From contig OY751487.1 in assembly GCA_963565915.1 (NCBI GenBank), positions 2,480,001-2,544,000 on the forward strand: a stretch of 64,000 nucleotides of DNA. The letters are read 5' to 3'. Every line of letters begins with the position of its first letter. The stretch's first letter is position 1. Positions 1 through 64,000 of this stretch are shown piece by piece. Below the pieces are notes generated by a model. That model saw only the letters and a list, made by a program, of their open reading frames with translations, was not told the DNA's origin and did not search any database. This DNA comes from Entoloma clypeatum (lineage: Eukaryota > Basidiomycota > Agaricomycetes > Agaricales > Entolomataceae). Made by a program: the position numbers and the translations under genes.

Positions 1-545
1 CCTGACACCCATGTCATACATGTCTTCACCATTCACTTCTCTGCTGTCCGCGAAGCACTGCAAGTCAATAAACCCACCTTGTCTCAAAGCACGGCCATAC
101 TCGTCTCTGAGTCCCTGTGCCCTTTCTTCGAGCAAGGAGGGCAACTCCACATTCACCGCAACCTCGACGCTGAAGACAATGTCTTCACCCACAAGGCCAT
201 CACTCACTCTGCTGAGATTGCGCTCAAGGAAGATCCTCTCCGCACCAAAACCATGGCATACGCATAAACATTTGCCACATCAATCGCTCTTTCCGAATGG
301 CGATCTGACTTCGCCACGCCCTCCTTCATTGGTCGGCATTTCCTTCCGCTCCGCCATGGCAAAAAGGCATTGCAACCCACACATGTTGGGGGGCCCTGGA
401 TGAAATCCTGGGCACGTACCTTGCCATCTCTCTTTGCACAACTCACATGGCCAGTGACGTCGCATGCACCCATTGGGGAATACAGGCAATGGACCAATAA
501 ACCGGAGCCCTTCAATTGCAAGTGTGATAATGCCACACTGGAAGA
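1..545 (+). pseudogene. 3' end of a LINE (Tad-like non-LTR retrotransposon) ORF2, decayed
   Basis: Frame 1 is open from the window edge to a TAA at 265-267 and then open again to the MITE junction at 545. The second part carries the motif HAPIGEYRQW (from 463) followed by a Cys-x-Cys pair (FNCKCD). As I know the family, this block lies after the RNase H domain in fungal Tad-like LINE ORF2 proteins, where it precedes a Cys/His knuckle. The upstream part could be the degenerate end of RNase H, but I cannot align it with confidence. The copy has at least one in-frame stop and is cut by a MITE, so it is a remnant. The true 5' end lies outside the window. Confidence 0.6.
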
Positions 546-665
546 TAGTGTTTCAAGGTTCAGTCCAATAGGACTGGAACCAGACCAGACTGAACCAAAA
601 ATGAACCAAAATAGACCAAGACCACGGTCTCAGTCTTGCTGAATTGGGACGGCCCCGGTCTTTTG
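546..665 (+). mobile_element. hAT-type MITE family 1, 5' fragment
   Basis: It starts with TAGTGTTTCAAGGTTCAGTC, the terminal inverted repeat of the complete copies at 9713-10341 and 26913-27447, followed by the family's typical ACTGGACC/CAGTC-rich body. The 3' terminus is missing and the sequence passes into a minisatellite near 670. It is inserted in the LINE remnant. Confidence 0.65.
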
Positions 666-679
666 TGTGCTAGTACAGG

Positions 680-1066
680 GTCTACATATGTATATACACG
701 GCAGGGTGTTGGGCGTGAATGGCCGTGAGTACAGGCCGTTGCATGTGAGTGGGGCCGTTGGGCTCAAGTGGTGGGCGTTGCACATGAGTCAAGGCCATTG
801 GGCATGAAGGGAGGGCATTGGGCGTGAGTCGAGGCCATTGGGCATGAGAGAGGGCCTTTGGGCTCAAGAAGTGGGTGTTGGGCACAGGTCAAAGCCGTTG
901 GGCATGAATAGAGGGCGTTAGGCACGAGAGAGGGCCTTTGGGCTCGAGTGGTGGGCATTGGGCATGGGTCGAAGCCATTGGGCACAAGAACAACTCAAGG
1001 GGCCGTTGGGCAAGAGAGAGGGCCGTTGGGCAAGAGAGAGGTCCATTGGGCATGAGTGGGGGCCGT
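680..1066 (-). repeat. 20-bp minisatellite (CCCAACGGCC type), minus orientation
   Basis: This is a tandem array of imperfect units of about 20 bp, consensus CCCAACGGCCTCCCCTCATG on the minus strand. Because 20 is not a multiple of 3, each frame cycles through the unit every 60 bp. That produces long stop-free frames with no coding meaning. Similar arrays recur at least eight more times in the window. This one ends directly at the LTR boundary at 1067. Confidence 0.85.
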
Positions 1067-1525
1067 TGTAAGGGCAACCTTACAATCCAACAACTCCGAA
1101 GTGCTCCGAAGCAACTCTGACGTCGGATGGCTTGCAAGGGAAATCCAAAGTTAAATTAGACTCTACAAAGTACAATACGAGGCGTACCTTGCAAGGGAAA
1201 TCCCAAAGAGAAAGTTCTGAGGATTCCCTTGCAGGCTAGACAGCTATATAGACGACGAGAATTGGAAATGAGGATAGGAATGTTGAAATATGACAAAGAT
1301 TGGGAGTAGGGATGGGAACAGAATATATGTAAATCGGAAGCATGCATGTGGTGGTATAAATCATTGCTCCGACATGCACTCCGACGCGGAGGACAGGTCG
1401 GAGGTGTTGAAGGATAGATGGAAATGAAAAGAAACATAAAGTATAGTAATATAAATAATAGACATACCACAACGGTCAGAGGGTCAGAGGTGTCGGATTG
1501 AGGAAATTGTATGGTTGCCCTTACA
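1067..1525 (-). repeat. 3' LTR of element A
   Basis: 459 bp, TG...CA ends (TGTAAGGG/CCCTTACA on either strand). It contains TATATAG and, about 25 nt further in transcription direction, the segment AGAACTTTCT. That segment is complementary to the putative primer site at 5861-5870. It resembles 5873-6378 and 49462-50410. Confidence 0.85.
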
Positions 1526-1599
1526 TTACCCCCCTTCTAAGGCGCGGCGTCTCGATGTGCAAGGCAGAATGTACAGGACTCAAAGGCAGTTGCAGCGAT

Positions 1600-2976
1600 T
1601 CAACACGGAGCTTCTGGGTGTCGGCGGTAAAATTCCCGGACCAGGCACGGAGCGTGGACATCCTCCTCCATCTCCCACGAGTTTTCCTCGTAGCCGTACC
1701 CCTTCCACTTGACTAGGAACTGCAGCTTGCCTCGTTGAAGCTGACTATCCAAGATCATTTCGACTTCATATTCCATTTCTTCTCCAACTGCAGTTGGAGG
1801 CGGAGGGATATGGACATCTCGTCGGAAGGGGTCTTCCGGAGCCAATGACAGTTTTAGAATGTGGAATACGGGGTGAATGCAAGACATGGAAGGAGGGAGT
1901 TTGAGTTCATACGCATGCATTCTGACAGGTCGGACAACCAGAAACGGGCCTACATAGCTATGAGCCAGCCTTTTGGTCAGTCGGGTGGTTTTGAGGTCGG
2001 AGGAATCCAGAAAGACCTTGTCGCCCAGTTGGAAGGTCAGAGTAGATGTCCGATGCTGGTTGTAGTACCGTGCCATGTCATCTTTGGCCCTGCTCGTGCT
2101 TCCTCCAATGTGAACTTCATCCGCTTGCTGAAATCCTCTATGGCCTCGATCTCTGACGGTCTTTGTTGGGGCTCAAAGCCCATACATGGGTGACGTCCGG
2201 TGTCGATGTAGAAGGGGGTTTGGCGTGTGGACATGTGGACATGGTTATTGTACGAAAACTCTGCCATCGGAAGCCATTCATCCCAATCGTCCTGTCACTC
2301 ATTGATGAACAGTCGGAGGTATTGTTCCAATCCCTGGTTCATGTGTTCCGTCTGTCTGTCCGACTGCGGATGGTAGGCTGTTGAGGCAGCGACCTTGATA
2401 CCTAACAGCCTGTACAATTCCTGCGTGAACTTGGCGATGAACTGTGGTCCGCAATCGGAGACAATGGCCTCCGGAAGACCGTGAAGCTTCCAAACATGTT
2501 GAACATAAGATTTCATGGATCCGAGGGCGGAGAGAGCAGAGTGCGTCGGAATGAAGTGTCTGCATTTCCTGACTGAGTCTACTACTACCATGATAGCGTC
2601 GTACCCATGGGCTTCTGGTAGTTCAGTGATAAAATCAACACTAGTTACCTGCCATCGCTCCGATGGGACTGGGAGCAGATGGAGTTCACCAGAGGGTGCA
2701 GAGCGTCGGAACTTGGTGCGGAGGCAGGGGTCGTAAGTTTTGCAATACTGACCAATTAAATGTGCCATGTGGGGCCACCAATAAGTGCATGATACCAACT
2801 CTAGAGTCTTCCAACGTCCTGGGTGTCCGACCACTGGATTGTCATGGTGTTGCGTGATGATTCGTTGGCAGAGCTGTGGGTTGTTGGGAACATAAATGCA
2901 ATCTCGGAAGTACAGTAAACCCTCCGACTGTTGCCATTCCGCTCCGCGGATGGATGCAGCTCCGACCATTGGAAGG
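1600..2976 (-). pseudogene. Ty3 integrase with C-terminal chromodomain (element A)
   Basis: In protein order on the minus strand there is an HHCC-type zinc region (GHPGRW, then YDPCLRTK where CxxC is expected, near 2750-2800). Next come catalytic Asp in SVDFITELP and Asp in SDCGPQF. The third acidic residue is in QTEHMNQGLEQ near 2330. Then come GPFLV and HPVFH motifs and a chromodomain (EYEVEMILD...FLVKWKGYG...NSWE) near 1650-1770. The reading frame changes around 2270-2295 and 2040-2080. The zinc region has lost a Cys (DPCLRT for the usual CxxC). The chromodomain normally steers integration to heterochromatin. The copy is non-functional. Confidence 0.8.
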
Positions 2977-3107
2977 GATTTGATGACCTCCGCTATGCTA
3001 TCCTCTAGAAGGCCATCACAGATGCCCTATCGGCCCTTCCAGAGGACATTGCACTCCTCACCTTGAGTGGCTACTCCCTGAGTGACCCATATGGCAGACA
3101 GCTCCGG

Positions 3108-4480
3108 TCAGAGTAGGACTATGTCCTCATTGTCCCGTGAGCCATCTCCATGGTCCGCCTGACATGACAGTGCATTGGACTTCCCCATCGACTTGCCCGG
3201 GCGATGGTGCATCTTGAAATCAAAACACGCTAGGTATAGAGACCACCGCGCTTGTCGCCGATTGAGCTTCTGGGTGGTCATGAAGTATTCGAGGTTTTTG
3301 TGATCGGTCCAAATTTCCACTGTCTTCTCTGCTCCTTCAAGGAAGTGTCGCCATTCCTCCAGTGCGCGGATTACAGCCAGCATCTCCTTGTCATGAATTT
3401 TGTAGTTGCGTTCCACTGGGCTAAGGCTTTTGGAATAAAACACGGCAGGGTGCCACTTACCGTCCTCCGATGGTTGGGACAGTACCGCTCCAGTTGCAAA
3501 GTCGGAGCTATCTGCTTCGACTCGCCACTCCTTGCTGTGGTCGGGGAGGACAAGTATCGGAGTGGAGGTGATCCTCCGCTTCAGACCTCCGAAGGCCTCC
3601 ACTTCCTTGTTGCCCCAGGACCATACACAGCCCTTGGTTGTGAGTCAGAACAGAGGACGTGCGATGTCGGAGAACCCTTGGATGAAACCACGATAGAAGT
3701 TAGTGAATCCAAGGAAGGACTGTACCTCCCGCACGTTAGTCGGAGTCGGCCACTCCGACACTCCGGCGACCTTGACGGGGTCCATTTCCACACGTCCTTT
3801 CTCGATAATAAGGCCAAGGTATTCGATCTGTGTCTGTTCGAATTTACACTTCTCCGGTTTGAGATACAATCCATGTTGTCGGAGCTGCTCTAATACTATG
3901 CGTGTGATCCTCCGATGCTCCGACAGGTCCGACGTAAAGATGAGAATATCGTCGAGGTAAACACAGTAATAAGATCTTGTAGCATATCGTTCATCATAGT
4001 CTGAAAGGTTGAAGGGCTATTAGTGAGTCCGAAGAACATTACAAGGGGTTCAAAGAGTCCCCGATTTGTCCGAAAGGCCGCTTTCCATTCATCTCTGGGC
4101 TTGATTCAGACATTATTCTAGCCCCATCGGATATCGAGCTTGGTGAAGTATTGAGCGTTCTGGAGTTTGTTGACTAGTTCGGAGATGAGCGGAAGAGGGT
4201 ACTTGTTTTTGATGGTCTTGGAATTGAGCGATCAATAATCCTGAATGAGTTGGAGGAAACTGTCCTTCTTCTTGATGAAAAAGACCAGAGAGGCCATCGG
4301 AGATTTTGAAGGTTGGATCCGACCAGTGGCCAGATGTTCTTCCAAGAATGCATCGAGTTTCTTCTGTTCCTTCGGAGCGAGCAGATACACCTTGCAACCT
4401 GTCGGAGTTGCGTCGGGGATCAGCTCAATGGCATGGTCCCATATGTGTTCCTCTGGCAGATTGTCAAAGGAGGTCTTGGA
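3108..4480 (-). pseudogene. Ty3 reverse transcriptase and RNase H (element A)
   Basis: The RT active-site motif YLDD is at 3948-3959, inside VYLDDILIF. It is followed by the thumb/connection signature QSFLGFTNFYRGFI (near 3680) and by an RNase H domain at 3108-3602 with EADSSDFATGAVLSQ, the KEMLAVI block and TDHKNLEYF. The start of RT (PSKSPMASLVFFIKKKD) is in another frame near 4250-4310. Several indels and stops separate the pieces. By family knowledge this copies element RNA into DNA and removes the RNA strand, but it cannot do so in this copy. Confidence 0.8.
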
Positions 4481-5798
4481 AAATACATCTTCAAAATCAT
4501 GTAAGTGATTAGGTATGGAATCGCGAAAAGACTTGGGTTTCTGATTTTGGAGAAACACCTCTGATAGGCGTTGTGAGGTAGTTGACGACACTCGGATGCA
4601 TTCAGATGTTGGAGGTAGGGCTCTGATGAAGAGACGATCTCCCTCTTCGAACTCATCTTCCAATGGCTCATCCAATGATTGTTCTTTGTTCTCGCTTACA
4701 TCTTCCACCCAAGGGCCTCGTGGGGCTTCCTCCGCTATTCCAGCATCTGACATCGGACTCATCCTGCTCAAATTTGCAGACCTTCCACTCCTGAATGGCC
4801 TCCTGATGGCAAGTCCAACAGCAAGTCGGAGCAACAACTGTCGGAGGTGCACACAGAATATAGGGGATGAAAGGTTGGGGAAATACAGATCCTGCCGCTG
4901 GGCGTGTCGGAACTGTGGACTTGAAAGCTTTATTGGCAATTCAATTATCATTGTTGACCCGTGCGGCTGCATACCAGGCATCCGGGTTGTCATCCACGGG
5001 TCATCCAAAAGTTAGTGTCGCAATTTCGGATTGGATGTCGGATTGGAGGCCATGTTGGAACTTGAGTACTATGTTCGTTCCTTCGGTGTACCCAGCCTTT
5101 TCGACATAATCTTTGAAGTCGTCAATGTAAGCCTCCACATCCTGACTACCTTGGTAATAGGCTTCTCCCTCAAGAATGAGCCATGCGTCTTGTTCTTCGT
5201 CTTTCAGAGTGAACTCTGCGATGAATGCGGTTCAGAACTGCACCCAGGTCTGGTGGCACGGAGCTCCGGTCCGACGCTCTTTTCAGATGACATGGTCGGC
5301 GAAGCGTGCAGCGCGTCCACTCTTCATGAAGGAAAGCGCCCAATAGATCCTAGCATGATCATCTGCAAACTGTTCCGGAACCAGTCCCATATACAGTTTG
5401 CAAGAATTAAGAAAAGTCCAACCAGTGGTACGTGCTCCGTCGAAGTCTGATGGAGTTGCGGGTTTGGCCTGACGCACACCTGGATTGGCAGGTGTGATTG
5501 GGGCTGGTGGAAAGGCCGGAACTGGGGCCTCCACTGGAGGGGGAATCAGGTTGGGGTTGGGAATGGGAACAGGTGGAATAGTGGCACAGATAAGTTGTTC
5601 AAGTTGAGCGGTAATGTTGGTGAGGGTCTGGCGGTGTTCCTGGAACTTGCATTCAAGCACAGCAAGACATTCGGGGTCATCCATTTCTATGTGTGATACG
5701 GAGTCACCAGTTACAGAGTGGTAGGCAGAACGGTGGGAAGAGGGATCGGAAGGGGTGTCAGATGTACTGGAATCAGAGGAGGGCGGACTCGAGTCCAT
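4481..5798 (-). pseudogene. gag and protease region of Ty3 element A
   Basis: The gag N-terminus occupies 5283-5798: Ser-rich start, a coiled-coil-like stretch ECKFQEHRQTLTNITAQLEQ, a Pro-rich linker, then the capsid-like segment ending RAARFADHVI and a stop. Capsid-like residues continue in the same direction to about 5000 (LILEGEAYYQGSQDVEAYI) with further stops. The zinc knuckle expected at the gag end is absent. The related copy at 48792-49349 has the knuckle (CFRCGKTGHFSREC) but lacks the middle of gag, so the two copies carry complementary deletions. The protease is not recognisable as an intact domain. Confidence 0.65.
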
Positions 5799-5860
5799 GT
5801 CGTCAACTCTGAAGCATGGAATGGCTTCAATGGTACTATTCGTACCTGGTCCCTTTAGAG

Positions 5861-5870
5861 AGAACTTTCT
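5861..5870 (-). promoter_or_regulatory. putative self-priming primer-binding site, element A
   Basis: Just inside the 5' LTR the minus strand reads AGAAAGTTCT. The same element's 3' LTR has the exact complement AGAACTTTCT shortly downstream of a TATA-like box; the 5' LTR has one mismatch. This suggests Tf1/sushi-type self-priming rather than tRNA priming. It rests on base pairing only. Confidence 0.45.
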
Positions 5871-5872
5871 GG

Positions 5873-6378
5873 TGTAAGGGTGACCTTACAATCCAACAAC
5901 TCCAAAGTGCTCTGAAGCGACTCCGATGTCGGATGGCTTGCAAGGGAAATCCAAAGTTAAATTAGACTCTACAAAGTACAATACAAGGTGTACCTTGCAA
6001 GGGAAATCCAAAGAAAAAGTTCTGAGGATTCCCTTGCAAGCTAGACAGCTATATAGATGATGAGAATTGGAAATGAGAAGAGGAATGTTGAAATACAACA
6101 AAGATTGGGAGTAGAGATGGGAATGGAATATGTAAATCAGAAGTGTGCATGTGGTGGTATAAATCATCGCTCCGACATGCACTCTGATGCGGAGTATGGT
6201 TGGAGGTCATCAGAGGTTGTCGGAGGTGTTGAAAGAGAGATGGAAAAGAAAGGAAATGTAAAGTATAGTAATATAAATAATAGACATACCACAGCAGTTG
6301 GAGGGTCGGAAGACCAGTCGGAGGTGTCGGAGAGGAGTTGGAGAGGTTGGACTGAGGAAATTGGAGGTTGCCCTTACA
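5873..6378 (-). repeat. 5' LTR of element A
   Basis: 506 bp with TGTAAGGG/CCCTTACA ends, similar to 1067-1525 but longer. The sequence beyond 6378 (AATAGGCAATAGCAC) is also found beyond the LTR at 50410. The two LTR copies therefore share flanking DNA as well as the LTR itself. Confidence 0.85.
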
Positions 6379-6381
6379 ATA

Positions 6382-6612
6382 GGCAATAGCACGGATATGG
6401 GTAACCCGTGAGGGTCATGGGTATGGGTTGTCACAAGTCCGAGTATGGGTTGTGTTTTCATAACCCGCAACCCCTCACATGTCATGCTATGTACACCACT
6501 TTCAAGAGCCCACTACCTCTCTCTCCCTCCCTCTCTTGTGCCCAATGGCCACCACTCATGTATAACGGCCACCACTTGTGCAACTCGTGCTCAACGGCTC
6601 CCACTCATGCCC
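6382..6612 (+). mobile_element. M element (TIR GGCAATAGCA), 5' fragment
   Basis: It begins after a TA with GGCAATAGCACGGATATGGG and matches the complete copy at 50414-51071 for about 230 bp, through the first minisatellite units. It then breaks into an LTR fragment. The TA plus terminal repeat suggests a Tc1/mariner-type or other TA-targeting MITE. Confidence 0.7.
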
Positions 6613-6705
6613 AATAACAGACGTACCACAACGGTCGGAAGGTCGGAGGACGGGTCGGAGGTGTCAGAGGTGTCGGATTGAGGAAATCAGATGGTTGCCC
6701 TTACA
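6613..6705 (-). repeat. A-family LTR, terminal fragment
   Basis: About 93 bp matching the end of LTR 1067-1525 (AGACGTACCACAACGGTC ... GGTTGCCCTTACA). It is joined on the left to a truncated M element and on the right to a pol fragment of another family. Confidence 0.7.
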
Positions 6706-7149
6706 GTGACGGCCAAGTTTTTCCACACTACATGACCCTCCAAAAAGCTGTCCGAAAAGTACCTTGGCCCCTTTGACATCCTTGCCAGGAATGGTACACA
6801 CTCTTACACCCTCCAACTTCCGGACACCATATGTGGTGTTCACCCCATTTTCCACATCTCCATGCTGGAGCCATCTGTTCCGAACATCATTCCAAACTGG
6901 ATAGTAACTCCGCCTCCTCTGATCAATGTTGAAGGAGAAGTGGAATATGAAATCGCCAAAATTCTTGACACCAAATTGGATTGGTGTTGTTCTTGCAAAC
7001 TGCTCTACCTAGTCCATTGGCTAGGCTATGAAGGAACCAATGAGGAACAGTCCTGGCTATCCGCCATGGAACTTGAACATGCGACGGACTTAGTCGCAGA
7101 CTTCCACTCTTTGTATCTGGAGAAACTGGGCCCCTTATCACGCCTATAG
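6706..7149 (+). pseudogene. Ty3 integrase C-terminus and chromodomain, E-family fragment
   Basis: It aligns in frame with the end of the open pol at 51510-53984: KKLSEKYLGPFDILARN, GVHPIFHISMLEPS, then the chromodomain (EVEYEIAKILD ... LYLVHWLGYEG ... EEQSW) and LGPLSRL at the stop. An in-frame TGA at 6733-6735 stands where the related copy has CGA, a CpG-type transition. The fragment starts abruptly at an LTR end. As in the related copy, an antisense Zn2Cys6 ORF follows about 60 bp later. Confidence 0.85.
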
Positions 7150-7208
7150 CACCTCACAAGATATATATTGCAAAAAAATAAAAATAAAATAAAAATATTG
7201 GAGGGGGG

Positions 7209-7825
7209 CTACTGAGTCTTGGCCTTTTTGGCCGGCAGACCATCATCCTCCAACTCTTCCTCTGGCTCTCCCTCCACCTCCTCTTTCTCCGCATGCAGTG
7301 CCGCAAGCTCCCCATCCACCAGCTCCTCCTTCTCCTCCTCATCCTTTTCCTCATCCTCTTCCTCTCCTCCTTCCTCTTCTCCATTCTCTGGCTCCAACTC
7401 AGGAGCCGCCGCCTCCAGCAGGAAGTTCCAGTAAGTGAGGTGGTTGTTCAAGATTTGAAGCTGCCGAAGCAGCCCGCAACTGACCATTGCCGACCATTCC
7501 TCCTTCTCCACCAAAGCCTCCCAGAGCTCCCGGAGCTCCTCCGCGACCCCTGCCCCGCAGCAGCCTTTTGCCCTGCTTAGACCCGCGACCTCCACAACGG
7601 CCTCCTCCGTCTTTCCCCGTTTCTGCTTTGCCTGCATCTCGCTGGCCTTCAGGCAAACCCGTTTGCCATCTTTGCACTGCTGGCACGCGGTGCCTTTCCC
7701 CTGACTAAGGAGATTGTCAGTAAAGAAAAGAAGATGGAGAAGTGGGTACTCACAGTGCCCACTTGCATTCCACCTTGGCCTGCGCACAGGCCTGACACAC
7801 CTCCCCCTGGACCTCCGACTCCTCC
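7209..7825 (-). pseudogene. antisense Zn2Cys6 accessory ORF of E-family Ty3, 5'-truncated copy
   Basis: Two exons can be read on the minus strand. The exon 1 remnant ends at 7754 with CxxCx6C (CQACAQAKVEC). A 49-nt intron (7705-7753, GTGAGT...CTTAG) follows. Exon 2 begins at 7704 with a second CxxCx6C (CQQCKDGKRVC) and continues openly to the stop at 7209. Splicing places ten residues between the halves, matching the Zn(II)2Cys6 pattern C-x2-C-x6-C-x5-12-C-x2-C-x6-8-C. After the cluster come a helical region, a very acidic Glu/Asp tract and a basic end (AKKAKTQ) that could be a nuclear signal. Exon 1 is cut by a stop and by the minisatellite upstream. The function is unknown; DNA binding is inferred from the cluster. 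Confidence 0.65.
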
Positions 7826-7829
7826 GCTC

Positions 7830-8025
7830 CCTACAGCCCCCTCTTGTGCCCAGCTGCCATGACCTGTCCTTAACAGCCCCCCCTTTCGTGCCTAACACCC
7901 TCCAACTCATGTGCAACGCCCTTCCTTCGCACGCAACACCATTTCTTCGAGCCCAACAGCCCCTTCTTGTGTGCAACGCCCTCCCACTCACGCCCACTGA
8001 CATTTCATACAGCGTGTATATATTT
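7830..8025 (+). repeat. 20-bp minisatellite, plus orientation
   Basis: Degenerate units of the CCCAACRCCCTCCCCTCATG type, with wording such as ...GTGCAACGCCCTTCCTTCGCACGC. It replaces the 5' part of the antisense ORF. A short AT-rich stretch follows to 8044. Confidence 0.65.
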
Positions 8026-8044
8026 AGACACAATATATAATACA

Positions 8045-8202
8045 AAACTGGTTCAGTCCACCCTCTGTGGGTGCGATGGACTGGTCCTGTACAGTCTGGT
8101 CCAGTTTTTTATGTTTTTGTGGTATTGAAAGACTGGTCTCGGTCTCGGTCCATCCCTCTTGGAGGCAAAAAACCGAACCGAACTGAACCCTTGAACACTA
8201 AT
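8045..8202 (+). mobile_element. hAT-type MITE family 1, 3' fragment
   Basis: CTGGTTCAGTCC-rich sequence ending GAACCCTTGAACACTA, the 3' terminal repeat of the family. No 5' end is present. The hairpin field starts at the next base. Confidence 0.6.
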
Positions 8203-9712
8203 GTTATATGGGGACATATAATCCCCATGTTGCGGTTTGTGACTCTTAGTTCAATGAACTATAGTCATTTTTGTTGGTGAGATCTTTCGCCACCTATACT
8301 TTCTTTGGCGAGCTTAGCTCGTCATATTGTTAGTTCACTTTGGGGGTTCACGTTGATCCCCATGTCATTCACATGAATGACAACTATACCAGTCTTTGTT
8401 ACTGGTTCTATATGAGACAACAACCTATTGTTATTGTCAACTTTATTTTCTTAAATGACATATTATCATTTTCGTATCATAAACGACACATTGTCGTTTC
8501 TACTTTACTTTCGACGGTGTTGGTTCTTCGACTTCACACTGTCCTTTCTATTTTATTGCCAGAAGGTACATGGTACCTTCCTCATGTATTGTAGATGGCG
8601 CTATTGCCATCTATAGTCTCTTCATGACTATTTCATAGTATGGCCATAAATTGGAAAGGGAAAAATCTCGTGTTGTGGGATTATGTAGTATGATATAGGT
8701 GCCATTGTCACCTATTTGTCAGGGGAGGTGTCCCCTCCTCTGTCCCCTTCCAAAATGTTCCAGGGGTTTCTTGGAATCCCTGCTTTCCCCCCTTCTTGCC
8801 TCGTTCACAACAAAACAGATTATTGGGGGGAGGTTGAGTTTTTGAGACACTACAATTGTCTCGGAGGACAATTTCTATCCTCCACGGAATGTGGAAATGA
8901 CAGACTTGGTGTCTGTCTATTCTGTCAGATGGCTCTCTATGAGTCTCCATCCATTACGAATTATATGGAGGACACTTGTGGTCCTCCCTCGTCTCCTTCA
9001 GCAGGACTTTTCGGTGCCTTGCATGTTGCCAACTGTATACTTGGCAAAATTCAACCTCTCGAGGCAACATAGTCACCTCAGGTTTTACAGAGGACACTTT
9101 TGTCCTTCCTTTTGTCATTTCGCGGCGACCACTTTGTGGGCTGCCTGTTGCCAACTTTATGTTCGGCATGATCTGATTCCAATGTGGTGTCTGTCACCAC
9201 AGCTTTTGACAAACCATCACAGATGACAATAACCTTGTCATCTACTTTCACGACCTTAGCGACTTTTGTCGCTACAGTTTCGGCATCTATTGCCATAACT
9301 TTAGTTTCTCCATGGACGATCTTTATATCATCCATTTTGTCACTTGCAACAACAATTGTTGTTGCTGTAGCAGCTACTGTAGCTGCTGGTTCTCAACATT
9401 TGCAGATGACATCCTTGTCATCTATTGTTGATTTATTGCAGACAACAACTTTGTCATCTTCCTTTGCAACTTCAGCGACATTTGTCGCTGCTATCTCAGC
9501 ACTTTGTGCTGTAATTATATTATTTCTGTGGACGACTTTCATGCCATCCACTTTGTCTTTGCGACAACTATATTTGCCACGGCAGCTACTAAAGCTGCCA
9601 GATCTTCTCTATCGCAGACGACATCTTTGTCCTCTATTTTCTGACCTTTGATGACATTTTCTGTCATTGTTGCGGCACATGTTGCCGCAGAGTTTCTACT
9701 CTCTTGGACGAC
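8203..9712. repeat. hairpin field, segment 1
   Basis: About 1.5 kb in which short perfect or near-perfect inverted repeats follow one another every 20-45 bp. Each has a different stem. Examples (arm/loop/arm): GTCATTC/4/GAATGAC at 8364-8381; AAACGACA/3/TGTCGTTT at 8481-8499; GAAGGTAC/3/GTACCTTC at 8562-8580; AGATGGC/6/GCCATCT at 8593-8612; GATGACAA/5/TTGTCATC at 9222-9242; TAGCGAC/4/GTCGCTA at 9257-9274; a 20-bp perfect palindrome at 9346-9365; AGCAGCTAC/1/GTAGCTGCT at 9369-9387; CAGCGACA/2/TGTCGCTG at 9473-9490; GGCAGCT/5/AGCTGCC at 9581-9599. Stems are mostly 6-10 bp. The plus strand is T-rich. I see no coding sequence; open frames such as 9184-9651 are low-complexity by-products. What this is, I do not know. 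Confidence 0.8.
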
Positions 9713-10341
9713 TAGTGTTTAAGGGTTCGGTCCAGTCTGGTTTTTTGACCCAAAAAGGATAGGATGGGAGACCAGACCGGTCTTTCATGGTACTCAAAAG
9801 CAAAAAAAAATCGGACTGAACCGCTATAAACCAGTCTTGGTTGACCCACATGGTGAGACCGAACCAGTTTGAACCAGTTTAAACTGGTCTGCAACAGAAA
9901 ATCAGCCGCAGTAGGTATACTCACATACTGCGGTGTTTTTTTGAGTTTCTTTTAATGTATTTGATGATCTTTTGACATAAAATAAAATTCCAAAAAAAGC
10001 CGCGGTAGGTAGACTCACCTACCGCGGTTGAATATCGATTTATTTTGATATTTTTTTGACACTGACAGCTGATGAAATCACCCAAGAAACTAATAATACA
10101 TTGAAAAACTCAAAGAAAAGACTGCAGTTGGTGAGTAGACCTACCGCGGGTGATTTTCAGTTGAGGACCGATTTAAACCAGTCTTCTTGCAGTCTCTAAA
10201 AATCCTGGAAAATGATGAACCAGAGACCGCTGGTGATGCAAAACCTTAAAGACTCAGACCGTGGTCCGGTCTCAAAACCGGTTCATTGCAGTCCGGTTTT
10301 AGTCCAGTTCTCAGTCCTTGAGACCGAACCCTAAAACACTA
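9713..10341 (+). mobile_element. hAT-type MITE family 1, complete copy
   Basis: 629 bp with inverted termini TAGTGTTTAAGGGTTCGGTC and GACCGAACCCTAAAACACTA. It is flanked by 8-bp direct repeats TGGACGAC (9705-9712) and TGGATGAC (10342-10349), which differ by one CpG-type transition. An 8-bp duplication with TAGTG/CACTA ends is typical of hAT elements. Inside are three hairpin modules based on a CCGCGGTAGGT-type arm; the strongest has 11-bp arms at 10000-10010 and 10017-10027. There is no coding capacity, so a transposase would have to come from elsewhere. Confidence 0.85.
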
Positions 10342-10349
10342 TGGATGAC

Positions 10350-12035
10350 ATTCCTTTCATCCTGTTTCTTGTGCTTTTGATGTTCCGACTTGCGGACATC
10401 TTGTTTTTTGGGTGCAACTATTTGAAGCACCAAATGAACTTCACAAGTTCGTTAGCCAGTGGTCATGGCTTGACCACTCTGCTTCATTATGAAGCAAACA
10501 ATCTTGTCATTACATTCAGAGCACAATTTTGTGCTCTCGTTGTCAGTCAACACATGTTGTTGACTTTCACTACTCTTGCAACGTTGATGGCGACATTTTT
10601 GTTGCCGTCTCTTCTTCTCTCCTGTAACAGAGTCTTCTGTACTCTGTCTCTCTTTCTCATTGTCTCTTTGACGGTGAATATTTTGCTGTCGAGTATCATT
10701 CTCACCTGGGTTATGTTGAACCAGATGTTCATGTTTATTTCGATGATCTTGTTGTCATCAATAACGAACCTGTCATTCATTACTTGCAGTCTGACATGGT
10801 CTATATTGCTGGGCAATGAGATCTTTTCATCTCAAGGGTTATTAGAACCCTCTCAGCTACGATTTTCATGTGGGCAACAATTCTGTTGCCACAGTTTTTG
10901 TGAACTTTGGAAGTTCAGAGAACTTCCAGCCCATTTTGGGCTCTCGCCGTGCATTCGCAGTTGACGGCATCTTTCGGACCACAAATGTGGTGCCGATTCT
11001 TCTGTTGAGGGTAAAGGTACCCTTGGAACTCTTGTTTCCATTGATGGTGGTCACATTCTATGGGTTGGTTGGGATTTTGCAACCCATTCCGACCACCATG
11101 AAGGCTGTTGATCTGCCTTCGATAAAGGTCTTGGAATTTCCAGATCTTCTTTTGATGTTGACAGAACTTGTGTTCCGTCAAGACTATCTTTGTCTCTTTT
11201 GCAAACAGGACCTATGGAGTCTTTACTCCATATTTTGAGACAACTGTTGTTGTCTTCCTTCGCCGTTTTCAATTTGGCGATGATTTCCGGAGTCTCTTCA
11301 TTGACTCTGGAGGAGGTTATTTTAACCTCCGTTTCTTGATTCATATTAACGGAAATGTTCCTGTTCTCTTCTCTAGACTCTTTGAGAGAGTTGGAAGACT
11401 TAGAAGTCTTCCATTCTAGTCCATCGACTACATGTTGTGGACTTATTGAACTTTCAATTGAAGACTTAATAGTCTTCACTTCTTCACAATCCACTTTGGA
11501 GTGGTGGTCAACACCATCTCCGTGGTTCAGAAGTTGATGAGCTCATAAGCCTCATGGTTTCTTTCCGCAACAATATCTTGATGTTGCGCGGCTTCTTCAT
11601 TTGAAGACATAACTGTCTTCATATATCCATTCTGTTGAACGGAGTGATATTCTGAGTCACCTCTCCAACTGTTGAGAGGTTCAGATGGCTCGTGATGAGC
11701 CATTTCTCCACGCACGACATGATAAACATGTTGCAAACTTTCCGCATGGATGTTAGAAGGTTCTTCATGAGCCTTCAGGATGTTGGCATTCATTTTGGAA
11801 GACTTTGCAGCCTTCCTCTTCATCTTAAAGACATGCTCAACATGTCGGACCACTTCTCCATAGAGGTCCTTGTAATATGCTAGAGGTTTATGAGCCTCTA
11901 TAGGTGCATATGGCTTTGTGCACCTGTCCAACTCCATATTGAGTTCACAGACAAATGACCACTTGAAGTGCTCAATATACTCTCTATTGTCGCATAGTGT
12001 ATTGTGACCATACACCTCATTCACACTTGCGAGAG
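10350..12035. repeat. hairpin field, segment 2
   Basis: The field continues across the MITE with the same texture. Examples: GAGCACAA/2/TTGTGCTC at 10519-10536; AGTCAACA/5/TGTTGACT at 10545-10565; GGAGGTTA/3/TAACCTCC at 11312-11330; GGAAGACTT/2/AAGTCTTCC at 11393-11412; TGAAGACA/4/TGTCTTCA at 11602-11621. It runs into the LTR at 12036. The minus-strand open frame 11527-12069 (180 codons) crosses the LTR boundary and has no recognisable domain, so I do not call it a gene. Confidence 0.8.
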
Positions 12036-12437
12036 TGTTACGGACTCTACGGTATGAGGACCACATCATATCTTTTACTTATCGGCCCGACTCGGTGCCC
12101 TCTTATGAACTCACTATGTCTAATGTCTACTTTCGCAACCTTCGATTCCCAGTCTGACTCATTACATTACTTTGTCATCCCCTTTAGTATACCTCGCTCC
12201 CGCGCTGACTTGCTTTCTGCAGTCAGCTTACTCACTGTACATAGCCTTCCGCAGTCGCCTTACTCATGCGCACTGCCTTCCGCAGTACTGACTCATCTGC
12301 TACCGCCTATAGTCAGTACCTATATAAACCTCTTGTACTGTAGTAGATTCCTTAGATTTAGCAATCACTTTTCTCTTCGCCTTTCCACTTTTCTGCATAC
12401 TCTGCCTGAACCTTGGAACGGTTTGTTAAGCATAACA
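12036..12437 (+). repeat. 5' LTR of element C
   Basis: 402 bp, TGTTACGG...CATAACA. A TATATAAA box at 12321 lies about 33 bp before AGATTTAGCAA (12354-12364), the likely transcript start region. It is almost identical to 16908-17309. Confidence 0.9.
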
Positions 12438-12439
12438 AG

Positions 12440-12450
12440 TTGCTAAATCT
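12440..12450 (+). promoter_or_regulatory. putative self-priming primer-binding site, element C
   Basis: TTGCTAAATCT, three bases after the LTR, is the exact reverse complement of AGATTTAGCAA at 12354-12364, next to the predicted transcript start. The same 11-nt pair occurs in element G (47411-47421 with 47497-47507). This fits the Tf1/sushi mechanism, in which the 5' end of the RNA folds back and primes. Confidence 0.65.
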
Positions 12451-12719
12451 CGTTAGGTTCGCCCAGAGCGAAGAGAGCAACTACCAGACGAGTCAAGACA
12501 TTGCGCTTCTTTGAAGACTTCACCAGTAACCCATTCAGCACGCCAGAAGCCCAACAGGAGGAGCTAAGTCCTCCAGACAGTATCGATTTTACACTCATCC
12601 AGCAGTACATCAAATCGGAGATGCGTCGCATCCTACAGCAGGTGCTTGACGAAGAACTAGACAACGACGAGCATCGCCCCCACGGCGAGATAGCAGAGAG
12701 CATCAAAGGGTCCGATTAA
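12447..12719 (+). pseudogene. gag of element C, internal deletion
   Basis: The frame opens after TAA 12444-12446 and matches the N-terminal part of the G-element gag frame (RRVKTLRFFEDFTSNPF, then LDEELDNDEHRPHGEIAE). It then jumps straight to the gag C-terminus (GSD, stop 12717-12719). About 470 codons present in element G are missing, including capsid and both zinc knuckles. No ATG is seen at the start, as in element G. The copy cannot make particles itself. Confidence 0.75.
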
Positions 12720-12770
12720 ACGACGCTAAGTCGTGACCCTTATCTATTAAACGGACTTGCTTGCCTTGTA

Positions 12771-15700
12771 TGACTGCAGACAATAGAACCTATGTCATCC
12801 CTGCCAAGCGAGCCGCTGCGTCGACTAAGATTGTGAAGGGAGATAAACCTCTGAAAAGATGAGAGATCAGGCTGTTAGCTCAGCTCAAAACACGACAAGG
12901 ACCAAAGGTTATCCGACCTGAGGTTGACAGCGGATGTGAACGCACATGCATTCATCCCAGAATAGTACGCGAACAGAACCTCCCCACGCGAGGAATACCA
13001 CCCATAGCAATTCTAAATGCGGATGGATCACCAAATCGACAACAGAAAGCGAGCCAACTTGCCGAAGTCAAGCTGGATTTGGGAGCACATCAGGAAACCA
13101 TGGAAGCAATGGTACTAGACATTGGGAGGATGGACATGCTCTTGGGACATGACTGGTTGGTACACCACAACCCCACAATCAATTGGACAACCGGCGCGGT
13201 AACATTTAACCGGTGCCCAACAACATGTCAAACCAAACACTCGGATTTCAGGGTTAACCTTGATGGTCGCAAACACCGGGTTCGCATGGTTGAGGTGCGC
13301 GACAAAGATGCACCCAAAAAGTCGGATCAAAAATGGAAGCCTGGAGACCCTATTTTGGAAGCTGTCACTCCCACACCACCTCCCACAACCAAACGACCCT
13401 CATATGTTGAACAATTTGCTCATCTCTTTGAGAAGGAGAACTTTGATAAGATCCCAAAGGAGAGGGAATGGGACCATGGTATCGAACTTACACCGGACGC
13501 ACCAAAGGAACTAGGGGGAAATACATATCCTATGACACAAAAGGAACAAGAGGAATTGGACGCATTCATTGACGAGGGCCTAGCAACAGGAAAGATCCGC
13601 CCATCCAAATCCCCATATGCCTCCCCTTGCTTCTTCATCAACAAAAAGGATGGCTCCAAACGATTGGTACAAGATTACCGCATGGTCAATAAATTCACGG
13701 TCAAAGACAAGTTCCCACTCCCACGAATATCCGATCTCCTGGACGTACTGAAAGATGCGGTCTACTTCAATAAAATGGACATCATGTGGGGCTATAACAA
13801 CGTCCGGATTAAGGAGGGCGATGAATGGAAAGCTGCCTTCCTCACCAGTCGAGGATTGTTCGAACCATTGGTCATGTTTTTTGGTCTTTGCAACTCCCCG
13901 GGAACGTTCTCTGGAATGATGGCTAGTCTATTCCGGAACCAGATCCGCCGACGTATCTGCATGATCTACATGGATGACATCGTGGTTATCAGTAAAACCA
14001 AGGAAGAACTCGCGCGAAACACCAAAGAAATTCTACAGATCCTATCGGACAATGATTTGTTCCTAAAGGAGAAGAAGTGTTTATGGGAAGTAACAAAATG
14101 TCCTATATTGGGATATGTGGTTGGTGAGGGATGTGTCGAGATGGAAACTGAGAAGGTGGATACAATCCAAAACTGGCGAGCTCCCACATCAAAAAAGGAA
14201 GTTCAGAAGTTCCTTGGATTTGCCAACTTCTATCGACATTTTATTGAAGGGTACTCAAACATTGTGAAACCTCTCACTGCGCTCACAGGCGGTATGGCAT
14301 TTACTTGGGGACCAACAGAGCAACAAGCTTTTGAAGGTCTCATACGGGCAATTACATCAGCACCAGTCTTGGCATTACCAAAATCAGAGGGACAGTTCAG
14401 GGTTGAAACCAATGCATCGGGCTATGCAATTGGAGCAGTACTCTCTCAGAAGCAAGATGACAAATGGCACCCCATCGTGTTCTTGTCGCGGACCATGTCC
14501 GCGGCCGAACAGAATTACGAGATATACGACAAGGAACTCCTGGCGGTCATGGAAGCATTAAAAGATTGGAGACACTATCTGCTCGAAGCCAGGGAGCGTT
14601 TCGAAATCTTGACCGATCACAAGAACCTGGAATATTTCCGTCATCCTCAGGACCTGAATCAACGACAGTGACGCTGGAAAATGAAGTTACAAGACTATGA
14701 CTTTGAATTATGGCATGTACCTGGCAAGACCAATGCAAAAGCGGACATCCTGTCGTGTTTACCCTGGTATGAAGCGGAACTTGAACCACAAGACAGTGAC
14801 CAAATGCTCAAGGAGGGACTATTCTTGAAACGGTTGGAATCAGAAGATGTGGTACAAATGGAGATGTTCACGGAGAAACAATTCTTTGAAGGGGGTGAAA
14901 CATCTGATTCCATAAAATTGGAAACGTCATGACCATCAAAAATCCATGGATCGCATGCATCAAGGGTTCAAACCGCATGGAGACAGAAGTAGCCCAGGGT
15001 CTAAAGAAGAATCCTCATTGGTATCAACAGGAAAACGGCATCACATATGCAGGTGAACGAGTCTATGTTCCACCAGACCCACAACTGCATCAAGAACTGA
15101 TGTTTGAATCACACAATGCACCAGTAGCTGGACATCCAGGACAATATCGGACACATGAACTCCTCACTCGTACCTACTGGTGGCCTACTATCCTGCATGA
15201 CGTGAAGAAGTATGTAAAGGGTTGTGACACCTGTCAACGCAACAAGATCAACAGACAGAAATGACACGCTCCGCTACATCCCCATGCAGCACCAAGTCAT
15301 CCATGGGAGGACATAGGGATTGACGTTGTGGGACCAATACCAGAGTCTGATGGAAAGAATGCGATTCTGGTCATCACAGATAGACATTCGAAGATGCTCC
15401 ATCTCATTCCGACAACCGTGGAATTATCAGCTGAGGGATTAGCCAAGATCTATTGGGATCAGATATGGAAGCTTCATGTGATCCCCAAGAAGATCATCAG
15501 TGATAGGGGACCACAGTTCGCTGCGAAGTTCATGGAGATACTCTGCCGCATGCTAGGGATCAAAAGGAACCTGTCCACCGCATACCACCCACAGACTGAT
15601 GGACAGGCCGAGCGATTGCATCAGGAAATGGAAGCGTTCTTACGGAACTTTGTCAACCATCTACAGGATGATTGGGCTGAGTGGATCGCAATCGCAGAGT

Positions 15701-16368
15701 TCCAGTACAATAACAAAGAACATCAGGCCACGAAGCACACCCCGTTCTACCTCAACTATGGTTTACATCCTTGGAAGGGAGAACTCGTGTTAGAAGATAC
15801 CAACCTGGCTGCCAATGACTTCTTGAAAAAACTCAAACAGGCACGAGAAGAAGCCAATGCAGCACTGAAACAAGCACAGGATCAGATGAAGAAGACAGTT
15901 GATACACGGTGAAGTCCGTCTTGGAACTACCACATCGGGGACAAGGTGTGGCTGGAAGGGACTAACATCAGGACCAATTGCCCCTCAAAGAAACTTGATG
16001 CACTCTGACATGGACCATTCAAAGTCCTAGAAAAGAAAGGAGCCAGCGCGTACCTTCTTGATCTTCCGAAGACTTGGAAGATGATTCACCCTGTGTTCAA
16101 CAAGACCCTGTTGTCACCATATGAAACTCTGAAGTACGCCATCCAGAAAAAGAAACCAGCCCCTGATCCGATCATCGTCGAAGGACGAGAAGAGTACCAT
16201 GTGTCTACGATCCTAGACTCTCGAAAGTTCTGCGGAAAGATCCAGTACCTCGTCCAGTGGGAAGGATATGGCCCAGAAGAGAACACATGGGAACCTCGAG
16301 CTAATGTTCAGAACGCTCAGGATTTGATCCGTGATTTCCATCAGCAGAACCCGTCTCGTCCACGATAA
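12771..16368 (+). pseudogene. pol of element C (protease, RT, RNase H, integrase, chromodomain)
   Basis: An ATG at 12771 lies about 50 nt after the gag stop. Domains in order: aspartic protease ([11 protein letters not shown]), RT with YMDD at 13967-13978, RNase H with TDHKNLEYF, integrase zinc finger ([10 protein letters not shown]) and catalytic core ([25 protein letters not shown]), then GPF and chromodomain ([10 protein letters not shown] ... YLVQWEGYG) to 16368. Stops: TGA at 12859-12861, 14669-14671, 15262-15264, 15910-15912 and 16006-16008, plus a frameshift near 14920. Most stops sit where relatives have CGA, so they look like CpG C-to-T changes. In element G the same protein is almost fully open. 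Confidence 0.9.
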
Positions 16369-16501
16369 AAGACGAGTTCTCAAAACCCATGGCAGTATTG
16401 ACCTCATCAGTCAACCACACACCGAGTTCCCCGCTCTAGTCTTTTCCCTGCCCAATATAGCCACCCCATTCTTCTTTTATCTCTCAACCATCCTCACCGC
16501 C

Positions 16502-16873
16502 ATGTCAAACACCATCGTTACCTCCACCTCCACCACTGACATCAACCCCGCCATTGCTGCCCTTATGAACAAAGCGCTCTCCATGAGAGACCAAATCCAT
16601 GCCCTCGAAACTTCCCTCGCCGACCTCCTTCATCGCCAGATGAATATCCGACTTCATTCGTTGTCCAACCTCCCCGTCGCCCCGACTCCCGAAGAGAAAC
16701 AAATCCTCGGGAACTACACCAGCACCCTCGTCATCAAGAATCGACATATTCGGCTGGCCATCAAAGGCCTTGAACTTGCCGTAGCCATCAATGAGGAGTT
16801 GATATATGATTGGAGCCTCAAGGAGAGTCCGAACTGGTCCGATCCCGGCAACAACGAGGGATGGGGACAGTGA
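16502..16873 (+). CDS. conserved third ORF of C/G-family Ty3, about 123 aa, unknown function
   Basis: An open frame of 123 codons lies between the end of pol and the 3' LTR, on the same strand, starting at ATG 16502. The protein has a Thr/Ser-rich start, a long helical middle (MRDQIHALETSLADLLHRQ), a conserved PVAPTPEEKQILGNYT segment, a second helix (LAIKGLELAVAINEEL) and a Trp-rich end (WSLKESPNW ... GWGQ). No signal peptide or membrane segment is evident. It recurs at 41626-41988 (open) and 36111-36483 (one frameshift). Between the two open copies most codon differences I compared are at third positions, which suggests selection on the protein. It is open here although pol has five stops. 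I do not recognise the family; a coiled-coil particle or accessory protein is a guess. Confidence 0.65.
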   Translation: MSNTIVTSTSTTDINPAIAALMNKALSMRDQIHALETSLADLLHRQMNIRLHSLSNLPVAPTPEEKQILGNYTSTLVIKNRHIRLAIKGLELAVAINEELIYDWSLKESPNWSDPGNNEGWGQ

Positions 16874-16907
16874 CTCTGTGAGGACACAGAGCTTGGAGGG
16901 GGGAACA

Positions 16908-17309
16908 TGTTACGGACTCTACGGTATCAGGACCACGTCATATCTTTTACTTATCGGACCGACTCGGCGCCCTCTTACGAACTCACTATGTCTAATGTCT
17001 ACTTTCGCAACCTTCGATTCCCAGTCTGACTCATTACATTACTTTGTCATCCCCTTTAGTATACCTCGCTCCCGCGCTGACTTGCTTTCTGCAGTCAGCT
17101 TACTCACTGTACATAGCCTTCCGCAGTCGCCTTACTCATGCGCACTGCCTTCCGCAGTACTGACTCATCTGCTACCGCCTATAGTCAGTACCTATATAAA
17201 CCTCTTGTACTGTAGTAGATTCCTTAGATTTAGCAATCACTTTTCTCTTCGCCTTTCCACTTTCCTGCATACTCTGCCCGAACCTTGGAACGGTTTGTTA
17301 AGCATAACA
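16908..17309 (+). repeat. 3' LTR of element C
   Basis: 402 bp, preceded by a purine-rich tract (GGAGGGGGGAACA, the expected polypurine primer) and followed by the duplication GAGAG. Confidence 0.9.
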
Positions 17310-17314
17310 GAGAG

Positions 17315-17556
17315 TGAATCTATGAGCTTCATAGCTCATACACTTGAGACGGTCATTATTGATAACTGTCAGAACGATGGACCATAGTTCCATCTCGAAA
17401 TCCATGATTAACCTGTGGTCCAGCCATGGCATCTCCTTCGCAACTCCGCGAGTGGTATCTCAATACCGAATTCTCGGTTTGACATGTGTTGACTGCAATG
17501 AGGCAGTCAAGTCCACCCTAGTAGACTTTGCTACATGTAATGTAGTACTTGCAGAA
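17315..17556. repeat. hairpin field, segment 3
   Basis: The field continues after element C: TGAGCT/4/AGCTCA at 17323-17338, GATGGA/7/TCCATC near 17374, TGACTGC/6/GCAGTCA at 17490-17509, CTACAT/3/ATGTAG near 17531. It ends at the TA used by Tc1 element T1. Confidence 0.75.
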
Positions 17557-17558
17557 TA

Positions 17559-19139
17559 CAGTGCCTCACAAAACTGATTCAATGTTTGCTACTTTGTGAA
17601 TACCTTCAAAATAACTTTGCAAATAATACCAATCAAAAGAAGGTATTGGTACCTGGTTAAAAGCCCTGCTTCAGGACTCTCGGAATCTGCAATAATTACG
17701 TAATTCCCATAAGAAATGATCAATATATGATCAAATTACTCCAGGGACTCATTGAATCAGTTTTGTGAGTATGTACAATAGATACAGTATTTTATACTTT
17801 AGTACTTGGTATTACCCCCCTTAGCTTTGATTACTGCCTCTACCCTTCTTGGCATACTTTCTATCAGATTTTGACACACTTCTGGCTCTATATTATTCCA
17901 CACCTCTGCTGCTCTGTCCCAAATCTCCCAGACTCCCTTGGGTGGTGTTGGATATTCATTCAACTTCCTTTTAATATGAACCCAGAGGTGTTCAATAGGA
18001 TTGAGGTCTGGGGACTGTGCAGGCCAATCCAGCAGAGCAATATTCTTGCTGTCCATCCATTTTTTGGCCTTCTTGGAGGTGTGCTTGGGGTCATTGTCCT
18101 GCTGAAAAATGATCTCCTCTTCAGAGATTCCACTCTCCTCCATGCTGGGCAGCAAATTGTCCTCCAAAATGGACACATACTGATCAGCATCCATCCTCCC
18201 CACAAGTCTCCCCACACCTTCCCAACCCATACAACCCCAAACCATAATATTTCCTCCCCCAAACTTGACTGTGCCCTGAACCTCTCTTTCAATAAGCCCC
18301 TCACCCTTCTTTTTCCAGACCCATTCCTTGCCATCTGACCCAAACCTGTTGATTTTGGTCTCATCTGGCCAAATGACCCTCTTCCAGTCCTCCACTGTCC
18401 ATTCCCTGTGCTTCATAGCAAATGCCAACCGCCTCTTCCGATGTATGGCCTTTAAGAAAGGTCTTTTCTTCTTTGTTACAGCCTTGAATTCATGTTTTCT
18501 GAGAACCCTTCTCACAGTTTCTGGGGAGACAGGATTGGAGATGACAGTGTTAATGTGTTTGGTAGCCTGCACAGCATTGGAGGCTCTCCCTGAGGTGATT
18601 TGTGAAAGTATGTTTCGTGTGTTGGTGGGAGAAAGCTTGGATGGACGGAAGATTCTGAAGCACTCTGGAGACAGTTGGTTGGCTGACACCCAGGTTAGAG
18701 GCAATATGACGAGTGGAGTGACCATTGGAGGTCAGAGAAAGAATGTTTTCCTTGTGGGAAGAGGAGATAGGGCGCATGATTAATTATGGAGGCTGTTGAG
18801 GTTGGATTCTTCTTATACAACTTTCCTTGACAACCCATCAGAGTTCTATTCAAGTTCCATCAGTAAGTCATGACAACTGGTTACCATACAACCAGTGAAG
18901 CATTTGATTCTGATAATTGCCATAGATACTCACAAAACTGATTTAATGAGTTGCTGATTTAATTTAATCATATCTCCATGGATTCTGATCTAAATCATAT
19001 GATTCCTTTATATTCTGAAAGCCCTGAAGTAGGGCTTTCAATTATATACCAAAGGTTTAATTCAATTGGTATTCTTTGCAGAGTTATCTTGAAGGTATTC
19101 AAAAAGCAACAAACATTGAATCAGTTTTGTGAGGCACTG
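17559..19139 (-). mobile_element. Tc1/mariner element T1
   Basis: 1581 bp between TA duplications (17557-17558 and 19140-19141). The outer 30 bp of each end (CAGTGCCTCACAAAACTGAT...) are perfect inverted repeats inside terminal repeats of about 220 bp. An inner copy of the site lies near 17749-17776 and another near 18925-18950, each inverted relative to the outer site of its end. This resembles the two-site IR/DR ends of several Tc1-like elements, but in the opposite inner orientation. It is nearly identical to T2 (29050-30630), so both moved recently. Confidence 0.93.
17799..18777 (-). pseudogene. Tc1-type DD34E transposase of T1, frameshifted
   Basis: The N-terminal helix-turn-helix (HSTRHIASNLGVSQPTVSRVL) is at 18550-18777. 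The rest is in another frame, 17799 to about 18650: second HTH region (SPETVRRVLRKHEF) and catalytic WPDETK. The second Asp is in FQQDNDPKHTSK and the Glu in SPDLNPIEHLW, with exactly 34 residues between them. Against T3 this copy lacks 29 bp near 18647, which removes the GRPSK-type linker motif and shifts the frame. It also lacks 9 bp (three residues) near 18200. T2 has the same two deletions. Not functional as it stands; the catalytic half is otherwise intact. Confidence 0.9.
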
Positions 19140-19141
19140 TA

Positions 19142-19680
19142 TGTAGACGAGGTCTTCAGTTGGTGACAACTGGACCTCAAGTCATTTGAGAGGCTTTTCA
19201 ATGTGTTCGACACGACGGAATGGCTCGGAAATGAGCCATTTCCATATGAGGAAATGCCAGCTGGCAGTAAAGGTGCCAGCTCATCCTGAAAAAGAGAGCT
19301 CTGAGTGAACTCCTGGAGGCCAGACAACTCAAAAGAGGCCATAAGCTGTGTGTAGGTGACACAGCTAGGCACTAAGCAAAAGAGGAGGCTTCAAAGTAAA
19401 GCCTCTGGGCCAGATGGGGTTGGTGCAGCTAGGGAGCTGATAGCAATGGGGGTGTTCCCCTGTAGCAGTTGATAGCAGTTAAGGATAGCTTAAAAAATGT
19501 AACAAGAGTTACAGGAAAAGCCCTCAATCTCACAGAACAAGGTAAGCTTGACCAAAATCTGGTATTGGCTGTACAATGTCATGTGAGGTAAAAGGCTTTC
19601 TTTACATAAGCGGCTGTGCTCAGCCTAATATGGTAACTCCAATGACCAACTGATGGTCATGCCAATCCCACTTGTTACAC
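19142..19680. repeat. hairpin field, segment 4 (end)
   Basis: After T1: a compound stem around CAGTTG/4/CAACTG near 19160; ATGGCTC/6/GAGCCAT at 19220-19239; CATTTCC/6/GGAAATG next to it; AGCTGGCA/7/TGCCAGCT at 19259-19281; GCTGTGT/7/ACACAGC near 19347; ATGACCA/5/TGGTCAT at 19642-19660. Hairpin density falls after about 19430 and I see none after 19680. Confidence 0.7.
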
Positions 19681-19854
19681 CATGGCACCACGAGTTCCAA
19701 AAATAAGTCTTAATATATGTAGAGATATTTAGAAGCTATTAGTAAGTATATATACAGTTAGATACATGATCTATGTATGGTAGGAAGTCTGTACTCCAGA
19801 ATGATACATCAAAACACACTGTAAATCATGATAAATAGTGCATCATGGGTTCCA
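19681..19854. other. no recognised feature
   Basis: AT-rich intergenic sequence. I see no gene, terminal repeat or clear hairpin. Confidence 0.5.
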
Positions 19855-20580
19855 TCAAACACAAAAACCAGTATGTTCTGACTTCCTCCCTTCCACAACC
19901 CCTGTAAACTACATGTAATATATATATACTACTGAACCATTGGACATGAACCTATTGAGACCATTCAAATAAAATTCAAGGACTCAATAAGGTCAATATA
20001 AGTAAAATAGGTCGAAAATTTGACCAAAAAATTTTATTTCAGCTTTGGATTCTCCACATTCAGGGGATCTCATCACACATTTGTTTTTCAAATTTGGTTC
20101 ATTCCTTGGGAAGATATAACACTTTCACTGAAATCTGCACATTTCATTATTTCTATCTTATCTAGACATCTATAAATTATACAAGGTGTTTCAGAACGTG
20201 AATACATATCTATTGATGAGTTCTATCACCTCCAACTATTATTAGATCTTGAGCAAGGCACTGCATGCGCCTGCGTGATGCATTTTGTGCATTGTTTACC
20301 ATTATTTGGTGTAGAGCATGGCACCTCTATAACACAAAATCCATGGCATCATTCCATGAAATAAATACATATTTACTGACATATGATACTCTACTACATA
20401 ATTGATATAGTATGCAAGATTCATTCCTGCTGTGTAGCCATAATAAGGAGAAGTGCGATGTTTTTTGAGTTTGTTGACATGTATTGATGTGCACGTGATG
20501 CGCGTCATCCAATGTTGAAACGACACATCCACCCATTGCTGACTTTGCAATGAGGGGCACATATACTGAAAAGACCATAA
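19855..20580 (+). repeat. dispersed repeat R, copy 1 (uninterrupted)
   Basis: About 720 bp matching 60536-61055 plus 62679-62875 (CTTCCTCCCTTCCACAACC ... AAAATAGGTCGAAAATTTGACC ... GCGATGTTTTTTGAGTTTG ... CATCCACCCATTGCT). In the second copy Tc1 element T3 sits at a TA; here the same place reads GACATATGATACTCT, the empty site. No coding frame and no termini that I can define. Confidence 0.7.
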
Positions 20581-20865
20581 TATATTTATAGATTTTATTG
20601 ATAACCTGTCTACTTGTGATTGAGGAGGGAGGGAGCGCGTGCACACACCTTTGTCAAATTTGGGTGGTTTTGCCTATTTGGGAAGTGGGAAAGTCATAGT
20701 GTGAGGGGACAAAATATATTGGCTTTGTGGCTCAGTTTGTTAGATATTCAAAAAAATCTTATGTACTGTAGAGGTCATGAATTCAATTTTTGCAAGTGGC
20801 ACAAATTTTGCACATTGCTGTTTCGTGATGCTGATTTCCATTTCTCAGATTGTTCCGTGGAAAAG
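20581..20865. other. no recognised feature
   Basis: Short open frames only, with no domain or repeat I recognise. Confidence 0.4.
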
Positions 20866-21045
20866 ACTGGTTTAAACCTGTTCTAACCGGTCTTTGGCCA
20901 GTCCATAAAATTCTAAGTTTGAAGAGAACCAAGGACTGGTTGTGATCCGAAACCTTGAAGACCAAGACCAGTGGTCCGGTCTTTCACCAGTCCAGTTTGG
21001 TTCAGTCTCAGTCTAAATTCACTTTTGAAGGACTGGACTTCAAAC
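20866..21045 (+). mobile_element. hAT-type MITE fragment, family 1-like
   Basis: Contains the family's GACTGGTTTAAACC and CAGTCCAGTTTGGTTCAGTC motifs and ends TTCAAACCACTA next to a pol fragment. No 5' terminus was found. Confidence 0.5.
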
Positions 21046-22353
21046 CACTAGCACTAAGCAGACCCTCAAACAGTACTTGCAGATATTCTGTGACTACCAA
21101 CGGGACAACTGGTCTGCTCTCCTTCCAATTGCAGAGTTCACGTACAACAATGCACCTAGTGCTACCACTGGCATATCTAGTGTTTTGAAGTCAAGTTAAT
21201 TGGTCCAAAATGCTTTAACTTGACTTTAACTGGTTAAAAAGTTTCCAGAAAAGTCTCAGGTTTAACCTTAACTGCAATTAACCAGTTAAAAAAAACAACA
21301 AGTTTAAAAAGTTTTAACCTTAACTTAACTTAACTTAACCACAATCAACCAGTTAATTGTTTTAACTTCATATATTTTCACTCATTTTGTGGTTTTTTTC
21401 ATATCTCCAGAGTGATATTCAAGGTTTTAAACAACATTTTAATCATGATTATGTTACAAATGGCCTGATCTGAATACTTTTGTAACATTTTACAACAATT
21501 CAGACCTTATTTCTTTAACCTGAAATTAACTGGTTAAGAGTTTTTTCAAACTTGGCTTAATTTAACTTCAACTGCAGTTATTTGCAGTTAAAGTTAACTG
21601 TGGTTGAGTTAATTGATGGTTAAATGTGTCAAAGTTAAGTTAAGTTAATGTTAAGTTGAAGTTATATAACTTGACTTTAAAACACTAGGCATATCTCCCT
21701 TCTTTGCTAACAAGGATTACCATCCGAACATCACTGTTCACCCGGAATGTGACCTTGTCTCTTTCCAAGCCTGATCCTTCGTGACCGACTTAGACAAACT
21801 TCACCAAGAACTGAAATCTACCATCTCCGATGCTCAACAACACTTCCAAAAGTTCCCCAACAATAATTGGATCGCAGCTCCGATGTTCTCTGTCAGACAA
21901 CAGGTTTTCATCAAAGCACAGTTCTTCCACACAACACACCCATTCAAGAAACTTTCAGAGAAGTACTTGGAACCATATGAGATCATTGCACAACCTGGCA
22001 CACACTCCTTTACCCTCCAACTCCCCAACACATTCTGCGGTGTTCACCCTATCTACCATATCTCCATGCTTGAACCCGCAACTCCGAACACCATTCCGAA
22101 TCGGACCCAACCTCTGCCTCCTCTGATTGACATTGACGGAGAACTGGAGTACGAGATTGCTGAAATTGTTGACTCAAAGATTGACCGACGACATAGCTGC
22201 AAGCTACTATATTTCGTCTGTTGGTTAAGATATGAAAACACTGATGAACAATTCTTTTGGCTACCAGCCAATGAACTGGAAAATGCCCCCAAGCTTGTCT
22301 CTGACTTTCATTCTGCTTATCCAGACAAACTGGGTCCGCTCACATCACTCTGA
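21046..22353 (+). pseudogene. Ty3 integrase C-terminal half and chromodomain, E-like family
   Basis: In-frame similarity to the pol at 51510-53984: KQTLKQYLQIFCDYQ, AEFTYNNAPSATTGIS, then after the MITE PFFANKDYHP. The main stretch is from 21781, with KKLSEKYLEPYEII, GVHPIYHISMLEP, and chromodomain ELEYEIAEIVD ... LYFVCWLRYE, ending GPLTSL. A TGA lies at about 21773. It is interrupted by the MITE 21178-21687. It is more diverged than the other E-family copies and lacks everything upstream of the integrase tail. Confidence 0.85.
21178..21687 (+). mobile_element. hAT-type MITE family 2, complete copy
   Basis: 510 bp with inverted termini TAGTGTTTTGAAGTCAAG and CTTGACTTTAAAACACTA (one mismatch). 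Exact 8-bp duplications GGCATATC lie at 21170-21177 and 21688-21695. Removing it restores the integrase reading frame. The body is full of TTAACTTGACTTTAACTGG motifs and AACTTAACTTAACTT runs. Confidence 0.9.
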
Positions 22354-22379
22354 AACAAGAAAACAAGTACTATTACTAT

Positions 22380-22688
22380 CTATTCAGTATGTTGTTTCTT
22401 GTTTGATGGACCCTCCTTCTTGTCCGACTTCTCCACATCCGATATATCCATGTCGGAGTCCTCTGACAGCTCCAGCAACTCCAACCTTTTTCTATTCACA
22501 ATGTCCTTCCTTATCCTCCATGCAATCCTCCTTTCCAATTTCAATTCATGTGTCTCCTCTGCCGTGTCCATCTCCAACTCCGACTCCGACTCCGACTCCT
22601 CCGGCAACTTGGGTTGATACTCGGTGTTCACTGAGTCTTCAACTGCTGTTAGCAGTTGCCTCACCTGCCTCATCTCTGCCAATATCAT
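22380..22688 (-). pseudogene. antisense accessory ORF, C-terminal part, E-like family
   Basis: A 102-codon open frame points back towards the pol that ends at 22353, the same position and orientation as the antisense Zn2Cys6 ORFs at 7209-7825 and 54050-54908. The protein has a helical start (MRQVRQLLTAVED), an acidic Ser/Glu tract, a basic helical segment (KLERRIAWRIRKDIVNRKRLELL) and a Lys-rich end. The zinc cluster is not present; the upstream side runs into a MITE fragment at 22751. The assignment rests on position and composition. Confidence 0.5.
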
Positions 22689-22750
22689 CTTAGGACACCC
22701 AAGATGGTGTCCTCCAACATCTTTTTCTTTCCCTTATTGACTTTCACCAC

Positions 22751-22880
22751 TAGTGTTGCTGTGGCTTGGCTTGGCTTGGCTCCAAAAGCCTTGGCTTTTG
22801 ATGGGCTCAGCTCCGATGATCAGCTGAGCCAAGAATTTTGGCTCAGCTCTGCTTACAAGTGGCTTCAAACCGGCTCTGTC
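22751..22880 (+). mobile_element. hAT-type MITE family 3, 5' fragment
   Basis: Starts TAGTGTTGCTGTGGCTTGGC, complementary to the 3' end at 25235-25253. Rich in GGCTTGGCT and AGCTGAGCC palindromes. It is truncated into minisatellite. Confidence 0.5.
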
Positions 22881-22884
22881 TGAC

Positions 22885-23060
22885 CCCACAGCCTCCTCTC
22901 AGTCGTGCCCAACAGCCTCCTCACATGTCCAACAACCTCCACTGATACCCAACAACCGCCTCACATGTCCAACAGCCTCCTACAATGCCTAACCGCCTCC
23001 ACTTGACTCCAACGGTCGCTTCTCATGCCCAACAACATCCACTGATGCCCAGTGGCATCA
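22885..23060 (+). repeat. 20-bp minisatellite
   Basis: Degenerate CCCAACAGCCTCCTCTCATG units. From 23061 to 23479 I see nothing recognisable. Confidence 0.75.
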
Positions 23061-23479
23061 TCAGGAAAAAGTCTAGAGCAATATGCACTGCTGCCAGGGT
23101 CTGTAGCCACCGTAGCTGTCACCATCACTCAGTAGATCACAATATCCATGCATAGCATCAGATAGCACATGCTCGGAACTCCATATCTACTAATAGATCA
23201 TTATTTTTTGGAGGAGTTTTTTTATACTTCCTCTGAATGCAAAATATGTTGAATTGCTAATGATGTAAAATGCTCACCAGATTCCCAAGGTGCTTTGCCA
23301 TAATCTTCACTCTTCACAACTGATCCAACAATCTTTTTGTTTGAAGTCATTTCAAACTCAGCCAGATCTCACTGAAGTGAAAAATTTCTTAGGTAACGAC
23401 ACTGATTTTGTTCTCTGCCCACCACAGTCCACCACCTACAAACTCTCCTCGCTGCCCTCGACAGCTATGGCTCCATAAC

Positions 23480-23745
23480 AGCATCCCTCGTGCTCAATGG
23501 CCATCCATCGTGGCCCATGGCCGCCTCTCGTGTCCAACAGCCATCCCTGACGCCCAACTGCTGTCCCTTGCTCCCAACGTGCCCAACGGCCATCCCTCAT
23601 GCCCCATGGCCATCCCTCACGCCCAACTACCATCCCTGGTGCACAACGGCTGCCTCTCATGCCCAACTACTGTCCCTTGCTCCTGACGTGCCCAACGGCT
23701 GTCCCTGACGTCCAACTGCCGTCCCTTGCTCCCAAGAATGAGTAT
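23480..23745 (+). repeat. 20-bp minisatellite
   Basis: Units such as CCCAACGGCCATCCCTCATG, partly in a higher-order pattern with CTGACGCCCAACTGCCGTCC. Confidence 0.75.
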
Positions 23746-24439
23746 CTATCATGGTAATATAAGTACTTGTAAATTCATTAGACTACAAGTTGCTTTGTAT
23801 CACTAGAAAATATGCAATATATATGTTTTTTTTTGTTCACTACTGGATTAGATGTGACACAATTAAGTGTTCCGATGTCTTAATAGCACCCATAGCTCTC
23901 GTAGACGAAGAGCTATGGGGAGCTATGGGGAGCTATAATAGCTTGGCAGGTGGCTATGTGAACTGAATAACAGAGACTTGTCTACGAAGCAACATGATCT
24001 ATGTAGCACTATGGCTGCTCCATAGACAAGTTATTTTTTCCTGATGATCCCCTTGTGCCCAACGGCTGCCCCTTGTGTTCAACCCCTGTTATGATTGCTC
24101 TTATCTTATCCTAATATCTAATCTCATCTTTATCTTATCTCTTTATCTTATCTCATCTTATCCTATCTCTTGATCTTATCCTATGTTATCTGAAACCTTT
24201 ATCTTATCCAACCTCATGTTAGACACACATTATTCTAGAACAAGTCTTATTTACTGTGCACCTCATTTATGCCTCATGGTATTTACATATATAAGTAGCC
24301 TACTTTCCTTTGTATTCTGTAGCTTGTTCTCTTGAGATCCCATGTGGGTCAATAGTCAGCATCGCTCCTTTGTCTTGATGGCATCGTATCCCCTCTCCTT
24401 GCGTGTTTTATGTTTGGGCCTGTGGATGTAGTCGTCAGA
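23746..24439. other. non-coding stretch with a TTATC-rich simple repeat
   Basis: 24085-24215 is a loose TTATC/TCTTATCTCATC simple repeat. It is followed by a TATATAAG box near 24290 and TTTGTATTCTGTAGC. The block from TGTTATGATT (24089) looks like the start of a solo LTR, but I could not find a matching end. No gene. Confidence 0.45.
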
Positions 24440-24720
24440 CTCACATGTCGCCTCAACAACCCCCTCCTCTCAACCCCAACAACCTGCAGGCGTGCCCCGT
24501 GGCCTCCTCGGTTGCAAAACAGCTGCCTCTCATGCCCAATGGCCTTCTCTCGACCCCAATGACCTCCAGGCATGCCCAATGGATGCCTCTCGTGCCGAAC
24601 CCCATCCTCTCAACCCCAATGGCCTCCTCTCAACCCCAACAATCTCCACTCACGCCTGGTGGTGTCCCCTCCTGCCCAACTGCCTCCTCACATGCCTAAC
24701 CACCTCCACTCAATGCCTAA
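24440..24720 (+). repeat. 20-bp minisatellite
   Basis: Units of the CCCCAATGGCCTCCTCTCAA type in tandem. It ends at the MITE at 24722. Confidence 0.75.
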
Positions 24721-24721
24721 C

Positions 24722-25004
24722 TAGTGTTTAAGGGTTCGGTCCAGTCTGGTTTTTTGATCCAAAAAGGATAGGACTGGAGACCAGACCGGTCTTTTGTGGT
24801 ACTCAAAAGGAAAAAAAAACCAGACTGAACTGCTATAAACCAGTCTTGGTTGACCCACATGGTGAGACCGAACTGGTTTGAGCCAGTTTAAACTGGTCTG
24901 CAACAAAAAATCAGCCGCAGTAGGTATACTCACCTACCGTGGTGTTTTTTTGAGTTTTTTTTTATGTATTTGATGATCTTTTGACATGAAATAAAATTCC
25001 AAAA
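24722..25004 (+). mobile_element. hAT-type MITE family 1, 5' part
   Basis: Starts TAGTGTTTAAGGGTTCGGTC and follows the copy at 9713 closely, including the first CCGCAGTAGG hairpin module. It breaks into minisatellite after AAAATTCCAAAAATGG. Confidence 0.8.
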
Positions 25005-25087
25005 ATGGCCTCCCTGTGCCCAAAGCCTCCTCACGTGCCCAACAGCCACCTCTCATACCCAACCCCATCCTCTCGACCCCAATGGCC
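25005..25087 (+). repeat. 20-bp minisatellite, short
   Basis: About four units (GTGCCCAACAGCCACCTCTC and variants), between two MITE fragments. Confidence 0.6.
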
Positions 25088-25253
25088 TCACTAGTATTAT
25101 ATTTTAATTTACACATACCAGGCTCGAGCGGCTCCCGAGCTGGAGCCAGAGCTTTGTCAGCATGGGAAAAGCTGGTGGCGTGGCTTGTGTGGCTTCGGCT
25201 CCCTGATAGCTCGGCTCTGGCTTGAGCCGGCTCAGAGCCCAAGCCATGGCAAC
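25088..25253 (+). mobile_element. hAT-type MITE family 3, 3' part
   Basis: GGCTTGGCT/GAGCC-rich sequence ending AAGCCATGGCAACACTA, the inverse of the start at 22751. It borders the 3' side of the Zn2Cys6 ORF. Confidence 0.5.
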
Positions 25254-25291
25254 ACTATTCATCACTCTCTTCACTTTCTTCACCTCCGACT

Positions 25292-25677
25292 TTACCTCAA
25301 CTCTCTGACCTCGCATTTCTTCTTGTTCTTGATGCACCCATTGCACGATGACTTGTTCTGGTTTCTAAAAACAAAAGGTTAAAATAGAAAAGATGAACCA
25401 AAAGAAGAACTTACTCATCATGCTCGCACTCAATGCCTTTCATCACACACCTCGTGCAAGCTCCGAGTCCGACCCCGGCTCCTGACCCCTCTCTGACCAT
25501 CACAGTAACCTCCTCCACCTTCCTCTTCTTCATTGCCTTCTTCGTCTTCTCTGCCTGCGGCTCCCCTGACCCCTTACTGCCCGACATGCCTTGCACAGTG
25601 GCCACCTCATCGGCCCTCTTCTGAGCTGCCAGCTCTGACTTGTAAGTAGTTATTGGGACTTCGCATTTAGATACCAA
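25292..25677 (-). pseudogene. Zn2Cys6 ORF with intron through the cluster, 5'-incomplete
   Basis: Exon 1 (25415 upwards, open to 25677) carries a Lys-rich stretch (KTKKAMKKRKVEE) and then the first half-cluster CTRCVMKGIEC. A 50-nt intron follows (25365-25414, GTAAGT...TTTTTAG with a TTTTAAC branch-like motif). Exon 2 (25292-25364) continues in frame with CNGCIKNKKKC and stops at 25292-25294. Spliced, the six cysteines have spacing 2-6-10-2-6, the same as in the E-family antisense ORF at 54050-54908. No ATG opens exon 1 at 25677, so the 5' end is missing. There is no pol next to it; it may be a displaced relative of the transposon ORF or of a host family that the transposon captured. Confidence 0.6.
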
Positions 25678-26095
25678 CTGACAGTCTGGTAATCTATGAT
25701 AAATGGATAAAAGACTTGTAAGTAGTTATCGGGACTTCACATTTAGATACCAACTGACCACGGCTGTCAGTCTGTGGATGCTGGTAGGTTTCATCATTGA
25801 TAACATCCATTATCTGCGCTGATACTAACAGGTGCGCTGCATCATTCTGTTGCGCTCTTTTTCTAGATAATCACCCTGGCACGTCTGGTACATTTCACCA
25901 TCGATAGTCATTCTGCCGGGCTCATCGCCTTGGCATTTCTGGTAGGTCTCACCACCGATAATGTCCCTTATCTGCGCTGATACTAACAGGTGCACTGCAT
26001 CATTCTGTTGCGCTCTTTTACTAGATAATCACCCTGGCACCTCTGGTACATTTCGCCATTGATAATGTCCCTTATCTGCACTGAGACTAACCAGC
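25635..26095 (+). repeat. two local tandem duplications
   Basis: A block beginning GACTTGTAAGTAGTTATTGG (25635) repeats at about 25711. A longer block including ATCTGCGCTGATACTAACAG repeats with a period of about 159 bp (25812 and 25971). No gene. 26096-26520 is AT-rich and unrecognised. Confidence 0.65.
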
Positions 26096-26520
26096 GAGTC
26101 TCGCCATTCTTTTACCAGTTATAACCACTCATCATTATTTTTTATTAATATCACAATATGATCCATTTAACTAATTCTTGCAAAATATGCAATTCCACGG
26201 CACCTGGCCGACTTGGCCAATGAAAACGTCCCAGATCTGGCACTGTCAGCCTATATATAAGAATTGCAGATCTTACTTATATTTTATTTATTATCTGGCC
26301 TTATCTGGCCAGATCATCAGGCCGTCAAAAACCTGATGTTAGATTTGACATAACACCTCCCATCCTCTTTCCAACTCTTAACTTGAGTCCAACCTCCAAT
26401 CCTCTGATCCTCTGATCCTCCAAAGTAAGGACACCAACATATAAGCGAGGGCACAACACACAAGTTGAAGCCAAGTCCTTCCCCCTACGTTGCACATGCA
26501 CCAACCTCCGACCTTCCGAT

Positions 26521-27640
26521 GTGTCCGATGTAGCTCCGATGTTTTGTCAATCAGTACTTAACAAGTTGGTCTTTGCTCTCAAGTACAAGGAGTGGAGTGT
26601 AGAGGGCTGGAAGAGGGTTACCCTGTCATATGAGACAAAAATCAACAGACCCGGGTCAGATGGGAAGCAGTGGGTCTGGAAAAAGAAAGGAGAGGGGTTG
26701 ATTGAAGGAGAGGTGGAGGAAACACTGAAGTTTTGAGGTGGAAACATCATGGTATGGGGCTGTATGGGATGGAATGGAGTTGGGCAACTTGCAGAGGTTG
26801 AGGGAAGGATGGATGGTGATCAGTATGTGGCCATTTCAGAGGGTCACTTGCTGCCCAGCATAGATGAAAGTGGAATTTCTGAAGAGGCAGTAATTTTTAG
26901 CAGGACAATGACTAGTGTTCAAGGGTTCAGTCCAGTCCAGTTTTTTGACCAAAGAATTGATGAACTGGAGACTGGCAGTTCATTTTTTTTTCTCAAAGTC
27001 TGACAAAACTGGACTGGACTGGTAAAGACTGGTTTAAACCAGTTTAAACTGGTAAAATCCTCAACCATTTATAAACCAACCAAAAGCCTGTTTTTTCCAA
27101 TCAGAAACTTGTAAATATACTCAATTTGTTAGCAATAACATGTTTCTCAAGCATTTTGGATATAAACTCTTGTAAAAATGATTGAAAGCTGTATAAAAGA
27201 ACATCTTTGGCCATAAAAGTACAGTTTTTGAATGAATATATGGTCAAAAACTGGAACCAGTTCATATTTTTCAGACCCAAAACTAGAACTGGGGGTGAAC
27301 CAGTCCAATTTTTTTTCCAAATTTGGAGAGACTGGAGACTGGTTGAGCTCAAAATCAGTGAGACCTGAACTGCCAGTTCAGGTCTCTTCCAGTCCAGTCC
27401 AGTTCAGGTTCATTTTCCAGTTCATAAGACTGAACCCTCAAACACTAACAATGACCCCAAGCACATGTGCAAGAAGGCTAAAAACTGGATGGAGGAGCAA
27501 GGAATTGTGGTTCTGTATTGGCCTTCATAGTCTCCAGATATAAAGATGCAACAGAGCAGGTGGAATGACTATTGGCACCCAGAGAAAGGATGTTTTTCTT
27601 GTGAAAAAAGAAAATAGGGTGCATGTTGAATTTACAACAT
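26521..27640 (+). pseudogene. old Tc1 transposase remnant (T4), interrupted by a MITE
   Basis: 26550-26900 encodes a diverged T1-like transposase on the plus strand (KYKEWSVEGWKRV, GSDGKQWVWKKKGEGLIE, NIMVWGCMGW, EGRMDGDQYV) with a stop near 26735. The MITE 26913-27447 interrupts it just before the second Asp motif. The protein resumes at about 27456 (PKHMCKKAKNWMEEQG) and fades near 27545. 27556-27640 matches the transposase N-terminus in the opposite direction, so the end is rearranged. Confidence 0.75.
26913..27447 (+). mobile_element. hAT-type MITE family 1 variant, complete copy
   Basis: 535 bp, termini TAGTGTTCAAGGGTTCAGTC and GACTGAACCCTCAAACACTA, exact 8-bp duplications ACAATGAC at 26905-26912 and 27448-27455. 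Contains GGTTTAAACCAGTTTAAACTGG-type palindromes. Inserted in T4. Confidence 0.92.
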
Positions 27641-28264
27641 CCTGAGGGCATTTTGATGGCTTAAATACCTTCAGTTCAGGTCCAAGGTAGCATCACTATA
27701 GCAACTATTTGTCACTCATTGGTTGCTATCACTGGAGGCATTGGCTTCTATATTCCATGAGCATATGCAAAATAAATCTGAAACAAATAAGTATTTTATT
27801 TTGCCATTAATCCAGGGCATAAAAGGGAAAACAAATTCACTATGTGATCATCATAAGTTTCGTCATGTGTTCTGGGCTCAAATATCTGGTTTGAACATCT
27901 TCTGTTCATGGAATATATGGTGAAACAGACTAAAAATATATTCACAATAGGAAGGAAGCACAAATTGTGAAACAAATAGTGAAACTTTTTTCAAAAATGA
28001 GTCAGATGTATATTAGAAAAATTCTTTATGATATATGCTGCAGTCAAAGAGGAATCATGTTTGAAATGTGGTCCATAGTGTGTTTCTCCATTTGCACTGT
28101 GCAAATGCAGTAATCATATTTGAAAATAGATCCTTGATATGTGATCATACTGGCAGAAAAAACATGGGTCATATTTTTATTGGCACCCCAGTTTGCTCCT
28201 GGAACATATTGTGAAGTAAACAGTGAGTCGGTTTGCAGAGTCACATGACTTTTGATCATCCAAT
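27641..28264. other. no recognised feature
   Basis: AT-rich, short open frames only. Confidence 0.4.
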
Positions 28265-29049
28265 GCCTCATGACCCTTGTGAAGGACCTCCACTCGCGCC
28301 CAACGGCTGCCCCACATGCTCAATGGCCGCCTCTCATGGCCAACAGCCTCCACTCGCTCCTCACGGCTGCCCCTCATTCCCAACAGCCTCCACTGGTGCG
28401 CAACAGCCGCCCCTCATGCCCAACAGCATCCACTGATGCCCCACAGCTGTCTCTCATCCCAACGGTCGCCCCTCATCACCAACAGCCTGCCCTCATGCCC
28501 AACAGCCTCCACTTGTGCCCAACGGCCATCTCTCATCACCAACGGCCTCCCCTCATGCCCAACAGCTGTCTCTCAACACCAACGGCCTCTCCTCATCCCC
28601 AACAGCCTCCACTCATGTCCAACGGCCATCTCTTATCACCAATGGCCTCCCCTCATCCCCCAACGGCCTTTCTTTGTGCCCAACGGCCTCCTTCATACCC
28701 AACAGCCGTGTCTCATGCCTAACAGCCCCCACTCGCATATGACGGCCCCCAACCATGCCCAACAGCCCCCACTCATGCCCAGTGGCTGTATCTCGCACCC
28801 AACGGACTCCCTTTGTGCCCAACAGCCGTGTCTCATGCCGACCAGCCACCACACTTGTGTATAACGGCCCCCACTAATGCCCTCCTCACCTACTTAATGG
28901 CTGTCTTGCATGTGCAACACCCTCTTCTCGTATCCAACAGCCACTGGCACCAATTCAGCACCCGCCCCCACCATAGCACACCCTCTCACCTGCAAATGCA
29001 AGCTGGGGATAGCATAAGTAATTAATTAATTATATAGTTTTAATATATA

Positions 29050-30630
29050 CAGTGCCTCACAAAACTAATTAAATGTTTGCTACTTTGTGAATACCTTCAA
29101 AATAACTTTGCAAATAATGCCAATCAAAAGAAGGTATTGGTACCTGGTTAAAAGCCCTGCTTCAGGACTCTCGGAATCTGCAATAATTACGTAATTCCCA
29201 TAAGAAATGATCAATATATGATCAAATTACTCCAGGGACTCATTGAATCAGTTTTGTGAGTATGTACAATAGATACAGTATTTTATACTTTAGTACTTGG
29301 TATTACCCCCCTTAGCTTTGATTACTGCCTCTACCCTTCTTGGCATACTTTCTATCAGATTTTGACACACTTCTGGCTCTATATTATTCCACACCTCTGC
29401 TGCTCTGTCCCAAATCTCCCAGACTCCCTTGGGTGGTGTTGGATATTCATTCAACTTCCTTTTAATATGAACCCAGAGGTGTTCAATAGGATTGAGGTCT
29501 GGGGACTGTGCAGGCCAATCCAGCAGAGCAATATTCTTGCTGTCCATCCATTTTTTGGCCTTCTTGGAGGTGTGCTTGGGGTCATTGTCCTGCTGAAAAA
29601 TGATCTCCTCTTCAGAGATTCCACTCTCCTCCATGCTGGGCAGCAAATTGTCCTCCAAAATGGACACATACTGATCAGCATCCATCCTCCCCGCAAGTCT
29701 CCCCACACCTTCCCAACCCATACAACCCCAAACCATAATATTTCCTCCCCCAAACTTGACTGTGCCCTGAACCTCTCTTTCAATAAGCCCCTCACCCTTC
29801 TTTTTCCAGACCCATTCCTTGCCATCTGACCCAAACCTGTTGATTTTGGTCTCATCTGGCCAAATGACCCTCTTCCAGTCCTCCACTGTCCATTCCCTGT
29901 GCTTCATAGCAAATGCCAACCGCCTCTTCCGATGTATGGCCTTTAAGAAAGGTCTTTTCTTCTTTGTTACAGCCTTGAATTCATGTTTTCTGAGAACCCT
30001 TCTCACAGTTTCTGGGGAGACAGGATTGGAGATGACAGTGTTAATGTGTTTGGTAGCCTGCACAGCATTGGAGGCTCTCCCTGAGGTGATTTGTGAAAGT
30101 ATGTTTCGTGTGTTGGTGGGAGAAAGCTTGGATGGACGGAAGATTCTGAAGCACTCTGGAGACAGTTGGTTGGCTGACACCCAGGTTAGAGGCAATATGA
30201 CGAGTGGAGTGACCATTGGAGGTCAGAGAAAGAATGTTTTCCTTGTGGAAAGAGGAGATAGGGCGCATGATTAATTATGGAGGCTGTTGAGGTTGGATTC
30301 TTCTTATACAACTTTCCTTGACAACCCATCAGAGTTCTATTCAAGTTCCATCAGTAAGTCATGACAACTGGTTACCATACAACCAGTGAAGCATTTGATT
30401 CTGATAATTGCCATAGATACTCATAAAACTGATTTAATGAGTTGCTGATTTAATTTAATCATATCTCCATGGATTCTGATCTAAATCATATGATTCCTTT
30501 ATATTCTGAAAGCCCTGAAGTAGGGCTTTCAATTATATACCAAAGGTTTAATTCAATTGGTATTCTTTGCAGAGTTATCTTGAAGGTATTCAAAAAGCAA
30601 CAAACATTGAATCAGTTTTGTGAGGCACTG
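29050..30630 (-). mobile_element. Tc1/mariner element T2
   Basis: 1581 bp, TA duplications at 29048-29049 and 30631-30632, same length and almost the same sequence as T1. The left outer repeat has CTAATTAAATG where T1 has CTGATTCAATG. Confidence 0.93.
29290..30268 (-). pseudogene. Tc1-type DD34E transposase of T2, frameshifted
   Basis: Same layout as T1: N-terminal HTH frame 30041-30268 (SSFHK here, SSSHK in T1) and catalytic frame 29290 to about 30140 with WPDETK, QQDNDPKH and NPIEHLW. It shares T1's 29-bp and 9-bp deletions and differs from T1 by only a few substitutions. Confidence 0.9.
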
Positions 30631-30740
30631 TATAATGTCCACAAAACCCACTTGGGCATCTGTACCTGCTGGGTATCAATCCATGGGTCATGGGTCACTT
30701 CCCATATGGCTATGAGTATGGGATGGAAGGCCTCCCTTCA

Positions 30741-31967
30741 CACCCAACAGAGGGGCGTTGGATAGTCCAAAAGGCATAACAAGCCATTCAAACGATCCAT
30801 AACGAGTGTGGAAAGCGGTTTTCCATTCATCTCTGTCGGCAATGCGGACAAGATGATATGCATGCCGGAGATCGAGAGTGGTATAAACACGCGCTTTTCT
30901 GGCAGTGGAAAGGAGGTCGGAGATGAGCGGAAGAGGGTATCGATCCTTCTTGGTAACTTTGTTCAGGCCCCGATAGTCGACGCACAGGCGGAGGGAACCG
31001 TCCTTCTTTCAAACAAAGAGGACCGGAGCACCGTGCGGAGAGCGAGAGGGGCGAATGAAACCAATGGCCAAATGTTCATCTATGAAGCTTCGCAGGGCAG
31101 ATAGTTCGGATTGTGAAATGGAGTACATAGGGCCAATAGGGGGAGTCGATCCGTCTTCTAACTCGATGCGGAGGTCATACAGATGATGCGGAGCGAGGGC
31201 GTCTGCTTTTGTCTTGCTAAAAACATCGGCAAAATCGTGATATTCCTCTGGGATATGGGAGAGGTCCGGAGGTTCCTCGGACATAGAAACAGATTGGGCG
31301 GAGATCGTGTGGTCGGAGAGGTGAATTCGGAAGGATTGGGCACCCGGAAGTTTGCAAGCGCGCACAAATGCGGCTGCATTTATCAATGCAATATTCGGGA
31401 CAATGTCCGGAGTAGCAGCGGGTGTGCCGGAGTCGGAGGTCGGAGTATCAGGAGAGGTCTGCCGAGGTAGCAGAGCTGACCTGGCAGAAGACGTCAAGGT
31501 CGGAGACTCCTTCAAGAGCTGTGGACGGAAAGTAATACTGCCCAATACCCAGTCAATCATAGGATTGTAGCGGGTGAGCCAGTTGTATCCAAGAACCATA
31601 GAACAGGAGGAATTGAGCGGAGTCACGTAGGCTGTAATGGCCATATATTCACCGGAGGAAAAGTATACAGGGAGATCAACTGCCTGAGTAATGACGGAGT
31701 TGGACGTTCCATCAAATAATTTAAGTTCGATCGGAGGTATGGAGGTGAAAGGGAGTTTATAGGATGAAGCATAATGGGAGTCAATAAAACAATGAGTAGA
31801 GCCGGAGTCCACAAGGGCGGCTATCGGAGAAGAATCGGAGATAAGCGGAGATGTAAGTCGGACACGGAGGGAATTGGGATCAGAAAGAGCGGAAGCGTTG
31901 AGTAGAGCGGTAGTACGGATGGGTTCAACGCAGTCCTCAGGCTGTACAGAGTCCTGTGGACTGCCCG
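30741..31967 (-). pseudogene. protease and partial RT of element E
   Basis: The frame is −1 relative to gag. It contains the aspartic protease motif DSGSTHCFID (near 31800) and MVLGYNWLTRYNP. The RT entry region follows (IPEEYHDFADVFSK, then FIRPSRSPHGAPVLFV), with a TGA at 31009-31011 where a CGA codon would fit, then [13 protein letters not shown] and onwards to [13 protein letters not shown] at 30741. No YxDD is present because the break precedes it. Confidence 0.75.
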
Positions 31968-33118
31968 CTAATTTTTTGTTTCGTCCATGGTCTTGGCTTG
32001 GGCAGCGCGCGCCTTAGCCTTAGAGGCGGAGGACGAAGACTTCAGGCAATCTTTCGCAACGTGTCCAGCTTTGCCACAAAACATACAGAGGTTGTTGTCA
32101 AAATGGCATTTGCGTTCCTCCGGAGTTAGCTTTCCGTCTTTTCCGAGTCTGTCGGAGATGTCGGACTTGGGAGTGGAGGAAGGCTTCGACTGTTTGCCCT
32201 GGTTCTGTGTCTGCGGTTTGGCTTTGGAGTTTTTATCGGAGTTTGCGGAGGGGGTTTTAGCTTCGGATTTGTCAGATTTGGATGTGGATTTGTCGGAGCG
32301 GGATTTCTCGCGATGACGTTCCCAGTGGCGAGCATCAATAGTCTGTGCTAGCTCCCTAAGTGCTGGTAACGTGCTTGGCTTTGCTTGAGTCCCAAGGACA
32401 TCTTTAATCCGCTCCGCCAACCCGGAGTAGTACCGGTGATGCAGGGCAGAGCTGTTCCAGTGCGTTTTGGCAGCAAGACATGTGAACTCGATATTATACT
32501 TGAGAATATGTTGATTTTCGCGCATTTTGAGATTGTCCAGAGAGTTGGCAGCATCCGCAATGGGGTCAATGACCCCGAATTCCATGCGGAGTGTGCGGAG
32601 GAATGCGGACCAATCTTTGTACCAGTCCGGGGGGTTGTCCGGGTCTGGTTCGATGATGAAATGCTCGAAATAATCGAGAGCTGTGCCTCGGAGGAAGGAG
32701 ATGGCAAGAGTGATTTTGGCAGAGTCATCGTCATACTCGGAGTTGTCGCGGAAGAACAATGTGCATTGGAGGATGAACTGGTTCAGTTTCCGGGGATCGG
32801 AACCATTGAAGGTGTCCGGATCCTTAGCCTTTTTGTGATGCTTGTGACCTTTGCTGCGTTTGAGTTCATTGGTCATTAAGAGGAAAGCATCCGCAAGGGC
32901 TTGTGGATATTCTGAGAAGATGGGGGTGCAGATTCTATGGGGGAAGTGGGGATCGGAATATTATGTGGAGGTGTGATGGGCCAAAAACCCGGAGGTGTCG
33001 GAGTAGTCGGAGTTACGGGGGATAGTTCTGTTAAACGTTGTTCGACATTTTGTAGAACTTGCTGCCTAGAAGTGCCAGCTTCTGCGGCTTTTGCTGTCTT
33101 GGTGTTTCGGAGTGCCAT
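31968..33118 (-). pseudogene. gag of element E
   Basis: N-terminal part 32876-33118 starts MALRNTKTAKAAEAG. The main part 31968 to about 32900 has the capsid region (DPDTFNGSDPRKLNQFILQC, ITLAISFLRGTALDYFE), a basic Ser/Lys-rich stretch and one zinc knuckle CMFCGKAGHVAKDC. A single frame change near 32890 separates the parts. The capsid coats element RNA and the knuckle binds it. Confidence 0.8.
31971..31977 (-). promoter_or_regulatory. putative −1 ribosomal frameshift site A_AAA_AAT
   Basis: The last sense codons of gag are ACA AAA AAT followed directly by TAG (31968-31970). A slip back by one base on AAAAAAT leads into the frame that carries the protease (31009-31967), which is open from this point. 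This fits the canonical X XXY YYZ pattern and the observed −1 relation of the frames. I did not assess a downstream RNA structure. Confidence 0.6.
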
Positions 33119-33143
33119 GACTAGCAGGAATCCAAAAACGGTT

Positions 33144-33870
33144 TGAGTTCGAATATACTATTAAGTAGGTGAAATGTCGGAGCTTCGTCGGAGTCTGTCG
33201 GAGGTCAGACGTAGGACTGAGACCGGAGCGGAACTCCGGAAATGCAGAGGAACGACGAAGGGAAGGGACGTGGCTTCAACATATGTGTTGCGCCGCCGTT
33301 TGTTGGATAAGGTGTCCCATTTCAGAAGGTCGGAGGAGAGGTCGGAGGTGCGGAGGCTCTCGGAAAGATCTCGGTGAGAGACATGTTGACGTGAAAATGG
33401 TCGGACGACGTCGGAGTTGTGACTCGGACACAGTACTGAGCTCGTTGAAGGGTAACGATGGAGGAAGAGCAGTAGATGAGGATGTCGTCGGCGTATTGTA
33501 CCACAGCGAGGATCTCTGGCATGAACGGGGAGTAGAGGAGTGAACTTTGTTGATATTTGAACTGAGGAACTACAGGTATGGTACGAGCTTAAATACCTAA
33601 GTGAGATTACTTTACGGAGATGGTCGGAGTAGGTCCGGAGTTGTGGCGTAAGTTGCCAGCGACTGTAACGAACATCGGAGATGTCGGTCAACGGACCATG
33701 TGGAAAAGGCGATGCATAAGTAAACGGGAATATGAATATGAAATGCATAAAGGCATGGAGTTATGAATATGAAATGCACGATGGCAACGTGCGGAGATGC
33801 GGAGGTAACAGATGTCCGGAATGTCGGAGGAATATCGGAGTGGATCGGAGATTCGGAGACAGATATAACA
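33144..33870 (-). repeat. LTR of element E (copy 1)
   Basis: 727 bp, TGTTATATC...GAACTCA on the minus strand, same length as 55028-55754 and nearly identical to it. Its right edge is joined to C-family pol at 33871. A 195-codon open frame spans most of the LTR in both copies, and another frame reads QYADDILIY; see findings. Confidence 0.8.
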
Positions 33871-35977
33871 AAGTTCAGAGGTTCCTTGGATTTGCTAACT
33901 TCTATCAATGTTTTATTGAAGGGTACTCAAACATTGTGAAACCTCTCACCGCGCTCACAGGCAGTACGGCATTTACTTGGGGACCAACAGAGCAGCAAGC
34001 CTTTGAAGGTCTCATATGGGCAATTACATCAGCACCAGTCTTGGCATTACCGAAACCAGAGGGACAGTTCAGGGTTGAAACTGATGCATCGGGCTATGCC
34101 ATTGGAGCGGTACTCTCTCAGAAGCAAGACAACAAATGGCATCCCATCGTGTTCTTGTCGCGGACATGGTCCGCGGCCGAACAGAATTACGAGATATACG
34201 ACAAGGAACTCCTGGCAGTCATGGAAGCATTGAAAGATTGGAGACACTATCTGCTCAAAGCCAGGGAACATTTCGAGATCTTGACCGATCACAAGAACCT
34301 GGAGTATTTCCATCATCCTCAGGACCTAAATCAACGACAGCGACGCTGGAAAATGAAGTTACAAGACTATGACTTCGAATTACGGCATGTGCCCGGCAAG
34401 ACCAATGTGAAAGCGGACATCCTGTCGTGTTTACCCTGGTATGAAGCGGAACTCGAACCACAAGACAGTGACCAAATGCTCAAGGAGGGACTATTCTTGA
34501 AATGGTTGGAATCAGAAGATGTGGTACAAATGGAGATGTTCACAGAGGAACAATTCTTTGAAGGGGGTGAAACATCTGATTCCATCAAAATCGGAAATGT
34601 CACAACCATCGAAAACCCATGGATCACATGCATCAAGGCTTCGAACCACATGGAGACAGAAGTAGTGCAGGGCCTAAAAAAGAATCCTCATTGGTATCAG
34701 CAGGAGAATGGGATCACCTATGCAGGAGAATGAGTCTATGTCCCACCAGATCCACAATTATGACAAGAGTTGATGTTCGAATCACACAATGCACCAATGG
34801 CTGGACATCCAGGACAGTACCGAACGCATGAACTCCTCACTCGCACCTACTGGTGGCCTACCATCCTGCATGATGTGAAGAAGTATGTGAAAGGTTGCGA
34901 CACTTGTCAACCCAACAAGATCAACCGACAGAAGCGACATGCTCCACTACATCCCCATGCAGCACCAAGTCACCCATGGGAAGACATAGGGATCGACGTT
35001 GTGGGACCAATACCAGAATCTGATGGAAAAAATGGAATTCTGGTCATCACAGATAGACATTTGAAGATGCTTCACCTCATTCCGACAACCATGGAATTAT
35101 CGGCTGAAGGATTAGCCAAGATCTATTGGGATCAGATATGGAAGCTTCATGGGATCCCCAAGAAGATCATCAGCGATAGGGGACCGCAGTTCACCGCAAA
35201 GTTCATGGAAATACTCTGCCGCATGCTAGGGATCAAGAGGAATCTGTCCACTGCGTACCACCCACAAACTGATGGACAGGCCGAGCAATCGCATCAGGAA
35301 ATGGAGATGTTCTTACAGAACTTTGTCAACCATCTACAGGATGATTGGGCTGAGTGGATCACAATCACAGAGTTCCAGTACAATGACAAAGAACATCAGG
35401 TGACGAAGCACACCCCATTCTACCTCAACTACGGTTTACATCCTTGGAAGGGAGAACTTGTGTTAGAAGATACCAATCCGGCTGCCAACAACTTCTTGAA
35501 GAGACTCAAACAGGCATGAGAAGAAGCCAATGCAGCACTGAAACAAGCACAGGATCAGATGAAGAAGACAGTTGACACACAATGAAGTCTGTCTCGGGAC
35601 TACCACATTGGAGATAAGGTGTGGCTAGAAGGGACTAACATCAGGACCGATTGCCCCTCAATGAAACTTGATGCACTCCGACATGGACCATTCAAAGTCC
35701 TATAGAAGAAAGGGGCTAGCACGTACCTTCTTGACCTTCCAAAGACTTGGAAGATGATTCACCCTGTGTTCAACAAGACCCTGTTGTCAAAGGACGAGAA
35801 GAGTATCATGTGTCCATGATCCTGGATTCTCGAAAGTTCTGCGGAAAGATCCAGTACCTCATCCAATGGGAAGGATATGGCCCAGAAGAGAACACATGGG
35901 AACCTGGGACAAATGTTCAGAACACTCAAGATTTGATCCGTGATTTCCATCAGCAGAACCCGTCTCGCCCAAGATAA
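33871..35977 (+). pseudogene. pol 3' part of C2 (RT end, RNase H, integrase, chromodomain)
   Basis: Starts at [11 protein letters not shown], then RNase H ([24 protein letters not shown]), the integrase zinc finger (GCDTCQPNK; the Arg of relatives is Pro), the core with IGIDVVGP and SDRGPQF, and the chromodomain to 35977. TGA codons at 34731, 34761, 35517 and 35583 stand where relatives have CGA. A deletion near 35790 removes the linker before the chromodomain. Confidence 0.85.
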
Positions 35978-36110
35978 AAGACATTTTTCAAAATCCACAA
36001 CAGTATCGACCTCATCAGTCACATACACACCGAGTTCCCCGCTCTAGTCCACCTCTCTGCCCAATATAGCCTCCCCATTCTTCTTCTACCTCTCAACCAT
36101 CCTTGCTGCC

Positions 36111-36483
36111 ATGTCTAACACCACTGCTACCTCCACTTCCACCACCGACATCAACCCCGCCATTGCCACCCTCATGAACAAACCACTCTCCATGAGAGAC
36201 CAAATCCATGCCCTTTGAAACTTCCCTCGCCGATCTCCTTCACCGCCAGATGCATATCCGGCTTCACTCACTGTCCAACCTCCCCGTCGCCCCGAGTCCT
36301 GAGGAGAAACAAATTCTTGGAAATTACACCAGCACTCTCGTCATTGAAAATCAACATATTCAGCTGGCTATCAAGGGCCTCGAGCTCACCGTTGCCATCA
36401 ACGAGGAGTTAATATATGATTGGAGCCTCAAGGAGAGTCCGAACTGGTCCAATCCCAACAACAATGAGGGATGGGGACAATGA
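36111..36483 (+). pseudogene. third ORF of C family, copy 2, frameshifted
   Basis: ATG at 36111 and MSNTTATSTSTTDINPAIA, as in 16502-16873. One extra T near 36214 changes CTC GAA to CTT TGA and shifts the frame. The rest (ETSLADLLHRQMHIR ... EGWGQ) is open to 36483. The remainder of the protein is well conserved. Confidence 0.75.
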
Positions 36484-36517
36484 CTCTGTGAGGACACAGA
36501 GCTTGAGGAGGGGAACA

Positions 36518-36890
36518 TGTTACGGGTTGTACGGTATGCGGACGACATCATCATCACTTGTACTTATCGGCCCGACTCGCCGCCCTCTTACAAATACATT
36601 ATGTCACAACATCTATTTCCATTCCCTTCGCTGCCACTCTGACTCATTCTGCAGTAGCTTTACTCAGCTCCGCAGTATGTATGACTCATTGTACATAGCC
36701 TTCCACAGTTGCCTTACTCATGTGCACTGCCTTCCGCAGTACTGACTCATCTGCTACCATCTATAGTCAGTACCTATATAAACCCCTTGTGCTAGAGTAG
36801 ATTCCTTAGATTTAGCAATCACATTGCTCTTCACCTTTCCACTTCCTGCATACTCTGCCCAAACCTTGGAACAGTTTGTTAAGCATAACA
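36518..36890 (+). repeat. 3' LTR of C2
   Basis: 373 bp, TGTTACGG...CATAACA, preceded by a purine-rich tract. The first 50 bases encode RYADDIIIT in one frame. It resembles 58820-59192 more than the LTRs of C. Confidence 0.85.
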
Positions 36891-38387
36891 CTGAATAGGT
36901 CAACAAAAAGTGACCGTAAAGAATTGGAGGATGAAAAGGTCGTAGTTCCTGCTTTTATACCTCTGGATCTGTTGCAGGGCATGTTTCGTGGAGTGCTGAG
37001 TGCCAGGAAGGGGTGTCAGGGGGGCGAATAAGCCTGGTGAGCATGGCATGCTGGTTTGTCACCACCTGTCACCTCACGAATCTCTTCCAACAATAGAAAT
37101 GCCCCATAGAGACAATGAGGATCTGGAGAGGGAGCCCTATAACCATTCCGCAAAGCTGTTGATGTCCGAAAGCTGGCCTTGTCAAGTGCCTGGTCAAGAC
37201 TGGCTGAAGATCGTGGAAGTCAGAGCCTGAGCTCTGAGATCATGTGAGATGGGGTGGTTGGATTGAAGGAGGGATAAGATGTGTTTGTTGCAGCATATGA
37301 CAAGGCCCTTCAAGTTGTATGTGGAGGGTGAACCTGAGAAGTGAATAGATTTGGGCGCCATGCATCTTTTTGGTTAACAGCTACACATCTGTGTTGTTTC
37401 CTTCCCAAAAGTATTCAAGTGCTTCCATGGTCTCTATTCTGTGGTGCTGCCTGCTGAGACTTGAGATACCTTTGTGTTGAGGGCTCATCTGACTTTTGCC
37501 CCTTGAAGAGATTCAGGACTTTTCTCATTTTCCTTATTTTCCCAAGTTTTTTCAGTCTACCAAATTATTTTACATGTGGACATGATTTTCCAAATACATA
37601 CCGTGACTAATGGCCGATGCCTTGGAGAAGGCAGCAGCAATCATTTGCACCCAGGTACTGCTCCATAACTGCATTTGATGAAAAGCATTGTTGATAGCAA
37701 GGTCGGTCGTAATGTCATCAATTTCATGGGGGATATTTGTCAGCTTGAGAAAACAGGGAGAAAATCCAATACAATATGGGCAATTGGAGAGGGAAATGAG
37801 GGGAGGAGAAGGGTGAACACAATGGGTTACCAAACCCGCAAAAGTACAATGCCATCCTGACACCAAGTTCTCACGCAGCAGTTAATTTTGTAGAAAGTGT
37901 AAGTGCAAACCTTGCAAGTTGCATGTAGAGAATCCACCCTACCCAGCACAATACCATCTTTCATTGTGAAGAGGCCTCATCATTGTGTTGTCGACAAAGT
38001 CCCCAAATGGCTTCTCAGGGATCTCCTAAGATCACATTTTTTGAAAAATTTGTTGGCTGAATAGCATTCACTACCCCCCCCACCTTTTGTCACCCTCAAA
38101 TATTTGGCTCAATTCTCATGCTACTGATTCCAAACTTGATACATATCATCTAGTACATTACATTAATACATTCCATGTGCTCTTTGCAGGCTGGGTGCAG
38201 TTGACAGCAAGAAGAGAAAGTGGGGGGATTGTCATGCTAGCCAACCAATGCCGTGTCGGAGGTCAATGCAAATTGATACAAAGTTGATCTGATCACTTTC
38301 GCAAGGGAGTCAAAAAGTGGTACCACCATTGCTCACCATGTGTGTCAGAAAATGCCGTGGTGACACTGTGTGACCTGATGAAAGGTG
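36891..38387. other. no supported gene
   Basis: Several open frames of 60-100 codons (for example 37000-37230 on plus, 37570-37866 on minus) without domains I recognise. Possibly decayed DNA-transposon sequence, but I cannot show it. Confidence 0.4.
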
Positions 38388-38395
38388 GGGGGGTG

Positions 38396-40213
38396 CACCT
38401 AGTGTTCCCACATACCCAGCCTAATCAGGCTGGGATAACACCATGTGTGGCCCTGCCTGATTAGGCTCTTTCCTGTTAAATCCCAACACCAGCAATATTC
38501 CCGTCGCAAAATCAGATATCTTCACCCAAGTCCACTGAGACATCCTTGTGCATCCTCGGCACACGCCGAGAACCCACATCATGATTCCTACAGATTTGGC
38601 TAGTGGGGCTATTTCGGGCTAGTACTAGTGCCTACTAGCCTGAAATAGTTCAATAATCACAAGTTCAATCACTAGGGCATTGTCGAGATGATGCCAACAT
38701 GTCGCCAAGAGACCAAAGACATTGATTTTTTCCCGTTCTCAATGGTATTGAGCTTACTTTTGTAATCATTATGTACATCATCCTGTAATGTATTTTAGCA
38801 CTTTCATAATGAATGAATAACTAACCAACTCTTTGGGCTAGTTGGACTTGTTATCTAGTGACAAGCAAAATAGCTCCAAATAGATCAATAGCTTTTTGTG
38901 GAAATGCTGATGCATCAAACTCCCATCAGCAACGATCAGCAACATTCAGGGCCCATCAGAGATGTACATCAAAAATACCTATTCCTCACCTAGCATTAGT
39001 ATTACATGGTAGATAAATGTATAGACACCTGTAGAGGGTGTCCTAAGTGTATATCTACCCACTGGAAAAGACCCCAAAGGAATCCAAGCAGTGTGGAAGG
39101 TGGGAGGTACAATTTTGTCTGAAATGCACTTCAGGATGGTATGTCCATAACAAGTCTTGTTCTCCAGTTGTGTTTTCGGGACTGAATCAGGTCTCCCACC
39201 TTCCACACTGCTTGGATTCCTTTGGGGTCTTTTCCAGTGGGTAGATATACACTTAGGACACCCTATACAGGTGTCTATACATTTATCTACCATGTGATAC
39301 TAATGCTAGGTGAGGAATAGGTATTTTTGATGTACATCTCATCTTCTACACTTTCCTACCTGATCTAGCCATTGAACACCTTGCAATACCGACACTTGGA
39401 GACCTATAGAATAGCCCTATATAGGTGTCCTGACCAATTTGTGGGCTTAAGATGATGATCTGTACCCAAGGTGAGTACATACATTTTCGGTCTTTTCACC
39501 ATGTTATACCCTTGCTGGGGTGCCCATATACCTTCACCCATACCTTGATATACTCTAGAATGAACATAAAGGTAACCCTTTGGAATGGGAAGGGTAGTTC
39601 CCAAGGAGTGGTATGTGCTCCTCCTCATTCCTCACTTCCTGACCGCTTTTTTAGCCTTTTTAATGATCTCTACCTCAGGGCATTGGTTGTAAATCAGGCT
39701 TAGTATATTATACTATACTTTAGAACAAGTTTACATGATAGTACAGATGTATATACAAGGGGGAGGGTGTGGGTGTTGTTGGTAGATATATGTAGAGGGC
39801 TATAGGAGACAATATATACCTCCCTTAGTGTATATATACTCATAGGAGGATGGGGGCATGAAGTCCGAGGCATGGGAGGCATGGGGAAAGGGGAGGGGTT
39901 GGGGGAGGATGGGGGGGAACTTGTGGCAGGGGTGTGGGAGCGCACCTGGACATTGCTCGGCGTTGCAAACAACGTGGTGGATGTGGGCCAATGGGCCCTG
40001 AATGTTGCTGATTATTGCTGATGGGAGTTTGATGGGTTCTCAGCGTGTGCCGAGGATGCACAAGGATGTCTCAGTGGACTTGGGTGAAGATATCCGATTT
40101 TGCGACGGGAATATTGCTGGTGTTGGGATTTAACAGGAAAGAGCCTAATCAGGCAGGGCCACACACAGTGTCATCCCAGCCTGATTAGGCTGGGTATGTG
40201 GGAACACTAGGTG
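38396..40213. mobile_element. non-autonomous TIR element with 8-bp duplication
   Basis: 1818 bp. Ends CACCTAGTGTTCCCAC and GTGGGAACACTAGGTG, inverted repeats of about 180 bp (38396-38576 and 40033-40213), flanked by exact GGGGGGTG (38388-38395 and 40214-40221). The inverted repeat continues at 38918-38960 versus 39990-40032, so about 340 bp were inserted in the left arm. There is no transposase. An 8-bp duplication fits hAT or Zisupton/KDZ elements; I cannot choose. It carries the foldback 38967-39332. Confidence 0.8.
38967..39332. mobile_element. foldback MITE with 140-bp arms
   Basis: Left arm 38967-39106 and right arm 39193-39332 are inverted copies, about 138 of 140 bases matching by eye, around an 86-bp spacer. 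TA flanks both sides (38965-38966, 39333-39334) and the outermost bases are CATCAAAAATACC. A transcript would form a long duplex. Its matching open frames on both strands are a consequence of the symmetry, not genes. Confidence 0.85.
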
Positions 40214-40288
40214 GGGGGGTGGGTCGATGGTAGTACTTGTGCTCTCGCAGGTCACACCCGGCAAACATCCAGTCAAAATGATACAGTA

Positions 40289-40561
40289 CTGTAGCATTTC
40301 AATCAATTCATCGGGCCTGTGATGCGTGACACGGTGCGATGAAATTTTGATTTCGTCGCGGCCGAAAATTTCCATGATGTCGACTCAAGTGACTGATCTT
40401 CGTCATTTTTGGTGCCATTTTTGGCAATTTATCCATGCCATTTTTGGAAATCCCGCATGCCAAATTCATCGCTGGGCTCAGGGAAGTGTGACAAATGTGA
40501 CATTCCCGTGTTTTCAAGAGCCGTGTTATGCGTGACCGATGAATTGATTGAAATGCTACAG
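40289..40561. mobile_element. small TA-flanked MITE
   Basis: 273 bp with 26-bp inverted ends CTGTAGCATTTCAATCAATT... and TA at 40287-40288 and 40562-40563. No coding. Confidence 0.8.
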
Positions 40562-40563
40562 TA

Positions 40564-41198
40564 CTATCAGTGACCAGGTGTTTGAAACTTTTTCAGAGAT
40601 GCTTGAATATCTCCATGCAGGCTTCATGAATTGTCTCTGGTATTGCATGAAATCAATTGGAAAATGACTCAGCTATCGTCCTATAACCTAACTTTGATGA
40701 AGAATTCTCTGTACGTTGCATTAGAGGCTTTCCGGTGAGGGAGAGTCAAAAATTCAGGGTGTTTGAAATTTTGGTCACGCTCGGGTCACAATCAGCAGTT
40801 TGATTTCCCAACTGACAGCATCATGGCAATTGCTGGTGTAGGCAGTAGAAGCTGACAAGATTGAAACACCACTCCAAGATGTCACCCTTGAGTCACATCT
40901 GAAAACTTGCTCAACATACTTTCGCTGCCAATTCATGCTACAGCATGTTCTGTGACCTGAGCTTCAGGATTTAAGCTCTATGGATATAGTACAAGTCACC
41001 TTCAACACCCCATGTTAAGCAGTCCAAGGGATCTGGGTGAATCTGGGGATCTTTGGCCAATTTTGGTGTTGTTTCAACAAAAAAAATCACAAAGTCATTT
41101 ACCAACAGCGCAGTTCTCAACTTTTCTCCACTGGCTTTTGGATATGATATATACCATCATATCTTCTCACTACTGTCAAAAGCTATGTGTGCATCAGC
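40564..41198. other. no recognised feature; left flank of element G
   Basis: Continuous with 47812-48136 once element G is removed. Short open frames only. Confidence 0.45.
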
Positions 41199-41203
41199 AA
41201 ACC

Positions 41204-41591
41204 TGTTATGCGTAACAAACCGTTCCAAGGTTCGGGCAGAGTATGCAGGAAGATGGAAAGGCGAAGAGCAATGTGATTGCTAAATCTAAGGAATGTAGCT
41301 ATGGTACATGGGGTTTATATAGTACTGGCTACGAGCAGTAGCGAGTGAGTCAGTAGCTGCGGAAGGCAGTGTGGATGAGTCAGTAACTGCGGAAGGCAGT
41401 GCAAAGGGAGTCAGACGACTGTGGACTGAGTAATCCCTACTGCGGAGTGCGAGTCAGCGTGGGAGCGAAGTATACTAAAGGAGAATGGTAGAGTAAAGGT
41501 AAATGAATAAGCGGTCTGATGAGTCAAAGAAATGACGAAGGTACGATGCAAGGGAAAAGTGCGTAACATACAAACCGGTAAGTCCGTAACA
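41204..41591 (-). repeat. 3' LTR of element G
   Basis: 388 bp, TGTTATGC...CGTAACA as read on plus. It contains an extra AAACC near 41571 relative to the other LTR. Confidence 0.92.
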
Positions 41592-41625
41592 TGTTCCCCT
41601 CCTCAAGCTCTGTGTCCTCACAGAG

Positions 41626-41988
41626 TCATTGTCCCCATCCTCCGGCATCGTCGTTGTTTGTCCAGGAGCCATTCTCCTTGAGGCTCCAATCGTCTATCAG
41701 CTCTTCGTTGATGGCGACGGCGAGCTCAAGACTCCGGACGGCTAATCGGATGCGCCGGTTTTCAACAGCCAGCGTACGGGTGTAGTTCCCGAGGATTTGT
41801 TTCTCTTCGGGGGTGGGTGCGACAGGGAGGTCAGATAAGGAGTGGAGGCGGATGTGCATCTGTCGATGCAGGATGTCGGCGAGCGAGGCTTCTAGCGCAT
41901 GAATCTGGTCTCTCATGGAGAGGGCTTCACCCATGAGGGCAGTGATGGCGGGGTTGGTTTCAGTGGATGTGGTGGTGGCGGTGGACAT
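41626..41988 (-). CDS. conserved third ORF of element G, 120 aa, unknown function
   Basis: Complete frame from ATG 41988 to the stop at 41626, between pol and the 3' LTR, sense to the element. It aligns over its whole length with 16502-16873: MRDQIHALEASLADILHRQ, PVAPTPEEKQILGNYT, LAVRSLELAVAINEEL, WSLKENGSW and the end GWGQ. In the segment I compared codon by codon (about 44 codons) most differences are silent. Predicted mostly helical, acidic, no membrane segment. It could act in particle assembly, RNA binding or integration control, but nothing in the sequence decides. Expression route unknown: no own promoter is seen, so readthrough, reinitiation or splicing would be needed. Confidence 0.7.
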   Translation of the reverse strand: MSTATTTSTETNPAITALMGEALSMRDQIHALEASLADILHRQMHIRLHSLSDLPVAPTPEEKQILGNYTRTLAVENRRIRLAVRSLELAVAINEELIDDWSLKENGSWTNNDDAGGWGQ

Positions 41989-42111
41989 GGTGCGGAGGAT
42001 GTTGGAGAGATAGAGGAAGAATGGAGTAGCTATATTGAAGACGGAGCGGAGAACTCGGTGGGTTTTTGACTGATGAGGTCGATGCTGTTTGCTGATTTCA
42101 ACGGGTGTCTT

Positions 42112-45100
42112 TTATCGTGGACGCGACGGGTTCTGCTGATGGAAATCACAGATCAAATCTTGAGCGTTCTGAACATTAGCTCGCGGTTCCCATGTGTTCT
42201 CTTCTGGGCCATATCCTTCCCACTGGACGAGGTACTGGATCTTTCCGCGGAACTTTCGAGAGTCCAGGATCGTAGACACATGGTACTCTTCTCATCCTTC
42301 GACGATGATCGGATCAGGGGCTGGTTTTTTTTTCTGGATGGCGTACTTCGGAGTTTCATATGGTGACAACAGGGTCTCGTTGAACACAGGGTGAATCATC
42401 TTCCAAGTCTTCGGAAGATCAAGAAGGTACGCGCTAGCTCCTTTCTTCTCTAGGACTTTGAATGGTCCATGTCGGAGTGTATCAAGTTTCTTTGAGGGTC
42501 CCTCGGTCCTGATGTTAGTCCCTTCCAGCCACACCTTGTCTCCGATGCGGTAGTCCCGAGACGGACTTCGCCGTGTGTCAACTGTCTTCTTCATCTGATC
42601 CTGTGCTTGTTTCAGCGCAGCATTGGCTTCTTCTCGTGCCTGTTTGAGTTTTTTCAAGAAGTCGTTGGCAGCCGGATTGGTATCCTCTAACATGAGTTCT
42701 CCCTTCCACGGATGTAAACCGTAGTTGAGGTAGAATGGGGTGTGCTTCGTTGCCTGGTGCTCTTTGTCATTGTACTGGAACTCTGCGATTGCGATCCATT
42801 CCGCCCAATCATCCTGTAGATGGTTGACAAAGTTTCGTAAGAATGCTTCTGTTTCCTGATGCGATCGCTCGGCCTGTCCATCAGTCTGTGGGTGGTACGC
42901 GGTGGACAGGTTCCTCTTGATCCCTAACATGCGGCAGAGTATCTCCATGAACTTCGCAGCGAACTGTGGTCCCCTATCGCTGATGATCTTCTTGGGGATC
43001 CCATGAAGCTTCCATATCTGATCCCGATAGATCTTGGCTAATCCTTCAGCCGATAGTTCCACGGTTGTCGGGATGAGATGAAGCATCTTTGAATGTCTGT
43101 CCGTGATGACCAGAATTGCGTTCTTCCCATCAGATTCTGGTATCGGTCCCACGACGTCAATCCCTATGTCTTCCCATGGTTGACTTGGCGCGGCGTTAGG
43201 GTGTAGAGGGGCGTGTCTCCTTTGGCAGCTGATCTTGTTACGTTGACAGGTGTCACAACCTTTCACATACTTCTTTATGTCATGTAGGATGGTGGGCCAC
43301 CAGTAGGTGCGAGTGAGGAGTTCATGTGTTCGATATTGTCCTGGATGTCCTGCCACTGGTGCGTCGTGCGCTTCAAACATCAGTTCTTGGCGCAATTGTG
43401 GGTCTGGTGGAACATAGACTCGTTCTCCTGTGTAGGTGATGCCATTTTCCTGCTGGTACCAGTGAGGATTCTTCTTCAGACCCTGGGCTACTTCTGTCTC
43501 CATGCGATTCGAGGCCTTGATGCGTGCGATCCATGGGTTTTCGATGGTTGTGATGTTTCTGATTTTGATGGAATCAGATGTTTCACCCCCTTCAAAGAAT
43601 TGTTCCTCCGTGAACATCTCCATTTGTATCACATCTTCTGATTCCAATCGTTTCAAAAATAGCCCCTCCTTGAGCATTTGGTCGCTGTCCTGCGGCTCGA
43701 GCTCCGTCTCATACCAGGGTAAACGTGACAGGATGTCTGCTTTCGCGTTTGTCTTCCCAGGTACATGTCGCAATTCGAAGTCATAGTCTTGTAACTTCAT
43801 CTTCCAGCGCCTCTGTCGTTGGTTTAGGTCCTGAGGACGCCGGAAATACTCCAGGTTCTTGTGATCGGTTAAGATCTCGAAACGTTCCTTGGCTTCAAGT
43901 AGATAATGTCGCCAGTCCTTCAGTGCTTCCATGACTGCCAAGAGTTCCTTGTCATATATCTCGTAATTCTGTTCGGCCGCGGACATGGTCCGCGACAAGA
44001 ACGCGATAGGATGCCATTTGTCGTTTTGTTTCTGTGAAAGTACCGCTCCAATCGCATAACCCGATGCATCGGTTTCGACCCTGAACTGTCCGTCCGGTTT
44101 AGGCAATGCCAAGACTGGTGCCGTCGTGATTGCCCGTATGAGACCTTCAAATGCTTCTTGCGCCGCTGGTCCCCATGTGAATGCTGTATTTCCCATAAGT
44201 GTTGTGAGTGGCTTTGCGATGTTTGAGTATCCTTCAATAAAGCGTCGATAAAAATTGGCAAATCCCAGGAACTTCTGGACTTCCTTTTTTGATGTGGGTA
44301 CTCGCCAGTTCCGGATTGTGTCCACCTTTTCAGTTTCCATCTCAACACGTCCTTCTCCAACGACATATCCCAATATGGGGCATTTCGTTACTTCCCAAAG
44401 ACACTTCTTCTCCTTTAGGAACAGGTCATTGTCTGACAGAATCTGCAAGATCTCTTCGGTGTTCCGGGCGAGTTCTTCCTTGGTTTTACCAATAACCACT
44501 ATGTCATCCATGTAAATCACACAGATGCGCCGACGGATCTGATCCCTGAATAGGCTGGCCATCATCCGAGAGAACGTTCCCGGGGAGTTGCAGAGACCGA
44601 AAAACATGACCAATGGTTCAAACAATCCTCGGCTGGTCAGGAAGGCGGCTTTCCATTCGTCACCCTTCTTGATCCGCACATTATTGTATCCCCACATGAT
44701 GTCCATTTTGTTGAAGTAGACTGCGTCCTTCAATACATCCAAGAGGTCGTTGATGCGTGGGAGTGGGAATTTGTCCTTAACCGTGAATTTATTGACCGTG
44801 CGATAATCCTGTACCAATCGTTTGGAACCGTCTTTCTTGTTAATGAAGAAGCAGGGTGATGCATAAGGGGATTTGGACGGTCGGATCTTTCCAGTTGCCA
44901 GGCCTTCATCAATGAATTCGTCCAGTTCTTCTTGCTCCTTTTGGGTCATAGGGTACGTGTTTCCTCCTAGCTCCTTTGGTGCGTCCGGTGTAAGTTCGAT
45001 GCCGTGGTCCCATTCTCTTTCCTTTGGGATCTTGTCGAAGTTTTCTTTTTCAAAGAGATGGGCAAAACGTTCAACGTATGAGTGTCGTTTGGTTGTGGGA

Positions 45101-45720
45101 GGTAGTGTGGGAGTAACTGCTTCCAATATGGGGTCTCCGGGCTTCCATTTCTGATCCGATTTCTTGGGCGCGTCCTTGTCTCGTACTTCCACCATGCGAA
45201 CCCGATGTTTGCGACCATTAAGGTTAACCCTGAAATCCGAGTGTTTGGTTTGACATGTTGATGGGCACCGGTTGAATGTCACAGCGCCGGTCGTCCAATT
45301 GATTGTGGGGTTGTGGTGCACCAACCAGTCATGTCCCAAAAGCATGTCCATTCTCCCAATGTCCAATACCATTGCTTCCATGGTTTCCTGGTGTGTTCCT
45401 AAGTCCAGCTTGACTTCGGCAAGTTTTTCTGCTTTCTGTTGTCGGTTCGGCGATCCATCCGCATTTAGGATTGATATGGGCTTTATTCCACGTGTGGGAA
45501 GGTTCTGTTCGTGTACTATTCTGGGATGGATACATGTGCGTTCACATCCGCTATCAACCTCGGGTCGAATGGCCTTTGGTCCTCGTCGTGTTTTGATCTG
45601 AGCTTGCAGCTTGATCTCTTGTCGTTTCGGAGGTTTATCTCCCTTGACAATCTTAGTTGACACAATGGTTCGCTTTGCAGGGATAACATAAGTTATATTG
45701 TCTGTAGTTGCACCAGGCAA
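42112..45720 (-). CDS. pol of element G, one nonsense codon before the chromodomain
   Basis: Open for 1142 codons from 45720 to a TGA at 42292-42294. Protease DSG at about residues 56-58; RT with YMDD at residue about 403 (44503-44514); RNase H ([24 protein letters not shown]); integrase zinc finger (CDTCQRNK) and catalytic D, D, E; GPF motif. The TGA replaces the CGA found in element C (GGA CGA GAA) and cuts off the chromodomain, which stays open from 42291 to the natural stop at 42112. The first codon at 45720 is TTG. The ATG seen in elements C and F is GCA here, and no in-frame ATG precedes the protease. Pol is in the −1 frame relative to gag, so a Gag-Pol fusion by frameshifting is likely, but I found no canonical slippery heptamer. 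Confidence 0.9.
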
Positions 45721-45761
45721 GCGAGTTCGTTTAATGGATAAGGGTCGCGACTTAGCGTCGT

Positions 45762-47411
45762 TTAATCGGACCCTTCGGGAAAATCCTTCTCATCGGTCTC
45801 TATGGTGATGGTTTCATCATCATCATCGGTATCTCCATCAGACACCTTCCTAATCTTTCCAGAGTTCTTCTTCGGCTTGCGGCAGTTGCGCGCGATATGT
45901 CCTTCTTGGTCGCAGTTGAAACACTTACGACCATCTTTCTTCTTTGGGGCTTTGCAGTCTTTGGCAAGGTGACCAAAGCGCTGACAGTTGTAGCAACGGG
46001 CTACTCCTGCTTTGTCGATCTCCATGGCTTTGCCTTGACCACCATAAGTGGTGCCCGATCCGGTGCGTGTGTCGCCACCCCCTCGGATGACTAATGCATG
46101 TCCCTCCATCTGTCGTCCCTTGTTTCGGATCTCCTTTGCGTAATCAGTGTATGTCTTGCCATCGCTAGCCACTTGTTCAGAAGTTCTGCGGTTGACGTTC
46201 TTTTCCAGGATGTATTTCCCAGTTTCTTCACCAAGGTTTGACAGCTTTAAGAGCTCTTCGAATTCGTCCAAGAATTCGTCGATGGTGCGTTTCTCCGGTT
46301 TCAGGATTTCGAGTCTCGCCTTGGCCGCTGCCGACTTGTTGGCAATAGAGAATCGCGTAGCGATGTCGTCTGAGAACCCTAACCAGGTGATGTTCTCGCC
46401 ATCGGTGGTAAGGTCGTCTAACTTGTTGCTGGCCCAGTGTTTACCGGACCCTTCCATCATGCGGGATAACACCGCAAGAATCTTCTGATCGTCGGACAGG
46501 CCCTTCTGGAACCTGATGTATAATTTGGTGGCTTTCCACCACTCGTTGAAGGTGTGTCTGTCTTTGAACATCCCAGGATCTTTGATGATCTTGGACGTAT
46601 CAATTGTTTGTACTGTTGGTGCTTCTGCCATGTCTAGAACCTGCGGAGTAGGAGAGGTGTCGGATTGTTTGGGATGAAGATGGGGTTCGGGATATAGGTA
46701 GGGGTTGAAAATCAGTCCCTGTTCTAGACGTCTGTTCGGTGTCTGACTGCGCAGAGTCAAAAGTAAATTCGTCAGGGGACTCGTCGGCGGAATCGGTGGC
46801 AAAACGTTCGGGGTATTTCCTCTGTAAATCTCTAAGGAATCTCTGTTCCTGCGCGTCTGTTGGTCGCGAGAAGGGGTCAAGTCTCTCGTTTCGTGCCCAA
46901 CGGTTGTACTCGGTCTGTTGCTCGTCGGTGGTGAAGTGGGCGTAGATCTGCTGCTTTGAGTAAGACGTGGTGATGCGGCTCTGGGACGTCTCAATGTGAG
47001 CGTCCTAATCAATCTTCTGATAACGGTTGTCTGGACACCGATAAACTCTCTGATCTCTGTGATCCGACCTGTCTGAGGTCCTTCTTGAACGCGAAAGCTT
47101 TCGAGTTTGTTCTGTCGGGCGTTGTAACGCGCGATCTGGTGTTGCCAAGCAAGATGGATTCTCTCTGCTATCTCGCCGTGGGGGCGATGCTCGTCGTTGT
47201 CTAGTTCTTCGTCAAGCACCTGCTGTAGGATGCGACAGATCTCCGATTCGATGTACTGCTGGATAAGCGTAAAATCGATACTGTCTCGAGGACTTAGCTC
47301 CTCCTGTCGGGCTTCTGGCGTGCTGAATGGGTTACTGGTGAAGTCTTCAAAGAAGCGCGACGTCTTGACTCGTCTGGTAGTTGCTCTCTTCGCTCTGGGC
47401 GAACCTAACGA
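45762..47411 (-). CDS. gag of element G
   Basis: Open from 47411 to the stop at 45762-45764 (about 549 codons). The first in-frame ATG is at about 46631 (MAEAPTVQTIDTSKII), which starts the recognisable capsid part (HTFNEWWKATKLYIRFQKG, WASNKLDDLT). Two zinc knuckles follow (CYNCQRFGHLAKDC and CFNCDQEGHIARNC) and an acidic end. The 260 codons upstream of that ATG are stop-free, and part is also present in element C (RFFEDFTSNPF, LDEELDNDEHR). The N-terminal extension may therefore be translated from a non-ATG codon or via splicing. I give the whole open frame; the safe minimum is 45762-46633. Confidence 0.8.
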   Translation of the reverse strand, partial: SLGSPRAKRATTRRVKTSRFFEDFTSNPFSTPEARQEELSPRDSIDFTLIQQYIESEICRILQQVLDEELDNDEHRPHGEIAERIHLAWQHQIARYNARQNKLESFRVQEGPQTGRITEIREFIGVQTTVIRRLIRTLTLRRPRAASPRLTQSSRSTPTSPPTSNRPSTTVGHETRDLTPSRDQQTRRNRDSLEIYRGNTPNVLPPIPPTSPLTNLLLTLRSQTPNRRLEQGLIFNPYLYPEPHLHPKQSDTSPTPQVLDMAEAPTVQTIDTSKIIKDPGMFKDRHTFNEWWKATKLYIRFQKGLSDDQKILAVLSRMMEGSGKHWASNKLDDLTTDGENITWLGFSDDIATRFSIANKSAAAKARLEILKPEKRTIDEFLDEFEELLKLSNLGEETGKYILEKNVNRRTSEQVASDGKTYTDYAKEIRNKGRQMEGHALVIRGGGDTRTGSGTTYGGQGKAMEIDKAGVARCYNCQRFGHLAKDCKAPKKKDGRKCFNCDQEGHIARNCRKPKKNSGKIRKVSDGDTDDDDETITIETDEKDFPEGSD

Positions 47412-47421
47412 GATTTAGCAA
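47411..47421 (-). promoter_or_regulatory. putative self-priming primer-binding site, element G
   Basis: TTGCTAAATCT on the minus strand just inside the 5' LTR. Its exact complement is in the LTR at 47497-47507, close to the predicted RNA start. Same arrangement as element C. Confidence 0.65.
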
Positions 47422-47423
47422 CT

Positions 47424-47806
47424 TGTTATGCGTAACAAACCGTTCCAAGGTTCGGGCAGAGTATGCAGGAAGATGGAAAGGCGAAGAGCAATGTGATTGC
47501 TAAATCTAAGGAATGTAGCTATGGTACATGGGGTTTATATAGTACTGGCTACGAGCGGTAGCGAGTGAGTCAGTAGCTGCGGAAGGCAGTGCGGATGAGT
47601 CAGTAACTGCGGAAGGCAGTGCAAAGGGAGTCAGACGACTGTGGACTGAGTAATCCCTACTGCAGAGTGCGAGTCAGCGTGGGAGCGAAGTATACTAAAG
47701 GAGAATGGTAGAGTAAAGGTAAATGAATAAGCGGTCCGATGAGTCAAAGAAATGACGAAGGTACGATGCAAGGGAAAAGTGCGTAACATACGGTAAGTCC
47801 GTAACA
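47424..47806 (-). repeat. 5' LTR of element G
   Basis: 383 bp. Contains TATATA near 47537 as the likely promoter on the minus strand. See the element entry for the comparison with the 3' LTR. Confidence 0.92.
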
Positions 47807-47811
47807 AAACC

Positions 47812-48136
47812 CTGATTTTTCCCGAAGATTGTTGCAGCTGGCCTATGTTCTGTGCAGCTCTTCGCAGCACTGTTGAGCTGAAGTTCAAGCTTTGAAGATC
47901 TTTAGAGATGAAGTATAAAATTTGAAAGCCTTTGCATAGCTGGTAGGTTTCTACAGAGTCATATATAGATCTTAAGGAAATACAGAGCTCTGTAAAAGTA
48001 ACTAGAAACCCTTTGGAACATCTTCATAGAAACATGACAATATGGAAAAACGGGTTGGAAAATTTTCATTGAGTCCAGGTGCTATGACATGAAAAATGTG
48101 CAAGAAAATGTGTCGCGTGTCCTGACATTCTCGCAA
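47812..48136. other. no recognised feature; right flank of element G
   Basis: Contains a 12-bp palindrome ACAGAGCTCTGT near 47980 but no array. Confidence 0.45.
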
Positions 48137-49400
48137 GTCCTCATGTGTCTCTCTGCGCATCGTACCTCTCATCCCCACCTGCACTGGCATGTGTGCTGGC
48201 ATTTCTCATGTCCCTCGCCCACCCATCGTCCCTCTCCCTCTCCCAATCTACCTTGGGATTGTGCTCCTTGAGCCACGTGAATCCAAGTACAATATCCTGC
48301 TTTCCCAGTCCAGTTACTGCGAGCTGGGTCCGCTCCATGTGATCCTGGTATCAGAGTATCATGTCCAGGACCTCTGATATCGCTCTGACATCATTCAGAG
48401 TACCGTCAACATTGTAAACAGGGATTGCCCATTGTAGCCGTTGGGTACTGAGTCGATGTTTCTCTGCCAGCGAGTGGTCAATGAAGGAGCTGGTCGCTCT
48501 GCTATCAAGGAGGGCCTTTTGGGAAAGGGTATCCTTAGTATCTGTTGTCTCCAGAACAACATCTAGTTCAATAGCATTGTTGGAGCTGTCGGAGGCCAGG
48601 ATGTATTTTTTTGGAAGTCATCATTCCCATTTTTGGAGTCGGGGTCAGACGACTTTCAGAGTTGGGGTAGGTGTGACTGAGGGTTCATTCTGTGCCGAGT
48701 CATAGGGAGAAGAAGTAAATTCTGATTCATCTATAGACAAGGAAGCATAACGATTGCTAGTGGACAACAAGGGCACACTGTTCACTCATTGTCAGGGGGA
48801 AAATCCTCTTGTTTGTCTTCTGCTTGCTCTGGTAACGTTGGAGGTGGACGCCACTGCATCTTTAGCAGCCAGTTGGTCCATCATGTACTCCTCCTGCCCA
48901 TCCGATGTCATGAATCGGACATCGAATCGGAGCGGACACTCGCGACTGAAGTGACCTGTCTTACCACATCTGAAGCATATGTTGGTGTTCTTACCCCTAA
49001 CATGAGAGGCATCAATGTCCATTGCATTGGGGTTGTGGACGGTTGGAGCCGGAGCAATGACTGTCGGAGGTGCACACAGAATATAGGGGATGAAAGGTCG
49101 GGGAAAGACAGATCCTGCTGCTGCCTTCGGTGTGGTTGGAGCAGTGCGGAAAGGGTTAGGGCGTGTCAGAACTGTGGACTTGAAAGCTTTGTTGGCAATC
49201 CGATTATTGTTGTTGACTTGTGCAGGAATGGGAGCAGGTGGAATAGCGGCACAGATAAGTTGTTCAAGTTGAGCAGTAATGTTGGTGAGGGTTTGGCGGT
49301 GTTTCTGGAACTCATGTTCGAGTGCAGCAAGATGTTCAGGGTTGTTCATTTCTATGTGGAATCGGAGGAGGGCAGACTCGAGTCCGTGTCATCAACTCCG
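48137..49400 (-). pseudogene. gag–protease fragment of second A-family copy
   Basis: Gag 48792-49349 starts MNNPEHLAALEHEF, has the coiled-coil-like stretch RQTLTNITAQLEQ, then lacks the capsid middle and resumes at RIANKAFKSTV. It ends with a zinc knuckle CFRCGKTGHFSREC and an RDVRFMTSDGQEEYM-like tail. 48141-48780 holds protease-like pieces (ALLDSRATSSFIDHSLAEKH, where Gly of DSG is Arg; LGFTWLKEHNPKVDW) with stops. RT onward is missing. Confidence 0.75.
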
Positions 49401-49461
49401 AAGCACAGAATGGCTTCAACGGTACAATTCGTACCCGGCCCGTTCAGAGAGAACTTTCTAC

Positions 49462-50410
49462 TGTAAGGGTGACCTTACGATCCAACAACTCCAAAGTGTG
49501 TTATGGTTGACAAACCCATGCAATGCTTAGGTAGAGAGGCTTAAGTAGCAAAGGCGGATACCAAGGTGATTGCTAGATCTGGGGAATACATGCAATGTAT
49601 GTACCCTATATATACTAGAAGGTCGAGTCATCTAGATGACTCTAGAGTGGTTCCGGTCTGACTCCAGAAGTGGACCCGGAGTAGGTGTCTATGGTAACTG
49701 CTGCGGCGTGAGTCAGAGTATCTAAGTATAGTCCAATAAGTAACACGATGTCAAGGATGTGTGAGAGTAACCATCTAGATATGGTAACGATGACCATACT
49801 GTAGTGAGTAAGCGGAGGCCGGGGCCCGAATGATGTAAAAGTGAATAGTAAGCCTGAAACCAATAGATAAGATGAAACTGGCCATTAATCAGATAAGGCC
49901 TCTATGTCTTGTATCTTGTCTGAGCGATCAATGCCATGGATAGCGAATCCATAACAAAGTGCTCCGAGGCGACTCCGATGTCGGATGGCTTGCAAGGGAA
50001 ATCCAAAGTTAAATTAGACTCTACAAAGTACAATACAAGGTGTACCTTGCAAGGAAAATCCAAAGAAAAAGTTCTGAGGATTCCCTTGCAAGCTAGACAG
50101 CTATATAGATGATGAGAATTGGAAATGAGGAGAGGAATGTTGAAATACAACAAAGATTGGGAGTAGGGATGGGAATGGAATATGTAAATCAGAAGTGTGC
50201 ATGTGGTGGTATAAATCATCGCTCCGACATGCACTCTGATGCGGAGTATGGTTGGAGGTCATCAGAGGTCGTCGGAGGTGTTGAAAGAGAGATGGAAAAG
50301 AAAGGAAATGTAAAGTATAGTAATATAAATAATAGACATACCACAGCAGTCGGAGGTGTCGGAGAAGAGTTGGAGAGGTTGGACTGAGGAAATTGGAGGT
50401 TGCCCTTACA
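49462..50410 (-). repeat. A-family LTR (copy 2) with nested solo LTR
   Basis: TGTAAGGG at 49462, TTACA at 50410. About 490 bp of LTR once the insertion 49499-49961 is removed. The flank beyond 50410 is the same as beyond 6378. Confidence 0.85.
49499..49956 (-). mobile_element. solo LTR, C/G-related
   Basis: 458 bp, TGTTATGG...CCATAACA, exact 5-bp duplication AAGTG (49494-49498 and 49957-49961). GTGATTGCTAGATCTGGGGAAT matches the corresponding part of the G LTR in diverged form. The A copy at 5873-6378 shows the empty site. Confidence 0.92.
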
Positions 50411-50413
50411 ATA

Positions 50414-51071
50414 GGCAATAGCACAGATATGGGTAACCCGTGAGGGTCATGGGTATGGGTTGTCACAAGTCCGAGTATGGGTTGTGTTTTCATAACCCGC
50501 AACCCGTCACATGTCACGCTATGTACACCACTTCCAAGAGCCCACTACCTCTCTCTCCCTCCCTCTCTTGTGCCCAATGGCCACCACTCATGTATAACGG
50601 CCACCACTTGTGCAACTTGTGCTCAACGGCTCCCACTCGTGCCCAAGGGCCTCCCTTCATGCCCAACGGCCCCCACTCATGCCCAATGGCTGTGTCTTGT
50701 GCCCAACAGCCCCACTCGTGTCTAACAGCCCCCACTCACATATAACGGCCCCCTCCCATGCCCAATGGCCGTATCTTGCGCCCAACAGCCGTGTTTCATG
50801 CCTAACGGCCACCCCTTGTGTATCCAATGGCCACTGGCACCAACCCAGCACCCGCCCCCACCATAGCACCCCCTCTCGCTCACAAATGCAAGGTGGGGGT
50901 AGTATAATTAATTATTTATTTATATAGTTTTAATATATATAATGTCCACAAAACCTGTGTGGGACCCATACCCTCCAATTCCGCCTGCACCTGCCCGGTA
51001 TCAACCCACAGGTCACAGTTACTCCCCGTATGGGTATGAGTACAGGGAGAGCTCTAGGTACTGCTATTGCC
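50414..51071 (+). mobile_element. M element, complete copy
   Basis: 658 bp between TA dinucleotides (50412-50413, 51072-51073). Termini GGCAATAGCA and TGCTATTGCC. Contents in order: a GGGTAACCC/ATGGGTATGGG-rich start, a run of 20-bp minisatellite units (50570-50870), an AT-rich TATATAGTTTTAATATATATAA-type stretch, and a Pro-rich-looking but non-coding end. No transposase. Confidence 0.8.
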
Positions 51072-51073
51072 TA

Positions 51074-51509
51074 CATGCACATGTCAGGGACCAGCTCCCT
51101 CATGACATCACACATGAGCGGGGGTGGGACAGCCTTGACCCACGGCAAAAAATTCGACCCCCGGTATATTCTTTCTGTTCCGCCACCCCCTTGATTCATA
51201 TAGTGGTGTACTAGGGTACGGTCAACTACATCTATGTATGTACACACAAAGAAGAGACAGCACTGAGCTCTGTCCAGCTAGTGATGGACAGGGATAACCC
51301 ATGGGTAAAAACATTGTATCTGTACCCTTACCCTCAAAAAGCCATACCCCTGACTGAGGGTAAGGACACCTGCACCTACAGCTGAGGGTTTTCAAGGGTA
51401 TGTGGGGGTACAGAATACCTGCAGGATGGCACCCAAGAGTGACACCCCTGGGTGCTATGTGTGGGCAATAGCATGGGTAGTTCCACAGATATCCAGAGCT
51501 CTCCCTGAG
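51074..51509. other. rearranged M-like sequence before the pol fragment
   Basis: Contains ACCCATGGGTAAAAAC and other GGGTA motifs. From about 51464 it holds an inverted M end (GGGCAATAGCATGGGTAG, CAGAGCTCTCCC), which runs directly into RT at 51510. Confidence 0.55.
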
Positions 51510-53984
51510 GCTTTTCAGCGATTTGTGAATGATATCTTCAGTGACCTCCTCGATGTTACAGTGGTGGTCTACCTCGATGACATTCTCATTTACTCCGATG
51601 ACCCCGCCAAGCACCCCGACGATGTCAAGGAAGTTCTCCGACGTCTCCGCAAGAACAGACTTTACGTCCGCTCCGACAAGTGCGAATTTTCTGTCGACAC
51701 AGTCAAATATCTTGGTTTCATCCTTTCTCCCTCCGGTCTCCGCATGTCCGAAACCAAGGTGAAGACCATTCAAGAGTGGCCTGAACCTCGAAAAGTGAAG
51801 GACGTACAGTCTTTCCTTGGATTCGTGAATTTCTATCGACGTTTCATTCATGGTTATTCGGACATCGTTGTTCCGCTCACCCAACTCACCCGGAAGGGTA
51901 CTCCGTTCCGTTTCTCCGACTCCGCATGGAGTGCGTTCAACGAGTTGAAGCTCGCTTTTACCAAAGCACCGGTCCTCACTCATTGGATTCCTGATCGACC
52001 TATTATCATTGAGACGGACACCTCCGACTACGCACTTGGTGCTATTTTGTCCATCCGGACCTCCGACGAGGAGATACACCCAGTAGCGTTCCACTCCCAC
52101 ACCTTCACCGCCCCGGAACTCAACTACGACATGCACGACAAGGAGTTACTTGCTATCCATGAAGCATTCAAGGTATGGCGACATTACCTTGAAGGCTCCG
52201 CTGCTCCGATCGACGTTGTCACGGACCACAAGAACCTGGAGTACTTCGCCACTACAAAGGTTCTCACCCGCCGACAAGCCCGGTGGTCCGAGTTCCTCTC
52301 TCAGTTCAATCTCTTGATTCGCTTCCGCCCCGGACGTCTCGGTACCAAACCGGACTCTTTGACTAGACGATGGGACGTCTATCCCAAAGAGGGGAATAGC
52401 GACTATGCGTCGGTAAATCCAAGCAACTTCCGACCAGTCTTTTCCCAAGAACAGCTGTCTGCATCTCTCCGAGCTATGGAGTTGTTCACCCCTGTTCTCC
52501 GCGCCACAGTCATAATGGACATTGAACAGTTGCACTCCGACATCCTCCGTTCACTCCCATCCGACCCAATCTATGCTGACCATCTCAAGGAGCCCAAACC
52601 GCACTGGTCCGTAGACTCCGACGGTTTCCTCCGTCATAGTGGTCACATTTACGTCCCTGACTCCGATAACCTCCGGCTCCGCACCCTCCGCAACAAGCAC
52701 GACCATATTCTCTCCAGACACCCCGGACAGAACAAGACAGTTAGTCTCATTCAACAAGATTATACTTGGCCTGGTGTTCGAGACTTTGTCAAAAAGTACT
52801 GCAAATCCTGCACCACTTGCATGCACTCTAAACCTCAACGCCACAAGCCCTATGGTATGCTGAAGCAACTCCCAGTTCCAAACCTTCCATGGAACTCCAT
52901 ATCCATGGACTTCATCGAGACACTTCTGACCTCCGGCGGTTTTGACGCAATCCTTGTTATTGTTGACCGAATGACAAAACAAAGCATTTTTGTTCTGACT
53001 ACAATCCACTGCACCTCCGAAGATCTAGCCACCTTGTTCATCCTGCATGTGTTCTCCAAGCATGGAGTACCGGAACATGTCACCTCCGACCAAGGCCCGG
53101 AGTTCATCTCCCACTTTTTCCGCTCCCTCGGAAAAGCCCTCAACATGACTCTGCACTTCACCTCTGGCTACCATCCTGAAGGCGACGGTCAAACCGAACG
53201 TACCAACCAAACCTTGGAACAGTACCTCCGCATATTCTGCAACTATCAGCAGGACAACTGGTCCGAGCTACTTCCGCTTGCAGAGTTCGCGTACAACAAT
53301 GCTCCGAGTGCTACGACCGGGATCTCGCCCTTCTTCGCCAATAAAGGTTATCATCCGAACCTCTCCGACCATCCAGAGCGCGACCTCGCATCCGCCTGTG
53401 CCCGACAATTTGTCCTAGACCTGGACGAGCTTCACCGAGAACTCAAATCTACAATCCTAAAAGCTCAACGACGTTATCAAGGCCCCGCCGATCTCCGGCA
53501 TGCTCCGCCCCCTCCGCTCGAAGTAGGACAGCAAGCTTTTGTGAAGGCTAAGTTTTTCCGCACTACACGACCCTCCAAAAAGCTGTCTGAAAAGTACCTT
53601 GGCCCCTTTGACATCCTTGCCAGGAATGGTACACACTCTTACACCCTCCGACTTCCGGACACCATACGCGGTGTTCACCCCGTTTTTCACATCTCCATGC
53701 TGGAGCCATCTGTTCCGAATGTCATTCTGAACCAGACAGTAACTCCGCCTCCTCTGATCGACGTTGAAGGAGAAGTGGAATACGAAATCGCCGAAATCCT
53801 TGACACCAAACTGGATCGTCGGCGTTCTTGCAAACTACTCTACCTAGTCCGTTGGCTAGGCTATGAAGGAACCGATGAGGAACAGTCCTGGCTACCCGCC
53901 ACGGAACTCGAACACGCGACGGACTTAGTCGCGGATTTCCACTCCGCGTATCCGGAGAAACCGGGCCCCTTATCACGCCTGTAG
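51510..53984 (+). CDS. pol 3' part of E-family Ty3 (RT from the palm, RNase H, integrase, chromodomain), open
   Basis: 824 codons without a stop, starting in RT at AFQRFVNDIF. YLDD at 51570-51581; FLGFVNFYRRFIHGY; RNase H with ETDTSDYALGAILS, KELLAIHEAF and TDHKNLEYF; integrase zinc finger (HILSRHPG ... CTTCMHSK); catalytic Asp in SISMDFIE, Asp in SDQGPEF, Glu in QTERTNQTLEQ; GPFDI; HPVFHISM; chromodomain EVEYEIAEILD ... LYLVRWLGYE; end GPLSRL. The 5' part of RT, the protease and gag are missing, so it cannot act alone. The lack of any nonsense codon shows the break is recent. A frame running on into M on the left is fortuitous. Confidence 0.92.
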   Translation, partial: AFQRFVNDIFSDLLDVTVVVYLDDILIYSDDPAKHPDDVKEVLRRLRKNRLYVRSDKCEFSVDTVKYLGFILSPSGLRMSETKVKTIQEWPEPRKVKDVQSFLGFVNFYRRFIHGYSDIVVPLTQLTRKGTPFRFSDSAWSAFNELKLAFTKAPVLTHWIPDRPIIIETDTSDYALGAILSIRTSDEEIHPVAFHSHTFTAPELNYDMHDKELLAIHEAFKVWRHYLEGSAAPIDVVTDHKNLEYFATTKVLTRRQARWSEFLSQFNLLIRFRPGRLGTKPDSLTRRWDVYPKEGNSDYASVNPSNFRPVFSQEQLSASLRAMELFTPVLRATVIMDIEQLHSDILRSLPSDPIYADHLKEPKPHWSVDSDGFLRHSGHIYVPDSDNLRLRTLRNKHDHILSRHPGQNKTVSLIQQDYTWPGVRDFVKKYCKSCTTCMHSKPQRHKPYGMLKQLPVPNLPWNSISMDFIETLLTSGGFDAILVIVDRMTKQSIFVLTTIHCTSEDLATLFILHVFSKHGVPEHVTSDQGPEFISHFFRSLGKALNMTLHFTSGYHPEGDGQTERTNQTLEQYLRIFCNYQQDNWSELLPLAEFAYNNAPSATTGISPFFANKGYHPNLSDHPERDLASACARQFVLDLDELHRELKSTILKAQRRYQGPADLRHAPPPPLEVGQQAFVKAKFFRTTRPSKKLSEKYLGPFDILARNGTHSYTLRLPDTIRGVHPVFHISMLEPSVPNVILNQTVTPPPLIDVEGEVEYEIAEILDTKLDRRRSCKLLYLVRWLGYEGTDEEQSWLPATELEHATDLVADFHSAYPEKPGPLSRL

Positions 53985-54049
53985 AACCGCGCAAGACACT
54001 CATATTGCAAAATAAAATAAAATAAAAAAACAATTAGAGGGGGGAGGGG

Positions 54050-54908
54050 CTACTGGGTTTTGGCCTTTTTGGCCGGCGGACCGTCATCCTCCGTTTCTCC
54101 CTCCGCCTCCTCTTTCTCCACTTGCAGTTCCGCAAGCTCCCCGTCCGCCAACCCCTCAACCTCCCCCTCGTTCTTTTCCTCGTCCTCTTCCTCTCCTTCT
54201 TCCTCTTCTCCGTCCTCCGTCTCCAACTCCGGAGCCGCCGCCTCCAGCAGGAAGTTCCGGTAGGCGAGGTGGTTGTTCATAATTTGTAGCTGCCGGAGCA
54301 GCGCCCAACCGACCCTCGCCGACCGCTCCTCCTTCTCCTCCTTCTCCTCCCGGAGCTCCCGGAGCTCCTCCGCGACCCCTGCGCCGCATCAGTTCTTTGC
54401 CCCGCTCGGGCCCACGACCTCCGCGACAGCCTCCTCCATCTTCCCCCATTTCTGCTTCGCCCTCGTCTTGCTGGGCTTCAGGCAAACCCGTTTGCCATCT
54501 TTACACTGCTGGCATGCGGTGCCCTTCCCCTGCCTAAGGAGACTGTCAGTAAGAAAAAGAAGATGAAAAAGCGGGTACTCACAACGCCCACTTGCATTCC
54601 ACCTTTGCCTGCGCACAGGCCTGACACGCCTCCCCCTGGACCTCCGACTCCTCCACTCCACTCTCCGCCCTCTGTTTCCCTGCCTTCTTCGCCCTCTTCT
54701 TCTCCGCCTCCGCCTCCGCCTTTGCCTCCGCCTCTGCCCTCTTCTTCGCCTCTGCCTCCCTCGCCCTCCTCTCGGCCTCGGCCTTCTTCCTTGCCTCCGC
54801 CTCCTCCTTCTCCTTGCGTACCTGCGCCAGACGGCGCAGGAGCTCCTCTTCGGAGTCGTTGAGGTTGGCGCTGGAGCGCGCGGGTTGTGTGTTTGAGTCT
54901 TGGGGCAT
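54050..54908 (-). pseudogene. antisense Zn2Cys6 accessory gene of E-family Ty3, near-complete
   Basis: Lies 65 bp after pol, on the opposite strand, before the LTR at 55028. Exon 1 (54583-54908; a further in-frame ATG is at 54999-55001) has an Ala/Glu/Lys/Arg-rich coiled coil (LLRRLAQVRKEKEEAEARKK...) and then CQACAQAKVEC. A 49-nt intron (54534-54582, GTGAGT...CTTAG) follows. Exon 2 continues CQQCKDGKRVC, then a helical region, an acidic tract and the basic end AKKAKTQ at 54050. Cysteine spacing after splicing is 2-6-10-2-6. One TGA (54389-54391) interrupts exon 2; the copy at 7209-7704 is open there. In-frame similarity between copies, the conserved intron and cysteines argue for a real gene. 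A DNA- or chromatin-binding role in the nucleus is inferred. Confidence 0.7.
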
Positions 54909-55027
54909 GTTGGTGGTAACTGGAAGAAAACCCTTGGGCCGCTCATCTCCGTTAAATAACTGAGACCACATGACCTTGTTTATTTTCTCATGGTCTTCCA
55001 TGGGTGTCAGACCTAAGAGGGGAATAC

Positions 55028-55754
55028 TGTTATATCCGTCTCTGAATCTCCGATCCACTCCGATATTCCTCCGACATTCCAGACATCTGTTACCTCCGCA
55101 TCTCCGCACGTTGCCATCGTGCATTTCATATTCATAACTCCATGCCTTTATGCATTTCATATTCATATTCCCGTTTACTTATGCATCGCCTTTTCCACAT
55201 GGTCCGTTGACCGACATCTCCGATGTTCGTTACAGTCGCTGGCAACTTACGCCACAACTCCGGACCTACTCCGACCATCTCCGTAAAGTAATCTCACTTA
55301 GATATTTAAGCTCGTACCATACCTGTAGTTCCTCAGTTCAAATATCAACAAAGTTCACTCCTCTACTCCCCGTTTATGCCAGAGATCCTCGCTGTGGTAC
55401 AATACGCCGACGACATCCTCATCTACTGCTCTTCCTCCATCGTTACCCTTCGACGAGCTCAGTACTGTGTCCGAGTCACAACTCCGACGTCGTCCGACCA
55501 TTTTCACGTCAACATGTCTCTCACCGAGATCTTTCCGAGAGCCTCCGCACCTCCGACCTCTCCTCCGACCTTCTGAAATGGGACACCTTATCCAACAAAC
55601 GGCGGCGCAACACATATGTTGAAGCCACGTCCCTTCCCTTCGTCGTTCCTCTGCATTTCCGGAGTTCCGCTCCAGTCTCAGTCCTACGTCTGACCTCCGA
55701 CAGACTCCGACGAAGCTCCGACGTTTCACCTACTTAATAGTATATTCGAACTCA
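55028..55754 (+). repeat. LTR of E family (copy 2)
   Basis: 727 bp, TGTTATATC...GAACTCA. It is followed by a gag start rather than plain flank, so one LTR is shared between a 3' half on the left and a new 5' end on the right. A TATTTAAG box lies near 55303. Confidence 0.8.
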
Positions 55755-55779
55755 AACCGTTTTTGGATTCCTGCTAGTC

Positions 55780-55905
55780 ATGGCACTCCGAAACACCAAG
55801 ACAGCAAAAGCCGCAGAAGCTGGCACTTCTAGGCAGCAAGTTCTACAAAATGTTGAACAATGTTTAACAGAACTATCCCCTGTAACTCCGACTACTCCGA
55901 TGTTT
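55780..55905 (+). pseudogene. gag N-terminus of E family, truncated
   Basis: MALRNTKTAKAAEAG... matches the start of gag at 33118. It ends after about 40 codons at a fragment of LTR sequence (GTTTCACCTACTTAATA) that joins element F. Confidence 0.8.
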
Positions 55906-55916
55906 CACCTACTTAA

Positions 55917-56117
55917 TAAGATCGGATATTTGTGGGAGTGGGAACTTGTCTTTGACCTTGAATTTATTGGCCATGCGGTAATCTTGTACCAATCACTTGG
56001 AACCATCCTTCTTGTTGATGAAGAAGCAAGGGGAGCCATAAGGGGATTTGGACAGGCGGATCTTTCCTGTTGCTAGACCCTCATCGATGAATGCGTCCAA
56101 TTCCTCTTGTTCCTTAT
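55917..56117 (-). repeat. about 200-bp duplication inside element F
   Basis: Repeats 56521-56719 (the pol segment around [20 protein letters not shown] and KRLVQDYRM) in the same orientation, with roughly 90% or better identity by eye. It is joined to the truncated RT at 56118. Confidence 0.8.
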
Positions 56118-57485
56118 CTCAACGCGTCCCTCACCAACCACATATCCCAATATAGGACATTTCGTTACTTCCCATAAACACTTCTTTTCCTTTAGGAACA
56201 AATCATTGTCTGATAGGATCTGTAGGATTTCTTCAGTGTTTCGCGCGAGTTCTTCCTTGGTTTTACCGATAACCACGATGTCATCCATGTAGATCACACA
56301 GATACGTCGGCGGATCTGGTCCCGGAATAGACTAGCCATCATTCCAGAGAACGTTCCTGGGGAGTTGCAAAGACCAAAAAACATGACCAATGGTTTGAAC
56401 AATCCTCGACTGGTGAGGAAGGCAGCTTTCCATTCATCGCCCTCCTTGATCCGGACGTTGTTATAGCCCCACATGATGTCCATTTTATTGAAGTAGACCG
56501 CATCTTTCAGTACGTCCAAGAGATTGGATATTCATGGGAGTGGGAACTTGTCTTTGACCGTGAATTTATTGACCATGCGGTAATCTTGTACCAATCGTTT
56601 GGAGCCATCCTTCTTGTTGATGAAGAAGCAAGGGGAGGCATAAGGGGATTTGGACGGGCGGATCTTTCCTGTTGCTAGACCCTCGTCAATGAATGCGTCC
56701 AATTCCTCTTGTTCCTTTTGTGTCATAGGATATGTATTTCCCCCTAGTTCCTTTGGTGCGTCTGGTGTAAGTTCGATACCATGGTCCCATTTCCTCTTCT
56801 TTGGGATCTTATCAAAGTTCTCCTTCTTGAAGAGATGAGCAAATCATTCAACATATGAGGGTCGTTTGGTTGTGGGAGTGACGGCTTCCAAAATAGGGTC
56901 TCCAGGCTTCCATTTTTGATCCGACTTTTTGGGTGCATCTTTGTCGCGCACCTCAACCATGCGAACCCGGTGTTTGCGACCATCAAGGTTAACCCTGAAA
57001 TCCGAGTGTTTGGTTCGACATGTTGTTGGGCACTGGTTAAATGTTACCACGCCGGTTGTCCAATTGATTGTGGGGTTGTGATGTACCAACCAGTCATGTC
57101 CCAAGAGCATGTCCATTCTCCCAATGTCCAGTACCATTGCTTCCATGGTTTCCTGATGTGCTCCCAAATCCAGCTTGATTTCAGCAAGTTGGCTCGCTTT
57201 CTGTTGTCGATTTGGTGATCCATCCGCATTTAGAATTGCTATGGGCGGTATTCCTTGTGTGGGGAGGTTCTGTTTGTGTACTATTCTGGGATGGATGCAT
57301 GTGCATTCACACCCGCTATCAACCTCAGGTCGGATGACCTTTGGTCCTTGTCGTGTTTTGAGCTGAGCTAACAGCCTGATTTCTTGTCTTTTTGGAGGTT
57401 TGTCTCCCTTTACAATCTTAGTTGATGCAGCGGCTTGCTTGGCAGGGATGACATAGGTTCTATTGTCTGCAGTCATACAAGGCAA
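56118..57485 (-). pseudogene. pol of element F (protease and RT)
   Basis: Starts MTADNRTYVIPAKQ with an ATG about 50 nt after gag. Protease DSGCECTCIHP. RT entry, [17 protein letters not shown] near 56287. Stops: TGA 56844-56846 and 56532-56534, the latter where element C has CGA. It ends after [11 protein letters not shown] in RT. Confidence 0.85.
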
Positions 57486-57564
57486 GCAAGTCCGTTTAAT
57501 AGATAAGGGTCACGACTTAGCGTCGTTTAATCAGACCCTTCAGGAAAATCCTTCTTGTTGGTTT

Positions 57565-58810
57565 CTAAGATTGTGGTTTCATCATTCTCGGCATCTTCCT
57601 CAGACACCTTCCTAACCCTTCCAGAGTTCTTCTTTGGCTTGCGGCAATTGTGCGCAATATGTCCTTCTTGGTTGCACATCCCTTGTTTCGGATCTCCTTT
57701 GTGTACTCAGAGTATGTCTTGCCATCACTTGCCACTTGTTCAGAGATTCTGCAGTTGACGTTCTTTTCTAGGATGTATTTCCCAGTTTCTTTTCCAAGGT
57801 TTGACAGCTTCAAGAGTTCTTCAAATTTGTCTAAGAATTTATCAACAGTGCGTTTCTCTTGTCTCAGGACTTTGAGTCTTGCTTTGGCAGTGACTGACTT
57901 GTTGGCGATAGAGAATCGTGTGGCGATATCATCGGAGAAACCTAGCCAGGTGATGTTCTCGTTGTCAACAGCAAGAGCGTCCAACTTGTTACTGGCCCAG
58001 TGCCTGCCGGACCCTTCCATCATGCGGGATAGCACCGCAAGAATCTTCTGATCATCTGTTAGGCTCTTTTGGAACCTGCTGTATAGTTTGGTGGCTTTCC
58101 ACCACTTGTCGAAGGTGTGTCTGTCCTTGAACATCCCAGGATCCTTGATGATCTTGGATGTATCCATTGTTTGTACTGCCGGAGCTTCTGCCATGTCTAG
58201 AGTCTGCAGAGGAGAAGAGGGGTTGGGTTGTTGGGATGAAGATGGGGTTCAGGATACAGTCTTTTGGTCGCGAGAAGGGGTCAAGTCTCTCGTTCTGTGC
58301 CCAATAGTTGTACTCGGTCTGTTGCTCATTGGTGGTGAAGTGGGTGTAGATCTGCTGCTTCGAGTAAGATGTGATGATGTGGCTCTGGGACGTCTCAATG
58401 TGAACATCCTAATCAATCTTCTGATAATGGTTGTCTGGACACCAATAAACTCTCTGTGATCCGAGCTGTCTGGGGTCCTCCTTGAACACAAAAACTTTCG
58501 AGTTTGTTCTGTCGGGTGTTGTAATGCGCGATTTGGTGTTGCCGAGCAAGATGGATGCTCTCTGTATCTCGCCGTGCAGGCGATGCTCATTGTTGTCTAG
58601 TTCTTCATCAAGCACCTGCTGTAGGATGCGACAGATCTCCGATTCGATGTACTGCTGGATGAGTGTAAAATTGATACTGTCTCGAGGACTTAGCTCCTCC
58701 TGTCGGGCTTCTGGTGTGGGGAATGGATTACTGGTGAAGTCTTCAAAGAAGCGTGATGTCTTGACTCGTCTGGTAGTTGCTCTCTTTGCTCTGGGTGAAC
58801 CTAACGAGAT
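57565..58810 (-). pseudogene. gag of element F
   Basis: 57565-58194 has MAEAPAVQTMDTSKII and the capsid segment. It then jumps from KEIRNKG to the last part of the second knuckle region, so the first knuckle and basic linker are deleted. 58249-58810 is the broken N-terminal extension (LDEELDNNEHRLHGEI, IGVQTTIIRRLIR). Confidence 0.75.
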
Positions 58811-58819
58811 TTAGCAACT

Positions 58820-59192
58820 TGTTATGCTTAACAAACTGTTTCAAGGTTCGGGCAGAGTATGCAGGAAGTGGAAAGGCAAAGAGCAATGTGATTGCTAAAT
58901 CTAAGGAATCTACTCTAGTTCAAGGGGTTTATATAGGTACTGACTATAGGCGGTAGCGGATGAGTCAGTACTGCGGAAGGCAGTGCGCATGAGTAAGGCA
59001 ACTGCGGAAGGCTATGTACAATGAGTCATACATACTGCGGAGCTGAGTAAAGCTACCGTGGAATGAGTCAGAGTGGCAGCGAAGGAAATGGAAATAGATG
59101 TTGTGACATAATGTATTCATAAGAGGGCGCCGAGTTGGACCGATAAGTAAAAGTGATGACAACGTCATCTGCATACCGTAGAACCCGTAACA
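58820..59192 (-). repeat. 5' LTR of element F
   Basis: 373 bp, TGTTATGC...CCGTAACA on plus. Close to 36518-36890. It has TATATA near 58930. Confidence 0.85.
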
Positions 59193-59551
59193 TTTAGAAA
59201 TATTCCCATACATAGTCTTCTTTGTATATTACTGTCACCTATTTCTTATTTTTCAATGGGATGTAGGTGTTTCAGCAGCCCTCAGAATCCCTCATATGTG
59301 CCTGACATTTTTTCCCACAGCGCATTTGTCCATGTGTTGTTTTGTTGAGAAAAATTGTAAAAAAAATCAGAAAAATAGAAAAACATCGCGCTGCAGACTA
59401 CTGACTCTCAGACTTGCTGAATCTACACCCCTCGTTTTATACCCTGAGTCATGGAGCAGGTCTCCGACAATGATTCTCATTGATCCTCCATGTTGTCTGA
59501 AGATCAGCATCACAAGGATGGGCCTGGAAGTGCTCCTCCTTCCCGGCTGAG
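59193..59551. other. no recognised feature
   Basis: Unremarkable sequence with poly-A patches (59350-59380). No gene. Confidence 0.45.
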
Positions 59552-59553
59552 TA

Positions 59554-59942
59554 GACAATAGCACAGGTAGTTCCATGGGTACCCAGAGCTCTCCCCATAC
59601 TGATACCCATACAGGGAGTAACCCATGACCCGCAGGTTGATACCAGGCAGGTGCAGGCGGAATTAGAGGGTACAGGTTCCTGCGCGGGTTTTGTGGACAT
59701 TATATATATTAAAACTATATAGATAAATAAATAAATATACTACCCCCACCTTGCGTTTGCGAGTGAGAGGTGCGATGGTGGGGGTGGATGCTGGGTTGGC
59801 CAGTGGCCATTGGGTATGCGAGGGGTGACTGTTAGGCACGAGACATGGCTGTTGGGTGCGGGATATGGCTGTTGGGCATGGGAGGGGGCTGTTATATGTG
59901 AGTGGGGCACGTTGGACACGAGTGGGGGTTCTTGGGCACAAA
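59554..59942 (-). mobile_element. M element, minus orientation, truncated
   Basis: Starts at TA 59552-59553 with GACAATAGCA, then the inverse of 50620-51071, including TATATATTAAAACTATATA and several minisatellite units. Cut by a hAT-type MITE at 59943. Confidence 0.75.
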
Positions 59943-60102
59943 TAGTGTTCAAGGGTTCAGTCCAGTCCGGTTTTTTGACCAAAAAATTGATGAACTGGAG
60001 ACTGGCAGTTCATTTTTTTTTTCTCAAAAACTGGACTGGACTGGACAAGACTGGTTTAAACCAGTTTAAACTGGTAAAATCCTCAACCATTTATAAAGCT
60101 AT
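59943..60102 (+). mobile_element. hAT-type MITE family 1 variant, 5' fragment
   Basis: TAGTGTTCAAGGGTTCAGTC, close to 26913-27070, broken after CCATTTATAAA by a solo LTR. Confidence 0.75.
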
Positions 60103-60535
60103 TGTAAGGGCAACCACTTTCACTTCTCAGTTTTTCTTTCCTTTCTTCCTTTCCTTTCTATTCCACCATCTCCGATGTCCTCCGATCATATCCGCTGCCT
60201 CCAACATCTTATCTGCCTCTCCGCATCCAACGACTTCACGCCCATCCACTACTCCGCACGTTGGATCGCAGGTACTATCATTCATCTTGTTTCCATTCAT
60301 CCCCCATCCCTACTCCCGATCATTGCTCATCATTCATGTGTCTCATTTTATCTCTTATTTCATATCTCATTTTACTATTTATCTCGCTAGCTTGCAGGGG
60401 AATCCTTAGAACTTTCTCTTCAGATCTCCCTTGCAAGGTGTGTGTTGTATTACTTATCAGACTGCTCAATCTAAACTTTGGATCTCCCTTGCAAGTATCT
60501 GAGTTCGAGTCTTGGATCGTAAGGTCGCCCTTACA
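60103..60535 (+). mobile_element. solo LTR, A-family related
   Basis: 433 bp, TGTAAGGGCAACC...GTCGCCCTTACA. Contains AATCCTTAGAACTTTCTCTT, the same priming segment as element A. No 5-bp duplication (GCTAT and GGTTT), so the flanks have changed since insertion. Confidence 0.75.
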
Positions 60536-61057
60536 GGTTTTCTCAAACACAAAAACGACCTTTTGTTACTTCCTCCCTTCCACAACCACTGTAGTCTATA
60601 TGTACTGTGTATATACCATTGTAACATTGTATGTAAATCTACTCAGACCATTCAAATCAAGCCCAAGGACTTAATAAGGTGAATAAAAGCAAAATAGGTC
60701 GAAAATTTGACCAAAAAACTTTGTTTCAGCTTTGGATTCTCCTCATTCAGGGGACCTCACAGCACATCTGTTTTTCAAATTTGGTGCATTCATTATGGAG
60801 ATATAACACTTTTACTGAAATATGCACATTTCATCATTTCTATCTTATCTAGAGATCTAAAAATTATACAAGGTGTTTCAGAAGGTGAATACATATATAT
60901 TGATGGGTTCTATCATGTTAAACTATTATTAGATCATGAGGAAGGCACCATGATGCATTTGCACATTGTTTACTGTTGTTTGGTGTAAAGCGTCGCATCG
61001 CTATATGCTCAAATCCATGGCAAAAATTCATGAAATAAATACATATTTAATGACATA

Positions 61058-62676
61058 CAGTGCCTCACAAAACTGATTCAATGTTTGCTACTTTATGAAT
61101 ACCTTCAAAATAACTTTGCAAATAATGCCAATCAAAAGAAGGTACTGGTACCTGGTTAAAAGTTCTGCTTCAGGACTCTCGGAATCTGCAATAATTATGT
61201 AATTCCCATAAAAAATGATCAATATATGATCAAATTACTCCAGGGACTCATTGAATCAGTTTTGTGAGCATGTACAATAAATACAGTATTTTATACTTTA
61301 GTACTTGGTATTACCCCTCTTAGCTTTGATTACTGCCTCTACCCTTCTTGGCATACTTTCTATCAGGTTTTGACACACTTCTGGCTCTATATTATTCCAC
61401 ACCTCTGCTGCTCTGTCCCAAATCTCCCAGACTCCCTTGGGTGGTGTTGGATATTCATTCAACTTCCTTTTAATATGAACCCAGAGGTGTTCAATAGGAT
61501 TGAGGTCTGGGGACTGTGCAGGCCAATCCAGCAGAGCAATATTCTTGCTGTCCATCCATTTTTTGGCCTTCTTGGAGGTGTGCTTGGGGTCATTGTCCTG
61601 CTAAAAAATGATCTCCTCTTCAGAGATTCCACTCTCCTCCATGCTGGGCAGCAAATTGTCCTCCAAAATGGACACATACTGATCAGCATCCATCCTCCCC
61701 TCAACCTCTGCAAGTCTCCCCACACCTTCCCAACCCATACAACCCCAAACCATAATATTTCCTCCCCCAAACTTGACTGTGCCCTGAACCTCTCTTTCAA
61801 TAAGCCCCTCACCCTTCTTTTTCCAGACCCATTCCTTGCCATCTGACCCAAACCTGTTGATTTTGGTCTCATCTGGCCAAATGACCCTCTTCCAGTCCTC
61901 CACTGTCCATTCCCTGTGCTTCATAGCAAATGCCAACCGCCTCTTCCGATGTATGGCCTTTAAGAAAGATCTTTTCTTCTTTGTTACAGCCTTGAATTCA
62001 TGTTTTCTGAGAACCCTTCTCACAGTTTCTGGGGAGACAGGATTGGAGATGACAGTGTTAATGTGTTCGGTAGCCTGCACAGCATTGGAGGCTCTCCCTG
62101 AGGTGATTTGTGAAAGTATGTTTCATGTGTTGGTGGGAGAAAGCTTGGATGGACGACCACCAGAAGAGAGATTGTGATGAGGAAGAAGATTCTGAAGCAC
62201 TCTGGAGACAGTTGGTTGGCTGACACCCAGGTTAGAGGCAATATGACGAGTGGAGTGACCATTGGAGGCCAGAGAAAGAATGTTTTCCTTGTGGGAAGAG
62301 GAGATAGGGCACATGATTAATTATGGAGGCTGTTGAGGTTGGATTCTTCTCATACAACTTTTCTTGGCAACCCATCAGGGTTCTATTCAAGTTCCATCAG
62401 TAAGTCATGACAACTGGTTACCATACAACCAGTGAAGCATTTGATTCTGATAATTGCCATAGGTACTCACAAAACTGATTTAATGAGTTGCTGATTTAAT
62501 TTAATCATATCTCCATGGATTCTGATCTAAATCATATGATTCCTTTATATTCTGAAAGCCCTGAAGTAGGGCTTTCAATTATATACCAAAGGTTTAATTC
62601 AATTGGTATTCTTTGCAGAGTTATCTTGAAGGTATTCGAAAAGCAACAAACATTGAATCAGTTTTGTGAGGCACTG
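61058..62676 (-). mobile_element. Tc1/mariner element T3 (longer form)
   Basis: 1619 bp with TA duplications 61056-61057 and 62677-62678. It is exactly 38 bp longer than T1 and T2, explained by 29 bp near 62156-62184 and 9 bp near 61705 that those lack. Confidence 0.93.
61301..62314 (-). pseudogene. Tc1-type DD34E transposase of T3, two nonsense codons
   Basis: N-terminal HTH (HSTRHIASNLGVSQPTVSRVL) runs in frame into SSGGRPSKLSPTNT, the linker motif lost in T1/T2. A TGA (62123-62125) replaces the CGA codon of T1. Catalytic WPDETK follows, then a TAG (61601-61603) where T1 has CAG in FQQD, then NPIEHLW. Apart from these two substitutions the frame is continuous, so T3 keeps the ancestral layout of about 338 residues, a normal Tc1 length. 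Confidence 0.9.
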
Positions 62677-62875
62677 TATGATACTCTGGTACATAATTGA
62701 TATAGTCTGTATGCTTACTTCCTCCTGTGTAGCCATATTAAGGAGAAATGCGATGTTTTTTGAGTTTGTTTACATATATTTGATACATTTGATGTGCGAC
62801 ACATGCACATCATCCAATGTCAAATTGAGGCATCCACCCATTGCTCGCTCCGCAATGAGAGGCACACAGATATAA

Positions 62876-63180
62876 CAAAAATAACACAGTAATAATAGTA
62901 CAGATACAACAAAAATAGCACTGTAAACACAGATACAAAAAAATAACACTGTAATCATATGTTTTAGCTATGTTTTCACCATGTTTCACTCAATTCTTAA
63001 CCTTTGTGACTCTGAGCAAGAGTTTATATACAAGCTAGAAATGTATTCCACTCAGTTGTAGCTTCAAAACAAGCCTTAGACCAGTGAAATTGGACTATAA
63101 ATATCTAGAATATTATGCAGACTACTGAAAAATCTCCAAAAATTGTAGAATATTAGGGGGGGGGGGGGGTTGGAGGTGTA
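62876..63180. repeat. short AT-rich tandem repeat and G-run
   Basis: Three imperfect units of ACAAAAATAACACTGTAA type at 62873-62960, then unremarkable sequence and a G homopolymer near 63155. No gene. Confidence 0.55.
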
Positions 63181-63189
63181 TCCCAAAGG

Positions 63190-63383
63190 GCAAAAAGACT
63201 GGTCTAGACCTGTTTAGACCGGTCTTTTTGCGGTCTAAGTCAAAAAAAAAATCTAGACTGAACTGCAGTCTAAATTTTCTAAAACGTATAGACCTTAGAC
63301 CGCGGTTCAGTCCAATGTGGTCTATTTTTCAGTTCAGTTCAGTCTGGTTCAGGTCTATGTAGACTGAACCTTCGAACACTATC
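63190..63383 (+). mobile_element. hAT-type MITE fragment, 3' end
   Basis: GACTGGTCTAGACC motifs and the end GAACCTTCGAACACTA. Confidence 0.6.
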
Positions 63384-64000
63384 CATGGTCACCATCACCA
63401 GGTACCAAAGGACTCCCAGGGCCGCCGGCATCACTGCCCCTGAGGATGATGAACCTGCTGAGAAAAGCTCACAATTGTCAGAGCCGCTCAGCATTAAAAC
63501 AGCATGCTAGGTCACCTGATCCACACCTAGTCAGCTGCATTCACAACTTGGATTTAAACACTGCATTGTGCACCCTTTTGGGATTGCCATCTTTGTTTGT
63601 CACAAACCAAATATTCCCCATCCAAATGTGTTATTGTTGTATCATGCAACAAATCATAGTCAATCTGGGTTAATGTCTTAGAATGGTATTCTAATGACCT
63701 CTGAACATAAAATCGGATGTTCAAAACACATGTATCACCACATACAAAAGAACTACAATTGCAAGTCAAACACTTGACTATAAATTGCAATAATACTCGC
63801 ACAACAGTCGGCTTGATTATTTAATCACCTATAAATCTGTTTATGGAAATACCATTTCAGGGGAAGATCTACCGATCTCTATTAAACCCTAAATCGGAAT
63901 AAACCATATGTTGCTTAAGCCGCAATTATACTTTGCAATGCTCAGATATTATGGGATATCTTTGAGCGATCTAATACGTCCTCTATGATGCTAAACTAGA
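63384..64000. other. no recognised feature
   Basis: Open frames up to 82 codons without recognisable domains. Confidence 0.4.

Follow-up and report, generated by a model that had tools for sequence, protein, structure and literature searches.

Short hairpins crowd a region of the Entoloma clypeatum genome, and we asked what kind of DNA carries them and why they are there. The region lies in a 64,000-nucleotide stretch of DNA, which we call the window. We counted perfect inverted repeats with arms of at least 6 and loops of at most 10 in four segments (A, 8203-9714; B, 10341-12040; C, 17311-17556; D, 19141-19690) and found 66, against ~9 in dinucleotide shuffles, which bears out the field of more than 60 short hairpins described in the original prediction. 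Segments A to D held 27, 28, 4 and 7 hairpins, respectively, where the shuffles had means of 3.0, 4.2, 0.7 and 1.6 and maxima of 8, 9, 2 and 6 (50 dinucleotide shuffles each). A stricter set with arms of at least 8 comprised 24 hairpins vs ~0.6 in shuffles (9, 10, 2 and 3 by segment, against means of 0.22, 0.22, 0.04 and 0.10). Shuffles that fix every purine and pyrimidine position also fell far short (A, 27 vs 4.6; B, 28 vs 4.8; C, 4 vs 1.0; and D, here ended at 19497, 5 vs 0.6). As controls, positions 1-7000 of the window contained 22 inverted repeats vs a shuffle mean of 15.4, and a Gypsy interior and a mariner element in the window contained 8 vs 10.1 and 7 vs 4.9. These results demonstrate that the excess of hairpins in A-D is genuine and far beyond chance. 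The stem sequences, predicted to be all different, are so in the main, with some hairpins lying in diverged tandem modules (9225-9341 vs 9441-9557, 71%), and the gaps between perfect hairpins often exceed 45 bp rather than keeping to a spacing of 20-45 bp. That the field is no satellite, MITE array or CRISPR array stands on what was observed.

An uninterrupted copy (c14a) elsewhere in the same 60-Mb genome carries none of three inserts present in the window and has an empty site for each. By this sequence comparison, the 11.5-kb span is one ~4-kb element remnant split by three transposons. The first (9713..10341) is a 629-bp hAT-like MITE with terminal inverted repeats (I11, 95%) and an 8-bp target duplication, TGGACGAC/TGGATGAC, with one mismatch. 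The second (12036..17309, plus strand) is a Gypsy LTR retrotransposon with an LTR pair, a GAGAG target duplication and reverse transcriptase, RNase H and integrase domains. The third (17559..19139, minus strand) is a Tc1/mariner element with a TA duplication, inverted repeat arms and HTH_Tnp_Tc3_2 and DDE_3 domains. What is left of the hairpin element reads on the minus strand from an LTR (19498..19679; 182 bp, TG...CA) that shares 93.96% identity with the left LTR in copy c1a and would be the 5′ LTR if minus is the sense strand. Segment D (19142..19497) bears hairpins, a leader of ~155 nt and the beginning of a decayed reading frame, with an ATG at ~19342; the frame goes on through segment C (17315..17556, four hairpins) and, frameshifted, through segment B (10342..12035, 28 hairpins), and ends in the hairpin-bearing right part of segment A (8954..9712) at a probable TAA stop (8956-8954). 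Nine copies were examined for this stretch; it was recovered in five, the window's among them, and each of these has a stop at this position. Searched by tblastn with another copy's open piece, the frame has no gaps across 74 residues in D, one stop in 83 residues in C and is matched in pieces in B. The left part of segment A (8201..8953, minus strand) is hairpin-dense, non-coding and truncated at 8201, and the window copy thus lacks ~3.2 kb and the second LTR that are present in other copies.

Complete copies have 182-bp LTRs, TG...CA, at both ends. These repeats share an orientation in c15, c5a, c1b and c1a and are inverted in c5c, and in some copies the terminal TG...CA is partly mutated (TA...). 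Each of the five two-ended copies examined is flanked by a 5-bp target duplication (AGCAT, CTGGA, CGTTC, CCACC and GTATT). LTRs with these termini together with 5-bp target duplications identify the hairpin element, on structural grounds, as a dispersed LTR retroelement family, and LTR variants common to copies also favor this reading. The hairpin field is therefore the inside of a dispersed element bounded by LTRs, in line with one of the original suggestions, an unknown large element. A MITE or foldback element was ruled out, as the element as a whole ends in direct LTRs and not in terminal inverted repeats. By inspection, several copies have a polypurine-like AAGGGGGATA or a variant of it directly beside the LTR, read on the minus strand, which suggests that minus is the sense strand. 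Adding segments gives a complete element of ~7.4 kb with an interior of ~7 kb. We recognized no primer-binding site, a point against our favored explanation given below: there was no TGG start and no self-priming match above 6 nt, and a tRNA-like pattern of our own making had no matches in the genome. No reverse transcriptase or other Pfam domain scored above cut-off in 17 overlapping pieces, with some copies read only in part, and the family therefore looks non-autonomous. Among 530 500-bp windows in the loci read, the 107 from the family averaged 7.1 hairpins and the 423 others 1.6, and only 4 of the latter reached six or more. Within the DNA read, the hairpin texture is exclusive to this element family.

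The field had been predicted to have no coding content, and this did not hold. A decayed frame of roughly 970 codons lies on the minus strand, and we judged it with shuffles that keep the hairpin texture (500 per copy, six copies). None of the 500 shuffles matched the longest minus-strand frame in four of six copies (4 did in c2a and 57 in c10b), and none matched the sum of the top four frames in five of six (6 did in c10b). Counting against our favored explanation, some copies also have mildly long frames on the plus strand, with top-four sums matched by 2, 2 and 8 of 500 shuffles in c2b, c10a and c14a. The minus-strand frame is thus present beyond hairpin-keeping shuffles and is probably a former gene. 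Three other lines of evidence for the frame were set aside. Copies compared by tblastn show few stops and gaps, and 48 of 68 stops fall on R or Q, but a chance frame at 90% identity would do the same, as do frames on the plus strand of the non-coding half; dinucleotide shuffles overstate the signal, for plus-strand top-five sums also exceed the shuffle maximum in four of six copies. The frame shows weak purifying selection, in 2 of 6 pieces (alignments below 84% left out), which counts against our favored explanation. Pfam and sequence searches, the latter in a bacterial and archaeal genome collection, found no known domain or relative of the protein; a sequence search of the PDB gave no matches, none of 21 pattern matches in viral contigs was a relative, and the predicted structure of a 211-residue N-terminal piece was unusable (mean pLDDT 37). 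In two copies, the half of the interior outside the frame, ~4 kb of the full-length element, shows no coding signal. A structured non-coding RNA, one of the originally proposed explanations, is thus consistent with these ~4 kb, whereas the remainder overlies the decayed frame.

We then considered whether the protein could account for the hairpins. Some lie over recurring peptides, and repeated motifs (KTxKSS, DDKVV) with self-complementary codons might generate inverted repeats as a by-product. Hairpin centers, however, occupy all six half-phases (39/38/30/26/24/8) and keep no fixed register with the reading frame; the half without the frame is as rich in hairpins, or close to it (12.9-14.4 vs 14.8-17.3 per kb). 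This explanation is already largely refuted, and we regard it as very improbable. The same even density, ~13-17 per kb in coding and non-coding halves alike, would be expected if the hairpins were mutational scars, in which repeated fold-back or template switching during reverse transcription perfected imperfect inverted repeats with no selection for a fold. Short loops, perfect arms and the lack of codon phase also fit such scars, as does the lack of compensatory changes outside CpG described below. Yet other LTR elements of the genome show no excess, as in the window's Gypsy element, and copies differ in their stems almost entirely by one-base substitutions that are for the most part transitions (401 of 470 stem differences; alignments below 78% left out), with no replaced arms. 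A rewriting of the region by template switching, as originally suggested, therefore gains no support from recent history, though the texture may have arisen in that way long ago. Stem sites also appear to evolve more slowly than others: for stems named on one copy, the divergence of stem sites between the remaining copies runs at 0.58-0.64 of the rate at other sites, and at 0.63-0.75 of it outside CpG (four references; the reference copy, insertions relative to it and alignments below 82% left out). An earlier estimate (0.046 vs 0.102) was discarded: when stems are named on the reference itself, their apparent rate is halved. On balance, we consider scars somewhat unlikely.

If the hairpins were kept for an RNA fold, compensatory changes might be expected. 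We initially counted 46 double pair-keeping cells (with 5 double mismatches) vs ~11 doubles expected under independence, and rejected this as evidence because most involve CpG. Outside CpG, each of the four reference copies yielded 1-3 double pair-keeping states vs 1-5 double pair-breaking ones and 85-109 single breaks; no compensatory evolution was seen, which counts against an RNA fold. In diverged internal modules (alignments above 82% left out), double changes kept pairing in 73 of 101 cases (40 of 63 outside CpG), vs 31 of 60 in a slid-partner control, a result that is no more than suggestive, since the copies are not independent. Inserted copies decay largely by C-to-T change, with much of this at CpG sites, and their hairpins decay with them.

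On each of the two strands, the segments had average folding z-scores (200-nt pieces) of -2.9 to -5.2, against 0.0 for a Gypsy control. The two strands fold equally strongly, which counts against an RNA fold and is what hairpins acting in DNA, as cruciforms or in protein binding, recombination or integration control, would predict. Neither strand consistently carries the wobble-pair excess that would be expected. Among shared stem variants, G.T is favored on the plus strand (34 vs 22, 28 vs 21, 28 vs 23 and 31 vs 19 with the four references; alignments below 78% left out), opposite to the prediction for a folded minus-strand RNA and thus a point against it, and singleton variants have no lean. 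A function in DNA, however, does not predict strand-skewed loops and spacers (plus-strand T fraction of 0.37-0.51 in U2, U3, A and B; 0.32 in U2 spacers), and stems of 6-11 bp form weak cruciforms. We consider it unlikely. Many stem-loops in one predicted transcript could also be a source of small RNAs, each hairpin being processed to a regulatory RNA; at 6-11 bp, the perfect arms fall far short of miRNA and siRNA precursors and are too short for Dicer-type processing, and no Rfam family reached threshold in the window, so this too is highly improbable.

Our best guess for the hairpins is a highly structured RNA genome. Taken as a whole, the region may be what remains, after decay and truncation, of a non-autonomous LTR retroelement whose hairpins were kept for a compact RNA fold, a reading to which we give slightly less than an even chance. 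The element's RNA would be copied and integrated by the proteins of another LTR element, with a self-priming Gypsy family of the same genome as a candidate helper. The hairpins would fold the entire RNA into a compact chain of short stem-loops that may aid packaging or reverse transcription or shield the RNA from silencing, and after insertion the copies and their hairpins would decay by mutation.

Several known systems share parts of this picture. LARDs (large retrotransposon derivatives, e.g., Sukkula of grasses) are LTR-flanked, have multi-kb interiors without gag or pol and are presumed mobile in trans; unlike them, this element has LTRs of just 182 bp, an interior of continuous short hairpins and a ~970-codon frame that, exceeding texture-keeping shuffles, is at odds with a large protein-free interior. 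As for the conserved RNA structure of LARDs, the element has the low z-scores and slower stems given above but no compensatory change outside CpG. TRIM and Cassandra elements are described as having short LTRs, no polymerase of their own and a folded RNA (PMC7215508), features that recur here with the fold predicted. The TRIM internal domain is almost absent, however, which sets TRIMs apart from the ~7-kb interior here, and Cassandra folds LTR to LTR with 5S-like sequence rather than into many local hairpins over ~7 kb. Genome-scale ordered RNA structure (GORS) of some RNA viruses, proposed in one account to shield RNA from host defence (PMC9784701), likewise extends along coding and non-coding sequence, and folding energies here lie below those of shuffles along the element on both strands, with U1 outside the folded set; GORS occurs in RNA viruses, whereas ours is an LTR element with a fold computed from sequence. 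In Ty1/Ty3 donor-helper systems, an element without its own proteins is reported to be mobile with proteins supplied in trans, and several RNA sites beyond the main packaging region may contribute (PMC4974528). The hairpin element would move in the same way; Ty elements differ in being autonomous, and they have not been described as hairpin-built. At the level of titles and abstracts, we recognized no described element as this hairpin family. It is possible, though doubtful, that it represents a new class: a non-autonomous LTR retroelement whose whole RNA forms ~100 short, mutually different stem-loops, which in one half lie over a ~970-codon gene for an orphan protein, so that the sequence there would answer to two constraints at once. 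The hairpins would then act in packaging or shielding from sites spread along the RNA, on which the protein might also act.

Two cautions follow: hairpin-dense, seemingly gene-free DNA may conceal a decayed gene on the opposite strand, and seeming stem covariation in decaying repeats may reflect CpG sites that changed in parallel in the two arms. Should the hairpins prove functional, this family would be an LTR element with RNA structure optimized over its entire genome, and a natural test of dispersed stem-loops in packaging, compaction or escape from RNA silencing.

We found that the hairpin field described in the original prediction is real: its four stretches (A, 8203-9714; B, 10341-12040; C, 17311-17556; D, 19141-19690) hold 66 perfect inverted repeats (arm >=6, loop <=10) versus ~9 expected from dinucleotide shuffles. 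For an arm of at least 8, the count is 24 versus ~0.6. A shuffle keeping purine or pyrimidine at every position likewise does not generate the hairpins, and segment means of RNA folding z-scores were -2.9 to -5.2 on both strands (Gypsy control, 0). Across 530 windows of 500 bp in the loci read, those of the hairpin family averaged 7.1 hairpins (n = 107) versus 1.6 in the others (n = 423). One 500-bp stretch unmatched by family probes (L012:1-500, C1:3869400 onward) has 7 hairpins and may be another part of the family or related to it.

The field belongs to a repeat family. Searching the 60-Mb genome (20 contigs), a 601-bp probe gave 16 matches, a 1,601-bp probe 30, a right-end probe 36, and probes from another copy 41 (left end) and 47 (middle); these counts are of fragments and are lower bounds, which we read as some 20-30 loci. 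Copy c14a (L030 and L014) carries A, B, C, D and then the long terminal repeat (LTR) in one unbroken run, and lacks all three inserts of the window copy. These are a 629-bp hAT-like MITE (9713-10341; 8-bp duplication, one mismatch), a Gypsy element (12036-17309; GAGAG duplication) and a mariner (TA duplication), and each site is empty in c14a. The window copy is truncated at its left edge (8201) beside a MITE-like remnant, and the remainder of the element is absent from the window, bar one weaker internal-module match. Elsewhere, at C1:3864976-3888581 (L029, L012, L009), part of the element is present twice, both broken at about A 438/445, as if duplicated after an insertion.

Other repeats were also seen in the window. 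The hAT-like MITE family, with TAGTGTTTAAGGGTTCGGTC ends, recurs beyond 9713-10341 as a 93% relative and shorter pieces (24724-25005, 26915-26956 and 59945-59986). Arrays of a 20-bp minisatellite around TGCCCAACGGCC or its complement lie at 792-1068, 22906-23000, 23482-23732, 28287-28734 and 50616-50770, and 21781-22353 is a polyprotein remnant of another retroelement with a Tf2-1-like SH3 domain. Directly past the LTR, 19679-21021 is itself repeated (about 80%) at L025:6077-8273 and L011:4097-6313, and stands beside copy c5b as two inverted arms.

The ends of the hairpin element fit an LTR retroelement. The 182 bp of 19498-19679 are found again at the opposite end of complete copies, as a direct repeat in c15, c1a, c1b and c5a and as an inverted one in c5c, and all five have equal 5-bp flanks (AGCAT, CTGGA, CGTTC, CCACC, GTATT). 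LTR pairs diverge by 0.028-0.058, and c1b and c15 have a private variant common to both LTRs. Among the 41 left-end matches, 15 contain a junction of LTR with hairpin interior and another 12 correspond to right ends already matched by the right-end probe. No coding element was seen with this LTR, a reading that leaves aside four partial LTR matches (C14, C12, C14, C2). Because the polypurine-tract-like AAGGGGGATA adjoins the LTR on the minus strand, this strand is probably the sense strand; we looked for a primer-binding site and recognized none. The inserted Gypsy has 12 aligned differences between its two LTRs. Its LTR and the presumed primer site that follows match over 11 nt (AGATTTAGCAA). 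Self-priming elements such as Tf1 show a like match, which points to self-priming by this Gypsy.

The field had also been said to lack coding content, a claim overturned by a decayed frame. In several copies the minus strand has long open stretches across D, C, B and the greater part of A. We cut sequences into 25-60-nt chunks and shuffled these 500 times, a fair control because hairpin texture stays intact. In c5a, c14a, c2b and c10a none of the 500 shuffles matched the longest minus frame, which 4 shuffles reached in c2a and 57 in c10b. For the top-4 sum the counts were 0 in five copies and 6 in c10b. On the plus strand, 89, 39, 8, 16, 45 and 304 shuffles reached the longest frame and 72, 8, 2, 2, 68 and 157 the top-4 sum; three copies thus have mildly long plus frames. 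The other half of the element had no clear excess in either of two copies (longest frame reached by 183 and 367 on minus, 109 and 104 on plus), and thus hairpin texture alone is not the source of the frame.

From a start near 19342 (MASFELSG), it runs for ~970 codons summed over window pieces and probably ends at 8956-8954 (TAA in the window); of nine copies inspected, the stretch was located in five, all with a stop at this position. The genome has 22 matches to the N-terminal piece of the frame, at or beside DNA-probe matches wherever compared. No Pfam family scored above cut-off in 17 overlapping pieces, searches of 5.8 billion proteins with a 211- and a 434-residue piece found no relative at E <= 10, and the PDB gave none by sequence. 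Relative to random placement, two pieces of the six had a low share of amino-acid changes (0.028, 0.042) and four did not (0.78, 0.14, 0.95, 0.26). The frame shows weak purifying selection, which is what one would expect had most change followed insertion.

Could the protein account for the hairpins? We reject this, because hairpin centers occupy all six codon half-phases (39/38/30/26/24/8; copies non-independent) and the non-gene half is nearly as dense (12.9-14.4 per kb in three copies, versus 14.8-17.3 in the gene half). Differences between copies are mainly transitions, many at CpG, which suggests methylation-type decay. Raw counts can fake compensation, since parallel decay may affect the two arms of any hairpin that contains CpG: 46 raw double pair-keeping cells fell, once CpG was set aside, to 1-3 pair states per reference, where double pair-breaking states numbered 1-5 and single breaks 85-109. 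With stems named on one copy and divergence taken between others, stem to other-site ratios for four references were 0.58, 0.62, 0.64 and 0.62 (outside CpG, 0.63, 0.65, 0.75 and 0.67), values that ancestry common with the reference can depress somewhat. In diverged internal modules of eight copies, divergence was 0.11-0.26 at stems and 0.26-0.31 at other sites, with a bias from naming stems on one side. Stems look to have been constrained during family activity, a reading that the compensatory changes do not prove. On the plus strand, stem variants common to several copies favor G.T over A.C (34 v 22, 28 v 21, 28 v 23, 31 v 19), opposite to the minus-strand prediction; singletons had no such lean (65 v 73, 42 v 48, 49 v 49, 35 v 46).

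The hairpin element is an LTR element with hairpins throughout and a decayed orphan frame; no polymerase was recognizable in the pieces searched. LARDs and TRIMs are described as LTR elements without proteins whose RNA structures are conserved (PMC7215508). The hairpin element has a frame, so that strictly it is no LARD, and its size excludes a TRIM. In the literature searched, as far as the available portions go, we found no LTR element built end to end of short hairpins, and a class of its own is a tentative assignment that we consider rather unlikely. Ty1 moves in trans and may have scattered packaging sites (PMC4974528), and GORS is the genome-scale ordered RNA structure of some RNA viruses (PMC9784701). 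The hairpin element may be moved by proteins of another element, and its hairpins may have been retained as a compact RNA fold that would serve packaging, copying or shielding.
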